Source: Lepidurus packardi
Lineage: Eukaryota; Arthropoda; Branchiopoda; Notostraca; Triopsidae
NCBI GenBank assembly: GCA_023053545.1
Contig: JAKZAN010000001.1
Span: forward strand, 4,794,565-4,858,564
Direction of reading: 5' to 3'
Length of the DNA stretch: 64,000 nt
Part shown: positions 1-64,000 of the stretch, piece by piece
Position numbering within the stretch: the stretch's first letter is position 1
Layout of the letters: every line of letters starts with the position of its first letter
The notes under the pieces: generated by a model
Database searches by the model: none
Told to the model about the DNA's origin: nothing
Seen by the model: the letters and a program-made list of their open reading frames with translations, nothing else
Position numbers and translations under genes: made by a program

Positions 1-2
1 CC

Positions 3-824
3 GCCTCCCCTATTCAATCAAGCCAACCCAGCCCGACGAATTACCAAAGACGACAACAAGATGAGCTTATCGTCTATGTTGAACAATTGAATGACGGAAA
101 GAAGAAAGAAGTAGTCAAAAGAGAAGACTTACTACGTAATCTGGACAGGGACTTGCTTAAAAAGTTTGGCCCCAAGGCTCCCAACGTGATCGTGGCACGG
201 AAAACGAAGAATTTAGTCGAACTCACACTTGGAAGCGAACGGGAAAAGAGTGAAACAGAGAACCTCCTTCATGACACCACTTTGGACTCACTCGGCCCGA
301 TAAAAGTAACCTGCCCGAAACCACGTAAAGATTTAGTCATCCACCAAATCCCCAAACAATTTAACTACGAAGAAATCGCCTCCCACCTGACTAGGAAAAA
401 CATAGCCACACAAATCGAGTTCACTGCTGAGTCTCTACGCTGGCTGAACCCTGACAGCACGAAAGCCTTTGGTTCAATCCTGTTCACGTGCCCTTCGACT
501 GACGCTAAAACGAGGCTGCTTAACCGAGGCTACCTATATGCCTTCAGCAGATCTGTACAGCTCGAAGACCGCCGCCAAGAGCATTTCACACAGTGCTATA
601 ACTGTCAGAAGTACGGTCACACCGCATTTTACTGCAAAGAAACACACCCGACTTGTGGGAAATGCTCGGACAAACACAACACGAAAGAATGCACAAACAA
701 TACAAGGAAATGCCGAAACTGCGGAAGTAATCACTACTCCTTTGAAAGTAGCTGCCCAACGCGTATTGCTGAAAGGCAAAAACGCAACCCCACCGTTTCC
801 CAAATCCATGCCCAAATCTATTGA
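3..824 (+). CDS. Non-LTR ORF1 (gag-like nucleic-acid chaperone), 5' partial, copy A
   Basis: C-terminal two thirds of ORF1, open from the first in-frame codon at base 3 to TGA at 822-824. It contains the basic RNA-binding central region and three zinc knuckles (CX2CX4HX4C, CX2CX3HX4C, CX2CX3HX6C), the usual Jockey-clade gag arrangement. The protein would bind element RNA to form the RNP. The true start lies upstream of the window; the first in-window ATG (87) is internal. The sequence matches the intact copies B and D. Confidence 0.85.
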   Translation, partial: ASPIQSSQPSPTNYQRRQQDELIVYVEQLNDGKKKEVVKREDLLRNLDRDLLKKFGPKAPNVIVARKTKNLVELTLGSEREKSETENLLHDTTLDSLGPIKVTCPKPRKDLVIHQIPKQFNYEEIASHLTRKNIATQIEFTAESLRWLNPDSTKAFGSILFTCPSTDAKTRLLNRGYLYAFSRSVQLEDRRQEHFTQCYNCQKYGHTAFYCKETHPTCGKCSDKHNTKECTNNTRKCRNCGSNHYSFESSCPTRIAERQKRNPTVSQIHAQIY

Positions 825-3800
825 CAGACGGAATAAAAATAATCTTCCATAACATAAGGAAAAGCAATGCTCAGCTGTCAGAAACGCTAAGAGAAGCTAA
901 CGACTTTAACGCTGACATTATAGCCATAATCGAACCCCCATCTAATCCCTCGACTCCCCTTTTTCATCACTTCACCTCATTCGAATCCCAGAGTGATTAT
1001 AAAGGTGTTATATGCTTCAAAAGATGCAGAACACCTAACGTTTCTGTAGTTACCGTAACAGACTTATATTCGATTATAAAAATAACCCCAAAAGCATTTA
1101 CACCCATATTCCTAATCATTGTGTACAGAAGACATACTGAGGACCTTGCGGAGCTTATGACCGAAATCTGGAGAGAACTACCTTCATCTTTCCAGAACGT
1201 AATTCTCTGCGGAGACTTCAACGCCCATCATTGGCACTGGGAGAACAAACCAGCAGATAAACCTGGAAGACAACTTTTCGATTTTATTACCGAAAAAAAA
1301 TTAATTCTGCTCAATAGTTGGAATGTCTGCACCTTTAACAATGAAAGAGGAGACTTTTCAACTCTCGATTTGGCCTTTGCCTCTCCAAATATTGCTTTTT
1401 TAATAGACCTGCAAATTATCGACAAAACTTTTTTCCCAAACCTATCAGATCACGAAGCCATCCGCTTGTACATCGATATTCGAATCGAAAAACCTAAACA
1501 GGAAATATGGAACTACAACAAAACAAACTGGCCAAAACTAAATGCGGACCTGGAACTAACACTACAGAGGATAAAGGAGGCACTGTCCGACATAGATACA
1601 GTGGAAAAACTCGACACCGCAGTTAACCTTTTAACTGAAGCTCTCTACAACTGCGCCCAGGTACACATACCCAAAAGAAACATTACGAATCGAAAAAACC
1701 CGTGGTGGAATAACCAGCTCAATCTGCTTCGAAAGGATGTAGCAAAATCACTCAGGGCTTACCGTGTCTTCCCAAGCTCGCTTAACGAACGCAAGTGGAA
1801 AGATGCTAGAAATAGCTATACGACAAAAGTACGCATCACCAAGGAAGAATACTGGAAGCGAAAATTAGACACTTCAGATTCTCGAGTGTTATGGAACCTG
1901 GAAAGAAAATTTCGTGAATCAAGAAATTCTCTCTCCCTAGACCAACTTCTGGACGACAATCGTAAACCTTTTGCCAATGAAATCTCGAAGCTTAATTACC
2001 TTGCTGCTAAACTTCTCGATTGTAAAAGCTTCCCTCCCTCCACTGTAAACCAACATAAACAAACAAGACGTACACACCCACAAAAGACTAGACAAAAAGA
2101 CTTACCAACTGTGACTTTAGAAGAATTGGAACAAATAGTTCACTCCTTACCGAATATGAAAGCGCCTGGAATTGACTGCATACAACCAATCCTAATTAAA
2201 AAGACGTGGCAAACAATAAAAAGGACCACTATGGACATCTTTAATTCTAGCCTCAGACTATGTCACTTCCCCACTGCATGGAAAACAGCAAAAATATTAG
2301 CTCTTCCAAAGCCAAATAAGGCTGACTACTCTAGCTTTAAAAACTTTCGCCCGATTGCCCTCTTGCCCTGTCTAGGCAAAGTCCTTGAAAAAGCAATCGC
2401 AGCCAAATTGTCGGAAATGTTAGAGAGTCATAAAGCCCTGTCTAACAACCAATGGGGTTTCCGACCAAACAGGTCAACGACAAACGCGATGCTGCAATTG
2501 TCAGACAAAGTGCTTTCCGGCTTTGACAACGGCAAAGTAACCTCAGCTCTGTTACTGGATATCGAAGGCGCATTCAATAACGTAAATCACGGAAAACTCT
2601 GCCGGGAAGCGGAAAAGAAAAAGATACCAGCTTACCTAGTAAACTGGATTAAGAGTTTTCTGGTTAACAGACGCGGCTTCATCGCTAACGGACACAATAG
2701 GAGCGAAGCTTTTGGCATAGAAAAAGGGGTGCCTCAAGGGTCACCCCTCTCACCTGTACTGTTCACTATATACGTCGATGGAGCTCTCTCGTTAGTTAAA
2801 GCCAAGAACTCCCTATCAACGGGCTTTGCGGATGATATCCTATTAGCAACCACGAGCTCTTCCGAAAATATAAATATTGGCCGATTACAAAATGCACTAA
2901 TATCGCTAGAAAAATGGGGGAAAAGACTGAGCCTAAACTTCGCCAAATCCAAAACAGAGCTTATACATTTCTCCCGAAAACGTTTCCAAGACCCCGTTCC
3001 TCTGGAGTGGGGAGAAGAAATTATCCACGCAAAAAACAGTGTACGGTACCTAGGCCTACAATATGATTCAAGGCTCGACTGGTCAGCCCACGCAAGTCTT
3101 CTCGCTTCCAAGGGCAGCCACACCATCTTCAAATTAAGAAAACTAGTGCAATTCATCCCCTCCATAAGAATAGATCAACTAACAACTATAGTCAAGAGCA
3201 CACTGTACTCAAGAATATTATATGGGTTACCTGCCTTGGCGAATGCGAATCTGCAGAACCTACTCCCTGTGCGAGCGCTACACAGGCAAGCGCTCTTACT
3301 CATCACCGGCGCCCTAAAAACCACCCCTACTGCATCCCTCGAAGTAGAAGCGGGTATCCCTCCTTTAGATCTTCTCACGTTGAAAACGCTCCTACGATTC
3401 GCCCAGAAACTACCGGACGGACCAATTACGAAACCAAAACACGGAAGGTATAACACTTGCACCCAGAGAATGATATCTTACAAGAATACTTACCCCATAT
3501 CGGACAAATCCATGAACAAAAAGGCTGCGATGAACCTCATCATTCTTCAAAAATGGCAAAAGAAATGGTCTGACGCATCATCAACACTCAGAGACTTACA
3601 TGTTACCCCGACCTTAAAACCAATTTGTAAACTCAAACTAGACAGAAAGACAATATCGACACTCATAAAATTAAGAACTGCCCATTTCCCGACTAAGACT
3701 TACCTCCACAGAATAAGAAAGACCGACGAGACGACCTGCACCTGCAACGGACTTTCAAAACAAGACCTTATACATGTTTTTTTCCACTGCAGACTACTCA

Positions 3801-3943
3801 ACAGACAACGAGCACTGCTGCTCAGACATCTTTCAAGAAAAAGACTACACTTTAATCCGGACAATATTCTGACGAATACAACAGTTTTCCCCGCGACTCA
3901 TATCTTTGCAACAGAGGCACTCAACATCCTAAAGAGCAATTAG
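821..3943 (+). CDS. Non-LTR ORF2: AP endonuclease + reverse transcriptase, copy A
   Basis: About 1040 residues. The N-terminal apurinic-like endonuclease shows GDFNAHHWHW (131-140) and SDHEAI (209-214). The central reverse transcriptase carries FADD (669-672) in place of YADD, and a C-terminal CxC..H..HC zinc motif sits at 973-990. It would nick the target and carry out target-primed reverse transcription. The frame overlaps ORF1: the ORF1 stop TGA (822-824) lies within TATTGA, and the first ORF2 codon I can assign is TTG at 821. There is no ATG in this frame between the preceding in-frame stop and residue 113, inside the endonuclease, so reinitiation or frameshifting is implied. No internal stop is present, so the copy may be active or very recent. 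Confidence 0.9.
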   Translation: MTDGIKIIFHNIRKSNAQLSETLREANDFNADIIAIIEPPSNPSTPLFHHFTSFESQSDYKGVICFKRCRTPNVSVVTVTDLYSIIKITPKAFTPIFLIIVYRRHTEDLAELMTEIWRELPSSFQNVILCGDFNAHHWHWENKPADKPGRQLFDFITEKKLILLNSWNVCTFNNERGDFSTLDLAFASPNIAFLIDLQIIDKTFFPNLSDHEAIRLYIDIRIEKPKQEIWNYNKTNWPKLNADLELTLQRIKEALSDIDTVEKLDTAVNLLTEALYNCAQVHIPKRNITNRKNPWWNNQLNLLRKDVAKSLRAYRVFPSSLNERKWKDARNSYTTKVRITKEEYWKRKLDTSDSRVLWNLERKFRESRNSLSLDQLLDDNRKPFANEISKLNYLAAKLLDCKSFPPSTVNQHKQTRRTHPQKTRQKDLPTVTLEELEQIVHSLPNMKAPGIDCIQPILIKKTWQTIKRTTMDIFNSSLRLCHFPTAWKTAKILALPKPNKADYSSFKNFRPIALLPCLGKVLEKAIAAKLSEMLESHKALSNNQWGFRPNRSTTNAMLQLSDKVLSGFDNGKVTSALLLDIEGAFNNVNHGKLCREAEKKKIPAYLVNWIKSFLVNRRGFIANGHNRSEAFGIEKGVPQGSPLSPVLFTIYVDGALSLVKAKNSLSTGFADDILLATTSSSENINIGRLQNALISLEKWGKRLSLNFAKSKTELIHFSRKRFQDPVPLEWGEEIIHAKNSVRYLGLQYDSRLDWSAHASLLASKGSHTIFKLRKLVQFIPSIRIDQLTTIVKSTLYSRILYGLPALANANLQNLLPVRALHRQALLLITGALKTTPTASLEVEAGIPPLDLLTLKTLLRFAQKLPDGPITKPKHGRYNTCTQRMISYKNTYPISDKSMNKKAAMNLIILQKWQKKWSDASSTLRDLHVTPTLKPICKLKLDRKTISTLIKLRTAHFPTKTYLHRIRKTDETTCTCNGLSKQDLIHVFFHCRLLNRQRALLLRHLSRKRLHFNPDNILTNTTVFPATHIFATEALNILKSN

Positions 3944-4097
3944 CTTAAGAATATCTTCCTAACTTAAGTTGGCATTCGTGCGAAGACCAACTGGTACACT
4001 ATGTGAAGCCATCAAGTTGTTTGTGTCACTGTAAACCCTAAGTCAGCAACGAGCATTAGCTCACGCTACAAATACACGGTAAAAAAAAAAAAAAAAA

Positions 4098-4109
4098 GAG
4101 AATACAAGT
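4098..4109. repeat. 3' target-site duplication of non-LTR copy A
   Basis: GAGAATACAAGT follows the poly-A. With the two preceding A residues it equals the 14-bp sequence found on both sides of copies B and D, and found once at the empty sites in units C, E and F. Confidence 0.85.
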
Positions 4110-4199
4110 TTGCCTTGAAATAAACTTTGAAATTACTTTTTACTCGTTTATTACTGCTGATTTTGAGATGTTTTTGACTTTCCTTCAGTTCCAAATGAG

Positions 4200-4451
4200 C
4201 TGTTTTGCTCCCTCCCCCCGTAATACGTACTTGCGTATTTGTTGTACCCATAGAGCGCTCCCTGTAATACGTACTTGCTTATTAGAAATAGACGAAATAA
4301 CAATGTCTGAACCTTACAAATTGGATTTTCCGGATGCAAAGTCTACAAAACTTCTCTTAAAAGGTGCTCTCATCCATCCTATTCTTCAGAAGTAGCCCCT
4401 AATCACAACGCAGGGACCATCTTATTTTTACTCATACCCAAATCCTCCACA
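4200..4451 (+). repeat. LTR-like segment of the gypsy remnant, unit A
   Basis: The segment begins TGTTTTGC and ends CCTCCACA, directly before a primer-binding-like site, as a 5' LTR would. It contains two imperfect repeats of CCGTAATACGTACTTGC / CTGTAATACGTACTTGC about 55 bp apart. No second LTR is found downstream, so this identification rests on position only. Equivalent segments occur in all six gypsy remnants. Confidence 0.4.
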
Positions 4452-4466
4452 TTTGGTGCCGTGACC
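4452..4466 (+). promoter_or_regulatory. Primer-binding-site-like sequence of the gypsy remnant
   Basis: TTTGGTGCCGTGACC lies just inside the LTR-like segment. TGGTGCCGTGACC-type sequences follow the 5' LTR in many arthropod LTR elements. The tRNA partner is not assigned. Confidence 0.4.
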
Positions 4467-4556
4467 AGGATGAGCCGCACAGAAACGAAGTCCATTGATT
4501 GAGTGAAGATCAAATCCTCTCTACTTTCTGAACCCATCGTTAATACCTTCGAAACA

Positions 4557-4679
4557 ATGAATAACCTTGAGCAAGAAGACGCCCCCACGAAACAAGAAGC
4601 CACTGCTGATCTACTGAGCTCCCTCGAAGAATACCTTCAAGACTTGAAAGTCCTTTATCAAGAAATCGAAGACAAGTGA
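4557..4679 (+). pseudogene. Gag-like N-terminal stub of the gypsy remnant
   Basis: A 40-codon ATG-to-TGA frame rich in Glu, Leu and Gln (starts MNNLEQEDAP) follows the primer-binding-like site, where gag should start. After its stop the sequence jumps to the RT/RNase H junction near 4780, so most of gag and pol has been deleted. The same stub is present in units B, C, D and F, and in shortened form in E. A gag origin is inferred from position and acidic/coiled composition only. Confidence 0.45.
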
Positions 4680-4779
4680 CCTCGAAGACGTCCTGAAAAC
4701 TCATTTCGACGTCCTGAAAAAACTAAAGCAATCGTGGAATGGTCCCGACCAGTGATGAATTGAATAGTTTCCTCGATCT

Positions 4780-6720
4780 TCATACTATCGTCGATTTGTG
4801 AAAGGTTTTGCTGACATTGCCAAGCCGCTATATAAACTAACCGAAAAGAATGTTCCCTTTGAGTGGTCCGTGTTATGTGAGGAAGCTTTGACAGATCTTA
4901 AACGGCTCCTTTCTTCAACTCCTGTACTCGCTTTTCCTGATCTGTCCCAAACACTTCTAGTGGACAGCGACGCCAGTAATATTGGGCTAGGAGCCGTGTT
5001 GTCACAAGAAATTGACGCTGTTGAACGTCCTATAGCATATGCAAGTCCATGCTTGATGAGACCATTTACTGTGTAACGCGGAAGGAGCTCCTGGCAGTTA
5101 AATTTGCTGTAATGCAATTTAGCCACTCTCTTCTGGGGAGACCGGTTATGCTTCGGACGGATAACATTTGCCGTGGCCTGGATGAAAACTTGCAAGGAAC
5201 CAACTGGACAGACTTTGCGATGGCTGAACTTGTTTGAATCGTATCAGTTCACAATTGAACAGCGGCCTGGACCAAAGCGTGGGAATGCGGATGCACTCTC
5301 AAGAAGACCATGTTCACAATGTGGACGTCATGAAGGAGTGGACGAAGAAGAAAAGAATGTCACATGGACCACAACGAGATGTCGTGTTAAATCATGTGGA
5401 ATTGGCTAGTGACGGTAGCGTCGTAGTATCCCAGGAAGAAGACGAGGAGATGAAAGTTATCAAGAGATGTTTACAAGAACTTTATAAACCGTGTCTGCAA
5501 GCTATGAGTCAGCCGTTGCGCAGCTACTGGGCCCAAAGGAAAAATGTGAGTCTTCGTGGTGGCGGGTTTTACGGCGAATGGATTTCGACAAACGGATCTC
5601 AGCACCTGCATCTTGTGCCTAAAGCAAAGCAAGAGGAAATCTTCAGAAGTTACCACGGTGGTAATTCTGGGGCTCATATGGGAAGTAAAAACATCTTAGA
5701 AAAATTGCGATCACGTTTGTATTGGCCCAAGATGCGGAACAATGTTGAAGGGTGGTGTAAAGGCTGCGTGACATGTGTGCAGCGAAATCCTCCATCCCAA
5801 AAGACTAGAGCGCCATTGAACCCTGTGCAACCTAGATTTCCAAGTGACATTGTAGCTATGGATATACTGGGTCCTCTGCCTGAAACAGTAGATCATTATC
5901 GCTATAGTTTGGTTGTCGGGGATTTGTTCCCAAAGTGGGTGGAGGCATATCCTATTCCAGATCAGGAAGCCACTACTATCGCCACCAAGCTCTATGGGGA
6001 ATACATGAGAAGGTATGGAGTGCCGCTTCAGCTTCATTCCGAGCAAGGTAGAAGTTTTGAATCAAGAACTGTGAGCGAAATCTGCCGGTTGCTCAAAATC
6101 AAGAAAACTAGAACTACTTCATACCATCCGGAGAGTGAGGAATGTATTGAAAGGGCCAATAGGACGATTTTAGCAGGCCTCAGTAAACTCATCGACGAAG
6201 GTGATGAAACCTGTGTTGCCTAGTGTTTTACTTGCGTACCGGACGAGTGTTCAAAGTTCCTCGACTTTCACTCCTGCACGTTTACAATTTGGTAGACCGT
6301 TGTTCTTACCAGAAGATAGAGTTTTCGGTGGTGGTACCAGTTTCAACGTCTCAATACGCGGCAAAACTGGAGACAACTCTTCCTACCATTTTTGAACAAG
6401 CTCGAACACGGTTGGGATTTGCACAATGTTATCAGAAGATTTATTACGACAGCAAAACTTTAAACCAGGAAATCCAAATGGGGGACTCCGTTTGGCTCTT
6501 CAATCCTTCCCCGAAGAGAGGAAAGTTCCCCAAGTTTCACCGACCTTGGACGGTTATGAAACGAATTTCGGATCAAGTTGTCCACATTAAAAACACCATT
6601 TCGGGTGCATATGAACAATTTAAAGAAGGGACACCATTAAGGCGAGTGACCATTATGCAAAGCCGGACTTTCGCTACCATTAAAGGTACCATTCCCGACA
6701 GGAAAAAAATAGACAAACGT
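4780..6720 (+). pseudogene. Gypsy RNase H-integrase pol fossil, unit A
   Basis: Frames used in turn: 4780-5076 (RT end and RNase H; VKGFADIAKPLYKLTEKN is the RT/RNase H linker), 5076-5300 shifted (RNase H end, NADALSRR), about 5400-6223 (integrase HHCC finger, catalytic Asp codon 5861, Glu codon 6041 where Asp is expected, Glu codon 6149), then shifted again to about 6690 (a region with WTVMKRISDQVVHIKN like a C-terminal chromatin/DNA-binding module). Three or more frameshifts make it non-coding. Units B and F carry the same breaks, so decay preceded amplification. Confidence 0.85.
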
Positions 6721-6859
6721 TACACAATAAAATTTGTATTAAAGAAAATTCACTCGGAGGATACAAAAAATCACCACACAAAAATCACGATAATTTTCAC
6801 GCAAAATACGGAAATTTCACTGAAACGAATAGCCAGACATCTTAGAACCCACATTAATG

Positions 6860-8519
6860 CTACGGTTTAGAATTTTGAGCGATAGCTTGACCGACTCGAA
6901 CGATTTGCCCAAGCTGGACGGTAAATTTAAAGTCCTTGGGGGCCTGAAAAATAAGGACCATTGTAGAGCCAAAGTTAAACTCACCGAATACTTCACCTTT
7001 CTCCTGATGGAGACCCTCCCCGCCTGCACGTTCCTTGCGGAAGTAGTAGTCCGTCGTCCTGCGACGTCCGGCACGACAGTTTGTTTCCAATTCCTACAAT
7101 ACAAAGAAAAGAAAACTGTTAAGTCACTTTCAAAAACGCAAACTCGTCGACTAACTTACTGGATCTTTATAGACTCGTATGGAGCCGACATTGGTAGCGC
7201 CGACCGCTGTCATGCTGAACAAGCCGTACTGCCACTGGCCAAAGTAAACGGCTCGCTCGTTGAGGGCAAGTAAGCCGGGGACCCATTTGGAAACGCTTGG
7301 GTTCACACTAAGGAGTTCCCCTAAGATAATATTCCGGTTAGTAACACCCTTTGTTGTTCTCATGGCGAATTACCTGGAAAGTGTCGCCGCAATGAAATAT
7401 CCCATTCAACGGGGGAATGAAACCGATGGTAGTCCCCGGGCGCCAGATAGATGACACAGTAGTGGAGGCCGGAGGTTGGGGACCCTGTTGAGAGTTGCAC
7501 CAGTTCAGAGGGTCCCAAAAACTGGCTCAGGGAGTAATACACCCCCTTCACCTGTCCCAACAGTCCATTCCGGTCCACTGCGCCCAAATGGAGGACTTTC
7601 CCATCGGCTGGTGACACCTGTTGTAGAAAACAAACAATATTTAGTACGAGAGACGAGTGCATAAAAACCCCCATCAACTTACAATGCAGTCCGTAGTGTT
7701 GATAGGGCGTGCGCCTGGTTTAAGCGGCCGTCGAAAAAATTCGCCGATGCTGGAGTAGTCGGACAGGTTGTCCGATGCGGCTTCTTCGACGTTTACGCCA
7801 AACGTCCGCGCGTAGAACCCAAGGACCGGCTTCCTCATCCACCGAGGCAAACGGGTGTTGGCCAGTCGTCCCCAGGTGCGCGACAGGGTCGCCCAGGGCA
7901 AGCTGCGATAAGCACGTACCTGTTAACCAAGATAAAAGCATATTAGGTACTTGACTCACATAGCAATTGCTACGCCAGATAGATACAGAAGATCGTATTA
8001 GTCAAAAGAAATCCCCTTAGGGGATTGTATTGATCTTACCTTAAAGGCTCGCGCACAGGCATGCCACGAACGAGGCAAAGCGATCCGTGGAGCAGCGTCA
8101 TCTGTTAAGTAAAAAACACAAGTCAAGTGTAAGGGAGACTGAAAAAAGGTCCCATAATATATATCACAGAAAAATACGTACGTACAACAAACGTACATAG
8201 GAAACAACAACAGAAAAAAGCTGCTTAGGATTTCAGGAGAATTGGGCCATCCATGACCTCCAAATTACAACAAGACGATCAGGACTTCGTTCACAATTTT
8301 TTATGGGTATTTCTGGAAAATAAAAACCGATTAGGACTCGTGTTACAACTCTGTTGCTTTCTTATCGAAAGGGAAAAACCATAGCACTCGCGGTTGAAAC
8401 TATTTGGCTAAGCTTCTTCTGAGACTAGATGTACTTGAATGGTAAACAAAAAGGCAAAAAACGCTTACCCATGGTCCAGGCAACCCGTACGAAATGAGGA
8501 ACCTTCTAAGGTTGAAAAA
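6860..8519 (-). CDS. PISD: Phosphatidylserine decarboxylase proenzyme, mitochondrial (type 1 copy, unit A)
   Basis: Inner-mitochondrial-membrane enzyme converting phosphatidylserine to phosphatidylethanolamine; it self-cleaves to make a pyruvoyl group. Coding exons on the minus strand: 8040-8101, 7683-7919, 7374-7617, 7160-7320 and 6860-7093 (stop TAG at 6862-6860), all with GT-AG introns and matching phase. A tentative 5' exon is 8469-8519 (17 codons); its phase does not join cleanly to 8040-8101, so the N-terminus is unresolved and no start ATG was assigned. Motifs: EFFRRPLKP, the catalytic [27 protein letters not shown], and FGST at the self-cleavage site where LGST is usual. All five main exons are open. 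Head to head with the NOG1 pseudogene. Confidence 0.85.
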
Positions 8520-8599
8520 CTGAGGGCACAATACACGAAAACTTTGGGAGAAAATGTAAAAGGCTCCTTCCTGGTTAACGATAGCAAGAAGACTTACCA

Positions 8600-8800
8600 A
8601 AACAAGTGACAACAATGAAAGTTATAGCGTCACTTGGCGTCACTTCCGGGGTGGCCAGTTCATTGCGTCATTGGTTCCCGAACCCGCTTCCTTCGGGTTG
8701 CTATCCCCAGCATCAACGGTAGAGGATTGGACGAATAGGCGATATGTTGACGCCCTCTTTACCGGTGTCTGGGCGACACTTGATTAATATGGCGGCAAAA
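8600..8800. promoter_or_regulatory. Shared promoter region between PISD (-) and NOG1 (+), unit A
   Basis: About 200 bp between the most 5' PISD signals and the start of NOG1-side sequence. It holds GCGTCACTTCCGGGG (ETS-like core), CATTGCGTCAT (CRE/C-EBP-like on the other strand), a hairpin AACCCG...CGGGTT at about 8681-8699, and AATATGGCGGC (YY1-like). A splice donor-like GTAAGT on the minus strand near 8599 suggests that a PISD 5' exon ends there. A bidirectional promoter is inferred from the head-to-head layout; the motifs are by eye. Confidence 0.45.
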
Positions 8801-9189
8801 CAACTCCTGTATGACACCTATAAATAGTCCAAAAATATGAGTTCCCTGGTTTCACCGACTGTGGAAAAGAATACGGGGTAGAACCAGGAGTTCATGATAG
8901 AAATGGGTCGGGTGAACGTAAGCTTGGTTAATTTCTAGTTAAGTATTCATATTTTTATGTATACTAATAACAGCTGGAAAGACAAAATTCAGATGCAAAA
9001 CCTGATGAGAGAACGCGTGGTAGCCACACAGATAGCTCGAGCATGAGAATAGCTATATTGGATTGGAGTTTTTTCTATTGTGAGTGCATTATTAAGGATT
9101 GATGGGTAACAAACTTCAAACTCTCTATACTAACATACTTACAGTGCTTGTACCTGTCATGTTTCTCACCTTCAAGTTATAAAAGGACC
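8801..9189. other. NOG1 5'-side non-coding stretch, unit A
   Basis: This is where NOG1 5' exons with the P-loop would be expected, but no GTPase motif can be read in any frame. The stretch is conserved in all units and contains stop codons in all frames. It probably represents the fused remains of a deleted NOG1 5' half; I see no independent gene. Confidence 0.4.
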
Positions 9190-9925
9190 AGAAGACCTGG
9201 CCTACTATTGCCCTTATTTCTGAGCAATGCGGACACAGCCTTGAAGAACAGATTCATCTCTTTGAGAGCATCAAGCCACTATTTACTAAAGGTATATGCT
9301 TCATTATCCAGTGTGATATTTTTACTAATATTTGCTTTATTAGCCCATGCTTGTTACTTTCAAAAAGCGTTCGAGAATGATCATGTCCCAATTGTGCAAA
9401 TGTCTACCGTCACCGAAGAAGGAGTAGTGGAAGTAAAGACAGACGTAAGGGCGGATTATTTATTGGTTTTCTGGTGTTCAATTTGGATTGTCTAGGCTTG
9501 TGAGCGTTGATTGCTAGCGCATCGTGTGGAAGGCAAGATGCGTAGCTAGAAGGTAGAAGGCGTCTTGAACCGTCTAAACGTAGGCGAACCCAGGCGAAAA
9601 GATAACGTTGTTCGTCCAGTTTGCATTCCGGACTCTGTTTCGCAGAAGAAAGCAGCTCAAGCTGAGAAGGAGAAAACAAAAAGGACGGGACGAGCTATCG
9701 AATTGGAACAAGGGGACGACCACATTGTGGATTACAGAAAGAATTATGACCTGCCATACGACTTCAAATACGACAAAATTCCAGAATTCTGATAAAACAA
9801 AAACATTGCCGACTACATTGATCCGGATCTTATGGTGGTTAGTTTACCGTTTTATCTCCGGCCGGTTTTTTTTACTTTGTTATTTAAAAAAAAAAAAAGA
9901 AATTGGAGCAGTTGGAAAAGGCTAA
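9190..9925 (+). pseudogene. GTPBP4: NOG1/GTPBP4 nucleolar GTPase pseudogene, 3'-deleted, unit A
   Basis: NOG1 is a GTPase for 60S ribosome assembly. Exon-like pieces: up to 9291 (SEQCGHSLEEQIHLFESIKPLF), 9344-9444 (VQMSTVTEEGVVEVKTD) and 9496-9834 (LLAHRVEGKM, VLNRLNVGEPRRKDNVVRP, IELEQGDDHIVDYRKN, YDKIPEF, IADYIDPDLM), separated by short GT-AG introns. Disabling changes: TGA between ACER and LLAHRV, TAG in the next stretch, and TGA-TAA after KIPEF where Trp-Glu is usual. After the next intron only KLEQLEK remains before the sequence jumps to the NOG1 3' flank. The GTPase P-loop half is absent. Confidence 0.85.
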
Positions 9926-9981
9926 CTGGGTAGTTTCGAAATCATTTATGGCCCTTGAAATTAAATCTGGAAGGACTTGAG

Positions 9982-9995
9982 AAGAGAATACAAGT
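9982..9995. repeat. 5' target-site duplication of non-LTR copy B
   Basis: AAGAGAATACAAGT sits immediately before the element start GAAGCTTCCGC (9996) and recurs at 14716-14729 after the poly-A. At the empty sites (about 20590, 37270 and 41470) the sequence occurs once and reads straight into TTTGCC or TTTCCC. Confidence 0.9.
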
Positions 9996-10210
9996 GAAGC
10001 TTCCGCAGACGTGTACGTGTGCGGACGTGCTTTTTCAACGTTCCAAGCCCAGAGTTTTTCCTTTTTTTTTTCTCTCCCGCAGTTTTAGTGTTTAGTGCTA
10101 CCTACGAATAGTTTTGATTGCTGGTTAACTGTCAAGCACACAGTTAAAACTAACTCCTGCTTAAATTTGCACAAGTGTATTAAACTTATTTGGGTTTGTT
10201 GTATGGTGAC

Positions 10211-11443
10211 ATGATGCGCTCACCTGAGCCCTCCTCCAGAGGGAGGAGGGACATCACTCGCGGTGACTCAACAAACAATGAGAATAACCCCGAGAGCATG
10301 GAAACCAACGCGGCCTCGCTCGAACCCCCGAAAAAGAAAAAGGTTAAAGACTTTCCGAATCCGAATAACCCTTCCGAAATGTTCGAATCCCTCAGAAAAC
10401 AAAACGAAGAGCTGTCAAACCAAGTGACAATCCTCAATTGCAAAGTCGAGGACCTTCTCCCAATTGCTGAATGTGTTCCCCAGCTTCAAGCGGAGGTTAA
10501 ATACCTGAGAGAACTCATCAACAAACATGGAATCCAACCAAAACCTACTCCGTCGCCAATGGAAGGTCCTTGGTCCGTGGTAAACCGAAAACGGCCTTTA
10601 CCCAAATCAACAAAGCCCGCCGCCTCCCCTATTCAATCAAGCCAACCCAGCCCGACGAATTACCAAAGACGACAACAAGATGAGCTTATCGTCTATGTTG
10701 AACAATTGAATGACGGAAAGAAGAAAGAAGTAGTCAAAAGAGAAGACTTACTACGTAATCTGGACAGGGACTTGCTTAAAAAGTTTGGCCCCAAGGCTCC
10801 CAACGTGATCGTGGCACGGAAAACGAAGAATTTAGTCGAACTCACACTTGGAAGCGAACGGGAAAAGAGTGAAACAGAGAACCTCCTTCATGACACCACT
10901 TTGGACTCACTCGGCCCGATAAAAGTAACCTGCCCGAAACCACGTAAAGATTTAGTCATCCACCAAATCCCCAAACAATTTAACTACGAAGAAATCGCCT
11001 CCCACCTGACTAGGAAAAACATAGCCACACAAATCGAGTTCACTGCTGAGTCTCTACGCTGGCTGAACCCTGACAGCACGAAAGCCTTTGGTTCAATCCT
11101 GTTCACGTGCCCTTCGACTGACGCTAAAACGAGGCTGCTTAACCGAGGCTACCTATATGCCTTCAGCAGATCTGTACAGCTCGAAGACCGCCGCCAAGAG
11201 CATTTCACACAGTGCTATAACTGTCAGAAGTACGGTCACACCGCATTTTACTGCAAAGAAACACACCCGACTTGTGGGAAATGCTCGGACAAACACAACA
11301 CGAAAGAATGCACAAACAATACAAGGAAATGCCGAAACTGCGGAAGTAATCACTACTCCTTTGAAAGTAGCTGCCCAACGCGTATTGCTGAAAGGCAAAA
11401 ACGCAACCCCACCGTTTCCCAAATCCATGCCCAAATCTATTGA
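10211..11443 (+). CDS. Non-LTR ORF1 gag-like protein, copy B
   Basis: 410 residues from the first in-frame ATG (10211; two ATGs in tandem); the frame is open further upstream but without ATG. Layout: Ser/Arg/Gly-rich N-terminus; a Lys-rich NLS-like PPKKKKVKDF (about 42-51); a likely coiled coil with leucine heptads at about 57-112; a Pro/Ser linker; an RRM-like or basic central domain; three zinc knuckles at C335/C338/H343/C348, C355/C358/H362/C367 and C374/C377/H381/C388. It is expected to trimerise and package element RNA. It ends 4 bases into the ORF2 frame. Confidence 0.9.
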   Translation: MMRSPEPSSRGRRDITRGDSTNNENNPESMETNAASLEPPKKKKVKDFPNPNNPSEMFESLRKQNEELSNQVTILNCKVEDLLPIAECVPQLQAEVKYLRELINKHGIQPKPTPSPMEGPWSVVNRKRPLPKSTKPAASPIQSSQPSPTNYQRRQQDELIVYVEQLNDGKKKEVVKREDLLRNLDRDLLKKFGPKAPNVIVARKTKNLVELTLGSEREKSETENLLHDTTLDSLGPIKVTCPKPRKDLVIHQIPKQFNYEEIASHLTRKNIATQIEFTAESLRWLNPDSTKAFGSILFTCPSTDAKTRLLNRGYLYAFSRSVQLEDRRQEHFTQCYNCQKYGHTAFYCKETHPTCGKCSDKHNTKECTNNTRKCRNCGSNHYSFESSCPTRIAERQKRNPTVSQIHAQIY

Positions 11444-14400
11444 CAGACGGAATAAAAATAATCTTCCATAACATAAGGAAAAGCAATGCTCAGCTGTCAG
11501 AAACGCTAAGAGAAGCTAACGACTTTAACGCTGACATTATAGCCATAATCGAACCCCCATCTAATCCCTCGACTCCCCTTTTTCATCACTTCACCTCATT
11601 CGAATCCCAGAGTGATTATAAAGGTGTTATATGCTTCAAAAGATGCAGAACACCTAACGTTTCTGTAGTTACCGTAACAGACTTATATTCGATTATAAAA
11701 ATAACCCCAAAAGCATTTACACCCATATTCCTAATCATTGTGTACAGAAGACATACTGAGGACCTTGCGGAGCTTATGACCGAAATCTGGAGAGAACTAC
11801 CTTCATCTTTCCAGAACGTAATTCTCTGCGGAGACTTCAACGCCCATCATTGGCACTGGGAGAACAAACCAGCAGATAAACCTGGAAGACAACTTTTCGA
11901 TTTTATTACCGAAAAAAAATTAATTCTGCTCAATAGTTGGAATGTCTGCACCTTTAACAATGAAAGAGGAGACTTTTCAACTCTCGATTTGGCCTTTGCC
12001 TCTCCAAATATTGCTTTTTTAATAGACCTGCAAATTATCGACAAAACTTTTTTCCCAAACCTATCAGATCACGAAGCCATCCGCTTGTACATCGATATTC
12101 GAATCGAAAAACCTAAACAGGAAATATGGAACTACAACAAAACAAACTGGCCAAAACTAAATGCGGACCTGGAACTAACACTACAGAGGATAAAGGAGGC
12201 ACTGTCCGACATAGATACAGTGGAAAAACTCGACACCGCAGTTAACCTTTTAACTGAAGCTCTCTACAACTGCGCCCAGGTACACATACCCAAAAGAAAC
12301 ATTACGAATCGAAAAAACCCGTGGTGGAATAACCAGCTCAATCTGCTTCGAAAGGATGTAGCAAAATCACTCAGGGCTTACCGTGTCTTCCCAAGCTCGC
12401 TTAACGAACGCAAGTGGAAAGATGCTAGAAATAGCTATACGACAAAAGTACGCATCACCAAGGAAGAATACTGGAAGCGAAAATTAGACACTTCAGATTC
12501 TCGAGTGTTATGGAACCTGGAAAGAAAATTTCGTGAATCAAGAAATTCTCTCTCCCTAGACCAACTTCTGGACGACAATCGTAAACCTTTTGCCAATGAA
12601 ATCTCGAAGCTTAATTACCTTGCTGCTAAACTTCTCGATTGTAAAAGCTTCCCTCCCTCCACTGTAAACCAACATAAACAAACAAGACGTACACACCCAC
12701 AAAAGACTAGACAAAAAGACTTACCAACTGTGACTTTAGAAGAATTGGAACAAATAGTTCACTCCTTACCGAATATGAAAGCGCCTGGAATTGACTGCAT
12801 ACAACCAATCCTAATTAAAAAGACGTGGCAAACAATAAAAAGGACCACTATGGACATCTTTAATTCTAGCCTCAGACTATGTCACTTCCCCACTGCATGG
12901 AAAACAGCAAAAATATTAGCTCTTCCAAAGCCAAATAAGGCTGACTACTCTAGCTTTAAAAACTTTCGCCCGATTGCCCTCTTGCCCTGTCTAGGCAAAG
13001 TCCTTGAAAAAGCAATCGCAGCCAAATTGTCGGAAATGTTAGAGAGTCATAAAGCCCTGTCTAACAACCAATGGGGTTTCCGACCAAACAGGTCAACGAC
13101 AAACGCGATGCTGCAATTGTCAGACAAAGTGCTTTCCGGCTTTGACAACGGCAAAGTAACCTCAGCTCTGTTACTGGATATCGAAGGCGCATTCAATAAC
13201 GTAAATCACGGAAAACTCTGCCGGGAAGCGGAAAAGAAAAAGATACCAGCTTACCTAGTAAACTGGATTAAGAGTTTTCTGGTTAACAGACGCGGCTTCA
13301 TCGCTAACGGACACAATAGGAGCGAAGCTTTTGGCATAGAAAAAGGGGTGCCTCAAGGGTCACCCCTCTCACCTGTACTGTTCACTATATACGTCGATGG
13401 AGCTCTCTCGTTAGTTAAAGCCAAGAACTCCCTATCAACGGGCTTTGCGGATGATATCCTATTAGCAACCACGAGCTCTTCCGAAAATATAAATATTGGC
13501 CGATTACAAAATGCACTAATATCGCTAGAAAAATGGGGGAAAAGACTGAGCCTAAACTTCGCCAAATCCAAAACAGAGCTTATACATTTCTCCCGAAAAC
13601 GTTTCCAAGACCCCGTTCCTCTGGAGTGGGGAGAAGAAATTATCCACGCAAAAAACAGTGTACGGTACCTAGGCCTACAATATGATTCAAGGCTCGACTG
13701 GTCAGCCCACGCAAGTCTTCTCGCTTCCAAGGGCAGCCACACCATCTTCAAATTAAGAAAACTAGTGCAATTCATCCCCTCCATAAGAATAGATCAACTA
13801 ACAACTATAGTCAAGAGCACACTGTACTCAAGAATATTATATGGGTTACCTGCCTTGGCGAATGCGAATCTGCAGAACCTACTCCCTGTGCGAGCGCTAC
13901 ACAGGCAAGCGCTCTTACTCATCACCGGCGCCCTAAAAACCACCCCTACTGCATCCCTCGAAGTAGAAGCGGGTATCCCTCCTTTAGATCTTCTCACGTT
14001 GAAAACGCTCCTACGATTCGCCCAGAAACTACCGGACGGACCAATTACGAAACCAAAACACGGAAGGTATAACACTTGCACCCAGAGAATGATATCTTAC
14101 AAGAATACTTACCCCATATCGGACAAATCCATGAACAAAAAGGCTGCGATGAACCTCATCATTCTTCAAAAATGGCAAAAGAAATGGTCTGACGCATCAT
14201 CAACACTCAGAGACTTACATGTTACCCCGACCTTAAAACCAATTTGTAAACTCAAACTAGACAGAAAGACAATATCGACACTCATAAAATTAAGAACTGC
14301 CCATTTCTCGACTAAGACTTACCTCCACAGAATAAGAAAGACCGACGAGACGACCTGCACCTGCAACGGACTTTCAAAACAAGACCTTATACATGTTTTT

Positions 14401-14562
14401 TTCCACTGCAGACTACTCAACAGACAACGAGCACTGCTGCTCAGACATCTTTCAAGAAAAAGACTACACTTTAATCCGGACAATATTCTGACGAATACAA
14501 CAGTTTTCCCCGCGACTCATATCTTTGCAACAGAGGCACTCAACATCCTAAAGAGCAATTAG
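11440..14562 (+). CDS. Non-LTR ORF2 endonuclease-reverse transcriptase, copy B
   Basis: Same organisation as copy A ORF2 with Ser instead of Pro in the HFSTK segment near base 14309. The ORF2 frame is open only from 11392; no ATG occurs between there and residue 113 (inside the endonuclease). The frame is entered at the TATTGA overlap with the ORF1 stop. Expression therefore needs stop-coupled reinitiation at a non-AUG codon or a -1 shift from ORF1. Confidence 0.9.
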   Translation: MTDGIKIIFHNIRKSNAQLSETLREANDFNADIIAIIEPPSNPSTPLFHHFTSFESQSDYKGVICFKRCRTPNVSVVTVTDLYSIIKITPKAFTPIFLIIVYRRHTEDLAELMTEIWRELPSSFQNVILCGDFNAHHWHWENKPADKPGRQLFDFITEKKLILLNSWNVCTFNNERGDFSTLDLAFASPNIAFLIDLQIIDKTFFPNLSDHEAIRLYIDIRIEKPKQEIWNYNKTNWPKLNADLELTLQRIKEALSDIDTVEKLDTAVNLLTEALYNCAQVHIPKRNITNRKNPWWNNQLNLLRKDVAKSLRAYRVFPSSLNERKWKDARNSYTTKVRITKEEYWKRKLDTSDSRVLWNLERKFRESRNSLSLDQLLDDNRKPFANEISKLNYLAAKLLDCKSFPPSTVNQHKQTRRTHPQKTRQKDLPTVTLEELEQIVHSLPNMKAPGIDCIQPILIKKTWQTIKRTTMDIFNSSLRLCHFPTAWKTAKILALPKPNKADYSSFKNFRPIALLPCLGKVLEKAIAAKLSEMLESHKALSNNQWGFRPNRSTTNAMLQLSDKVLSGFDNGKVTSALLLDIEGAFNNVNHGKLCREAEKKKIPAYLVNWIKSFLVNRRGFIANGHNRSEAFGIEKGVPQGSPLSPVLFTIYVDGALSLVKAKNSLSTGFADDILLATTSSSENINIGRLQNALISLEKWGKRLSLNFAKSKTELIHFSRKRFQDPVPLEWGEEIIHAKNSVRYLGLQYDSRLDWSAHASLLASKGSHTIFKLRKLVQFIPSIRIDQLTTIVKSTLYSRILYGLPALANANLQNLLPVRALHRQALLLITGALKTTPTASLEVEAGIPPLDLLTLKTLLRFAQKLPDGPITKPKHGRYNTCTQRMISYKNTYPISDKSMNKKAAMNLIILQKWQKKWSDASSTLRDLHVTPTLKPICKLKLDRKTISTLIKLRTAHFSTKTYLHRIRKTDETTCTCNGLSKQDLIHVFFHCRLLNRQRALLLRHLSRKRLHFNPDNILTNTTVFPATHIFATEALNILKSN

Positions 14563-14729
14563 CTTAAGAATATCTTCCTAACTTAAGTTGGCATTCGTGC
14601 GAAGACCAACTGGTACACTATGTGAAGCCATCAAGTTGTTTGTGTCACTGTAAACCCTAAGTCAGCAACGAGCATTAGCTCACGCTACAAATACACGGTA
14701 AAAAAAAAAAAAAAAAAGAGAATACAAGT

Positions 14730-17340
14730 TTGCCTTGAAATAAACTTTGAAATGACTTTTTACTCGTTTATTACTGCTGATTTTGAGATGTTTTTGACTT
14801 TCCTTCAGTTCCAAATGAGCTGTTTTGCTCCCTCCCCCCGTAATACGTACTTGCGTATTTGTTGTACCCATAGAGCGCTCCCTGTAATACGTACTTGCTT
14901 ATTAGAAATAGACGAAATAACAATGTCTGAACCTTACAAATTGGATTTTCCGGATGCAAAGTCTACAAAACTTCTCTTAAAAGGTGCTCTCATCCATCCT
15001 ATTCTTCAGAAGTAGCCCCTAATCACAACGCAGGGACCATCTTATTTTTACTCATACCCAAATCCTCCACATTTGGTGCCGTGACCAGGATGAGCCGCAC
15101 AGAAACGAAGTCCATTGATTGAGTGAAGATCAAATCCTCTCTACTTTCTGAACCCATCGTTAATACCTTCGAAACAATGAATAACCTTGAGCAAGAAGAC
15201 GCCCCCACGAAACAAGAAGCCACTGCTGATCTACTGAGCTCCCTCGAAGAATACCTTCAAGACTTGAAAGTCCTTTATCAAGAAATCGAAGACAAGTGAC
15301 CTCGAAGACGTCCTGAAAACTCATTTCGACGTCCTGAAAAAACTAAAGCAATCGTGGAATGGTCCCGACCAGTGATGAATTGAATAGTTTCCTCGATCTT
15401 CATACTATCGTCGATTTGTGAAAGGTTTTGCTGACATTGCCAAGCCGCTATATAAACTAACCGAAAAGAATGTTCCCTTTGAGTGGTCCGTGTTATGTGA
15501 GGAAGCTTTGACAGATCTTAAACGGCTCCTTTCTTCAACTCCTGTACTCGCTTTTCCTGATCTGTCCCAAACACTTCTAGTGGACAGCGACGCCAGTAAT
15601 ATTGGGCTAGGAGCCGTGTTGTCACAAGAAATTGACGCTGTTGAACGTCCTATAGCATATGCAAGTCCATGCTTGATGAGACCATTTACTGTGTAACGCG
15701 GAAGGAGCTCCTGGCAGTTAAATTTGCTGTAATGCAATTTAGCCACTCTCTTCTGGGGAGACCGGTTATGCTTCGGACGGATAACATTTGCCGTGGCCTG
15801 GATGAAAACTTGCAAGGAACCAACTGGACAGACTTTGCGATGGCTGAACTTGTTTGAATCGTATCAGTTCACAATTGAACAGCGGCCTGGACCAAAGCGT
15901 GGGAATGCGGATGCACTCTCAAGAAGACCATGTTCACAATGTGGACGTCATGAAGGAGTGGACGAAGAAGAAAAGAATGTCACATGGACCACAACGAGAT
16001 GTCGTGTTAAATCATGTGGAATTGGCTAGTGACGGTAGCGTCGTAGTATCCCAGGAAGAAGACGAGGAGATGAAAGTTATCAAGAGATGTTTACAAGAAC
16101 TTTATAAACCGTGTCTGCAAGCTATGAGTCAGCCGTTGCGCAGCTACTGGGCCCAAAGGAAAATGTGAGTCTTCGTGGTGGCGGGTTTTACGGCGAATGG
16201 ATTTCGACAAACGGATCTCAGCACCTGCATCTTGTGCCTAAAGCAAAGCAAGAGGAAATCTTCAGAAGTTACCACGGTGGTAATTCTGGGGCTCATATGG
16301 GAAGTAAAAACATCTTAGAAAAATTGCGATCACGTTTGTATTGGCCCAAGATGCGGAACAATGTTGAAGGGTGGTGTAAAGGCTGCGTGACATGTGTGCA
16401 GCGAAATCCTCCATCCCAAAAGACTAGAGCGCCATTGAACCCTGTGCAACCTAGATTTCCAAGTGACATTGTAGCTATGGATATACTGGGTCCTCTGCCT
16501 GAAACAGTAGATCATTATCGCTATAGTTTGGTTGTCGGGGATTTGTTCCCAAAGTGGGTGGAGGCATATCCTATTCCAGATCAGGAAGCCACTACTATCG
16601 CCACCAAGCTCTATGGGGAATACATGAGAAGGTATGGAGTGCCGCTTCAGCTTCATTCCGAGCAAGGTAGAAGTTTTGAATCAAGAACTGTGAGCGAAAT
16701 CTGCCGGTTGCTCAAAATCAAGAAAACTAGAACTACTTCATACCATCCGGAGAGTGAGGAATGTATTGAAAGGGCCAATAGGACGATTTTAGCAGGCCTC
16801 AGTAAACTCATCGACGAAGGTGATGAAACCTGTGTTGCCTAGTGTTTTACTTGCGTACCGGACGAGTGTTCAAAGTTCCTCGACTTTCACTCCTGCACGT
16901 TTACAATTTGGTAGACCGTTGTTCTTACCAGAAGATAGAGTTTTCGGTGGTGGTACCAGTTTCAACGTCTCAATACGCGGCAAAACTGGAGACAACTCTT
17001 CCTACCATTTTTGAACAAGCTCGAACACGGTTGGGATTTGCACAATGTTATCAGAAGATTTATTACGACAGCAAAACTTTAAACCAGGAAATCCAAATGG
17101 GGGACTCCGTTTGGCTCTTCAATCCTTCCCCGAAGAGAGGAAAGTTCCCCAAGTTTCACCGACCTTGGACGGTTATGAAACGAATTTCGGATCAAGTTGT
17201 CCACATTAAAAACACCATTTCGGGTGCATATGAACAATTTAAAGAAGGGACACCATTAAGGCGAGTGACCATTATGCAAAGCCGGACTTTCGCTACCATT
17301 AAAGGTACCATTCCCGACAGGAAAAAAATAGACAAACGTT
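14730..17340 (+). mobile_element. Gypsy remnant, long form, unit B
   Basis: Same order and same frame breaks as unit A: LTR-like 14820-15071, gag stub 15177-15299, RNase H from about 15400, integrase to 16842, C-terminal module to about 17310. One extra difference: an A is missing in the run near 16163 (GGAAAATG versus GGAAAAATG in A and F), which breaks the integrase frame upstream of the HHCC finger. The Glu replacing the second catalytic Asp is retained. Confidence 0.85.
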
Positions 17341-17478
17341 ACACAATAAAATTTGTATTAAAGAAAATTCACTCGGAGGATACAAAAAATCACCACACAA
17401 AAATCACGATAATTTTCACGCAAAATACGGAAATTTCACTGAAACGAATAGCCAGACATCTTAGAACCCACATTAATG

Positions 17479-19139
17479 CTACGGTTTAGAATTTTGAGCG
17501 ATAGCTTGACCGACTCGAACGATTTGCCCAAGCTGGACGGTAAATTTAAAGTCCTTGGGGGCCTGAAAAATAAGGACCATTGTAGAGCCAAAGTTAAACT
17601 CACCGAATACTTCACCTTTCTCCTGATGGAGACCCTCCCCGCCTGCACGTTCCTTGCGGAAGTTGTAGTCCGTCGTCCTGCGACGTCCGGCACGACAGTT
17701 TGTTTCCAATTCCTACAATACAAAGAAAAGAAAACTGTTAAGTCACTTTCAAAAACGCAAACTCGTCGACTAACTTACTGGATCTTTATAGACTCGTATG
17801 GAGCCGACATTGGTAGCGCCGACCGCTGTCATGCTGAACAAGCCGTACTGCCACTGGCCAAAGTAAACGGCTCGCTCGTTGAGGGCAAGTAAGCCGGGGA
17901 CCCATTTGGAAACGCTTGGGTTCACACTAAGGAGTTCCCCTAAGATAATATTCCGGTTAGTAACACCCTTTGTTGTTCTCATGGCGAATTACCTGGAAAG
18001 TGTCGCCGCAATGAAATATCCCATTCAACGGGGGAATGAAACCGATGGTAGTCCCCGGGCGCCAGATAGATGACACAGTAGTGGAGGCCGGAGGTTGGGG
18101 ACCCTGTTGAGAGTTGCACCAGTTCAGAGGGTCCCAAAAACTGGCTCAGGGAGTAATACACCCCCTTCACCTGTCCCAACAGTCCATTCCGGTCCACTGC
18201 GCCCAAATGGAGGACTTTCCCATCGGCTGGTGACACCTGTTGTAGAAAACAAACAATATTTAGTACGAGAGACGAGTGCATAAAAACCCCCATCAACTTA
18301 CAATGCAGTCCGTAGTGTTGATAGGGCGTGCGCCTGGTTTAAACGGCCGTCGAAAAAATTCGCCGATGCTGGAGTAGTCGGACAGGTTGTCCGATGCGGC
18401 TTCTTCGACGTTTACGCCAAACGTCCGCGCGTAGAACCCAAGGACCGGCTTCCTCATCCACCGAGGCAAACGGGTGTTGGCCAGTCGTCCCCAGGTGCGC
18501 GACAGGGTCGCCCAGGGCAAGCTGCGATAAGCACGTACCTGTTAACCAAGATAAAAGCATATTAGGTACTTGACTCACATAGCAATTGCTACGCCAGATA
18601 GATACAGAAGATCGTATTAGTCAAAAGAAATTCCCTTAGGGGATTGTATTGATCTTACCTTAAAGGCTCGCGCACAGGCATGCCACGAACGAGGCAAAGC
18701 GATCCGTGGAGCAGCGTCATCTGTTAAGTAAAAAACACAAGTAAAGTGTTAGGGAGACTGAAAAAAGGTCCCATAATATATATCACAGAAAAATACGTAC
18801 GTACAACAAACGTACATAGCAAACAACATACAGAAAAAAGCTGCTTAGGATTTCAGGAGAATTCGGACATCCATGACCTCCAAAGTACAACAAGACGATA
18901 AGGACTTCGTTCACAATTTTTTATGGGTATTTCTGAAAAATAAAAACCGATTAGGACTCCTGTTACAACTCTGTTGCTTTCTTATCGAAAGGGAAAAATC
19001 ACAGCACTCGCGGTTGAAACTATTTGGCTAAGCTTCTTCTAAGACTAGATGTACTTGAATGGCAAACAAAAAGGCAAAAAACGCTTACCCATGGTCCAGG
19101 CAACCCGGATGAAATAAGGAACCTTTTAAGGTTGAAAAA
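17479..19139 (-). CDS. PISD: Phosphatidylserine decarboxylase, type 1 copy, unit B
   Basis: Exons (minus): 18659-18720, 18302-18538, 17993-18236, 17779-17939 and 17479-17712 (stop 17481-17479), with a tentative 5' exon 19089-19139. Splice sites and phases match unit A. It keeps DYHRFHSP and FGST. Differences from A are few: Phe for Leu in FFRRPFKP, Asn for Tyr in TTDYNFRK. With A it is one of the two copies without catalytic-motif damage in the five main exons. The N-terminal targeting and membrane part is unresolved. Confidence 0.85.
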
Positions 19140-19219
19140 CTGAGGGCACAATACACGAAAACTTTGGGAGAAAATGCAAAAGGCTCCTTCCTGGTTAACG
19201 ATAGCAAGAAGACTTACCA

Positions 19220-19420
19220 AAACAAGTGACAACAATGAAAGTTATAGCGTCACTTGGCGTCACTTCCGGGGTGGCCAGATCATTGCGTCATTGGTTCCCG
19301 AACCCGCTTCCTTCGGGTTGCTATCCCCAGCATCAACGGTAGAGGGTTGGACGAATAGGCGATATGTTGACGCCCTCTTTACCGGTGTCTGGGCGACACT
19401 TGATTAATATGGCGGCAAAA
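19220..19420. promoter_or_regulatory. Shared PISD/NOG1 promoter region, unit B
   Basis: Near-identical to the unit A region: CACTTCCGGGG, CATTGCGTCAT, the AACCCG...CGGGTT hairpin and AATATGGCGGC. Between here and about 19800 no coding segment is visible. Confidence 0.4.
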
Positions 19421-19808
19421 CAACTCCTGTATGACACCTATAAATAGTCCAAAAATATGAGTTCCCTGGTTTCACCGACTGTGGAAAAGAATACGGGGTA
19501 GAACCAGGAGTGCATGATAGAAATGGGTCGGGTGAACGTAAGCTTGGTTAATTTCTAGTTAAGTATTCATATTTTTATGTATACTAATAACAGCTGGAAA
19601 GACAAATTCAGATGCAAAACCTGATGAGAGAACGCGTGGTAGCCACACAGATAGCTCGAGCATGAGAATAGCTATATTGGATTGGAGTTTTTTCTATTGT
19701 GAGTGCATTAGGAAGGATTGATGGGTAACAAACTTCAAACTCTCTATACTAACATACTTACAGTGCTTGTACCTTTCATGTTTCTCACCTTCAAGTTATA
19801 AAAGGACC

Positions 19809-20545
19809 AGAAGACCTGGCCTACTATTGCCCTGATTTCTGAGCAATGCGGACACAGCCTTGAAGAACAGATTCATCTCTTTGAGAGCATCAAGCCACTA
19901 TTTACTAAAGGTATATGCTTCATTATCCAGTGTGATATTTTTACTAATATTTGCTTTATTAGCCCATGCTTGTTACTTTCAAAAAGCGTTCGAGAATGAT
20001 CATGTCCCAATTGTGCAAATGTCTACCGTCACCGAAGAAGGAGTAGTGGAAGTAAAGACAGACGTAAGGGCGGATTATTTATTGGTTTTCTGGTGTTCAA
20101 TTTGGATTGTCTAGGCTTGTGAGCGTTGATTGCTAGCTCATCGTGTGGAAGGCAAGATGCGTAGCTAGAAGGTAGAAGGCGTCTTGAACCGTCTAAACGT
20201 AGGCGAACCCAGGCGAAAAGATAACGTTGTTCGTCCAGTTTGCATTCCGGACTCTGTTTCGCAGAAGAAAGCAGCTCAAGCTGAGAAGGAGAAAACAAAA
20301 AGCACGGGACGAGCTATCGAATTGGAACAAGGGGACGACCACATTGTGGATTACAGAAAGAATTATGACCTGCCATACGACTTCAAATACGACAAAATTC
20401 CAGAATTCTGATAAAACAAAAACATTGCCGACTACATTGATCCGGATCTTATGGTGGTTAGTTTACCGTTTTATCTCCGGCCGGTTTTTTTACTTTGTTA
20501 TAAAAAAAAAAAAAGAAATTGGAGCAGTTGGAAAAGGCTAACTGG
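19809..20545 (+). pseudogene. GTPBP4: NOG1/GTPBP4 pseudogene, 3'-deleted, unit B
   Basis: Same three exon-like pieces and the same premature stops as unit A, including TGA-TAA after KIPEF. A missing A near 19605 shifts coordinates upstream. Poly-T/poly-A around 20490-20515 marks the former polypyrimidine tract of the intron before the deleted exons. It ends in KLEQLEK-like sequence joined to the 3' flank. Confidence 0.8.
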
Positions 20546-20592
20546 GTAGTTTCGAAATCAGTTATGGCCCTTGAAATTAAATCTGGAAGGAC

Positions 20593-21720
20593 TTGAGAAG
20601 AGAATACAAGTTTGCCTTGAAATAAACTTTGAAATGACTTTTTACTCGTTTATTACTGCTGATTTTGAGATGTTTTTGACTTTCCTTCAGTTCCAAATGT
20701 GCTGTTTTGCTCCCTCCCCCCGTAATACGTACTTGCGTATTCGTTGTACCCATAGAGCGCTCCCTGTAATACGTACTTGCTTATTAGAAATAGAAAAAAT
20801 AACAATGTCTGAACCTTACAAATCGGATTTTCCGGATGCAAAGTCTACAAAACTTCTCTTAAAAGGGGCTCTCATCCATCCTATTCTTCAGAAGTAGCCC
20901 CTAATCACAACGCAGGGACCATCTTATTTTTACTCATACCCAAATCCTCCACATTTGGTGCCGTGACCAGGATGAGCCGCACAGAAACGAAGTCCATTGA
21001 TTGAGTGAAGATCAAATCCTCTCTACTTTCTCAACCCATAGTTAATACCTTCGAAACAATGAATAACCTTGAGCAAGAAGACGCCCCCACGAAACAAGAA
21101 GCCACTGCTGATCTCCTGAGCTCCCTCGAAGAATACCTTCAAGACTTGAAAGTCCTTTATCAAGAAATCGAAGACAAGTGACCTCGAAGACGTCCTGAAA
21201 ACTCATTTCGACGTCCTGAAAAAACTAAAGCAATCGTGGAATGGTCCCGACCAGTGATGAATTGAATAGTTTCCTCGATCTTCATACTATCGTCGATTTG
21301 TGAAAGGTTTTGCTGACATTGCCAAGCCGCTATATAAACTAACCGAAAAGAATGTTCCCTTTGAGTGGTCCGTGTTATGTGAGGAAGCTCTTACAGATCC
21401 TAAACGGCTCCTTTCTTCAACTCCTGTACTCGCTTTTCCTGATCTGTCCAAAACACTTCTAGTGGACAGCAACGCCAGTAATATTGGGCTAGGAGCCGTG
21501 TTGTCACAAGAAATTGACGGTGTTGAACGGCCTATAGCATATGCAAGTCCATGCTTGATGAGACCAGAGAGTCGTTACTGTGTAACGCGGAAGGAGCTCC
21601 AGGCAGTTAAATTTGCTGTAATGCAATTTAGCCACTATCTCTTTTAGCACTTAGCTATTATGCAAGCCGGACTTGCGCTACCATTAAAGGTACCATTCCC
21701 GACAGGAAAAAAATAGACAA
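20593..21720 (+). mobile_element. Gypsy remnant, short (internally deleted) form, unit C
   Basis: The leader, gag stub and RNase H start are as in the long form. Within RNase H (after FAVMQFSHYL, about 21640) about 1.5 kb is missing, and the sequence resumes at the IMQ(A/S)R segment near the pol end. The RNase H catalytic motif reads SNAS, with Asn where the long form has Asp. The unoccupied non-LTR target AAGAGAATACAAGT lies at about 20597-20610 and reads into TTTGCCTTG. Confidence 0.85.
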
Positions 21721-21864
21721 ACGTTACACAATAAAATTTGTATTGAAGAAAATTCACTGAGAGGATACAAAAAATCACCACACAAAAAATCACGATAATT
21801 TTCACGCAAAGTACGGAAATTTCACTGAAACGAATAGCCAGACATCTTAGAACCCACATCAATG

Positions 21865-23100
21865 CTACGGTTTAGAATTTTGAGCGATAGCTTGACCTAC
21901 TCGAACGATTTGCCCAAGCTGGACGGTAAATTTAAAGTCCTTGGGGGCCTGAAAAATAAGGACAATTGTAGAGGCAAAGTTAAACTCACCGAATACTTCA
22001 CCTTTCTCCTGATGGAGACCCTCCCCGCCTGCACGTTCCTTGCGGAAGTAGTAGTCCGTCGTCTTGCGACGTCCAGCACGACAGTATGTTTCCAATTCCT
22101 ACAATAAAAAGAAAAGAAAACTGTTAAGTCACTTTAAAAAACGCAAACTCGTCGACTAACTTACCGGGTCTTTATAGACGTATATGGAGCCGACATTGGT
22201 AGCTCCTACCGCTGTCATGCTGAACAAGCCGTACTGCCACTGGCCAAAGTAAACGGCTCGCTCGTTGAGGGCAAGTAAGCCGGGGACCCATTTGCAAACG
22301 CTTGGGTTCACACTAAACATTTCCTCTAAGATAATATTCCGGTTAGTAACACCCCTTGTTGTTCTCATGACGAATTACCTGGAAAATGTCGCCGCAATGA
22401 AATGTCCCAGTCAACGGGGGAATGAAACTCATAGTAGTCCCCGGGCGCCTGCTGGATGAAACAGTAGTGGAGGCCGGAGGTTGGGGACCCTGTTGAGAGT
22501 TGCACCAGTTCAGAGGGTCCCAAAAACTGGCTCAGGGAGTAAGGCACCCCCTTCACCTGTCCCAACAGTCCATTCTGGTCCACTGCGCCCAAATGGAGGA
22601 CTTTCCCATCGGCTGGTGACACCTGTTGTAGAAAACAAACAATATTTAGTACGAGAAATGAGTGCATAAAAAACCCAATCAACTTACAATGCAGCCCGTA
22701 GTGTCGATAGGGCGTGCGCCTGGTTTAAGCGGCCGTCGAAAAAATTCGCCCATGCTGGAGTGGTCTGATGATGATACGGCTTCTTCGACGTTTACGCCAA
22801 ACCTCCGCTCGTAGAAGCCAAGGACCTGCTTCCTCGTCCACTGAGGCAAACGGGTGTTGGCCAGTCGCCCCCAGATGCGCGACAGGGTCGCCCAGGGCAA
22901 GCTGCGATAAGCACGTACCTGTTAACCAAGATAAAAGCATATTAGGTACTTGACTCACATAGCAATTGCTACGCCAGATAGATACAGAAGATCGTATTAG
23001 TCAAAAGAAATCCCCTTAGGGGATTGTATTGATCTTACCTTAAAGGCTCGCGCACAGGCATGCCACGAACGAGGCAAAGCGATCCGTGGAGCAGCGTCAT
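21865..23100 (-). CDS. PISD: Phosphatidylserine decarboxylase, type 2 copy with altered catalytic motifs, unit C
   Basis: Exons: 23039-23100, 22688-22918, 22379-22622, 22165-22325 and 21865-22098. All are open and correctly phased. The conserved DYHRFHSP reads DYYEFHSP (first catalytic-region His lost) and the self-cleavage FGST reads FAST (Gly to Ala). It also has two codons fewer in the exon encoding EEAASDN/EEAVSSS and CFIQQ instead of CVIYL. Loss of both motif residues argues for an inactive decarboxylase despite open exons; it may be decaying or serve another role. Further 5' signals at about 23468-23518 resemble unit A. Confidence 0.8.
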
Positions 23101-23599
23101 CTGTTAAGTAAAAAACACAAGTCAAGTGTTAGGGAGACTGAAAAAAGGTCCCATAATATATATCACAGAAAAATACGTACGTACAACAAACGTACATAGG
23201 AAACAACAACAGAAAAAAGCTGCTTAGGATTTCAGGAGAATTGGGCCATCCATGACCTCCAAATTACAACAAGACGATCAGGACTTCGTTCACAATTTTT
23301 TATGGGTATTTCTGGAAAATAAAAACCGATTAGGACTCGTGTTACAACTCTGTTGCTTTCTTATCGAAAGGGAAAAACCATAGCACTCGCGGTTGAAACT
23401 ATTTGGCTAAGCTTCTTCTGAGACTAGATGTACTTGAATGGTAAACAAAAAGGCAAAAAACGCTTACCCATGGTCCAGGCAACCCGTACGAAATGAGGAA
23501 CCTTCTAAGGTTGAAAAACTGAGGGCACAATACACGAAAACTTTGGGAGAAAATGTAAAAGGCTCCTTCCTGGTTAACGATAGCAAGAAGACTTACCAA

Positions 23600-23800
23600 A
23601 ACAAGTGACAACAATGAAAGTTATAGCGTCACTTGGCGTCACTTCCGGGGTGGCCAGTTCATTGCGTCATTGGTTCCCGAACCCGCTTCCTTCGGGTTGC
23701 TATCCCCAGCATCAACGGTAGAGGATTGGACGAATAGGCGATATGTTGACGCCCTCTTTACCGGTGTCTGGGCGACACTTGATTAATATGGCGGCAAAAC
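23600..23800. promoter_or_regulatory. Shared PISD/NOG1 promoter region, unit C
   Basis: Same elements as unit A. From here to about 24190 lies the conserved non-coding NOG1 5' side without readable exons. Confidence 0.4.
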
Positions 23801-24188
23801 AACTCCTGTATGACACCTATAAATAGTCCAAAAATATGAGTTCCCTGGTTTCACCGACTGTGGAAAAGAATACGGGGTAGAACCAGGAGTTCATGATAGA
23901 AATGGGTCGGGTGAACGTAAGCTTGGTTAATTTCTAGTTAAGTATTCATATTTTTATGTATACTAATAACAGCTGGAAAGACAAAATTCAGATGCAAAAC
24001 CTGATGAGAGAACGCGTGGTAGCCACACAGATAGCTCGAGCATGAGAATAGCTATATTGGATTGGAGTTTTTTCTATTGTGAGTGCATTATTAAGGATTG
24101 ATGGGTAACAAACTTCAAACTCTCTATACTAACATACTTACAGTGCTTGTACCTGTCATGTTTCTCACCTTCAAGTTATAAAAGGACC

Positions 24189-24924
24189 AGAAGACCTGGC
24201 CTACTATTGCCCTTATTTCTGAGCAATGCGGACACAGCCTTGAAGAACAGATTCATCTCTTTGAGAGCATCAAGCCACTATTTACTAAAGGTATATGCTT
24301 CATTATCCAGTGTGATATTTTTACTAATATTTGCTTTATTAGCCCATGCTTGTTACTTTCAAAAAGCGTTCGAGAATGATCATGTCCCAATTGTGCAAAT
24401 GTCTACCGTCACCGAAGAAGGAGTAGTGGAAGTAAAGACAGACGTAAGGGCGGATTATTTATTGGTTTTCTGGTGTTCAATTTGGATTGTCTAGGCTTGT
24501 GAGCGTTGATTGCTAGCGCATCGTGTGGAAGGCAAGATGCGTAGCTAGAAGGTAGAAGGCGTCTTGAACCGTCTAAACGTAGGCGAACCCAGGCGAAAAG
24601 ATAACGTTGTTCGTCCAGTTTGCATTCCGGACTCTGTTTCGCAGAAGAAAGCAGCTCAAGCTGAGAAGGAGAAAACAAAAAGGACGGGACGAGCTATCGA
24701 ATTGGAACAAGGGGACGACCACATTGTGGATTACAGAAAGAATTATGACCTGCCATACGACTTCAAATACGACAAAATTCCAGAATTCTGATAAAACAAA
24801 AACATTGCCGACTACATTGATCCGGATCTTATGGTGGTTAGTTTACCGTTTTATCTCCGGCCGGTTTTTTTTACTTTGTTATTTAAAAAAAAAAAAAGAA
24901 ATTGGAGCAGTTGGAAAAGGCTAA
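24189..24924 (+). pseudogene. GTPBP4: NOG1/GTPBP4 pseudogene, 3'-deleted, unit C
   Basis: Practically identical to unit A (X3-type exon 24495-24833), with the same stops and the same join to the 3' flank. Followed by the filled target site of non-LTR copy D. Confidence 0.8.
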
Positions 24925-24980
24925 CTGGGTAGTTTCGAAATCATTTATGGCCCTTGAAATTAAATCTGGAAGGACTTGAG

Positions 24981-24994
24981 AAGAGAATACAAGT
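24981..24994. repeat. 5' target-site duplication of non-LTR copy D
   Basis: AAGAGAATACAAGT, repeated at 29715-29728; the same duplication as around copy B, as expected if one insertion was later copied with its unit. Confidence 0.9.
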
Positions 24995-25209
24995 GAAGCT
25001 TCCGCAGACGTGTACGTGTGCGGACGTGCTTTTTCAACGTTCCAAGCCCAGAGTTTTTCCTTTTTTTTTTCTCTCCCGCAGTTTTAGTGTTTAGTGCTAC
25101 CTACGAATAGTTTTGATTGCTGGTTAACTGTCAAGCACACAGTTAAAACTAACTCCTGCTTAAATTTGCACAAGTGTATTAAACTTATTTGGGTTTGTTG
25201 TATGGTGAC

Positions 25210-26442
25210 ATGATGCGCTCACCTGAGCCCTCCTCCAGAGGGAGGAGGGACATCACTCGCGGTGACTCAACAAACAATGAGAATAACCCCGAGAGCATGG
25301 AAACCAACGCGGCCTCGCTCGAACCCCCGAAAAAGAAAAAGGTTAAAGACTTTCCGAATCCGAATAACCCTTCCGAAATGTTCGAATCCCTCAGAAAACA
25401 AAACGAAGAGCTGTCAAACCAAGTGACAATCCTCAATTGCAAAGTCGAGGACCTTCTCCCAATTGCTGAATGTGTTCCCCAGCTTCAAGCGGAGGTTAAA
25501 TACCTGAGAGAACTCATCAACAAACATGGAATCCAACCAAAACCTACTCCGTCGCCAATGGAAGGTCCTTGGTCCGTGGTAAACCGAAAACGGCCTTTAC
25601 CCAAATCAACAAAGCCCGCCGCCTCCCCTATTCAATCAAGCCAACCCAGCCCGACGAATTACCAAAGACGACAACAAGATGAGCTTATCGTCTATGTTGA
25701 ACAATTGAATGACGGAAAGAAGAAAGAAGTAGTCAAAAGAGAAGACTTACTACGTAATCTGGACAGGGACTTGCTTAAAAAGTTTGGCCCCAAGGCTCCC
25801 AACGTGATCGTGGCACGGAAAACGAAGAATTTAGTCGAACTCACACTTGGAAGCGAACGGGAAAAGAGTGAAACAGAGAACCTCCTTCATGACACCACTT
25901 TGGACTCACTCGGCCCGATAAAAGTAACCTGCCCGAAACCACGTAAAGATTTAGTCATCCACCAAATCCCCAAACAATTTAACTACGAAGAAATCGCCTC
26001 CCACCTGACTAGGAAAAACATAGCCACACAAATCGAGTTCACTGCTGAGTCTCTACGCTGGCTGAACCCTGACAGCACGAAAGCCTTTGGTTCAATCCTG
26101 TTCACGTGCCCTTCGACTGACGCTAAAACGAGGCTGCTTAACCGAGGCTACCTATATGCCTTCAGCAGATCTGTACAGCTCGAAGACCGCCGCCAAGAGC
26201 ATTTCACACAGTGCTATAACTGTCAGAAGTACGGTCACACCGCATTTTACTGCAAAGAAACACACCCGACTTGTGGGAAATGCTCGGACAAACACAACAC
26301 GAAAGAATGCACAAACAATACAAGGAAATGCCGAAACTGCGGAAGTAATCACTACTCCTTTGAAAGTAGCTGCCCAACGCGTATTGCTGAAAGGCAAAAA
26401 CGCAACCCCACCGTTTCCCAAATCCATGCCCAAATCTATTGA
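25210..26442 (+). CDS. Non-LTR ORF1 gag-like protein, copy D
   Basis: 410 residues from ATG 25210, identical in translation to copy B: NLS-like PPKKKKVK, leucine-rich coiled coil, three CCHC knuckles. Intact. Confidence 0.9.
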   Translation: MMRSPEPSSRGRRDITRGDSTNNENNPESMETNAASLEPPKKKKVKDFPNPNNPSEMFESLRKQNEELSNQVTILNCKVEDLLPIAECVPQLQAEVKYLRELINKHGIQPKPTPSPMEGPWSVVNRKRPLPKSTKPAASPIQSSQPSPTNYQRRQQDELIVYVEQLNDGKKKEVVKREDLLRNLDRDLLKKFGPKAPNVIVARKTKNLVELTLGSEREKSETENLLHDTTLDSLGPIKVTCPKPRKDLVIHQIPKQFNYEEIASHLTRKNIATQIEFTAESLRWLNPDSTKAFGSILFTCPSTDAKTRLLNRGYLYAFSRSVQLEDRRQEHFTQCYNCQKYGHTAFYCKETHPTCGKCSDKHNTKECTNNTRKCRNCGSNHYSFESSCPTRIAERQKRNPTVSQIHAQIY

Positions 26443-29400
26443 CAGACGGAATAAAAATAATCTTCCATAACATAAGGAAAAGCAATGCTCAGCTGTCAGA
26501 AACGCTAAGAGAAGCTAACGACTTTAACGCTGACATTATAGCCATAATCGAACCCCCATCTAATCCCTCGACTCCCCTTTTTCATCACTTCACCTCATTC
26601 GAATCCCAGAGTGATTATAAAGGTGTTATATGCTTCAAAAGATGCAGAACACCTAACGTTTCTGTAGTTACCGTAACAGACTTATATTCGATTATAAAAA
26701 TAACCCCAAAAGCATTTACACCCATATTCCTAATCATTGTGTACAGAAGACATACTGAGGACCTTGCGGAGCTTATGACCGAAATCTGGAGAGAACTACC
26801 TTCATCTTTCCAGAACGTAATTCTCTGCGGAGACTTCAACGCCCATCATTGGCACTGGGAGAACAAACCAGCAGATAAACCTGGAAGACAACTTTTCGAT
26901 TTTATTACCGAAAAAAAATTAATTCTGCTCAATAGTTGGAATGTCTGCACCTTTAACAATGAAAGAGGAGACTTTTCAACTCTCGATTTGGCCTTTGCCT
27001 CTCCAAATATTGCTTTTTTAATAGACCTGCAAATTATCGACAAAACTTTTTTCCCAAACCTATCAGATCACGAAGCCATCCGCTTGTACATCGATATTCG
27101 AATCGAAAAACCTAAACAGGAAATATGGAACTACAACAAAACAAACTGGCCAAAACTAAATGCGGACCTGGAACTAACACTACAGAGGATAAAGGAGGCA
27201 CTGTCCGACATAGATACAGTGGAAAAACTCGACACCGCAGTTAACCTTTTAACTGAAGCTCTCTACAACTGCGCCCAGGTACACATACCCAAAAGAAACA
27301 TTACGAATCGAAAAAACCCGTGGTGGAATAACCAGCTCAATCTGCTTCGAAAGGATGTAGCAAAATCACTCAGGGCTTACCGTGTCTTCCCAAGCTCGCT
27401 TAACGAACGCAAGTGGAAAGATGCTAGAAATAGCTATACGACAAAAGTACGCATCACCAAGGAAGAATACTGGAAGCGAAAATTAGACACTTCAGATTCT
27501 CGAGTGTTATGGAACCTGGAAAGAAAATTTCGTGAATCAAGAAATTCTCTCTCCCTAGACCAACTTCTGGACGACAATCGTAAACCTTTTGCCAATGAAA
27601 TCTCGAAGCTTAATTACCTTGCTGCTAAACTTCTCGATTGTAAAAGCTTCCCTCCCTCCACTGTAAACCAACATAAACAAACAAGACGTACACACCCACA
27701 AAAGACTAGACAAAAAGACTTACCAACTGTGACTTTAGAAGAATTGGAACAAATAGTTCACTCCTTACCGAATATGAAAGCGCCTGGAATTGACTGCATA
27801 CAACCAATCCTAATTAAAAAGACGTGGCAAACAATAAAAAGGACCACTATGGACATCTTTAATTCTAGCCTCAGACTATGTCACTTCCCCACTGCATGGA
27901 AAACAGCAAAAATATTAGCTCTTCCAAAGCCAAATAAGGCTGACTACTCTAGCTTTAAAAACTTTCGCCCGATTGCCCTCTTGCCCTGTCTAGGCAAAGT
28001 CCTTGAAAAAGCAATCGCAGCCAAATTGTCGGAAATGTTAGAGAGTCATAAAGCCCTGTCTAACAACCAATGGGGTTTCCGACCAAACAGGTCAACGACA
28101 AACGCGATGCTGCAATTGTCAGACAAAGTGCTTTCCGGCTTTGACAACGGCAAAGTAACCTCAGCTCTGTTACTGGATATCGAAGGCGCATTCAATAACG
28201 TAAATCACGGAAAACTCTGCCGGGAAGCGGAAAAGAAAAAGATACCAGCTTACCTAGTAAACTGGATTAAGAGTTTTCTGGTTAACAGACGCGGCTTCAT
28301 CGCTAACGGACACAATAGGAGCGAAGCTTTTGGCATAGAAAAAGGGGTGCCTCAAGGGTCACCCCTCTCACCTGTACTGTTCACTATATACGTCGATGGA
28401 GCTCTCTCGTTAGTTAAAGCCAAGAACTCCCTATCAACGGGCTTTGCGGATGATATCCTATTAGCAACCACGAGCTCTTCCGAAAATATAAATATTGGCC
28501 GATTACAAAATGCACTAATATCGCTAGAAAAATGGGGGAAAAGACTGAGCCTAAACTTCGCCAAATCCAAAACAGAGCTTATACATTTCTCCCGAAAACG
28601 TTTCCAAGACCCCGTTCCTCTGGAGTGGGGAGAAGAAATTATCCACGCAAAAAACAGTGTACGGTACCTAGGCCTACAATATGATTCAAGGCTCGACTGG
28701 TCAGCCCACGCAAGTCTTCTCGCTTCCAAGGGCAGCCACACCATCTTCAAATTAAGAAAACTAGTGCAATTCATCCCCTCCATAAGAATAGATCAACTAA
28801 CAACTATAGTCAAGAGCACACTGTACTCAAGAATATTATATGGGTTACCTGCCTTGGCGAATGCGAATCTGCAGAACCTACTCCCTGTGCGAGCGCTACA
28901 CAGGCAAGCGCTCTTACTCATCACCGGCGCCCTAAAAACCACCCCTACTGCATCCCTCGAAGTAGAAGCGGGTATCCCTCCTTTAGATCTTCTCACGTTG
29001 AAAACGCTCCTACGATTCGCCCAGAAACTACCGGACGGACCAATTACGAAACCAAAACACGGAAGGTATAACACTTGCACCCAGAGAATGATATCTTACA
29101 AGAATACTTACCCCATATCGGACAAATCCATGAACAAAAAGGCTGCGATGAACCTCATCATTCTTCAAAAATGGCAAAAGAAATGGTCTGACGCATCATC
29201 AACACTCAGAGACTTACATGTTACCCCGACCTTAAAACCAATTTGTAAACTCAAACTAGACAGAAAGACAATATCGACACTCATAAAATTAAGAACTGCC
29301 CATTTCTCGACTAAGACTTACCTCCACAGAATAAGAAAGACCGACGAGACGACCTGCACCTGCAACGGACTTTCAAAACAAGACCTTATACATGTTTTTT

Positions 29401-29561
29401 TCCACTGCAGACTACTCAACAGACAACGAGCACTGCTGCTCAGACATCTTTCAAGAAAAAGACTACACTTTAATCCGGACAATATTCTGACGAATACAAC
29501 AGTTTTCCCCGCGACTCATATCTTTGCAACAGAGGCACTCAACATCCTAAAGAGCAATTAG
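26439..29561 (+). CDS. Non-LTR ORF2 endonuclease-reverse transcriptase, copy D
   Basis: Intact frame of about 1040 codons with GDFNAHHWHW, SDHEAI, FADD and the C-terminal CxC..H..HC motif. It matches copy B including the Ser that differs from copy A. It overlaps the ORF1 stop and has no AUG before the endonuclease motifs. Confidence 0.9.
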   Translation: MTDGIKIIFHNIRKSNAQLSETLREANDFNADIIAIIEPPSNPSTPLFHHFTSFESQSDYKGVICFKRCRTPNVSVVTVTDLYSIIKITPKAFTPIFLIIVYRRHTEDLAELMTEIWRELPSSFQNVILCGDFNAHHWHWENKPADKPGRQLFDFITEKKLILLNSWNVCTFNNERGDFSTLDLAFASPNIAFLIDLQIIDKTFFPNLSDHEAIRLYIDIRIEKPKQEIWNYNKTNWPKLNADLELTLQRIKEALSDIDTVEKLDTAVNLLTEALYNCAQVHIPKRNITNRKNPWWNNQLNLLRKDVAKSLRAYRVFPSSLNERKWKDARNSYTTKVRITKEEYWKRKLDTSDSRVLWNLERKFRESRNSLSLDQLLDDNRKPFANEISKLNYLAAKLLDCKSFPPSTVNQHKQTRRTHPQKTRQKDLPTVTLEELEQIVHSLPNMKAPGIDCIQPILIKKTWQTIKRTTMDIFNSSLRLCHFPTAWKTAKILALPKPNKADYSSFKNFRPIALLPCLGKVLEKAIAAKLSEMLESHKALSNNQWGFRPNRSTTNAMLQLSDKVLSGFDNGKVTSALLLDIEGAFNNVNHGKLCREAEKKKIPAYLVNWIKSFLVNRRGFIANGHNRSEAFGIEKGVPQGSPLSPVLFTIYVDGALSLVKAKNSLSTGFADDILLATTSSSENINIGRLQNALISLEKWGKRLSLNFAKSKTELIHFSRKRFQDPVPLEWGEEIIHAKNSVRYLGLQYDSRLDWSAHASLLASKGSHTIFKLRKLVQFIPSIRIDQLTTIVKSTLYSRILYGLPALANANLQNLLPVRALHRQALLLITGALKTTPTASLEVEAGIPPLDLLTLKTLLRFAQKLPDGPITKPKHGRYNTCTQRMISYKNTYPISDKSMNKKAAMNLIILQKWQKKWSDASSTLRDLHVTPTLKPICKLKLDRKTISTLIKLRTAHFSTKTYLHRIRKTDETTCTCNGLSKQDLIHVFFHCRLLNRQRALLLRHLSRKRLHFNPDNILTNTTVFPATHIFATEALNILKSN

Positions 29562-29728
29562 CTTAAGAATATCTTCCTAACTTAAGTTGGCATTCGTGCG
29601 AAGACCAACTGGTACACTATGTGAAGCCATCAAGTTGTTTGTGTCACTGTAAACCCTAAGTCAGCAACGAGCATTAGCTCACGCTACAAATACACGGTAA
29701 AAAAAAAAAAAAAAAAGAGAATACAAGT

Positions 29729-30837
29729 TTGCCTTGAAATAAACTTTGAAATGACTTTTTACTCGTTTATTACTGCTGATTTTGAGATGTTTTTGACTTT
29801 CCTTCAGTTCCAAATGAGCTGTTTTGCTCCCTCCCCCCGTAATACGTACTTGCGTATTTGTTGTACCCATAGAGCGCTCCCTGTAATACGTACTTGCTTA
29901 TTAGAAATAGACGAAAGAACAATGTCTGAACCTTACAAATCGGACTTTCCGGATGCAAGGTCTACAAAACTTCTCTTAAAAGGTGCTCTCATCCATCCTA
30001 TTCTTCAGAAGTAGCCCCTAATCACAACGCAGGGACCATCTTATTTTTACTCATACCCAAATCCTCCACATTTGGTGCCGTGACCAGGATGAGCCGCACA
30101 GAAACGAAGTCCATTGATTGAGTGAAGATCAAATCCTCTCTACTTTCTCAACCCATCGTTAATACCTTCGAAACAATGAATAACCTTGAGCAAGAAGACG
30201 CCCCCACGAAACAAGAAGCCACTGCTGATCTCCTGAGCTCCCTCGAAGAATACCTTCAAGACTTGAAAGTCCTTTATCAAGAAATCGAAGACAAGTGACC
30301 TCGAAGACGTCCTGAAAACTCATTTCGACGTCCTGAAAAAACTAAAGCAATCGTGGAATGGTCCCGACCAGTGATGAATTGAATAGTTTCCTCGATCTTC
30401 ATACTATCGTCGATTTGTGAAAGGTTTTGCTGACATTGCCAAGCCGCTATATAAACTAACCGAAAAGAATGTTCCCTTTGAGTGGTCCGTGTTATGTGAG
30501 GAAGCTCTTACAGATCCTAAACGGCTCCTTTCTTCAACTCCTGTACTCGCTTTTCCTGATCTGTCCAAAACACTTCTAGTGGACAGCAACGCCAGTAATA
30601 TTGGGCTAGGAGCCGTGTTGTCACAAGAAATTGACGGTGTTGAACGGCCTATAGCATATGCAAGTCCATGCTTGATGAGACCAGAGAGTCGTTACTGTGT
30701 AACGCGGAAGGAGCTCCAGGCAGTTAAATTTGCTGTAATGCAATTTAGCCACTATCTCTTTTAGCACTTAGCTATTATGCAAGCCGGACTTGCGCTACCA
30801 TTAAAGGTACCATTCCCGACAGGAAAAAAATAGACAA
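29729..30837 (+). mobile_element. Gypsy remnant, short form, unit D
   Basis: Internally deleted form as in unit C (RNase H SNAS motif, stop after HYLF near 30764, jump to the pol end). The leader carries small differences shared with unit F (GAAAGAACAATG; CGGACTTTCCGGATGCAAGG), pointing to recombination between units. Confidence 0.85.
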
Positions 30838-30981
30838 ACGTTACACAATAAAATTTGTATTGAAGAAAATTCACTGAGAGGATACAAAAAATCACCACAC
30901 AAAAAATCACGATAATTTTCACGCAAAGTACGGAAATTTCACTGAAACGAATAGCCAGACATCTTAGAACCCACATCAATG

Positions 30982-32217
30982 CTACGGTTTAGAATTTTGA
31001 GCGATAGCTTGACCTACTCGAACGATTTGCCCAAGCTGGACGGTAAATTTAAAGTCCTTGGGGGCCTGAAAAATAAGGACAATTGTAGAGGCAAAGTTAA
31101 ACTCACCGAATACTTCACCTTTCTCCTGATGGAGACCCTCCCCGCCTGCACGTTCCTTGCGGAAGTAGTAGTCCGTCGTCTTGCGACGTCCAGCACGACA
31201 GTATGTTTCCAATTCCTACAATAAAAAGAAAAGAAAACTGTTAAGTCACTTTAAAAAACGCAAACTCGTCGACTAACTTACCGGGTCTTTATAGACGTAT
31301 ATGGAGCCGACATTGGTAGCTCCTACCGCTGTCATGCTGAACAAGCCGTACTGCCACTGGCCAAAGTAAACGGCTCGCTCGTTGAGGGCAAGTAAGCCGG
31401 GGACCCATTTGCAAACGCTTGGGTTCACACTAAACATTTCCTCTAAGATAATATTCCGGTTAGTAACACCCCTTGTTGTTCTCATGACGAATTACCTGGA
31501 AAATGTCGCCGCAATGAAATGTCCCAGTCAACGGGGGAATGAAACTCATAGTAGTCCCCGGGCGCCTGCTGGATGAAACAGTAGTGGAGGCCGGAGGTTG
31601 GGGACCCTGTTGAGAGTTGCACCAGTTCAGAGGGTCCCAAAAACTGGCTCAGGGAGTAAGGCACCCCCTTCACCTGTCCCAACAGTCCATTCTGGTCCAC
31701 TGCGCCCAAATGGAGGACTTTCCCATCGGCTGGTGACACCTGTTGTAGAAAACAAACAATATTTAGTACGAGAAATGAGTGCATAAAAAACCCAATCAAC
31801 TTACAATGCAGCCCGTAGTGTCGATAGGGCGTGCGCCTGGTTTAAGCGGCCGTCGAAAAAATTCGCCCATGCTGGAGTGGTCTGATGATGATACGGCTTC
31901 TTCGACGTTTACGCCAAACCTCCGCTCGTAGAAGCCAAGGACCTGCTTCCTCGTCCACTGAGGCAAACGGGTGTTGGCCAGTCGCCCCCAGATGCGCGAC
32001 AGGGTCGCCCAGGGCAAGCTGCGATAAGCACGTACCTGTTAACCAAGATAAAAGCATATTAGGTACTTGACTCACATAGCAATTGCTACGCCAGATAGAT
32101 ACAGAAGATCGTATTAGTCAAAAGAAATCCCCTTAGGGGATTGTATTGATCTTACCTTAAAGGCTCGCGCACAGGCATGCCACGAACGAGGCAAAGCGAT
32201 CCGTGGAGCAGCGTCAT
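30982..32217 (-). CDS. PISD: Phosphatidylserine decarboxylase, type 2 copy, unit D
   Basis: Exons: 32156-32217, 31805-32035, 31496-31739, 31282-31442 and 30982-31215, identical in translation to unit C: DYYEFHSP and FAST. All splice sites are kept. Upstream, tentative 5' exon sequence near 32585-32635 has an ATAAGGAACCTTTTAAGG variant shared with the sequence left of the MULE insertion in unit F. Confidence 0.8.
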
Positions 32218-32653
32218 CTGTTAAGTAAAAAACACAAGTCAAGTGTTAGGGAGACTGAAAAAAGGTCCCATAATATATATCACAGAAAAATACGTACGTA
32301 CAACAAACGTACATAGCAAACAACATACAGAAAAAAGCTGCTTAGGATTTCAGGAGAATTCGGACATCCATGACCTCCAAAGTACAACAAGACGATCAGG
32401 ACTTCGTTCACAATTTTTTATGGGTATTTCTGGAAAATAAAAACCGATTAGGACTCGTGTTACAACTCTGTTGCTTTCTTATCGAAAGGGAAAAACCATA
32501 GCACTCGCGGTTGAAACTATTTGGCTAAGCTTCTTCTGAGACTAGATGTACTTGAATGGCAAACAAAAAGGCAAAAAACGCTTACCCATGGTCCAGGCAA
32601 CCCGGATGAAATAAGGAACCTTTTAAGGTTTAAAAACTGAGGGCACAATACAC

Positions 32654-32660
32654 GAAAACT
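32654..32660. other. Empty MULE target site (GAAAACT)
   Basis: CACGAAAACTTTGGGAG in the PISD 5' intron of unit D is the uninterrupted form of the site that is split by the 17-kb inverted MULE pair at 44912-44918 / 62087-62093. Confidence 0.75.
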
Positions 32661-32739
32661 TTGGGAGAAAATGCAAAATGCTCCTTTCGGGTTAACGATA
32701 GCAAGAAGACTTATCAAAACAAGTGACAAACAATGAAAG

Positions 32740-33200
32740 TTATAGCGTCACTTGGCGTAACTTCCGGGGTGGCCAGTTCCGGGTTCATTGCGTCATCTAG
32801 TGGAGGGGAGAAGGGCGGGAATTTCAAATCTTTACTATCACATTGGCAGGAAATCGAGGACCAAACCTAAAAATTTCCTTTACAATTACATAGTCCACCT
32901 TAAAGAAAAATAGAGTTGCTAACTTCTCGTCATAATGGCGACTTAGAGGGCTTTCTCCGGCAATAACTTGCATATGAATCTTAAATGATCTTAGAGATTC
33001 GAATCTGTCATGTCATGTTTCCGTTCACCAGATGGCGTAACGAACCCGGAGTGTCGGAGTACGTCTTTGGTTAGTTCCCGAACCCGCTTCCTTCGGGTTG
33101 TTATCAACAGCATCAACGGTAGAGGGTTGGACTAATATGCGATATGTTGACGGCTTCTTTACCGGTGTCTGGGCGACATTTGATTAATATGGCGGCAAAA
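32740..33200. promoter_or_regulatory. Variant PISD/NOG1 promoter region with about 280-bp extra segment, unit D
   Basis: Compared with A, B, C and E, a segment of about 280 bp (about 32796-33077) sits between CATTGCGTCAT and GTTCCCGAACCCGC. It contains GGGCGGG (GC box), a second ATAATGGCGAC and, at its edges, CATCTAGTGG and CACCAGATGGCG. It could be an ancestral segment lost elsewhere or an insertion. The same variant is in unit G. Confidence 0.45.
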
Positions 33201-33224
33201 CAACTCCTGTATAACACCTATAAA

Positions 33225-33642
33225 TCGGCCTACTATTGCCCTTATTTCTGAGCAATGCGGACACAGACTTGAAGAACAGATTCATCTCTTTGAGGGCATC
33301 AAGCCACTATTGACTAACAAATCATATGCTTCATTATCCAGTGTGATATTTTTTACTTATATTTGCTTTATTAGCCCATGCTTGTTACTTTCAAAAAGCG
33401 TTCGAGAATGATCATGTCCCAATTGTGCAAATGTCTACCGAAGAAGGAGTAGTGGAAGTTAAGACAGAGGTAAGGGCGGATTATTTATTTGTTTTCTGGT
33501 GTTCAATTTCGATTGTCTAGGCTTGTGAGCGTTGATTGCTAGCTCATCTTGTGGAAGGCAAGATGCGTAGCTAGAAGGTAGAAGGCGTCTTGAACCGTCT
33601 AAACGTAGGCGAACCCAGGCGAAGAGATAACGTTGTTCGTCC
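33225..33642 (+). pseudogene. GTPBP4: Partial NOG1/GTPBP4 copy (first of two), unit D
   Basis: Carries the SEQCGH..LEEQIHLFEGIKPLLTNK exon, the MSTEEGVVEVKTE exon (missing the codons for Val-Thr) and the beginning of the next exon up to GTTCGTCCA. There it is joined abruptly to TTGCACAAGAATACGGGG from the NOG1 5' side, starting the second copy. It is a partial tandem duplication inside the pseudogene. Confidence 0.75.
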
Positions 33643-35089
33643 ATTGCACAAGAATACGGGGTAGAACCAGGAGTTCATGATAGAAATGGGTCGGGTGAAC
33701 GTAAGCTTGGTTAATGTCTAGTTAAGTATTCATATTTTTATGTATAATAATAACAGCTGGAAAGACAAATTCAGATGCAAAACCTGATGAGAGAACGCGT
33801 GGTAGCCACACAGATAGCTCGAGCATGAGAATAGCTATATTGGATTGGACTTTTTTCTATTGTGAGTGCATTAGGAAGGATTGATGGGTAACAAACTTCA
33901 AACTCTCTATACTAACATACTTACAGTGCTTGTACCTTTCATGTTTCTCACCTTCAAGTTATAAAAGGACCAGAAGACCTGGCCTACTATTGCCCTGATT
34001 TCTGAGCAATGCGGACACAGACTTGAAGAACAGATTCATCTCTTTGAGAGCATGAAGCCACTATTTACTAAAGGTATATGCTTCATTATCCAGTGTGATA
34101 TTTTTACTAATATTTGCTTTATTAGCCCATGCTTGTTACTTTCAAAAAGCGTTCGAGAATGATCATGTCCCAATTGTGCAAATGTCTACCGTCACCGAAG
34201 AAGGAGTAGTGGAAGTAAAGTCAGACGTAAGGGCGGATTATTTATTTGTTTTCTGGTGTTCAATTTGGATTGTCTAGGCTTGTGAGCGTTGATTGCTAGC
34301 TCATCGTGTGGAAGGTAAGATGTGTAGCTAGAAGGTAGAAGGCGTCTTGAACCGTCTAAACGTAGGCGAACCCAGGCGAAGAGATAACGTTGTTCGTCCA
34401 GTTTGCATTCCGGATTCGCAGAAGAAAGCAGCTCAAGCTGAGAAGGAGAAAACGAAAAGGACGGGACGAGCTATCGAATTGGAACAAGGGGACGTCCACA
34501 TTTTGTGGATTAGAGAAAGAATTATGACCTGCCATACGACTTCAAATACGACAAAATTCCAGAATTCTGATAAAACAAAAACGTTGCCGACTACATTGAT
34601 CCGGATCTTATGGTGGTTAGTTTATCGTTTTATCTTCGGCCGGTTTTTTTTACTTTTTTCTTTTTTTTTCAGAAATTTTAGCACTTGGAGAAAGAGAAAG
34701 AACTGCGAGCTGAAGTTTGACGAACCCAGTGATGAAGAGACAAAGGAAGTCCATCAACTCGCCAAGCAAATTCGAGACAAGGCTAAAACTATGTCTGTTG
34801 AAGCTCGTCTGGGAAAGAGTGGAGGCAAACCTGTCATGCCAAGGGCTGGTAGGAAGCGAGAGCTCTCCGTTAGCCGATGAGGGAAGAAATGGAGAACTTG
34901 GGAATGGATTTGGCTGGCACAGAGAAGGTATTTTTTGTATAGATATTTTTATAACCGAACACGGTTTTTAACCAACTTTATGCTTTAGTAGGCCCATTTC
35001 AATCAGTCTCGTTCGTTTTCAATTTCGCGTAAGCCAATCAAGAAAGCTCGCATGGATGAAGAAGGCCGTGTACGTCTAGCTCTTCTCGC

Positions 35090-35097
35090 GTTACTCC
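35090..35097. repeat. hAT target-site duplication, left (GTTACTCC)
   Basis: The 8-bp GTTACTCC at 35090-35097 is repeated exactly at 36886-36893. Removing the element and one repeat restores the NOG1 codons for RVTPRD. Confidence 0.95.
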
Positions 35098-35339
35098 CAG
35101 TGCCGGATTTAGCGACCCAGGGCCCCTAGGCAGTTAACTGAGTCGGGGCCCCCATTTTGGCACGTAGCAAGAAAATTGACTTTACTTTTATTTTTTATTT
35201 ATTCAACGCACTTTCACTTTAGAAAGTAGGCAAGCAGACTTTGAAATGAAATAAGCAAGTACCAACTATACTTTTTCACATTATAATTTGTACATTTACA
35301 TATAATTACAAGATTACATTGCTGCGCGACGAACTTTCT

Positions 35340-36040
35340 TCTCTGCAAACGCATGACGCATAGTCCACAGACGACATTATTTCTGACTCTATGTACCGCA
35401 CAGATAGTGAATTAAGTCTGTTCTCTTCTGTGGTAGATCTTAAATAATTCTTTACTCTCTTTAATGCTGAAAACGACCGTTCTGCCGAACAATTTCACCC
35501 CGGTGTACATAACAGCATCCGGAGCGCTATTCCCACGTTTGGGTAAATATCCAAAAAGCCTTTTTCCAGAATGTACTTCTATACGTCCAGTAACGATAAC
35601 TCTTTCCCCCATTTAGCCTCACCTGCAACAAATGAGCTCGCAGGTGTAGACACTCGTTTTCCAAAGTACCATCCAAATCCCCTGGATAGAAAGCTTGCAG
35701 GTTCCGTGCTCCATTACGGATGTCTTGAGATTCCAAATTACGAAGCTTCGTGAGAAAGTCAAACTTTTGACTTAAATTCTCGTAAGCAGAGCCAGGTCTC
35801 TGTAGTTCTGCAATCAACCTGTCAATAATGACGTTGAAGACGGTGACACTAAATCTGTCCCTGTCGGTCTCGGAGAGTTCGACCCCCTTTTCCTTTACTT
35901 CGTCAAACAGGACTTTTCGCTTACGTTTCCTCTTCATATCGTATGCGTAATTCTGTTCACCACTTCTTTCCATAGCTTTCGACTCATAATGATCGAAGAT
36001 ACCGGCTTTCCTTAAACCTTCTAGGTATGTTACCAAGGAC
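35340..36040 (-). pseudogene. hAT transposase C-terminal fragment (ZMYM/KRBA-like family)
   Basis: Open from about 36036 to 35527 (includes KRKRKRKVLFDEVKEKG, FSVTVFNVIIDRLIAEL), then a frameshift, then NCSAERSFSALKRVKNYLRS and EENRLNSLSV (about 35490-35390), the hAT C-terminal dimerisation region. The DDE catalytic Asp residues of the N-terminal half are absent. The family placement rests on the SAERSFSALKRVKNYLRST motif. Confidence 0.8.
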
Positions 36041-36335
36041 CGATTTTCTCTTAATCACTTCTTTTGAACTTACTGTAGACAAGTCAAAACACGCGTGTCC
36101 TTGTGTAAGATGCTAGAGTTGTGGTTTGCAGAGGGATTCAGAATGTGTTGCCACCTTCATTGAAGCGCGAATTATGAAAAGCGGAGAAAAGAACCTACGC
36201 TGGCTTACAAAAATCTGACTTCTTTTTTCTTAACTTCTTTTAACTTTCTTAACTTCTTTTTTTAAAATTTGATCACGTCGTAGGCTTTCAGCCTGTTGAC
36301 GTTTCCTTTATGGAAAAAGGTTCAAGAAAGCATAC

Positions 36336-36378
36336 ATTATTTATTAGTCAGGTACACAGTACCTGACTAATAAATAAT
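36336..36378. repeat. Perfect 20-bp-stem hairpin inside the hAT element
   Basis: A 20-base arm ending ...GTCAGGTAC, a 3-base ACA loop and its exact complement GTACCTGAC... . Part of the right arm (ACACAGTACCTGACTAA) is repeated directly at about 36382-36399. Possible role as an intrinsic transcript stop or just a foldback. Confidence 0.8.
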
Positions 36379-36596
36379 AAATACACAGTACCTGACTAAC
36401 TTAACCTAATTAAACATAATATAACCTAACCAAGCTCAAACTAATCTAATTACACTTAAACCTACATGAAAATATATTACCCCGTGGGCCCCTGGGCCAA
36501 GGTCGAAAATGGGCTCCTAAACAGGCCGGGACGGGCCCAATAGCCTCGTGGGGCCCTGGGCCCGTGCCCAGTTGGCCCATGCGATAAGACGGCCCT

Positions 36597-36672
36597 GGTG
36601 TCGGGACTTGAACTGGTGAACTATAGAACGAAAGTTAGGGCCTTTAACCACTCCGCCAATCACTCGGTAGGT
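36597..36672 (-). tRNA. tRNA-like pseudogene within the hAT element
   Basis: On the minus strand TGGCGGAGTGGTTAA is an excellent A box and AGTTCAAGTCC a good B box, spaced about 35 bp apart as in a leucine/serine-type tRNA or a tRNA-derived SINE head. The T stem and acceptor stem do not pair well, so it is not called functional and no anticodon is assigned. Confidence 0.4.
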
Positions 36673-37270
36673 GAGGCTCTAAGACATAACTTTTTCACAG
36701 TCTCCAAAATGATCTCCAGTTATTTTACATACTATTATATAAATTAATATTTCGTACGGAAAAATTGACATTTTCTTTTCTTTGTCTTGTGCCCTCAACG
36801 TACTTCGGCACCTGGCCCGGGGCCCCCTTCGAGGCTGGGGCCCCTAGGCAGCTGCCTAGTTTGCCTAGGCGGAGATACGGCACTGGTTACTCCACGTGAC
36901 CAGAGTAGAGTCAAGAACCCAGAAGTAATTACTAAATTGGGTTTATTTTAGTTGATTGTAGTTACTTAATGTTTAGTGTTACTTGTAGATGAAGAACAAG
37001 TTGAAGCTCGTTGGACGCAAGGCCGCATGGGCAAAGCTGGTGAAGCTGACAGACATATTTCGGTTAAACTGCCCAAGCGTTTGTTCTCTGGAAAGCGCGG
37101 CATTGGCAAAACGGACAGGCTTTAAGCAGGCTAACTGGACCCTGTTTCATACTATTATATGTCGGCTTTGGCCAGGTCGTTCTTCTTAGCCTGTGTTGAA
37201 ACGAAAATTCGAACTGGGTAGTTTCGACATCATTTGTGGCCCTTGAAATGAAATCTGGAAGGACTTGAGA

Positions 37271-38210
37271 AGAGAATACAAGTTTGCCTTGTAATAAACT
37301 TTGAAATGACTTTTTACTCATTTAGTACTGCTGATTTTGAGATGTTTTTGACTTTCCTTCAGTTCCAAATGAGATGTTTTGCTCCCTCACCCCGTAATAC
37401 GTACTTGCGTATTTGTTGTACCCATAGAGCGCTCCCCGTAATACGTACTTGCTAATTAGAATAGACGAAATAACAATGGCTGAACCTTACAAATCGGATT
37501 TTCCGGATGCAAAGTCTACAAAACGTCTCTTAAAAGGTGCTCTTAAAAGCAAGAAGACGCCCCCACGAAACAAGAAGCCAGTGCTGATCTCCTGAGCTCC
37601 CTCGAAGAATACCTTCAAGACTTGAAAGCCCTTTATCAAGAAATCGAAGACAATATTACACTTGTGTGACCTCGAAGACGTCCTGAAAACTCATTTCGAC
37701 GTCCTGAAAAAACTAAAGCAATCGTGGAATGGTCCCGACCAGTGACCAGTGATAAATTGAATAGTTTCCTCGATCTTCATACTATCGTCGATTTGTGAAA
37801 GGTTTTGCTGACATTGCCAAGCCGCTATATAAACTAACCGAAAAGAATGTTCCCTTTGAGTGGTCCGTGTTATGTGAGGAAGCTCTTACAGATCCTAAAC
37901 GGCTCCTTTCTTCAACTCCTGTACTCGCTTTTCCTGATCTGTCCAAAACACTTCTAGTGGACAGCAACGCCAGTAATATTGGGCTAGGAGCCGTGTTGTC
38001 ACAAGAAATTGACGGTGTTGAACGGCCTATAGCATATGCAAGTCCATGCTTGATGAGACCAGAGAGTCGTTACTGTGTAACGCGGAAGGAGCTCCAGGCA
38101 GTTAAATTTGCTGTAATGCAATTTAGCCACTATCTCTTTTAGCACTTAGCTATTATGCAAGCCGGACTTGCGCTACCATTAAAGGTACCATTCCCGACAG
38201 GAAAAAAATA
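37271..38210 (+). mobile_element. Gypsy remnant, short form with extra leader deletion, unit E
   Basis: Empty non-LTR target at about 37271-37284 followed by the LTR-like leader. About 185 bp between GGTGCTCTT and AAGCAAGAAGACGCCCCC is missing, removing the primer-binding-like site and the start of the gag stub. The rest is the internally deleted form with SNAS in RNase H. It carries small insertions (ATTACACTTG; a doubled ACCAGTG). Confidence 0.85.
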
Positions 38211-38359
38211 GACAAACGTTACACAATAAAATTTGTATTGAAGAAAATTCACTGAGAGGATACAAAAAATCACCACACAAAAAATCACGATAATTTTCAC
38301 GCAAAGTACGGAAATTTCACTGAAACGAATAGCCAGACATCTTAGAACCCACATCAATG

Positions 38360-39601
38360 CTACGGTTTAGAATTTTGAGCGATAGCTTGACCTACTCGAA
38401 CGATTTGCCCAAGCTGGACGGTAAATTTAAAGTCCTTGGGGGCCTGAAAAATAAGGACAATTGTAGAGGCAAAGTTAAACTCACCGAATACTTCACCTTT
38501 CTCCTGATGGAGACCCTCCCCGCCTGCACGTTCCTTGCGGAAGTAGTAGTCCGTCGTCTTGCGACGTCCAGCACGACAGTATGTTTCCAATTCCTACAAT
38601 AAAAAGAAAAGAAAACTGTTAAGTCACTTTAAAAAACGCAAACTCGTCGACTAACTTACCGGGTCTTTATAGACGTATATGGAGCCGACATTGGTAGCTC
38701 CTACCGCTGTCATGCTGAACAAGCCGTACTGCCACTGGCCAAAGTAAACGGCTCGCTCGTTGAGGGCAAGTAAGCCGGGGACCCATTTGCAAACGCTTGG
38801 GTTCACACTAAACATTTCCTCTAAGATAAAATTCCGGTTAGTAACACCCCTTGTTGTTCTCATGACGAATTACCTGGAAAATGTCGCCGCAATGAAATAT
38901 CCCATTCAACGGGGGAATGAAACCGATGGTAGTCCCCGGGCGCCAGATAGATGACACAGTAGTGGAGGCCGGAGGTTGGGGACCCTGTTGAGAGTTGCAC
39001 CAGTTCAGAGGGTCCCAAAAACTGGCTCAGGGAGTAATACACCCCCTTCACCTGTCCCAACAGTCCATTCCGGTCCACTGCGCCCAAATGGAGGACTTTC
39101 CCATCGGCTGGTGACACCTGTTGTAGAAAACAAACAATATTTAGTACGAGAAACGAGTGCATAAAAACCCCCATCAACTTACAATGCAGTCCGTAGTGTT
39201 GATAGGGCGTGCGCCTGGTTTAAGCGGCCGTCGAAAAAATTCGCCGATGCTGGAGTAGTCGGACAGGTTGTCCGATGCGGCTTCTTCGACGTTTACGCCA
39301 AACGTCCGCGCGTAGAACCCAAGGACCGGCTTCCTCGTCCACTGAGGCAAACGGGTGTTGGCCAGTCGCCCCCAGATGCGCGACAGGGTCGCCCAGGGCA
39401 AGCTGCGATAAGCACGTACCTGTTAACCAAGATAAAAGCATATTAGGTACTTGACTCACATAGCAATTGCTACGCCAGATAGATACAGAAGATCGTATTA
39501 GTCAAAAGAAATCCCCTTAGGGGATTGTATTGATCTTACCTTAAAGGCTCGCGCACAGGCATGCCACGAACGAGGCAAAGCGATCCGTGGAGCAGCGTCA
39601 T
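38360..39601 (-). CDS. PISD: Phosphatidylserine decarboxylase, chimeric type 2/type 1 copy, unit E
   Basis: Exons: 39540-39601, 39183-39419, 38874-39117, 38660-38820 and 38360-38593. The two 3' exons are type 2 (CKWVPG, SIYVYKDP, FAST); the next two are largely type 1 (YHCVIYL-like, [18 protein letters not shown]) with PQWTRK from type 2. The switch falls near 38880-38900. It has the decarboxylation His motif but an Ala in the self-cleavage motif. Open throughout. Confidence 0.8.
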
Positions 39602-40099
39602 CTGTTAAGTAAAAAACTCAAGTCAAGTGTTAGGGAGACTGAAAAAAGGTCCCATAATATATATCACAGAAAAATACGTACGTACAACAAACGTACATAG
39701 GAAACAACAACAGAAAAAAGCTGCTTAGGATTTCAGGAGAATTGGGCCATCCATGACCTCCAAATTACAACAAGACGATCAGGACTTCGTTCACAATTTT
39801 TTATGGGTATTTCTGGAAAATAAAAACCGATTAGGACTCGTGTTACAACTCTGTTGCTTTCTTATCGAAAGGGAAAAACCATAGCACTCGCGGTTGAAAC
39901 TATTTAGCTAAGCTTCTTCTGAGACTAGATGTACTTGAATGGTAAACAAAAAGGCAAAAAACGCTTACCCATGGTCCAGGCAACCCGTACGAAATGAGGA
40001 ACCTTCTAAGGTTGAAAAACTGAGGGCACAATACACGAAAACTTTGGGAGAAAATGCAAAAGGCTCCTTCCTGGTTAACGATAGCAAGAAGACTTACCA

Positions 40100-40300
40100 A
40101 AACAAGTAACAACAATGAAAGTTATAGCGTCACTTGGCGTCACTTCCGGGGTGGCCAGTTCATTGCGTCATTGGTTCCCGAACCCGCTTCCTTCGGGTTG
40201 CTATCCCCAGCATCAACGGTAGAGGATTGGACGAATAGGCGATATGTTGACGCCCTCTTTACCGGTGTTTGGGCGACACTTGATTAATATGGCGGCAAAA
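40100..40300. promoter_or_regulatory. Shared PISD/NOG1 promoter region, unit E
   Basis: Standard short form (no 280-bp segment), same motifs as unit A. The following stretch to about 40690 is non-coding. Confidence 0.4.
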
Positions 40301-40689
40301 CAACTCCTGTATGACACCTATAAATAGTCCAAAAATATGAGTTCCCTGGTTTCACCGACTGTGGAAAAGAATACGGGGTAGAACCAGGAGTGCATGATAG
40401 AAATGGGTCGGGTGAACGTAAGCTTGGTTAATTTCTAGTTAAGTATTCATATTTTTATGTATACTAATAACAGCTGGAAAGACAAATTCAGATGCAAAAC
40501 CTGATGAGAGAACGCGTGGTAGCCACACAGATAGCTCGAGCATGAGAATAGCTATATTGGATTGGAGTTTTTTCTATTGTGAGTGCATTAGGAAGGATTG
40601 ATGGGTAACAAACTTCAAACTCTCTATACTAACATACTTACAGTGCTTGTACCTTTCATGTTTCTCACCTTCAAGTTATAAAAGGACCA

Positions 40690-41430
40690 GAAGACCTGGC
40701 CTACTATTGCCCTTATTTCTGAGCAATGCGGACACAGCCTTGAAGAACAGATTCATCTCTTTGAGAGCATCAAGCCACTATTTACTAAAGGTATATGCTT
40801 CATTATCCAGTGTGATATTTTTACTAATATTTGCTTTATTAGCCCATGCTTGTTACTTTCAAAAAGCGTTCGAGAATGATCATGTCCCAATTGTGCAAAT
40901 GTCTACCGTCACCGAAGAAGGAGTAGTGGAAGTAAAGACAGACGTAAGGGCGGATTATTTATTGGTTTTCTGGTGTTCAATTTGGATTGTCTAGGCTTGT
41001 GAGCGTTGATTGCTAGCGCATCGTGTGGAAGGCAAGATGCGTAGCTAGAAGGTAGAAGGCGTCTTGAACCGTCTAAACGTAGGCGAACCCAGGCGAAAAG
41101 ATAACGTTGTTCGTCCAGTTTGCATTCCGGACTCTGTTTCGCAGAAGAAAGCAGCTCAAGCTGAGAAAGAGAAAACAAAAAGGACGGGACGAGCTATCGA
41201 ATTGGAACAAGGGGACGACCACATTGTGGATTACAGAAAGAATTATGACCTGCCATACGACTTCAAATACGACAAAATTCCAGAATTCTGATAAAACAAA
41301 AACATTGCCGACTACATTGATCCGGATCTTATGGTGGTTAGTTTACCGTTTTATCTCCGGCCGGTTTTTTTACTTTGTTATCTTAAAAAAAAAAAGAAAT
41401 TGGAGCAGTTGGAAAATGCTAACTGGGTAG
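40690..41430 (+). pseudogene. GTPBP4: NOG1/GTPBP4 pseudogene, 3'-deleted, unit E
   Basis: Same pieces, stops and 3' junction as units A-C, with a shortened poly-A near 41385. Followed by the empty non-LTR target in AAGAGAATACAAGTTTCCC. Confidence 0.8.
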
Positions 41431-41470
41431 TTTCGACATCATTTATGGCCCTTGAAATTAAATCTGGAAG

Positions 41471-44110
41471 GACTTGAGAAGAGAATACAAGTTTCCCTTG
41501 AAATAAACTTTGAAATGACTTTTTACTCGTTTATTACTGCTGATTTTGAGATGTTTTTTACTTTCCTTCAGTTCCAAATGAGCTGTTTTGCTCCCTCCCC
41601 CCGTAATACGTACTTGCGTATTTGTTGTACCCATAGAGCGCTCCCTGTAATACGTACTTGCTTATTAGAAATAGACGAAAGAACAATGTCTGAACCTTAC
41701 AAATCGGACTTTCCGGATGCAAGGTCTACAAAACTTCTCTTAAAAGGTGCTCTCATCCATCCTATTCTTCAGAAGTAGCCCCTAATCACAACGCAGGGAC
41801 CATCTCATTTTTACTCATACCCAAATCCTCCACATTTGGTGCCGTGACCAGGATGAGCCGCACAGAAACGAAGTCCATTGATTGAGTGAAGATCAAATCC
41901 TCTCTACTTTCTCAACCCATCGTTAATACCTTCGAAACAATGAATAACCTTGAGCAAGAAGACGCCCCCACGAAACAAGAAGCCACTGCTGATCTCCTGA
42001 GCTCCCTCGAAGAATACCTTCAAGACTTGAAAGTCCTTTATCAAGAAATCGAAGACAAGTGACCTCGAAGACGTCCTGAAAACTCATTTCGACGTCCTGA
42101 AAAAACTAAAGCAATCGTGGAATGGTCCCGACCAGTGATGAATTGAATAGTTTCCTCGATCTTCATACTATCGTCGATTTGTGAAAGGTTTTGCTGACAT
42201 TGCCAAGCCGCTATATAAACTAACCGAAAAGAATGTTCCCTTTGAGTGGTCCGTGTTATGTGAGGAAGCTTTGACAGATCTTAAACGGCTCCTTTCTTCA
42301 ACTCCTGTACTCGCTTTTCCTGATCTGTCCCAAACACTTCTAGTGGACAGCGACGCCAGTAATATTGGGCTAGGAGCCGTGTTGTCACAAGAAATTGACG
42401 CTGTTGAACGTCCTATAGCATATGCAAGTCCATGCTTGATGAGACCATTTACTGTGTAACGCGGAAGGAGCTCCTGGCAGTTAAATTTGCTGTAATGCAA
42501 TTTAGCCACTCTCTTCTGGGGAGACCGGTTATGCTTCGGACGGATAACATTTGCCGTGGCCTGGATGAAAACTTGCAAGGAACCAACTGGACAGACTTTG
42601 CGATGGCTGAACTTGTTTGAATCGTATCAGTTCACAATTGAACAGCGGCCTGGACCAAAGCGTGGGAATGCGGATGCACTCTCAAGAAGACCATGTTCAC
42701 AATGTGGACGTCATGAAGGAGTGGACGAAGAAGAAAAGAATGCCACATGGACCACAACGAGATGTCGTGTTAAATCATGTGGAATTGGCTAGTGACGGTA
42801 GCGTCGTAGTGTCCCAGGAAGAAGACGAGGAGATGAAAGTTATCAAGAGATGTTTACAAGAACTTTATAAACCGTGTCTGCAAGCTATGAGTCAGCCGTT
42901 GCGCAGCTACTGGGCCCAAAGGAAAAATGTGAGTCTTCGTGGTGGCGGGTTTTACGGCGAATGGATTTCGACAAACGGATCTCAGCACCTGCATCTTGTG
43001 CCTAAAGCAAAGCAAGAGGAAATCTTCAGAAGTTACCACGGTGGTAATTCTGGGGCTCATATGAGAAGTAAAAACATCTTAGAAAATTTGCGATCACGTT
43101 TGTATTGGCCCAAGATGCGGAACAATGTTGAAGGGTGGTGTAAAGGCTGCGTGACATGTGTGCAGCGAAATCCTCCATCCCAAAAGACTAGAGCGCCATT
43201 GAACCCTGTGCAACCTAGATTTCCAAGTGACATTGTAGCTATGGATATACTGGGTCCTCTGCCTGAAACAGTAGATCATTATCGCTATAGTTTGGTTGTC
43301 GGGGATTTGTTCCCAAAGTGGGTGGAGGCATATCCTATTCCAGATCAGGAAGCCACTACTATCGCCACCAAGCTCTATGGGGAATACATGAGAAGGTATG
43401 GAGTGCCGCTTCAGCTTCATTCCGAGCAAGGTAGAAGTTTTGAATCAAGAACTGTGAGCGAAATCTGCCGGTTGCTCAAAATCAAGAAAACTAGAACTAC
43501 TCCATACCATCCGGAGAGTGAGGAATGTATTGAAAGGGCCAATAGGACGATTTTAGCAGGCCTCAGTAAACTCATCGACGAAGGTGATGAAACCTGTGTT
43601 GCCTAGTGTTTTACTTGCGTACCGGACGAGTGTTCAAAGTTCCTAGACTTTCACTCCTGCACGTTTACAATTTGGTAGACCGTTGTTCTTACCAGAAGAT
43701 AGAGTTTTCGGTGGTGGTACCAGTTTCAACGTCTCAATACGCGGCAAAACTGGAGACAACTCTTCCTACCATTTTTGAACAAGCTCGAACACGGTTGGGA
43801 TTTGCACAATGTTATCAGAAGATTTATTACGACAGCAAAACTTTAAACCAGGAAATCCAAATGGGGGACTCCGTTTGGCTCTTCAATCCTTCCCCGAAGA
43901 GAGGAAAGTTCCCCAAGTTTCACCGACCTTGGACGGTTATGAAACGAATTTCGGATCAAGTTGTCCACATTAAAAACACCATTTCGGGTGCATATGAACA
44001 ATTTAAAGAAGGGACACCATTAAGGCGAGTGACCATTATGCAAAGCCGGACTTTCGCTACCATTAAAGGTACCATTCCCGACAGGAAAAAAATAGACAAA
44101 CGTTACACAA
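41471..44110 (+). mobile_element. Gypsy remnant, long form, unit F
   Basis: Long form as in A, with the uninterrupted A5 run (so the integrase frame is open from about 42617 to 43606) and the same Glu at the second catalytic position. Differences include HMRSKN for HMGSKN next to the HHCC His, and TTPYHP for TTSYHP. The non-LTR element is absent upstream. Leader sequence is of the D type, body of the A type: another recombinant. Confidence 0.85.
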
Positions 44111-44242
44111 TAAAATTTGTATTAAAGAAAATTCACTGGGAGGATACAACAAATCACCACACAAAAATCACGATAATTTTCACGCAAAATACGGAAATTT
44201 CACTGAAACGAATAGCCAGACATCTTAGAACCCACATTAATG

Positions 44243-44735
44243 CTACGGTTTAGAATTTTGAGCGATAGCTTGACCGACTCGAACGATTTGCCCAAGCTGG
44301 ACGGTAAATTTAAAGTCCTTGGGGGCCTGAAAAATAAGGACCATTGTAGAGCCAAAGTTAAACTCACCGAATACTTCACCTTTCTCCTGATGGAGACCCT
44401 CCCCGCCTGCACGTTCCTTGTGGAAGTTGTAGTCCGTCGTCCTGCGACGTCCGGCACGACAGTTTGTTTCCAATTCCTACAATACAAAGAAAAGAAAACT
44501 GTTAAGTCACTTTCAAAAACGCAAACTCGTCGACTAACTTACTGGATCTTTATAGACTCGTATGGAGAAGACATTGGTAGCTCCTACCGCTGTCATGCTG
44601 AACAAGCCGTACTGCCACTGGCCAAAGTAAACGGCTCGCTCGTTGAGGGCAAGTAAGCCGGGGACCCATTTGCAAACGCTTGGGTTCACACTAAACATTT
44701 CCTCTAAGATAATATTCCGGTTAGTAACACCGGTT
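44243..44735 (-). pseudogene. PISD: Truncated phosphatidylserine decarboxylase, unit F
   Basis: Only the last two exons remain (44543-44703 and 44243-44476). The final exon is type 1 (FGST) with His for Arg in NFHKERAGG. The other exon is type 2 at its 5' side and type 1 at its 3' side, and its ATNV-SI context reads Phe instead of Gly. At about 44735 the sequence jumps to the region upstream of the PISD 5' exons (TATCGAAAGGG), deleting three exons. Confidence 0.8.
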
Positions 44736-44736
44736 A

Positions 44737-44918
44737 GTATCGAAAGGGAAAAATCACAGCACTCGCGGTTGAAACTATTTGGCTAAGCTTCTTCTAAGAC
44801 TAGATGTACTTGAATGGCAAACAAAAAGGCAAAAAACGCTTACCCATGGTCCAGGCAACCCGGATGAAATAAGGAACCTTTTAAGGTTTAAAAACTGAGG
44901 GCACAATACACGAAAACT
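44737..44918 (-). other. PISD: PISD 5' exon/intron segment left of the MULE pair
   Basis: Corresponds to about 18970-19160 of unit B and 32480-32660 of unit D, including the tentative 17-codon exon in its ATAAGGAACCTTTTAAGG form. It stops at CACGAAAACT, where the inverted MULE structure begins; the same locus continues at 62087. Confidence 0.7.
44912..44918. repeat. Putative 7-bp target duplication of the MULE pair, left
   Basis: GAAAACT before the element end ACGTTAGGCTA; repeated at 62087-62093 after the opposite end TAGCTTAACGT. The unit D empty site has one copy. MULEs usually make 8-11 bp duplications, so the exact length is uncertain. Confidence 0.7.
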
Positions 44919-45020
44919 ACGTTAGGCTATTGCAACCCCATCTTTCCAGTTTTTCCAGACCGCCGCAATCCGCCGCAAGCCGCGGCAACTCGCATAAAAG
45001 CGGGTTTAGGCATGTTGTAG
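44919..45020 (+). repeat. Outer terminal/subterminal inverted repeat, left end
   Basis: ACGTTAGGCTA matches the inverse of the right end (ACGTTAAGCTA) at 10 of 11 bases. The block CCGCAAGCCGCGGCAACT and GCATAAAAGCGGGTT recurs at about 53223-53254 in the same orientation and inverted at about 53108-53135 and 62026-62060. These could be transposase-binding sites. Confidence 0.65.
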
Positions 45021-48000
45021 GAGTTGGCTTAAAAGCAGCAAAACACATAAACCAACAGTGTTGCACGTGATCTGTATTTTTCTCCCCATGCTTTGCCGCG
45101 GCTGACGCCCGAGGGTGCTTAGAACCAAAAGAATAAATATTATGTGTTCAGTATGGTTTTTGACAACTGAGAAATAAAACGGAATGGATATTGATATGAC
45201 TAAAAACGTACAGCGAAAGTTGAATGTTACCCCAACAGCCTCATCCTTTGTTGTTTAGTAACAAGTTTTAACTAAGAAGACCATTGCCCGAATTATGCTT
45301 TTAATTAATACCTTAAGTAAAAAATAAAAACCTTAAATACAAAAAATAAAGGACGAGAAGTTCGAAACTTTTCTTTGGGAACGTATGATGCTGCTGCTGA
45401 CTTTTTTCTTCGTTCCATTCTTCTTGTAAGACACCAAGTATGACTGGTAAACTTATTACTTATGGTGTAACGAATATTACTTTGACCCATAGAATTTCCG
45501 GAGCTCTAAAATAGGAAAGCATTTTTTTCGTGACGGCCATATCGAGAGTTTCAAAGCGTATGATCGTATCCTTGATAAATGTATGCCCCGGAAAGAAAGG
45601 GAATGTTGTATTTGTGTAAGGATGTGTATTCGTATTAATTAACCTTGGTGTTGGGGGATTCTGTTTGGTATTTGACGTAAGTCTGTGATCTGACCTTATT
45701 CTACTTGTACTTGTACTGTTGATTGACCGCACTCGGACGACTTATTGTTGTATTGTACTTTCTATATTTGCGTCCTGAACTACCCGTATATATGCTCCTA
45801 CGGTTTCGAATACAGTCAGTTTATATTTGCTTAAACAATGGTTTTGGGAAAAAAGGTTCCTGTGTTGTGCTTTACTGAATAGACCAGCGGTTTGTTTGGA
45901 CTGCTGCATTATAGCTAATTATCAAAGTCAGGCAGCAACCATGATTAACTTATAAATGAGCTACATGACGCTTGCCTTAGATCACAAGAATTACAATGAC
46001 AAATGTAGGGCGTTTAGATTTGTTAAAGGAACTTGTTTTACTAGACTACTTTTTACAAGACCTCGAGTAGATTGTGTGATTGCTCGAAGAAATCTGTGCT
46101 TGTACCTATCCTGAATCCAAAAAGTTTTTATCCGCCTGAGGTAATCTCTAGAGAATTGGAGGCTGTATACAGCAAGTCAAGGAAGTGATCAGCTTACGCC
46201 AAGGGTAGCATAATTAAGGAATACTACTGTAGGAAACTGTTTTGGGCAAAATAAGATTGTTTTGATTGTTTGGGCCGAGTGGATTCGGTCTTGGCACAAC
46301 GGTAAGATCCTGCAAGTTTATTCAAACTATTCTTCGGTTAAATTGGTCAGTAATCTACATCAGCGTCTAATCAAGACTGGGTGCTTGGCGGATTCGATTA
46401 TATTAACAAGAGAACGCGCGTGAGACCTCAAGGGCCATTGGACCCGAAGAAGAAGAGGAACGTTTATAAAACGTTTGATCGGAATGTGCAGAATGGCTAA
46501 ACAATATACAAAAGGAAATGTACAGTCAGAAGCAAACGGTGTGAATGAAAGAGAAAGGAGAAGTCGGAAGTCTGATCTGATACTTGATTTTTGGCATCTT
46601 GGAAGTGAGCTGTACGTGGTCAGCTATAATTGTGTAGGGATTGTTCTTTACACTACTACGTATGGAGGAACACCGTCGGCTATCTAGTGTCTTCCGCCTT
46701 CTATGCAACGCTATGTTTTAAGCCACATAACATTACATTCTTCGTATAAAAGCTAATAATCTTATTATAGCCAAATTTGCAAAACAGGTAAGAAGTGTAA
46801 AAGCAATGAGCAGATGCGGGCACTAGCAAAAATAAGGAAAAATCTCAAAATAGTTAGAAAAGATTTTGTAGACGTTGCTACTTCCTGTCAAAGTCGATCG
46901 GGAGTTATGAGCTTTTGGTTTTCGTGGACCGTCGGAACGTGGGAAGAAAAGACAGGAAGGGAATACACGGTGAGCTAACTTACCGACTTCGAAGAATAAG
47001 CAGCTTCTATAAGCATGGGTTAATGTTGTATTAATATAGTCTAAGTGTCTTTATTCTGTATGGCAAGCAAAATTCACTCGTTACACAGGGTTAAAGTAAT
47101 CACGGATCAAAAGTAAAAACTCGACTTTACTGTTCGCACTCTGGTACACGACTTGCCTTTTCTAGCTCTCGTACGTGACTCATCCTACTACCACAGTATT
47201 TATTTTTTCAAACGTAGTCTACCTGGGTACAACTTTTTCCGAGGTTTGCGAAATGTGCTTATTTGTCAACTTGCGCTTCAGTTAATGAGAATTAGGGTGT
47301 CTACACGGGGTTTAATGGAAATTAACCAATGTTCTTAGAACTTGAAACAATCTCAAGAATTGGAAAGCTTAATCGATGGCTAAAATTTAATTCAGGTTCG
47401 CAACGAGATGTTTATTGAACTCATGGAGAAGGATTGGGCGTCTTTTTCACCTTTATTTGGACTTCATTTGGAAAAAAACTAGAATAAATGAGCCCAGTTT
47501 GGATTTGATATGGCCCGCCAAAAAGAAGTACAGATGAAAACCCAACAGAAGTGAGTAAAATTCTCAAAATATTTACCACTCTGAAATAAAAACTCGAAAT
47601 GTGGTCCGTTTTCGCCGTTTATTGACACGACAGAGAGAATAGACGTAGATTGTTTGCAGAAGTCGGTCAAAAGTCTTCCAAGTACCCTCCACCCCCTATT
47701 TTCGCGGTATTGGTATGGGAAGGTCGTGAAGAACGAAAGAAGCAAAAGTGAAGGACATTTATTTTGATCGCAAGAATTAAAATGAAAAGACAATGAAAGT
47801 GTTGGGCTTTTTAGATTATAGTTAAAGGAACTTGTTTTACTTGGCTACTTTTACAAGAGCTTGCGTAGATTGCGTGAGCGCTGGCGAAGAATTACATCTT
47901 TTGCCTATGCTGATTCCACTTTATATATCCGCAAGAGATAATCTCCTATATAGGGTATTGGAGGCTGTTCTACGAAAAGTCTAGGAAGTGCTAGCCAAGT

Positions 48001-48593
48001 TAAGTCAATAGGCCCTTCTAAGGAATAAGTATAAAGGAACACAATAAGAAAGTCAACATAGAAGACAACTCATAAGGGGTCCAAAGAGGGCAACTTAGAA
48101 TTTCCTATTAGGGAATTCTGGAACCGGTGTTGCTGAAGCAAATTTTTTTCATAGCTTAAGTTTATGACCAGTTGATTTGGCGTAAGTTATCTTCGTATTA
48201 GTTATTACAGTAGCATATATTGTATATAAGTAGTTATCTTTGTATATAGCTTCTTTATCAGTACCGGTTCTTACAATTCTTATTCTTATTTGTATCAGTT
48301 CTTATTTATTTGATAGCATTTTTTTAAAACAGTAAACAGAAAAGACACATAGCCCATCAGCTATGTAGTGTCTTCTTCTATCAACACTATTAAACCGCAT
48401 GGCAAATTCTTCATATAAGCCAAATTTGGAAGACAAAGTTTGAGGTAGAAAAGCCTAAAAACAAGTAGTGGGTGCGGGGCAATAGCAAAAGTAAGGAAGA
48501 TTCTGGAAAAAGCAGAAAAGATTGTGTAGCCTACGTACCGTGGGAAGAGAAGACAGGAAGGGAGTACACGGTGAGCAGTACTGACTTTTTGCC

Positions 48594-48665
48594 TAAAAGC
48601 CTAAACCCGGAGCGACTAGGCGGCAAAACCTCGAAAAGCCGAAACCCGGAGCGACTATAGGCAAC
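48594..48665 (+). repeat. Two-copy short tandem repeat in left arm
   Basis: AAAAGCCTAAACCCGGAGCG and AAAAGCCGAAACCCGGAGCG, about 38 bp apart; mirrored in the right arm at about 57641-57712. Confidence 0.7.
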
Positions 48666-49154
48666 CACCTAGCAGTCTACAAAGTTGTATTTAGTTTTTT
48701 TTAGTTGAAAAGAGTGCTGACATGTCAGTTATTAAGCTTTTTTGTATGTACAGTAGTTGCTTCTGGTTACCTTTTTTGTTATGCACACTTCCGTGGCCGC
48801 TGTAATAATGCTGTGACCGCATAATGCCTATTAAAATATGCCTGAAAAAATAAAAATTACTTTGTAAAATAAAAAAAATATTTTTCTTGTTTAATTGTAT
48901 ATTTCTGCAATGTTCTAAAAAAATTCAAATTTCAAAACACAACACAACACAATGAAATGGAATTCACAACAATTCAAAGTGCTTGCGGGTCCCACTCAGC
49001 GATGACACGGTTACCGAGTGTACTGATATTAATATTCCAATACATCTCAGTCGTGTCACGGTGTGTGGTACCCCTTTTTACCTTCACACCCATAAACTCA
49101 ATTCACAACCATACATCGAATTCACAATCATAAATACAATTCAGCTTGAAAACT

Positions 49155-49331
49155 TAAATCACAACTTTGCTGAATATAATTGCTGATGTATAACTCGCAG
49201 ATTATTTGGAAACACGAATCACAACTTTGCTGCATATAGCTGCGTTCTGCGAGTAAGACTATCAGACTTCGTGGAAACTAAAAATCACAACTTTGCTGCA
49301 CATAGCTGCACCCTGCGAGTAAAACTCCCAA
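49155..49331 (+). repeat. Three-copy tandem repeat downstream of the left MULE ORF
   Basis: Units of about 60-68 bp sharing AATCACAACTTTGCTG, ATA(T/G)(A/C)TGC and CTCGCAG/CTGCGAG. Mirrored at about 56975-57151. Function unknown; it lies just beyond the ORF 3' end and could hold 3'-processing or binding sites. Confidence 0.75.
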
Positions 49332-49408
49332 ACTACCTTTGACTACCTTGACACTTATTGACATGAATACGGCAATAAAATGCGAAGTCAATCAAAAAAT
49401 TGCTATTG

Positions 49409-52400
49409 CTAATTAGTATTGCTTTGCGAAATGCAAAGCAATACTACATTATCCCTTTCATTAACACAGACAAGGCATATGTACTGAATATCATGTAAGT
49501 CGTCCATTGGTATACTATTTAGGCATAAATCTGGCTGCTGCTTGTGAGCGCAAGTTATATGAAACCAAGACTTACACACGCTGCAACAAACCCAAGTAAT
49601 ATCATCATCAAGGTCGTCATCAGGATCGTTTCGTTTGCTGCAACCAGCGCAGAGTTGCGGTACGATGTCATCTAAAACGTCGGATGGCTGATCGCTAAAT
49701 CCATGTCTTAGAAAGACATTCGATGGTTTGTTATTGTACGGCTTGCGCGTCCGATGAAATTCTCTTTGAGGTATAAATTTGGCATTAGAACGGACGTCAG
49801 TTAATTTCTCGAACGTCTCTTTTACTATCTTTTCCTCTGGTGGTCTACTGTTAACAAGTCTTGCTGTAGCCACAAGAATCTCCAAATCACGGATGGCTCC
49901 AGGATCAGTTGTTAACGTATTAAGAATCTCGCGCAAGTCTCTACGAATGTTTGCCAAGGAAACGGCTGGCGGTTTAGTTGTTCTAGCTAACTTTTCTAGC
50001 TGGGCATTTTCAGCGATCTGTTGCTCTACTAATGCCGCTCCTATGACACGTGAATGACGCAGATTGTCACTTAAAACTGGGGTAACTCTATGGATATGCT
50101 TGCAGACACCTTCATCTGCAACATTTTGCTTTTTATACAGAAATACCGGATTATATTCCTCTGTTGCCATTTGTTTGACCCACAAGTCAACGCTCTCAGA
50201 ATCGATCTTATGTTTCCGGAAGACACTCGGGTTTTTCTGAGCTAAGTTATGCAGATCTTTCATGGTAACGGCCTGATCCCTAGAAAGTCTATCACCGATG
50301 ATGGTTTCTGCCATACAACTCTCAACAATTTTGCGTTTAGGGATTCCGATAAAAAGCTTCTGTTGTAATTCTTGTTTTGTTTCTTTATGAAGGCGACAAC
50401 GTCCTGGTAAACGATCATGGCCAACATGAGTTAGGCAACATGTAACATCAATTCTTTTTGTAAGGTGCCATACTTGCGCAATTATAAAGCTGGTACAATA
50501 AACATCTGTACGACAAGATTTTAGTCGTTTCAGGGCACGTTTGCCCGTACCCTCATTTTTATACAAGAAAGAGCGATTGCACACGTAGGTTGTTGTACTG
50601 TAACTAGTGCACTTTCGAGCTCCCCTTCTATTACGAAAACTAACACATGCACTTCTTTCTATCTCTGTTTTCCATGACAAGAAACTGTTCTCGTCAGTAA
50701 AACTGAGTTCGTCTAGCTTGCAGGACAAACCATGACTGTTAGCATGCTCAACATAAGACGTCAGACGTGACAGCTTCGCTTCACAACCAGGGTAATAGCA
50801 AACTATTCTTGGTTGCTGTTCGAGCTTTCTCTTTTTTCTAGCAACGCTACAGAATTCATCGTCAGAATCGGTGACTAAAGTACTGCAATTAATGGTATCA
50901 GCAGACACACTACCATCACTAACACTGCTCTGAGACGCAGAACTTGTTACGGGGTCATAAGTCGGCTCTGACTGATCTAACTCGACTAAGGTATGCAATT
51001 GCTGTGTGTTACCTGAAATCATGTCTAAAGAATAATCTTTGGCAACGCTATCACTACCACTGCTCTGAGACGCAGAATGTACTACTGGGTCATGAATCAG
51101 CTCTGACTGATCTAACTCGACTAAGCTAGGCAATTGCTGCTTGTCCACTGAAAACACGGTTAAAGACTGCTGCTCCTTGTCTACCGGGGCAATTAAGGGG
51201 ATCTCCTCGAAAGTACTTGTTTCTTCTAATACAAGAGAATGAACTACGTCTACATGACGGGTGAGCAGGTCTTTTCTAGTAAATTGCAAACTACATTGCA
51301 GGCATTGAAATCTAGACACATGGCACCTTTTCTTTTCTACATGTACCTTCAAATTGTTCTTCCTTGTAAAAACAGTTTTACAGTCTTCACATGTAAAGCC
51401 TTGAGATCCTTGGTCCACAGGAAGAATTTGACTAGAGCTTTGTTTTTCTAGCTGAAGCTTACAGCGCTGGTTCTTAATGTGATTCTCCAAATTTTGATTT
51501 GTTTTAAACGTTGTTGCACATCCCGTGCACGAAAATTTTGCATGCCCTTGCTTATTATGGGAGTCTGCTCTGCCTAGCTTTGCACGAGGTGTTTTATTAT
51601 CATTCGATGAAATGCCTTTTGTGACATTTCCTTCGTGCTCTCCATTTTTAGCGACAACAGCTTTAGGGACTGACAATCCCAACCTTGAGCCTGAATTTTC
51701 ATGGGAGAACGACTCGCGAAGCCCTGAACTAGTGGCGGTACTACTATTTTGCATAGAACTGCATAAGTTAACTACAGGTGCTGCCACACTTGCAGCTTCA
51801 ACTGGGTGATCGAAAATTTCTGATGCAGCTTCTACAAAATCAACAACGGGCAGAGTAGGCCTACAGCAATTCTCTGACAAAAGGACGGGAGATTGACTCG
51901 CACGCTCGCGCTCTAACAAAGGTACAAAATGAATGGGATTCCAGTTAGGTGTAGGGACTAAACGTCCACTTTTTGACCTCGAGCACCCCCTGAAATCCCC
52001 AGTCCACATTATGCGGATAGTTTCCGGCGAAACGACATCATTTGGTGAAAAAGTTTCGTTTAAAAGAAGCGCGGGATGAAGTCGCGCGAGGCTGCCATCC
52101 GCTTTCGGATAAGCCGACTCCACGGCTATCTTACAAACATTAGCCAAAGCTGGGAATGCAAGTATGCTCGAATATTCCAGATTCTTGGTCTGTTCCATGG
52201 AATAGAACTTCAAACAGTCTTCCGTCGGTGGAATACCTGTAGGGCACGCTGTGCCATCATCGCCCGTGAAGATAATACGGTCGAAACGGAATCCTGAGTA
52301 CGTGTTAAGGGCAGTAATTTGTTTCTCGGAGAGGTATCCGGCTGACTCTCTGGAGTACAACTTATAATTAGTCGCCAACTCGACTACAACTCGGCAGCGC

Positions 52401-52762
52401 AACTCAACGGCCATACTTTGGTTGCCGAACAAAGACAAAGAAGCGGAATTGAAGAAACAATTCCCATCTCCTTTGCTTTCCAAAGCTAAAACTCCGCTAA
52501 AACGTTCGGGCAAAGTTTGGCAAGCAGTTTGGTCAATTCTCAAACACCGAAATGACTGCACCCTTGCCACACGGTTTGGTAGAGGGTAGGCAATGAACTC
52601 TTTTTTTTTCGAGAAACATACTTGTCGAAATTTCTCAAAATGTTCATTAGAAATGTTTACGCGCTCTGTCGACGTGCTAACGTAGACCGATGCTGGCAAA
52701 TTAGCTGCATGCTCAAGATCGCGAAGACAGCTTTCAAAAAACAGCGCCCTTGATGTATCCAT
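49409..52762 (-). CDS. OTU protease-zinc finger-MULE-PHD fusion protein, left copy
   Basis: 1117 residues from ATG at 52762-52760; the frame extends upstream only without ATG. OTU domain at about 92-285: D99-G-N-C102 with F following, and H278 in NPIHFVPLL. Zinc fingers C2HC 412-434 and 458-480, C2H2 487-509 and 655-677. A 47-residue linker repeat (SLVELDQSE / TLVELDQSE, about 546-620). A GCM/FLYWCH-like zinc motif at 728-782 ending CCLTHVGHD. MULE N-terminal linker 800-879. A SWIM remnant VCKHIHRV (886-893). PHD finger 1038-1099 (CAGC, WVCCSVCKSWFHITC, YICLVC). The catalytic DDE core and half of SWIM are missing, yet the frame is intact. It may act as a DNA-binding, ubiquitin-editing regulator; function is unproven. 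Confidence 0.75.
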   Translation of the reverse strand: MDTSRALFFESCLRDLEHAANLPASVYVSTSTERVNISNEHFEKFRQVCFSKKKEFIAYPLPNRVARVQSFRCLRIDQTACQTLPERFSGVLALESKGDGNCFFNSASLSLFGNQSMAVELRCRVVVELATNYKLYSRESAGYLSEKQITALNTYSGFRFDRIIFTGDDGTACPTGIPPTEDCLKFYSMEQTKNLEYSSILAFPALANVCKIAVESAYPKADGSLARLHPALLLNETFSPNDVVSPETIRIMWTGDFRGCSRSKSGRLVPTPNWNPIHFVPLLERERASQSPVLLSENCCRPTLPVVDFVEAASEIFDHPVEAASVAAPVVNLCSSMQNSSTATSSGLRESFSHENSGSRLGLSVPKAVVAKNGEHEGNVTKGISSNDNKTPRAKLGRADSHNKQGHAKFSCTGCATTFKTNQNLENHIKNQRCKLQLEKQSSSQILPVDQGSQGFTCEDCKTVFTRKNNLKVHVEKKRCHVSRFQCLQCSLQFTRKDLLTRHVDVVHSLVLEETSTFEEIPLIAPVDKEQQSLTVFSVDKQQLPSLVELDQSELIHDPVVHSASQSSGSDSVAKDYSLDMISGNTQQLHTLVELDQSEPTYDPVTSSASQSSVSDGSVSADTINCSTLVTDSDDEFCSVARKKRKLEQQPRIVCYYPGCEAKLSRLTSYVEHANSHGLSCKLDELSFTDENSFLSWKTEIERSACVSFRNRRGARKCTSYSTTTYVCNRSFLYKNEGTGKRALKRLKSCRTDVYCTSFIIAQVWHLTKRIDVTCCLTHVGHDRLPGRCRLHKETKQELQQKLFIGIPKRKIVESCMAETIIGDRLSRDQAVTMKDLHNLAQKNPSVFRKHKIDSESVDLWVKQMATEEYNPVFLYKKQNVADEGVCKHIHRVTPVLSDNLRHSRVIGAALVEQQIAENAQLEKLARTTKPPAVSLANIRRDLREILNTLTTDPGAIRDLEILVATARLVNSRPPEEKIVKETFEKLTDVRSNAKFIPQREFHRTRKPYNNKPSNVFLRHGFSDQPSDVLDDIVPQLCAGCSKRNDPDDDLDDDITWVCCSVCKSWFHITCAHKQQPDLCLNSIPMDDLHDIQYICLVCVNERDNVVLLCISQSNTN
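49415..49445. terminator. Perfect 13-bp hairpin overlapping the 3' end of the left MULE ORF
   Basis: AGTATTGCTTTGC, loop GAAAT, then the exact complement. It encodes the last residues before stop TAG at 49411-49409. A mirrored copy lies at 56861-56891. It could affect 3' end formation or translation termination; this is inference from structure only. Confidence 0.6.
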
Positions 52763-53021
52763 ATTAAAAGGAAATGAAAAAGTTAATTTGTTAGAAGAAA
52801 AGAAACACAGAATAAAATAAAAACAAACCTTACTCAAAAAATTAATCCAGGGTTAAGAGAATAACTACACTAAATAAGTAATCCGGGGTTATGAAGAACT
52901 ACGGAAAATAAGGAACTACACTAAACAAGAAACTACACTAAATAAGGAACTACACTTATTGCCGACTAGTGAGCGAAAGAAAGTGAAGGACTGAAAGAAG
53001 AAAACATTACATGCAGCGGCC
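52763..53021 (-). promoter_or_regulatory. 5' UTR of the left MULE ORF with TAGTGTAGTTCCTT repeats
   Basis: Contains several near-repeats of ACTACACTAAATAAG / GTAATCCGGGGTTA-type motifs (written on the plus strand). An intron like the one proposed in the right copy has a donor GTAAGG but no AG at the matching acceptor. Confidence 0.4.
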
Positions 53022-53028
53022 TTATATA
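52989..53028 (-). promoter_or_regulatory. Core promoter of the left MULE ORF (TATA + Inr)
   Basis: On the minus strand TATATAA (53028-53022) is followed about 36 bp later by initiator TCAGTC (52994-52989) within TTCAGTCCTTCACT. The same pair at the same spacing precedes the right ORF, which supports both sites. Confidence 0.65.
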
Positions 53029-53089
53029 GTGTGCTGCGGTTTGCAATACCTCGCCTGAAGCCAAATAAGGATTTTGCGGGTCGCTTAGG

Positions 53090-53290
53090 CTCCTCCCCAA
53101 ACATGTCTGAACCCGCTTATGCGAGAGTTGCTGCTTTTGGTAAACAAGGGAAGTCCGGTTAGCCCGTGCAAGTTTTCGTTGGATTGGCTATCACAACCCT
53201 TCTTCTAGCCCGCGGCAACCGCTGCAAGCCGCGGCAACTTGCATAAAAGCGGGTTCAGCCATGTTAGGGGAGGGGCTAGCGATCCGCTGC
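53090..53290. repeat. Central junction of the two MULE elements (back-to-back terminal repeats)
   Basis: The left side reads AACCCGCTTATGCGAGAGTT then GCTGCTTTTGGTAAACAAGG, matching the far right end (62026-62070). The right side reads GGCTATCACAACCC, GCCGCGGCAACTTGCATAAA and AGCGGGTTCAGCCATGTT, matching the far left end. The two inner termini therefore meet around 53167-53177, with a spacer of about 8 bp. The inversion axis of the arms is near 53153. Confidence 0.65.
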
Positions 53291-53313
53291 GAGGGTTGCA
53301 TGCCGCAGCACAC

Positions 53314-53352
53314 TATATAACGCCGTTGCATTGAACCATTCTTCCTTCAGTC
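53314..53352 (+). promoter_or_regulatory. Core promoter of the right MULE ORF (TATA + Inr)
   Basis: TATATAA at 53314-53320 within GCAGCACACTATATAACGCC, and TCAGTC at 53347-53352 within CTTCAGTCCTTCACTG. Equivalent elements face the other way at 53028-52989. Transcription would run outward from the centre on both sides. Confidence 0.65.
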
Positions 53353-53399
53353 CTTCACTGTGTTTCGCATGTTAGCTAGCAATTGTAGCGTAGTGCCTT

Positions 53400-53636
53400 A
53401 TAGTGTAGTTCTTCTAACCCGGATTAATTATTTAATGTAGTTCCTCTTAACCTTGGATTAGATTTTTCAGTAAGGTTATTTTTTATTGCATTCTGTGTTT
53501 CCCTTTGACTTTTTTCTTGGATTGATTATTTAGTTCTGTTCTTCTTTAACCCGGATTATTTTTTTTCCTCTTAACCCTGGATTAGATTATTTGACTTTTT
53601 TCTTCTAACAGATTAACCCTTTCTCTCTTCACTAAT
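53400..53636 (+). promoter_or_regulatory. 5' UTR of the right MULE ORF with AACC(C/T)GGATTA repeats and possible intron
   Basis: Four or more copies of TTAACCC(G/T)GGATTA spaced by T-rich DNA. A possible 5' UTR intron runs from GTAAGG (53470) to the AG at 53611 in TCTTCTAACAG. Supported by consensus only; the left copy lacks the acceptor. Confidence 0.4.
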
Positions 53637-56600
53637 ATGAGTAAATCAAGGGCGCAGTTTTTTAAAAATTGTCTACGCGATCTTGAACGTAGAGCAAATT
53701 TGCCTGCGTCGGCCTACGATAGTTCTTCAAGAGCGCCCATACTGATTAGTAACGAACATTTTGAGAAGTTTAGGCAGGCGTGTTTTTCAAAGAAAACAGA
53801 GTTCGATGCTTACCCTCTCCCGAAGCGTATGGCAATATGGCAATCTCAGAGTTTTAATATTGACCAAATTGACACAACTGCTTCCAGTACTTTGCCCGAG
53901 CGTTTGAGCGAATGTTTAGCTTTGTGCAGCAATGGAGATGGGAATTGTTTCTACAATTCCGCTTCTTTGTCTTTGTTCGGCAACCAAAGGCATGCCGTTG
54001 AGTTGCGCTGCCGAGTTGTGGTCGAATTAGCAACCAATTATGAGTTGTACTCCAGGGAGTCGGCAGGATACCTCTCGATGAAACAAATTGGAACCCTAGT
54101 CGAGTACTCAGGATTCCATTTCGACCGTGTTAAATTCACGGGCGTTGACTCAGTGTGCCCTACAGGTATTCCACCGGCGGAAGACTGTTTTAAGTACTAT
54201 TCCATGGAACACGCCAGGGATCGGGAATATTCGAGCATTATTGCATTCCCAGCTTTGGCTAATGTTTGTAAGATAGCCGTGGAGTCAGTTTATCCGAAAG
54301 CGGATGGAATCAGAGCATCTCATCAAGCGAATTTTTTAAACGAGACGTTTTCACCAAGCGGTGCCGTTTCCTCTGAAACTATTCGAATTTTGTGGACTGG
54401 GCTTTTGGCAAACTTCACGAAGAAGGAAAATGGACGTTTAGTCCCTCCAACATTCTGGAATCCCAATCATTTTGTGCCTGTGATTGAGCGTGCTAGTCAG
54501 TCACCCCTCTTTTTGTCAGAGAACTGCACTCTTCCGGTTCTTGATGTGGTAGAAACTGCGTCAGTTATTCCCAGTCATCCAATTGAAACTGCAAATGTGG
54601 TAACACCTGTTGCAGTTTCTTTTTGCAGCTCTATGCAAAATAGTAGTAGCGCTGTTAGTTCAGGGCTTCGCGAGTCGTTCTCGCATGAAAATTCAAGCTC
54701 AGATTTTGAATTGTCTGTCCCAAAAGCTTTTGCCGCAAATAATGGAGAGCACGAAGAAAATGTCACTAAAGCCATTTCATCGAATGGTAAAACACCTGGT
54801 GTGAAGTCAGGCAGAGTAGTATCTCATACCAAGCAAGGGCCTTCAAAATTTTCGTGCAAGGGATGTGAAACTACGTTCAAAACAAATCAAAATTTGGAGA
54901 ATCACATTAAAAACAAGCGCTGCAAGTTTCAGCTAGGAAAACAAAGCTCTAGTCAGATTCTGCTTGCCGAGCAAGGATCTAAGGGCTTTATTTGCGAAGA
55001 CTGTAAAACCGTTTTCACAAGGAAGAGCAATTTGAAGTTGCATATAGAAAAGAAAAGATGTAGCAAGTCTAGTTTTGAGTGCCCACAGTGTAGTTTGCAG
55101 TTTTCTAGAGCAGACATGCTCACCCGTCATGTAGAATTAGTTCATTCTCTTGAATTAGGCTCTAGTCAAATTTTGCTTGCCGAGCAAGGATCTAAGGGCT
55201 TTACGTGCGAAGTCTGTAAAACCGTTTTCACAAGGAAGAGCACTTTAAAGGTGCACATAGAAAAGAAAAGATGTAGCAAGTCTAGTTTTGAGTGCCCACA
55301 GTGTAGTTTGCAGTTTTCTAGAACAGACATGCTCACCCGTCATGTAGAATTAGTTCATTCTCTTGAATTAGAAGAAACACGTACTTCTGAGGAGATCCCC
55401 TTAATTGGCCCGGTAGACAAGGAGCATTCCTTAAACGTGATTTCAGTTGACAAGCAGCAATTGCACATCTTAGTCGAGTTAGATCAGTCAGAGCCGACTT
55501 ACGACCCAGTAATAAATTCTGCGTTTCAGAGCAGTGTTAGTGGTAGCGTGTCTGCTGATACCATTAATTGCAGTACTTTAGTCATCGATTCTGACGACGA
55601 ATTCTGTAACGTTGCTAGAAAAAAGAGAAAGCTCGAACAGAAACCAAGAATAATTTGCTATCACCCTGGCTGTGAAGAGAAGCTGTCACATCTGACGTCT
55701 TATGTTAAGCATGTTAACAATAAACATGGTTTGTCCTGCCAGCTAGAGAAATTCAGTTTTTCCAACGAGAACAGTTTCATGTCGTGGAAAACAGAGATCG
55801 AAAGAAATGCTTGTGTTAGTTTCCGTAATCGAAGGGGAGCTCGGAAGTGCACTAGTTACAGTATAACAACCTACGTGTGCAATCGCTCTTTCTCGTATAA
55901 AAATCGGGGTACAGGCAAACGTGCCTTGAAGCGACTAAAGTCTTGTTGTACGGGTGTCCGTTGTACCAGCTTTATAATTGCGCAAGTATGGCACCTTACA
56001 AAAAGAATTGAGGTTACATGTTGCCTAACTCATGTTGGCCATGATCGTTTACCAGGTCGTTGTCGCCTTCATGAAGGAACAAAAGAAGAATTACAACATA
56101 AGCTTTTGATCGGAATCGGCATTAATAGATGTGGATTTTGCGGAGCTTGCAGGGAAGTATTTTGGTGCTCGTGTGACGATTTTTATAACTATCATTTCGT
56201 CTGCAAGCATATCCATAGAGTTACCCCAGTTTTAAGTGACAATCTGCGTCATTCACGTGTCATAGGAGCGGCATTAGTAGAGCAACAGATCGCTGAAAAT
56301 ACCCAGCTAGAAAAGTTAGCCAGAACAACTAAACCACCAGCCGTTTCCTTGGCAAACATTTGTAGAGACTTGCGCGAGATTTTTAATACGTTAACAACTG
56401 ATCCTGGAACCATCCGTGATTTGGAGATTGCTGTGGCTACAGCAAGACTTATTAACAGTAGACCACCAGAGGAAAAGATAGTAAAAGAGACGTTCGAAAA
56501 ATTAACCGACGTCCGTTCTAATGCCAAATTTATACCTCAAAGAGAATTTCATCGGACGCGCAAGCCGTACAATAACAAACCATCGAATGTCTTTCTAAGA

Positions 56601-56897
56601 CATGGATTTAGCGATCAGCCATCCGACGTTTTAGATGACATCGTACCGCAACTCTGCGCTGGTTGCAGCAAACGAAACGATCCTGATGACGACCTTGATG
56701 ATGATATTACTTGGGTTTGTTGCAGCGTGTGTAAGTCTTGGTTTCATATAACTTGCGCTCACAAGCAGCAGCCAGATTTATGCCTAAATAGTATACCAAT
56801 GGACGACTTACATGATATTCAGTACATATGCCTTGTCTGTGTTAATGAAAGGGATAATGTAGTATTGCTTTGCATTTCGCAAAGCAATACTAATTAG
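53637..56897 (+). CDS. OTU protease-zinc finger-SWIM-PHD fusion protein, right copy
   Basis: 1086 residues from ATG 53637. OTU: D101-G-N-C104, H278 (NPNHFVPVI). Zinc fingers: first at 407-429, then a two-finger module (about 438-507) repeated in tandem at about 509-578 with a 71-residue (213-bp) period, then C2H2 at 674-697. GCM/FLYWCH-like motif at 748-802 (CCLTHVGHD). The MULE linker found in the left copy is missing; the frame jumps from LLIGI (about 827) to a complete SWIM finger C844-S-C846...C856-K-H858, then a C-terminus identical to the left copy from about NSRPPEEK on, with PHD at 1007-1068. Catalytic OTU residues are kept and the DDE core is gone. No stop or frameshift. Confidence 0.75.
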   Translation: MSKSRAQFFKNCLRDLERRANLPASAYDSSSRAPILISNEHFEKFRQACFSKKTEFDAYPLPKRMAIWQSQSFNIDQIDTTASSTLPERLSECLALCSNGDGNCFYNSASLSLFGNQRHAVELRCRVVVELATNYELYSRESAGYLSMKQIGTLVEYSGFHFDRVKFTGVDSVCPTGIPPAEDCFKYYSMEHARDREYSSIIAFPALANVCKIAVESVYPKADGIRASHQANFLNETFSPSGAVSSETIRILWTGLLANFTKKENGRLVPPTFWNPNHFVPVIERASQSPLFLSENCTLPVLDVVETASVIPSHPIETANVVTPVAVSFCSSMQNSSSAVSSGLRESFSHENSSSDFELSVPKAFAANNGEHEENVTKAISSNGKTPGVKSGRVVSHTKQGPSKFSCKGCETTFKTNQNLENHIKNKRCKFQLGKQSSSQILLAEQGSKGFICEDCKTVFTRKSNLKLHIEKKRCSKSSFECPQCSLQFSRADMLTRHVELVHSLELGSSQILLAEQGSKGFTCEVCKTVFTRKSTLKVHIEKKRCSKSSFECPQCSLQFSRTDMLTRHVELVHSLELEETRTSEEIPLIGPVDKEHSLNVISVDKQQLHILVELDQSEPTYDPVINSAFQSSVSGSVSADTINCSTLVIDSDDEFCNVARKKRKLEQKPRIICYHPGCEEKLSHLTSYVKHVNNKHGLSCQLEKFSFSNENSFMSWKTEIERNACVSFRNRRGARKCTSYSITTYVCNRSFSYKNRGTGKRALKRLKSCCTGVRCTSFIIAQVWHLTKRIEVTCCLTHVGHDRLPGRCRLHEGTKEELQHKLLIGIGINRCGFCGACREVFWCSCDDFYNYHFVCKHIHRVTPVLSDNLRHSRVIGAALVEQQIAENTQLEKLARTTKPPAVSLANICRDLREIFNTLTTDPGTIRDLEIAVATARLINSRPPEEKIVKETFEKLTDVRSNAKFIPQREFHRTRKPYNNKPSNVFLRHGFSDQPSDVLDDIVPQLCAGCSKRNDPDDDLDDDITWVCCSVCKSWFHITCAHKQQPDLCLNSIPMDDLHDIQYICLVCVNERDNVVLLCISQSNTN
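54947..55372 (+). repeat. 213-bp tandem duplication of a two-zinc-finger module in the right ORF
   Basis: TCTAGTCAGATTCTGCTTGC and TCTAGTCAAATTTTGCTTGC start the two units, which are nearly identical through LTRHVELVHSLEL. The left ORF has one unit. Confidence 0.85.
56861..56891. terminator. Perfect 13-bp hairpin at the 3' end of the right MULE ORF
   Basis: Mirror image of 49415-49445; overlaps the last codons before TAG at 56895-56897. Confidence 0.6.
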
Positions 56898-59351
56898 CAA
56901 TAGCAATTTTTTGATTGACTTCGCATTTTATTGCCGTATTCATGTCAATAAGTGTCAAGGTAGTCAAAGGTAGTTTGGGAGTTTTACTCGCAGGGTGCAG
57001 CTATGTGCAGCAAAGTTGTGATTTTTAGTTTCCACGAAGTCTGATAGTCTTACTCGCAGAACGCAGCTATATGCAGCAAAGTTGTGATTCGTGTTTCCAA
57101 ATAATCTGCGAGTTATACATCAGCAATTATATTCAGCAAAGTTGTGATTTAAGTTTTCAAGCTGAATTGTATTTATGATTGTGAATTCGATGTATGGTTG
57201 TGAATTGAGTTTATGGGTGTGAAGGTAAAAAGGGGTACCACACACCGTGACACGACTGAGATGTATTGGAATATTAATATCAGTACACTCGGTAACCGTG
57301 TCATCGCTGAGTGGGACCCGCAAGCACTTTGAATTGTTGTGAATTCCATTTCATTGTGTTGTGTTGTGTTTTGAAATTTGAATTTTTTTAGAACATTGCA
57401 GAAATATACAATTAAACAAGAAAAATATTTTTTTTATTTTACAAAGTAATTTTTATTTTTTCAGGCATATTTTAATAGGCATTATGCGGTCACAGCATTA
57501 TTACAGCGGCCACGGAAGTGTGCATAACAAAAAAGGTAACCAGAAGCAACTACTGTACATACAAAAAAGCTTAATAACTGACATGTCAGCACTCTTTTCA
57601 ACTAAAAAAAACTAAATACAACTTTGTAGACTGCTAGGTGGTTGCCTATAGTCGCTCCGGGTTTCGGCTTTTCGAGGTTTTGCCGCCTAGTCGCTCCGGG
57701 TTTAGGCTTTTAGGCAAAAAGTCAGTACTGCTCACCGTGTACTCCCTTCCTGTCTTCTCTTCCCACGGTACGTAGGCTACACAATCTTTTCTGCTTTTTC
57801 CAGAATCTTCCTTACTTTTGCTATTGCCCCGCACCCACTACTTGTTTTTAGGCTTTTCTACCTCAAACTTTGTCTTCCAAATTTGGCTTATATGAAGAAT
57901 TTGCCATGCGGTTTAATAGTGTTGATAGAAGAAGACACTACATAGCTGATGGGCTATGTGTCTTTTCTGTTTACTGTTTTAAAAAAATGCTATCAAATAA
58001 ATAAGAACTGATACAAATAAGAATAAGAATTGTAAGAACCGGTACTGATAAAGAAGCTATATACAAAGATAACTACTTATATACAATATATGCTACTGTA
58101 ATAACTAATACGAAGATAACTTACGCCAAATCAACTGGTCATAAACTTAAGCTATGAAAAAAATTTGCTTCAGCAACACCGGTTCCAGAATTCCCTAATC
58201 GGAAATTCTAAGTTGCCCTCTTTGGACCCCTTATGAGTTGTCTTCTATGTTGACTTTCTTATTGTGTTCCTTTATACTTATTCCTTAGAAGGGCCTATTG
58301 ACTTAACTTGGCTAGCACTTCCTAGACTTTTCGTAGAACAGCCTCCAATACCCTATATAGGAGATTATCTCTTGCGGATATATAAAGTGGAATCAGCATA
58401 GGCAAAAGATGTAATTCTTCGCCAGCGCTCACGCAATCTACGCAAGCTCTTGTAAAAGTAGCCAAGTAAAACAAGTTCCTTTAACTATAATCTAAAAAGC
58501 CCAACACTTTCATTGTCTTTTCATTTTAATTCTTGCGATCAAAATAAATGTCCTTCACTTTTGCTTCTTTCGTTCTTCACGACCTTCCCATACCAATACC
58601 GCGAAAATAGGGGGTGGAGGATACTTGGAAGACTTTTGACCGACTTCTGCAAACAATCTACGTCTATTCTCTCTGTCGTGTCAATAAACGGCGAAAACGG
58701 ACCACATTTCGAGTTTTTATTTCAGAGTGGTAAATATTTTGAGAATTTTACTCACTTCTGTTGGGTTTTCATCTGTACTTCTTTTTGGCGGGCCATATCA
58801 AATCCAAACTGGGCTCATTTATTCTAGTTTTTTTCCAAATGAAGTCCAAATAAAGGTGAAAAAGACGCCCAATCCTTCTCCATGAGTTCAATAAACATCT
58901 CGTTGCGAACCTGAATTAAATTTTAGCCATCGATTAAGCTTTCCAATTCTTGAGATTGTTTCAAGTTCTAAGAACATTGGTTAATTTCCATTAAACCCCG
59001 TGTAGACACCCTAATTCTCATTAACTGAAGCGCAAGTTGACAAATAAGCACATTTCGCAAACCTCGGAAAAAGTTGTACCCAGGTAGACTACGTTTGAAA
59101 AAATAAATACTGTGGTAGTAGGATGAGTCACGTACGAGAGCTAGAAAAGGCAAGTAGTGTACCAGAGTGCGAACAGTAAAGTCGAGTTTTTACTTTTGAT
59201 CCGTGATTACTTTAACCCTGTGTAACGAGTGAATTTGCTTGCCATACAGAATAAAGACACTTAGCCTATATTAATACAACATTAACCCATGCTTATAGAA
59301 GCTGCTTATTCTTCGAAGTCGGTAAGTTAGCTCACCGTGTATTCCCTTCCA
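56898..59351. repeat. Near-perfect inverted repeat arm (right) of the MULE pair
   Basis: Mirrors about 46955-49408 with a constant coordinate sum of 106306. Differences are rare single bases (for example ATTAGGGAATTC versus ATCGGAAATTC near 48115/58200). It contains the mirrored tandem repeats (56975-57151, 57641-57712). No supported gene. The inverted identity continues into the ORF 3' ends, to about 56456 and 49850. Confidence 0.85.
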
Positions 59352-60104
59352 GAGTTTCCTAATCGGAAATTCTAAGTTGCCCTCTTTTGACCCATTCTGA
59401 GTTGTCCTCTCTATTGACTTCCTGATTTTGTTCCTTCATTTATCCCTTAGAAGCCAGCATTGACTTAACTTAACCAGCACTTCCTAGACTTTTTGAAAAA
59501 CAGCCTCCAATACCCTATAGGAGATTATCTCTGGCGTATATATAAAGTGGAATCAGCATCAGCAAAAGATGTAATTCTTCGCCAGCGCTCACGCAATCTA
59601 CGCAAGCTCTTGTAAAAGTAGCAAAGTAAAACAATGGAATAAACTATGGAATCAGGATAGGTACCAAGAGTTTTTCGAGCAATCACACAATCTACTCGAG
59701 CTCTTGTAAAAAGTAGTCTAGTAAAACAAGTTCCTTTAACTAATCTAAACGCCCTACATTTGTCATTGTAATTCTTGCGATCGTAATCGTCATGCAGCTT
59801 ACTTAAAGTTAATCATGGTTGCTGCCTGACTTTGGTAGTTAGATAATGCACTCCAAAAGAACCTGGTCTATTCATTAAAACTACACAGGAACCTTTTTTT
59901 TCCAAAGCCAAAACCGTCGGAGCTTATATACGGGTAGTTCAGGACGCAAATATAGAAAGATCACAACAATTAGTCGTCCGAGTGCGGTTAATCAACAGTA
60001 CAAGTGGAATAAGGTCAGGTCAGGTCAGATCAAAGACTTAGGTCAAATACCAAACATAATCTCCCAATACCAAGGTTAACTGATAAGAAATACACATCCT
60101 TATA
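59352..60104. repeat. Additional direct repeat copies in the right MULE arm
   Basis: 59352-59640 repeats 58185-58470 (AATCGGAAATTCTAAGTTGCCCTC, CTCCAATACCCTATA, CGCCAGCGCTCACGCAATC in shorter matches). The following part aligns inversely to 45660-46130 of the left arm, with many differences. The first segment has no counterpart in the left arm at this place. Confidence 0.6.
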
Positions 60105-60960
60105 CCTAGGCTATAGATGGGACTAGTTAATGCCGATAATCAACTCCGACTATGCTGAGTTAAATGTGTTTAAGTGAGTCGTCTAGAAACAACAACATTA
60201 ACGCTAATGATAATCAACTGTTAACGAAGTTTCCGAATTGATAAAGTTGTTACAACTTCATTAACTATGACCAACATTTAGCTAATGCCTAAAAGTCGCG
60301 TCTAGACAACTTATCTGATTAAGTTAGGACTAGGATATGACAAAATAGCATTTCGTCACTTCGTAAAAACGTTTTCCTCATATAAATATAAAAAATAACC
60401 AATCCGAATAAAAACCGAATCGGTCTCTTTTCTAGTGTAGGCCTTAACTGATCACAAATGCACCGCAAATAATGCTCTGAAAAAAAATAATTGGCCATAC
60501 GTGAAAACGTCATTTTTTGGTCGTTCGAATGGACTTTCTGTCGATAATGTGTTTAATTATGTGAAGGTGCTACACCTAATAAAGCACTGAAAAGGTTTAG
60601 TCTTGGTAAAGCATATTTCTTCGCGTCGGAAAAAGTCTACATTCCGAAAATGAACAACACGGATGTGAAAGAAAGATGGTTATATAACAAACTGTTTTTC
60701 AGAATGTACTACTTATTTATAGATCTTTATACAAATCAGGAGACGTCTTATTAATGAAACTATATATTTTGATTGATTGTCTCTCCTATTTCTCGCTATT
60801 CTTTTGCGCAAGATGAGCAGCTGGACGAGAATTAAAGTTTCTCCAAGAAAACTTGGACAAACACTTCACTTGTCAAAGGTGTAAGCGGAAACACGTCCAT
60901 CGTTTGCGGTTCAAAATACTTTCTGATAGGAAAGCGACAGTAAAAATACTTTTTGACAGA
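60105..60960. other. Right-arm-only insertion of unknown origin
   Basis: About 850 bp absent from the mirrored left position (around 45560). AT-rich with stops in all frames. No terminal repeats or domains were recognised. Confidence 0.45.
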
Positions 60961-61093
60961 AAAATGTTGTCCACATGCTTCCAAACTCTCGATATGGCCG
61001 TCACGAAAAAAATTCCTTTCCTATTTTAGAGCTCCGGAAATTCTGTGGGTCAAAGTAATATTCTTTGCGTCATAATTAAGTTTACCAGTCAAA

Positions 61094-61505
61094 CAACAGC
61101 TATCAAAGAATTTATTATGCATAAATATAGATAGATCGAGAAATGGACTGTTTCACACAGCCCTCTACGAGACTTGTTGGAAAATGCCATATCTACCAAA
61201 GCACTATGTATGACTCAACAAGACAAGACAGACGTACCATTTCTACTTTAATCAAACTGAGATCCACACATTTTCCTACAGAAGCCTTTTTATAATATCT
61301 CAACACAAGACTTGACACACATTTCCTTCCGGTGTAGACTTTTAAACAGACTAGAGCCTATATTTATTACGTGAACTGGCAAAATTGAAACTACATTTTA
61401 AGTTAACCCACAGACTTTTTTGACTGATCAAAGGCTTTTCCCAATAGTCGTGGCTTTATGTCAGCCTAAGAACTTTGCAAAAAACATAGTCATACTGCTT
61501 GCTGC
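61094..61505 (+). pseudogene. Decayed 3' fragment of a related non-LTR ORF2 in the right MULE arm
   Basis: In one frame it reads RRTISTLIKLRSTHFPTEAF, then in a shifted frame LTHISFRCRLLNR, matching RKTISTLIKLRTAHFPTKTY and LIHVFFHCRLLNR of the intact ORF2 in this window. Absent from the left arm. It is an older, 5'-truncated insertion of the same family, with frameshifts. Confidence 0.7.
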
Positions 61506-61889
61506 CTTACAAGAATTGAAACGAAGAAAAAAATCAGCAGCAGCATCAGATCACTTACGTTCCCAAAGAAAAGTTGCGAACTTCTCGTCCTTTAATTTTT
61601 ATTTCAGGTTTTTATTTTGTATTAAGGCATTTGTTAAGCATAATTTGGTCTTCTTGGTTATAAAAACTTGTTACTTAAACAACAAAGGACGGGGCTGTTA
61701 AGATAACATTCCACTTTCACTGTACGTTTTTTTAGTCATATTAATATTATTTCCGTTTTGTTGCCGTCAGTTGTCAAAAACCCATGCCACCTACTGAACA
61801 CATAATATTTTTATATTTATTATTTCGGTTCTAAGCACCCTAGGGCGTAAGCCGCAGCAAGGCATGGGGAGAAAAAAAGATCACGTGCA

Positions 61890-62086
61890 ACATGCGTTTT
61901 GCTGCTTTTAAGAACCTCCTACAACATGGCTGAATCCGCTTATGCGGCTTGCTGCTTTTAAAACACCTCCTGCAACATGGCTGAATCCGCTATGCGGCTT
62001 GCTGCTTCTAAGCCACCTCCCTCAGAACCCGCTTTTATGCCGGGTTGCTGCTTTTGGTAAACAAGAGGGTCAGACTAGCTTAACGT
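61890..62086. repeat. Right outer terminal/subterminal repeats of the MULE pair
   Basis: Three to four imperfect units of about 50 bp (ACATGGCTGAATCCGCT, GCGGCTTGCTGCTT) lead into the terminal block AACCCGCTTTTATGCCGGGT, TGCTGCTTTTGGTAAACAAG and the end TAGCTTAACGT. The inverse of the end matches the left terminus. Confidence 0.65.
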
Positions 62087-62660
62087 GAAAACTTTGGGAG
62101 AAAATGCAAAATGCTCCTTTCGGGTTAACGATAGCAAGAAGACTTATCAAAACAAGTGACAAACAATGAAAGTTATAGCGTCACTTGGCGTAACTTCCGG
62201 GGTGGCCAGTTCCGGGTTCATTGCGTCATCTAGTGGAGGGGAGAAGGGCGGGAATTTCAAATCTTTACTATCACATTGGCAGGAAATCGAGGACCAAACC
62301 TAAAAATTTCCTTTACAATTACATAGTCCACCTTAAAGAAAAATAGAGTTGCTAACTTCTCGTCATAATGGCGACTTAGAGGGCTTTCTCCGGCAATAAC
62401 TTGCATATGAATCTTAAATGATCTTAGAGATTCGAATCTGTCATGTCATGTTTCCGTCCACCAGATGGCGTAACGAACCCGGAGTGTCGGAGTACGTCTT
62501 TGGTTGGTTCCCGAACCCGCTTCCTTCGGGTTGTTATCAACAGCATCAACGGTAGAGGGTTGGACTAATATGCGATATGTTGACGGCTTCTTTACCGGTG
62601 TCTGGGCGACATTTGATTAATATGGCGGCAAAACAACTCCTGTATAACACCTATAAATCG
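62087..62660. promoter_or_regulatory. PISD 5' intron and variant promoter region, unit G
   Basis: Continues the locus broken at 44918 (GAAAACTTTGGGAG). Matches 32654-33224 of unit D almost base for base, including the 280-bp variant segment with GGGCGGG, so the MULE pair sits in a D-type locus. Confidence 0.6.
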
Positions 62661-63075
62661 GCCTACTATTGCCCTTATTTCTGAGCAATGCGGACACAGA
62701 CTTGAAGAACAGATTCATCTCTTTGAGGGCATCAAGCCACTATTGACTAACAAATCATATGCTTCATTATCCAGTGTGATATTTTTTACTTATATTTGCT
62801 TTATTAGCCCATGCTTGTTACTTTCAAAAAGCGTTCGAGAATGATCATGTCCCAATTGTGCAAATGTCTACCGAAGAAGGAGTAGTGGAAGTTAAGACAG
62901 AGGTAAGGGCGGATTATTTATTTGTTTTCTGGTGTTCAATTTCGATTGTCTAGGCTTGTGAGCGTTGATTGCTAGCTCATCTTGTGGAAGGCAAGATGCG
63001 TAGCTAGAAGGTAGAAGGCGTCTTGAACCGTCTAAACGTAGGCGAACCCAGGCGAAGAGATAACGTTGTTCGTCC
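62661..63075 (+). pseudogene. GTPBP4: Partial NOG1/GTPBP4 copy 1, unit G
   Basis: Same as 33225-33642: LLTNK form of the first exon, MSTEEGVVEVKTE, ending in GTTCGTCCA joined to TTGCACAAG. Confidence 0.75.
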
Positions 63076-63832
63076 ATTGCACAAGAATACGGGGTAGAAC
63101 CAGGAGTTCATGATAGAAATGGGTCGGGTGAACGTAAGCTTGGTTAATGTCTAGTTAAGTATTCATATTTTTATGTATAATAATAACAGCTGGAAAGACA
63201 AATTCAGATGCAAAACCTGATGAGAGAACGCGTGGTAGCCACACAGATAGCTCGAGCATGAGAATAGCTATATTGGATTGGACTTTTTTCTATTGTGAGT
63301 GCATTAGGAAGGATTGATGGGTAACAAACTTCAAACTCTCTATACTAACATACTTACAGTGCTTGTACCTTTCATGTTTCTCACCTTCAAGTTATAAAAG
63401 GACCAGAAGACCTGGCCTACTATTGCCCTGATTTCTGAGCAATGCGGACACAGACTTGAAGAACAGATTCATCTCTTTGAGAGCATGAAGCCACTATTTA
63501 CTAAAGGTATATGCTTCATTATCCAGTGTGATATTTTTACTAATATTTGCTTTATTAGCCCATGCTTGTTACTTTCAAAAAGCGTTCGAGAATGATCATG
63601 TCCCAATTGTGCAAATGTCTACCGTCACCGAAGAAGGAGTAGTGGAAGTAAAGTCAGACGTAAGGGCGGATTATTTATTTGTTTTCTGGTGTTCAATTTG
63701 GATTGTCTAGGCTTGTGAGCGTTGATTGCTAGCTCATCGTGTGGAAGGTAAGATGTGTAGCTAGAAGGTAGAAGGCGTCTTGAACCGTCTAAACGTAGGC
63801 GAACCCAGGCGAAGAGATAACGTTGTTCGTCC
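63076..63832 (+). pseudogene. GTPBP4: Partial NOG1/GTPBP4 copy 2 (757-bp repeat), unit G
   Basis: Starts at the TTGCACAAG junction, runs through the NOG1 5' side, the SEQCGH and TVTEEGVVEVKSD exons and the next exon start, and ends at the same GTTCGTCCA/TTGCACAAG junction. In unit D the corresponding copy continues into full downstream exons instead. Confidence 0.75.
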
Positions 63833-64000
63833 ATTGCACAAGAATACGGGGTAGAACCAGGAGTTCATGATAGAAATGGGTCGGGTGAACGTAAGCTTGG
63901 TTAATGTCTAGTTAAGTATTCATATTTTTATGTATAATAATAACAGCTGGAAAGACAAATTCAGATGCAAAACCTGATGAGAGAACGCGTGGTAGCCACA
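63833..64000 (+). pseudogene. GTPBP4: Partial NOG1/GTPBP4 copy 3, cut by window edge, unit G
   Basis: A further repeat of the 757-bp segment begins here (same junction) and runs off the window. No coding part is visible yet. Confidence 0.7.

Follow-up and report, generated by a model that had tools for sequence, protein, structure and literature searches.

The evidence for the Galileo inversion 2z3 of Drosophila buzzatii consists of exchanged duplications and chimeric copies (PMC2775673). In the passages of that paper on 2z3, two chimeric copies face opposite ways, their target duplications are exchanged and inverted, and their ends match between copies and not within them. The pair of elements described here resembles it in all these respects: opposite orientation, exchanged duplications and chimeric copies are all seen, the last as judged from the four ends alone, with no third copy, whereas the chimerism of Galileo was tested on further copies. 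Galileo differs in belonging to the P superfamily and in flanking an inverted chromosome segment; here the two elements are adjacent and the turned non-element DNA is 10 bp long.

As regards coding content, MuDR-6_HM from Hydra (Cnidaria) is the sole OTU-bearing MULE in the table passages of PMC6446971 (group 14). It is listed with an 'Ovarian Tumour Gene' (OTU) part, to be compared, by its table description alone, with the OTU-like part of the arms studied here, and its row differs in giving neither zinc finger nor terminal repeats. Rehavkus, in the same table, has 9-bp duplications, a PHD finger and a minisatellite before one terminal repeat, features that the arms may in part recall; its row differs in giving no OTU or C2H2, and here the PHD match lies below the Pfam cut-off and a short tandem repeat stands at one outer end only. 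The Spectre and Phantom MULEs (table rows of PMC6446971) and Tm1 of Meloidogyne (passages of PMC3169594) likewise have zinc-finger proteins and 8-10 bp duplications, and Tm1 has composite repeated ends. All three carry a MULE transposase, and their ends differ from those described here; the rows of Spectre and Phantom give no OTU, and the term occurs 0 times in PMC3169594. Some Ginger1 DNA transposons have an OTU part and one listed transposase a PHD finger, their OTU being C-terminal, after an integrase-type core, unlike here (passages of PMC2836005). In PMC13359780, on arthropod MULEs, OTU, PHD, C2H2 and SWIM have 0 occurrences each.

Insertion and empty target sites

The window, which is the whole 64-kb stretch of DNA that was analysed, holds a tandem array. 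In its units, exons of phosphatidylserine decarboxylase (PISD) lie on the - strand and those of DUF2368/NOG1 on the + strand, and the target falls between these sets. One unit is interrupted by a 17.2-kb insertion at 44919-62086. This insertion is real, the target being intact in all five other copies found in the window. The uninterrupted target foreseen in unit D is present as an exact ACACGAAAACTTTGGGAG:

32650 to 32667, + strand: empty target of the closest unit (D), from the target search

The same sequence is exact at 8533, 19153, 23532 and 40033 (window search, up to 3 mismatches), and the sixth match is the right junction of the insertion. Compared with unit D, the flanks of the insertion are 99.9% identical over 1700 bp on the right and 98.3% over 180 bp on the left. 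By coordinates the interrupted unit has lost about 1 kb, including the position of one PISD exon. The original prediction had placed the site in a PISD 5' intron; PISD exons are indeed found in the units, and the site may be intronic or intergenic. Comparison of the element with the rest of the window by blastn (E up to 1e-3, low-complexity filter on) gave no match.

The terminal sequence ACGTTARGCTA, predicted at both outer ends, starts at 44919 and recurs inverted at 62076-62086, one occurrence per strand across the window, and the two outer 11-mers differ by one base. The GAAAACT flanking repeat was also found beside both outer ends. The bare 7-mer has 34 copies on the window's + strand, so only the longer context around it is informative.

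Inverted centre and crosswise ends

The insertion comprises two arms that are separated by a 10-bp spacer and bordered by two copies of the target:

44910 to 44918, + strand: left target copy ACGAAAACT, 9 bp (element 1 duplication), from the target search
44919 to 53169, - strand: left arm as it stands, 8251 bp, with the element 1 outer end and the element 2 inner end
53170 to 53179, - strand: central spacer AAGTTTTCGT, reverse complement of the target ACGAAAACTT
53180 to 62086, + strand: right arm as it stands, 8907 bp, with the element 1 inner end and the element 2 outer end
61892 to 62020, + strand: tandem repeat with a 50-bp unit (2.6 copies), close inside the right outer end
62087 to 62094, + strand: right target copy GAAAACTT, 8 bp (element 2 duplication), from the target search

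The spacer has a single occurrence in the window, and its complement is found solely at the five empty sites. It matches the inverted target over 10 bp, a length reached in 0 of 17,036 control windows (31 bp, overlapping, within the element), where the maximum is 9 bp, in 46 windows. The left 9 bp recur within it, inverted, at 53171-53179. We read the spacer as the middle target copy turned round. It separates two diverged inner ends, GCACGGGCTA (- strand, 53160-53169) and TGGATTGGCTA (53180-53190); the matching inner termini expected at about 53167-53177 were not borne out, as no exact inner copy of ACGTTARGCTA lies there. When the centre is turned back, it reads TAGCCAATCCA-ACGAAAACTT-GCACGGGCTA with every target copy direct, and the whole locus reads ACGAAAACT-element-ACGAAAACTT-element-GAAAACTT, with two direct duplications, of 9 and 8 bp, that share 7 bp. 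These 7 bp are the GAAAACT of the original prediction, and the overlap would explain why the outer repeat is no longer than 7 bp. The duplication of element 2 is exact over 8 bp only, or extends over 9 bp with one change. Ginger target duplications are 4 bp long, compared with 8-9 bp here.

The four ends pair best crosswise, that is, left outer with right inner and left inner with right outer. Over 110 bp the crosswise pairs score 120 and 91, the within-arm pairs 62 and 54, and the same-position pairs 59 and 68; the highest score among 200 shuffles per pair was 50-58. Summed over 40, 50, 60 and 70 bp, crosswise pairing is best each time (77.5, 99, 127 and 149), compared with 62, 79, 87.5 and 94 for same-position and 48, 67, 73.5 and 85.5 for within-arm pairing. 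Terminal inverted repeats are present, with 84% identity over 74 bp in one crosswise end pair and 80% over 60 bp in the other. For the left outer end, the shortest comparisons favour the right outer end over the right inner end by a small margin (34 against 28 at 40 bp, 43 against 40.5 at 50 bp), whereas at 60 bp the right inner end is barely ahead (54 against 51); the crosswise signal of this end thus comes mostly from bases past 50. The end motif recurs within the ends, so that some wrong pairings match too; positions 32-98 of the left inner end, for example, are 75% identical to 128-190 of the right outer end. Further inside, outer against outer is 78.5% identical and inner against inner 64%.

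Both arms also contain one long tract of near-identical sequence, in inverted orientation:

47073 to 49798, - strand: identity tract of the left arm, the proposed crossover zone, pairing with 56508-59233
56508 to 59233, + strand: identity tract of the right arm, 99.9% identical to the left, inverted

Over 2726 bp the two copies differ by 3 substitutions. Just beyond the outer edge lies a 1-base indel, and near-identity runs on to about 46955; on the inner side the next 309 bp are 96.4% identical. Identity between the arms is 73-90% in the inner blocks, against 99.9% in the tract.

Origin of the pair

We consider it highly probable that two insertions at one site were followed by a turn of the middle, whatever turned it. 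A pair of related DNA transposons, about 8.2 and 8.9 kb long, would have entered one unit of the tandem array at the same target, head to head and in either order, one making the 9-bp and the other the 8-bp duplication, with an overlap of 7 bp. The middle of the pair would then have been turned round, most likely by exchange inside the inverted 2.7-kb tract. Through this turn the two elements would have traded inner ends and ORF halves, and the target copy in the middle would have been inverted. Direct evidence comes from the empty sites, the inverted central target, the crosswise ends and the identity tract, and we infer the order of events and homologous recombination as the agent. Two insertions within a few base pairs would need target preference or local hopping, a point against this history.

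The same two insertions might have had their middle turned by the assembler, to which we give a minor though real share of the probability just stated, within it and not on top of it. Identical tracts flank the apparently inverted segment, and it takes spanning reads to fix the orientation of a middle that lies between inverted 2.7-kb tracts of 99.9% identity. However, a true tract of this kind in arms that are otherwise so different already points to exchange or conversion, and its few differences indicate that the copies were not merely given one consensus; we infer that the turn took place in the organism and not during assembly. Alternative transposition, through a hybrid element or otherwise, using the ends of sister copies, would yield both pair and inverted centre in a single step, and such events do produce inversions and element pairs (PMC2775673, PMC3744419). 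Yet a hybrid insertion from one site would leave identical copies, according to PMC2775673; with inner blocks at 73-90% the arms are too different, and we disfavour this origin as very unlikely. Transposition of one composite or foldback-like element as a unit by its outer ends, as originally predicted, would fit the close likeness of the outer 11-mers, the 7-bp direct repeat that flanks them and the slight preference of the left outer end for the right outer end over the outermost 40-50 bp. Neither the inverted target at the centre nor the crosswise match of the ends over longer stretches is accounted for in this way, and on these two grounds a single element was rejected as most improbable. 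Against a foldback element, each outer end is, over 110 bp, closer to an inner end than to the other outer end, and the outer repeat is only 7 bp, which is also shorter than the 8-11 bp in Table 1 of PMC6446971, where many groups have none indicated. The prediction of two elements joined head to head was right; their movement as a unit is opposed by the inverted centre and the crosswise ends.

With its turned middle, the pair looks like a known rearrangement on a small scale rather than a novel type of transposon. It suggests that the signs by which transposon-made chromosome inversions are proved remain legible at the smallest scale, where two elements touch, and that what seems a 17-kb double transposon can amount to two ordinary insertions and a flip. 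As a warning, overlapping insertions and turned middles may lie behind odd-length 'duplications' and head-to-head 'composite elements' in assemblies.

Proteins encoded by the arms

Each arm has one long outward ORF, in agreement with the original prediction:

49409 to 52837, - strand: left ORF, 1142 aa from TTG, with an OTU-like part (DGNC) and C2H2 fingers
53637 to 56897, + strand: right ORF, 1086 aa, with the domain order of the left ORF

The left ORF also contains a cysteine/histidine pre-core, the rear half of a SWIM-type motif and a weak PHD match; the full CxCx(9)CxH SWIM-type motif, seen by eye, is found in the right ORF only. Pfam OTU matches the trimmed protein parts at E=0.006 and 0.028, below the cut-off, and one whole protein at E=0.056, the other being unlisted. 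In the PDB, every one of the six matches with E up to 1 (0.11-0.38) is to OTUD1 or A20 and falls around the DGNC stretch, and the fold predicted for the OTU part (pLDDT 35) is too poor for use. The PHD match (E=0.0026, 18.2 bits) is under the Pfam cut-off of 24 and is equalled in strength by a chance-looking Spore_GerAC_N match in the adjoining stretch (E=0.0025); the best PDB matches for this part are PHD proteins (E=0.027).

The Pfam MULE model of the DDE transposase core has no match in either ORF, nor did scans of 44919-49410 and 59230-61880 in all six frames reveal a DDE core. The ORF regions were covered in the reading frame of each ORF, and 56897-59230 through the left arm, which it repeats; the scans extend to neither 52838-53636 nor the last 206 bp. 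Integrase has no match in the ORFs or the outer arm regions scanned, nor do the Pfam FLYWCH and SWIM models in either ORF. Neither arm looks autonomous. The apparent deletion point differs between the two ORFs and both frames are kept, which would point to separate internal losses of the core and to dependence on a full-length relative acting in trans. A search of IMG/VR with the right protein only gave 3 pattern matches. One of them, L001, was upheld by tblastn (34% over 65 residues); the ORF there is phage terminase-like by eye and shares SNEHFEKF, a match taken as chance. The left protein only, searched against genome_contigs, gave 10 pattern matches and 0 confirmed, and neither search yielded a second genomic copy in support of the phase of the ends.

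The original prediction called the elements MULE-like. The 8-9 bp duplications and the SWIM-type motif seen by eye make this plausible, the lengths of 9 and 8 bp obtained with the centre turned back being within the 8-11 bp of MULEs (7 bp if the pair is one unit); no Pfam MULE, FLYWCH or SWIM match and no catalytic core was found in support of it. Membership of both elements in the MULE superfamily is likely but short of proven. The set of OTU-like, C2H2, SWIM-type and PHD-like parts, found with no DDE core, is a lead to an OTU-bearing MULE lineage. A bolder reading, which we think unlikely, is that of a live flip switch: the tracts would keep recombining, and the middle, 6.7 to 12 kb long depending on the exchange point, would exist in the species in both orientations. 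The core-less OTU/C2H2/SWIM/PHD proteins, open despite different in-frame core losses, would act in trans on a full-length relative, as repressor or anti-silencing factor, in an undescribed OTU-bearing MULE lineage.

TATA-like sequences are located near the centre of the pair:

53022 to 53028, - strand: TATA-like TATATAA (TTATATA at 53022), upstream of the left ORF
53314 to 53320, + strand: TATA-like TATATAA, upstream of the right ORF

A common CCGCAGCACACTATATAA is present upstream of each ORF, as expected from the TATA predicted near the centre.

The insertion and its target

The window contains a tandem array of units, one of which is broken by 17,168 bp at 44919-62086. Exon matches in the first array unit, with similar ones in other units, are the following:

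6878-7617, - strand, phosphatidylserine decarboxylase (PISD)
8969-9106, 9216-9296 and 9679-9828, + strand, DUF2368, NOG1 and NOGCT

The target (8535 in the first unit) lies between the - strand phosphatidylserine decarboxylase and the + strand DUF2368/NOG1/NOGCT exons. When up to 3 mismatches were allowed, the target, ACACGAAAACTTTGGGAG, was found uninterrupted in five other copies in the window, at 8533, 19153, 23532, 32650 and 40033. The intact target originally noted in unit D, the array unit closest to the interrupted one, is exact (32650) and is joined by four more. Identity to unit D is 99.9% along 1700 bp of the right flank of the insertion and 98.3% along 180 bp of the left flank. A blastn search of the inserted 17,168 bp against the rest of the window returned no match. 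Because of the empty targets and the near-identity of the flanks to unit D, we regard the insertion as genuine and fairly recent, unless the array has homogenised its flanks. Relative to unit D, about 1 kb is missing from the interrupted unit (44731-44738 versus 31471-32479); this loss stops about 180 bp ahead of the insertion and, by coordinates, takes in one PISD exon position (7369-7617 in the first unit). A hAT dimerisation-domain match (E 1.7e-6, 35381-35560, - strand) falls in a part of the array that has no long match elsewhere in the window.

The inserted DNA comprises two arms in inverted orientation (44919-53169 and 53180-62086). In each arm one long ORF runs outward from the centre, as originally noted, with an 18-bp TATA-bearing motif, common to both arms, upstream. 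The arms have diverged: the inner, ORF-bearing part aligns in blocks of 73%, 84% and 90% identity and the outer part at 79-80%, and some stretches are unalignable. The exception is an inverted identity tract, 47073-49798 versus 56508-59233, with 3 substitutions in 2726 bp. A 1-base indel lies just outside its edge, and near-identity goes on to about 46955. On the inner side, identity is 96.4% over 309 bp (11 differences) and then about 90%; the 309-bp stretch stops where alignment of the two proteins is lost. The 3' ends of the two ORFs each hold a 33-bp palindrome with 14-bp arms and a 5-base loop (49414-49446, 56860-56892). The right arm also harbors a direct repeat of about 290 bp (89% identity, 1.16 kb apart; 58183-58474, 59347-59634), of which one copy falls within the identity tract and the second lies immediately past its outer edge.

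A probable history of two insertions and one inversion

The inner ends of the arms are separated by 10 bp, AAGTTTTCGT (53170-53179), the reverse complement of ACGAAAACTT from the middle of the target. AAGTTTTCGT was found once in the window, and its complement is confined to the five empty sites. Among 17,036 overlapping 31-bp control windows of the element (starts at 53100-53200 excluded), no match to the 20-bp target region, whichever the strand, exceeded 9 bp; 46/17,036 windows reached that length and 0/17,036 reached 10 bp.

The four ends pair best crosswise. With 110-bp ends (inner ends cut at 53167/53168; 53169/53180 in later alignments), left outer/right inner scored 120 and left inner/right outer 91, against 62 and 54 within arms, 59 and 68 for same-position pairs, and highest shuffle scores of 50-58. 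In alignments of 600-bp ends, crosswise similarity extends roughly 60-105 bp inward, at 84% over 74 bp for one pair and 80% over 60 bp for the other; deeper in, outer matches outer at 78.5% and inner matches inner at 64%, and a repeated end motif produces weaker off-register matches. The summed crosswise score was highest at all 4 lengths tested. Over 40 and 50 bp, however, the left outer end by itself is slightly closer to the right outer end, so that its crosswise pairing rests mostly beyond base 50.

Turning back the middle between the identity tracts would give ACGAAAACT-[ACGTTAGGCTA...TAGCCAATCCA]-ACGAAAACTT-[GCACGGGCTA...TAGCTTAACGT]-GAAAACTT. In this order every target copy would be direct and ends would match within each of two original transposons, element 1 flanked by an exact duplication of 9 bp and element 2 by one of 8 bp (or 9 bp with one change). 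The two transposons would measure about 8.2 and 8.9 kb, whatever the exchange point within the tract. The flanking repeat GAAAACT, originally noted as 7 bp, would be the overlap shared by the two duplications. It would be enough for both elements to insert at the same site and for one inversion to follow; the proposed movement of the pair as a unit is not needed.

The middle may have been turned by recombination, or wrongly by the assembler, which can err at a 2.7-kb inverted repeat whose copies are 99.9% identical; in the latter case the true order would be the turned-back one. Whichever agent acted, we consider the two-insertion history highly probable. A hybrid insertion from one site is disfavoured as the origin of the pair, since it would leave identical copies, according to the parts consulted of a study of Galileo (PMC2775673). 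In that study, exchanged duplications and chimeric copies, the kind of evidence read here, served to show that Galileo generated inversion 2z3 of Drosophila buzzatii. On the present reading the pair, though well resolved and instructive, is of an ordinary kind, with two insertions plus one inversion behind it. No second copy of the element was found in IMG/VR (right protein) or the genome contigs (left protein).

ORF proteins and classification

Both ORFs share the order OTU-like region, C2H2 fingers, cysteine/histidine pre-core, SWIM-type motif (by eye; complete in the right arm only) and PHD-like end. The pre-core is reminiscent of the N-terminal portions of animal MULE transposases. Pfam matches were strong for C2H2 (8.9e-11 and 9.7e-18) and under the cut-off for OTU (0.006 and 0.028) and PHD (0.0026), the last with an equally strong, probably meaningless Spore_GerAC_N match nearby (0.0025). 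In PDB, the OTU part gave six matches, to OTUD1 and A20 around a DGNC stretch (E 0.11-0.38), and the C-terminus had its best match in a PHD protein (E 0.027). For the OTU part, AlphaFold gave no usable model (pLDDT 35).

The core is absent from both ORFs with the frame kept, and the break points differ (left ~50107/50108, right ~56117/56118). These losses are presumably deletions; no core-bearing relative was seen. Duplication size, ends and domain order point to an animal MULE relative as the likely source. The Pfam MULE, FLYWCH and SWIM models had no match in the ORF proteins. Since the defining core was searched for in both ORFs and in six frames of 44919-49410 and 59230-61880 and not found, the original MULE-like label is kept as MULE-like, non-autonomous remnants, with no clade given. 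Among listed MULEs, in the sections consulted, MuDR-6_HM of Hydra has an OTU part, Spectre has C2H2, and Rehavkus combines PHD with a minisatellite and 9-bp duplications (PMC6446971). Ginger1 is given with OTU, Ulp1 and PHD (PMC2836005, in part). The open-licence literature searched on domain set and clades, as far as consulted, held no element uniting all these parts.

Ahead of the break, dN/dS between arms is 0.55 (0.45-0.70 in 300 bootstraps), with 0.50 for the OTU part, 0.33 for the pre-core and 0.64 for linker and fingers, a rough value because a finger duplication is misaligned there. These ratios are consistent with protein constraint during the elements' history, without establishing present function of the core-less proteins. 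The right ORF contains a 213-bp tandem duplication in the zinc-finger region (54946-55371), and the left ORF one of 135 bp in the linker (50915-51166).
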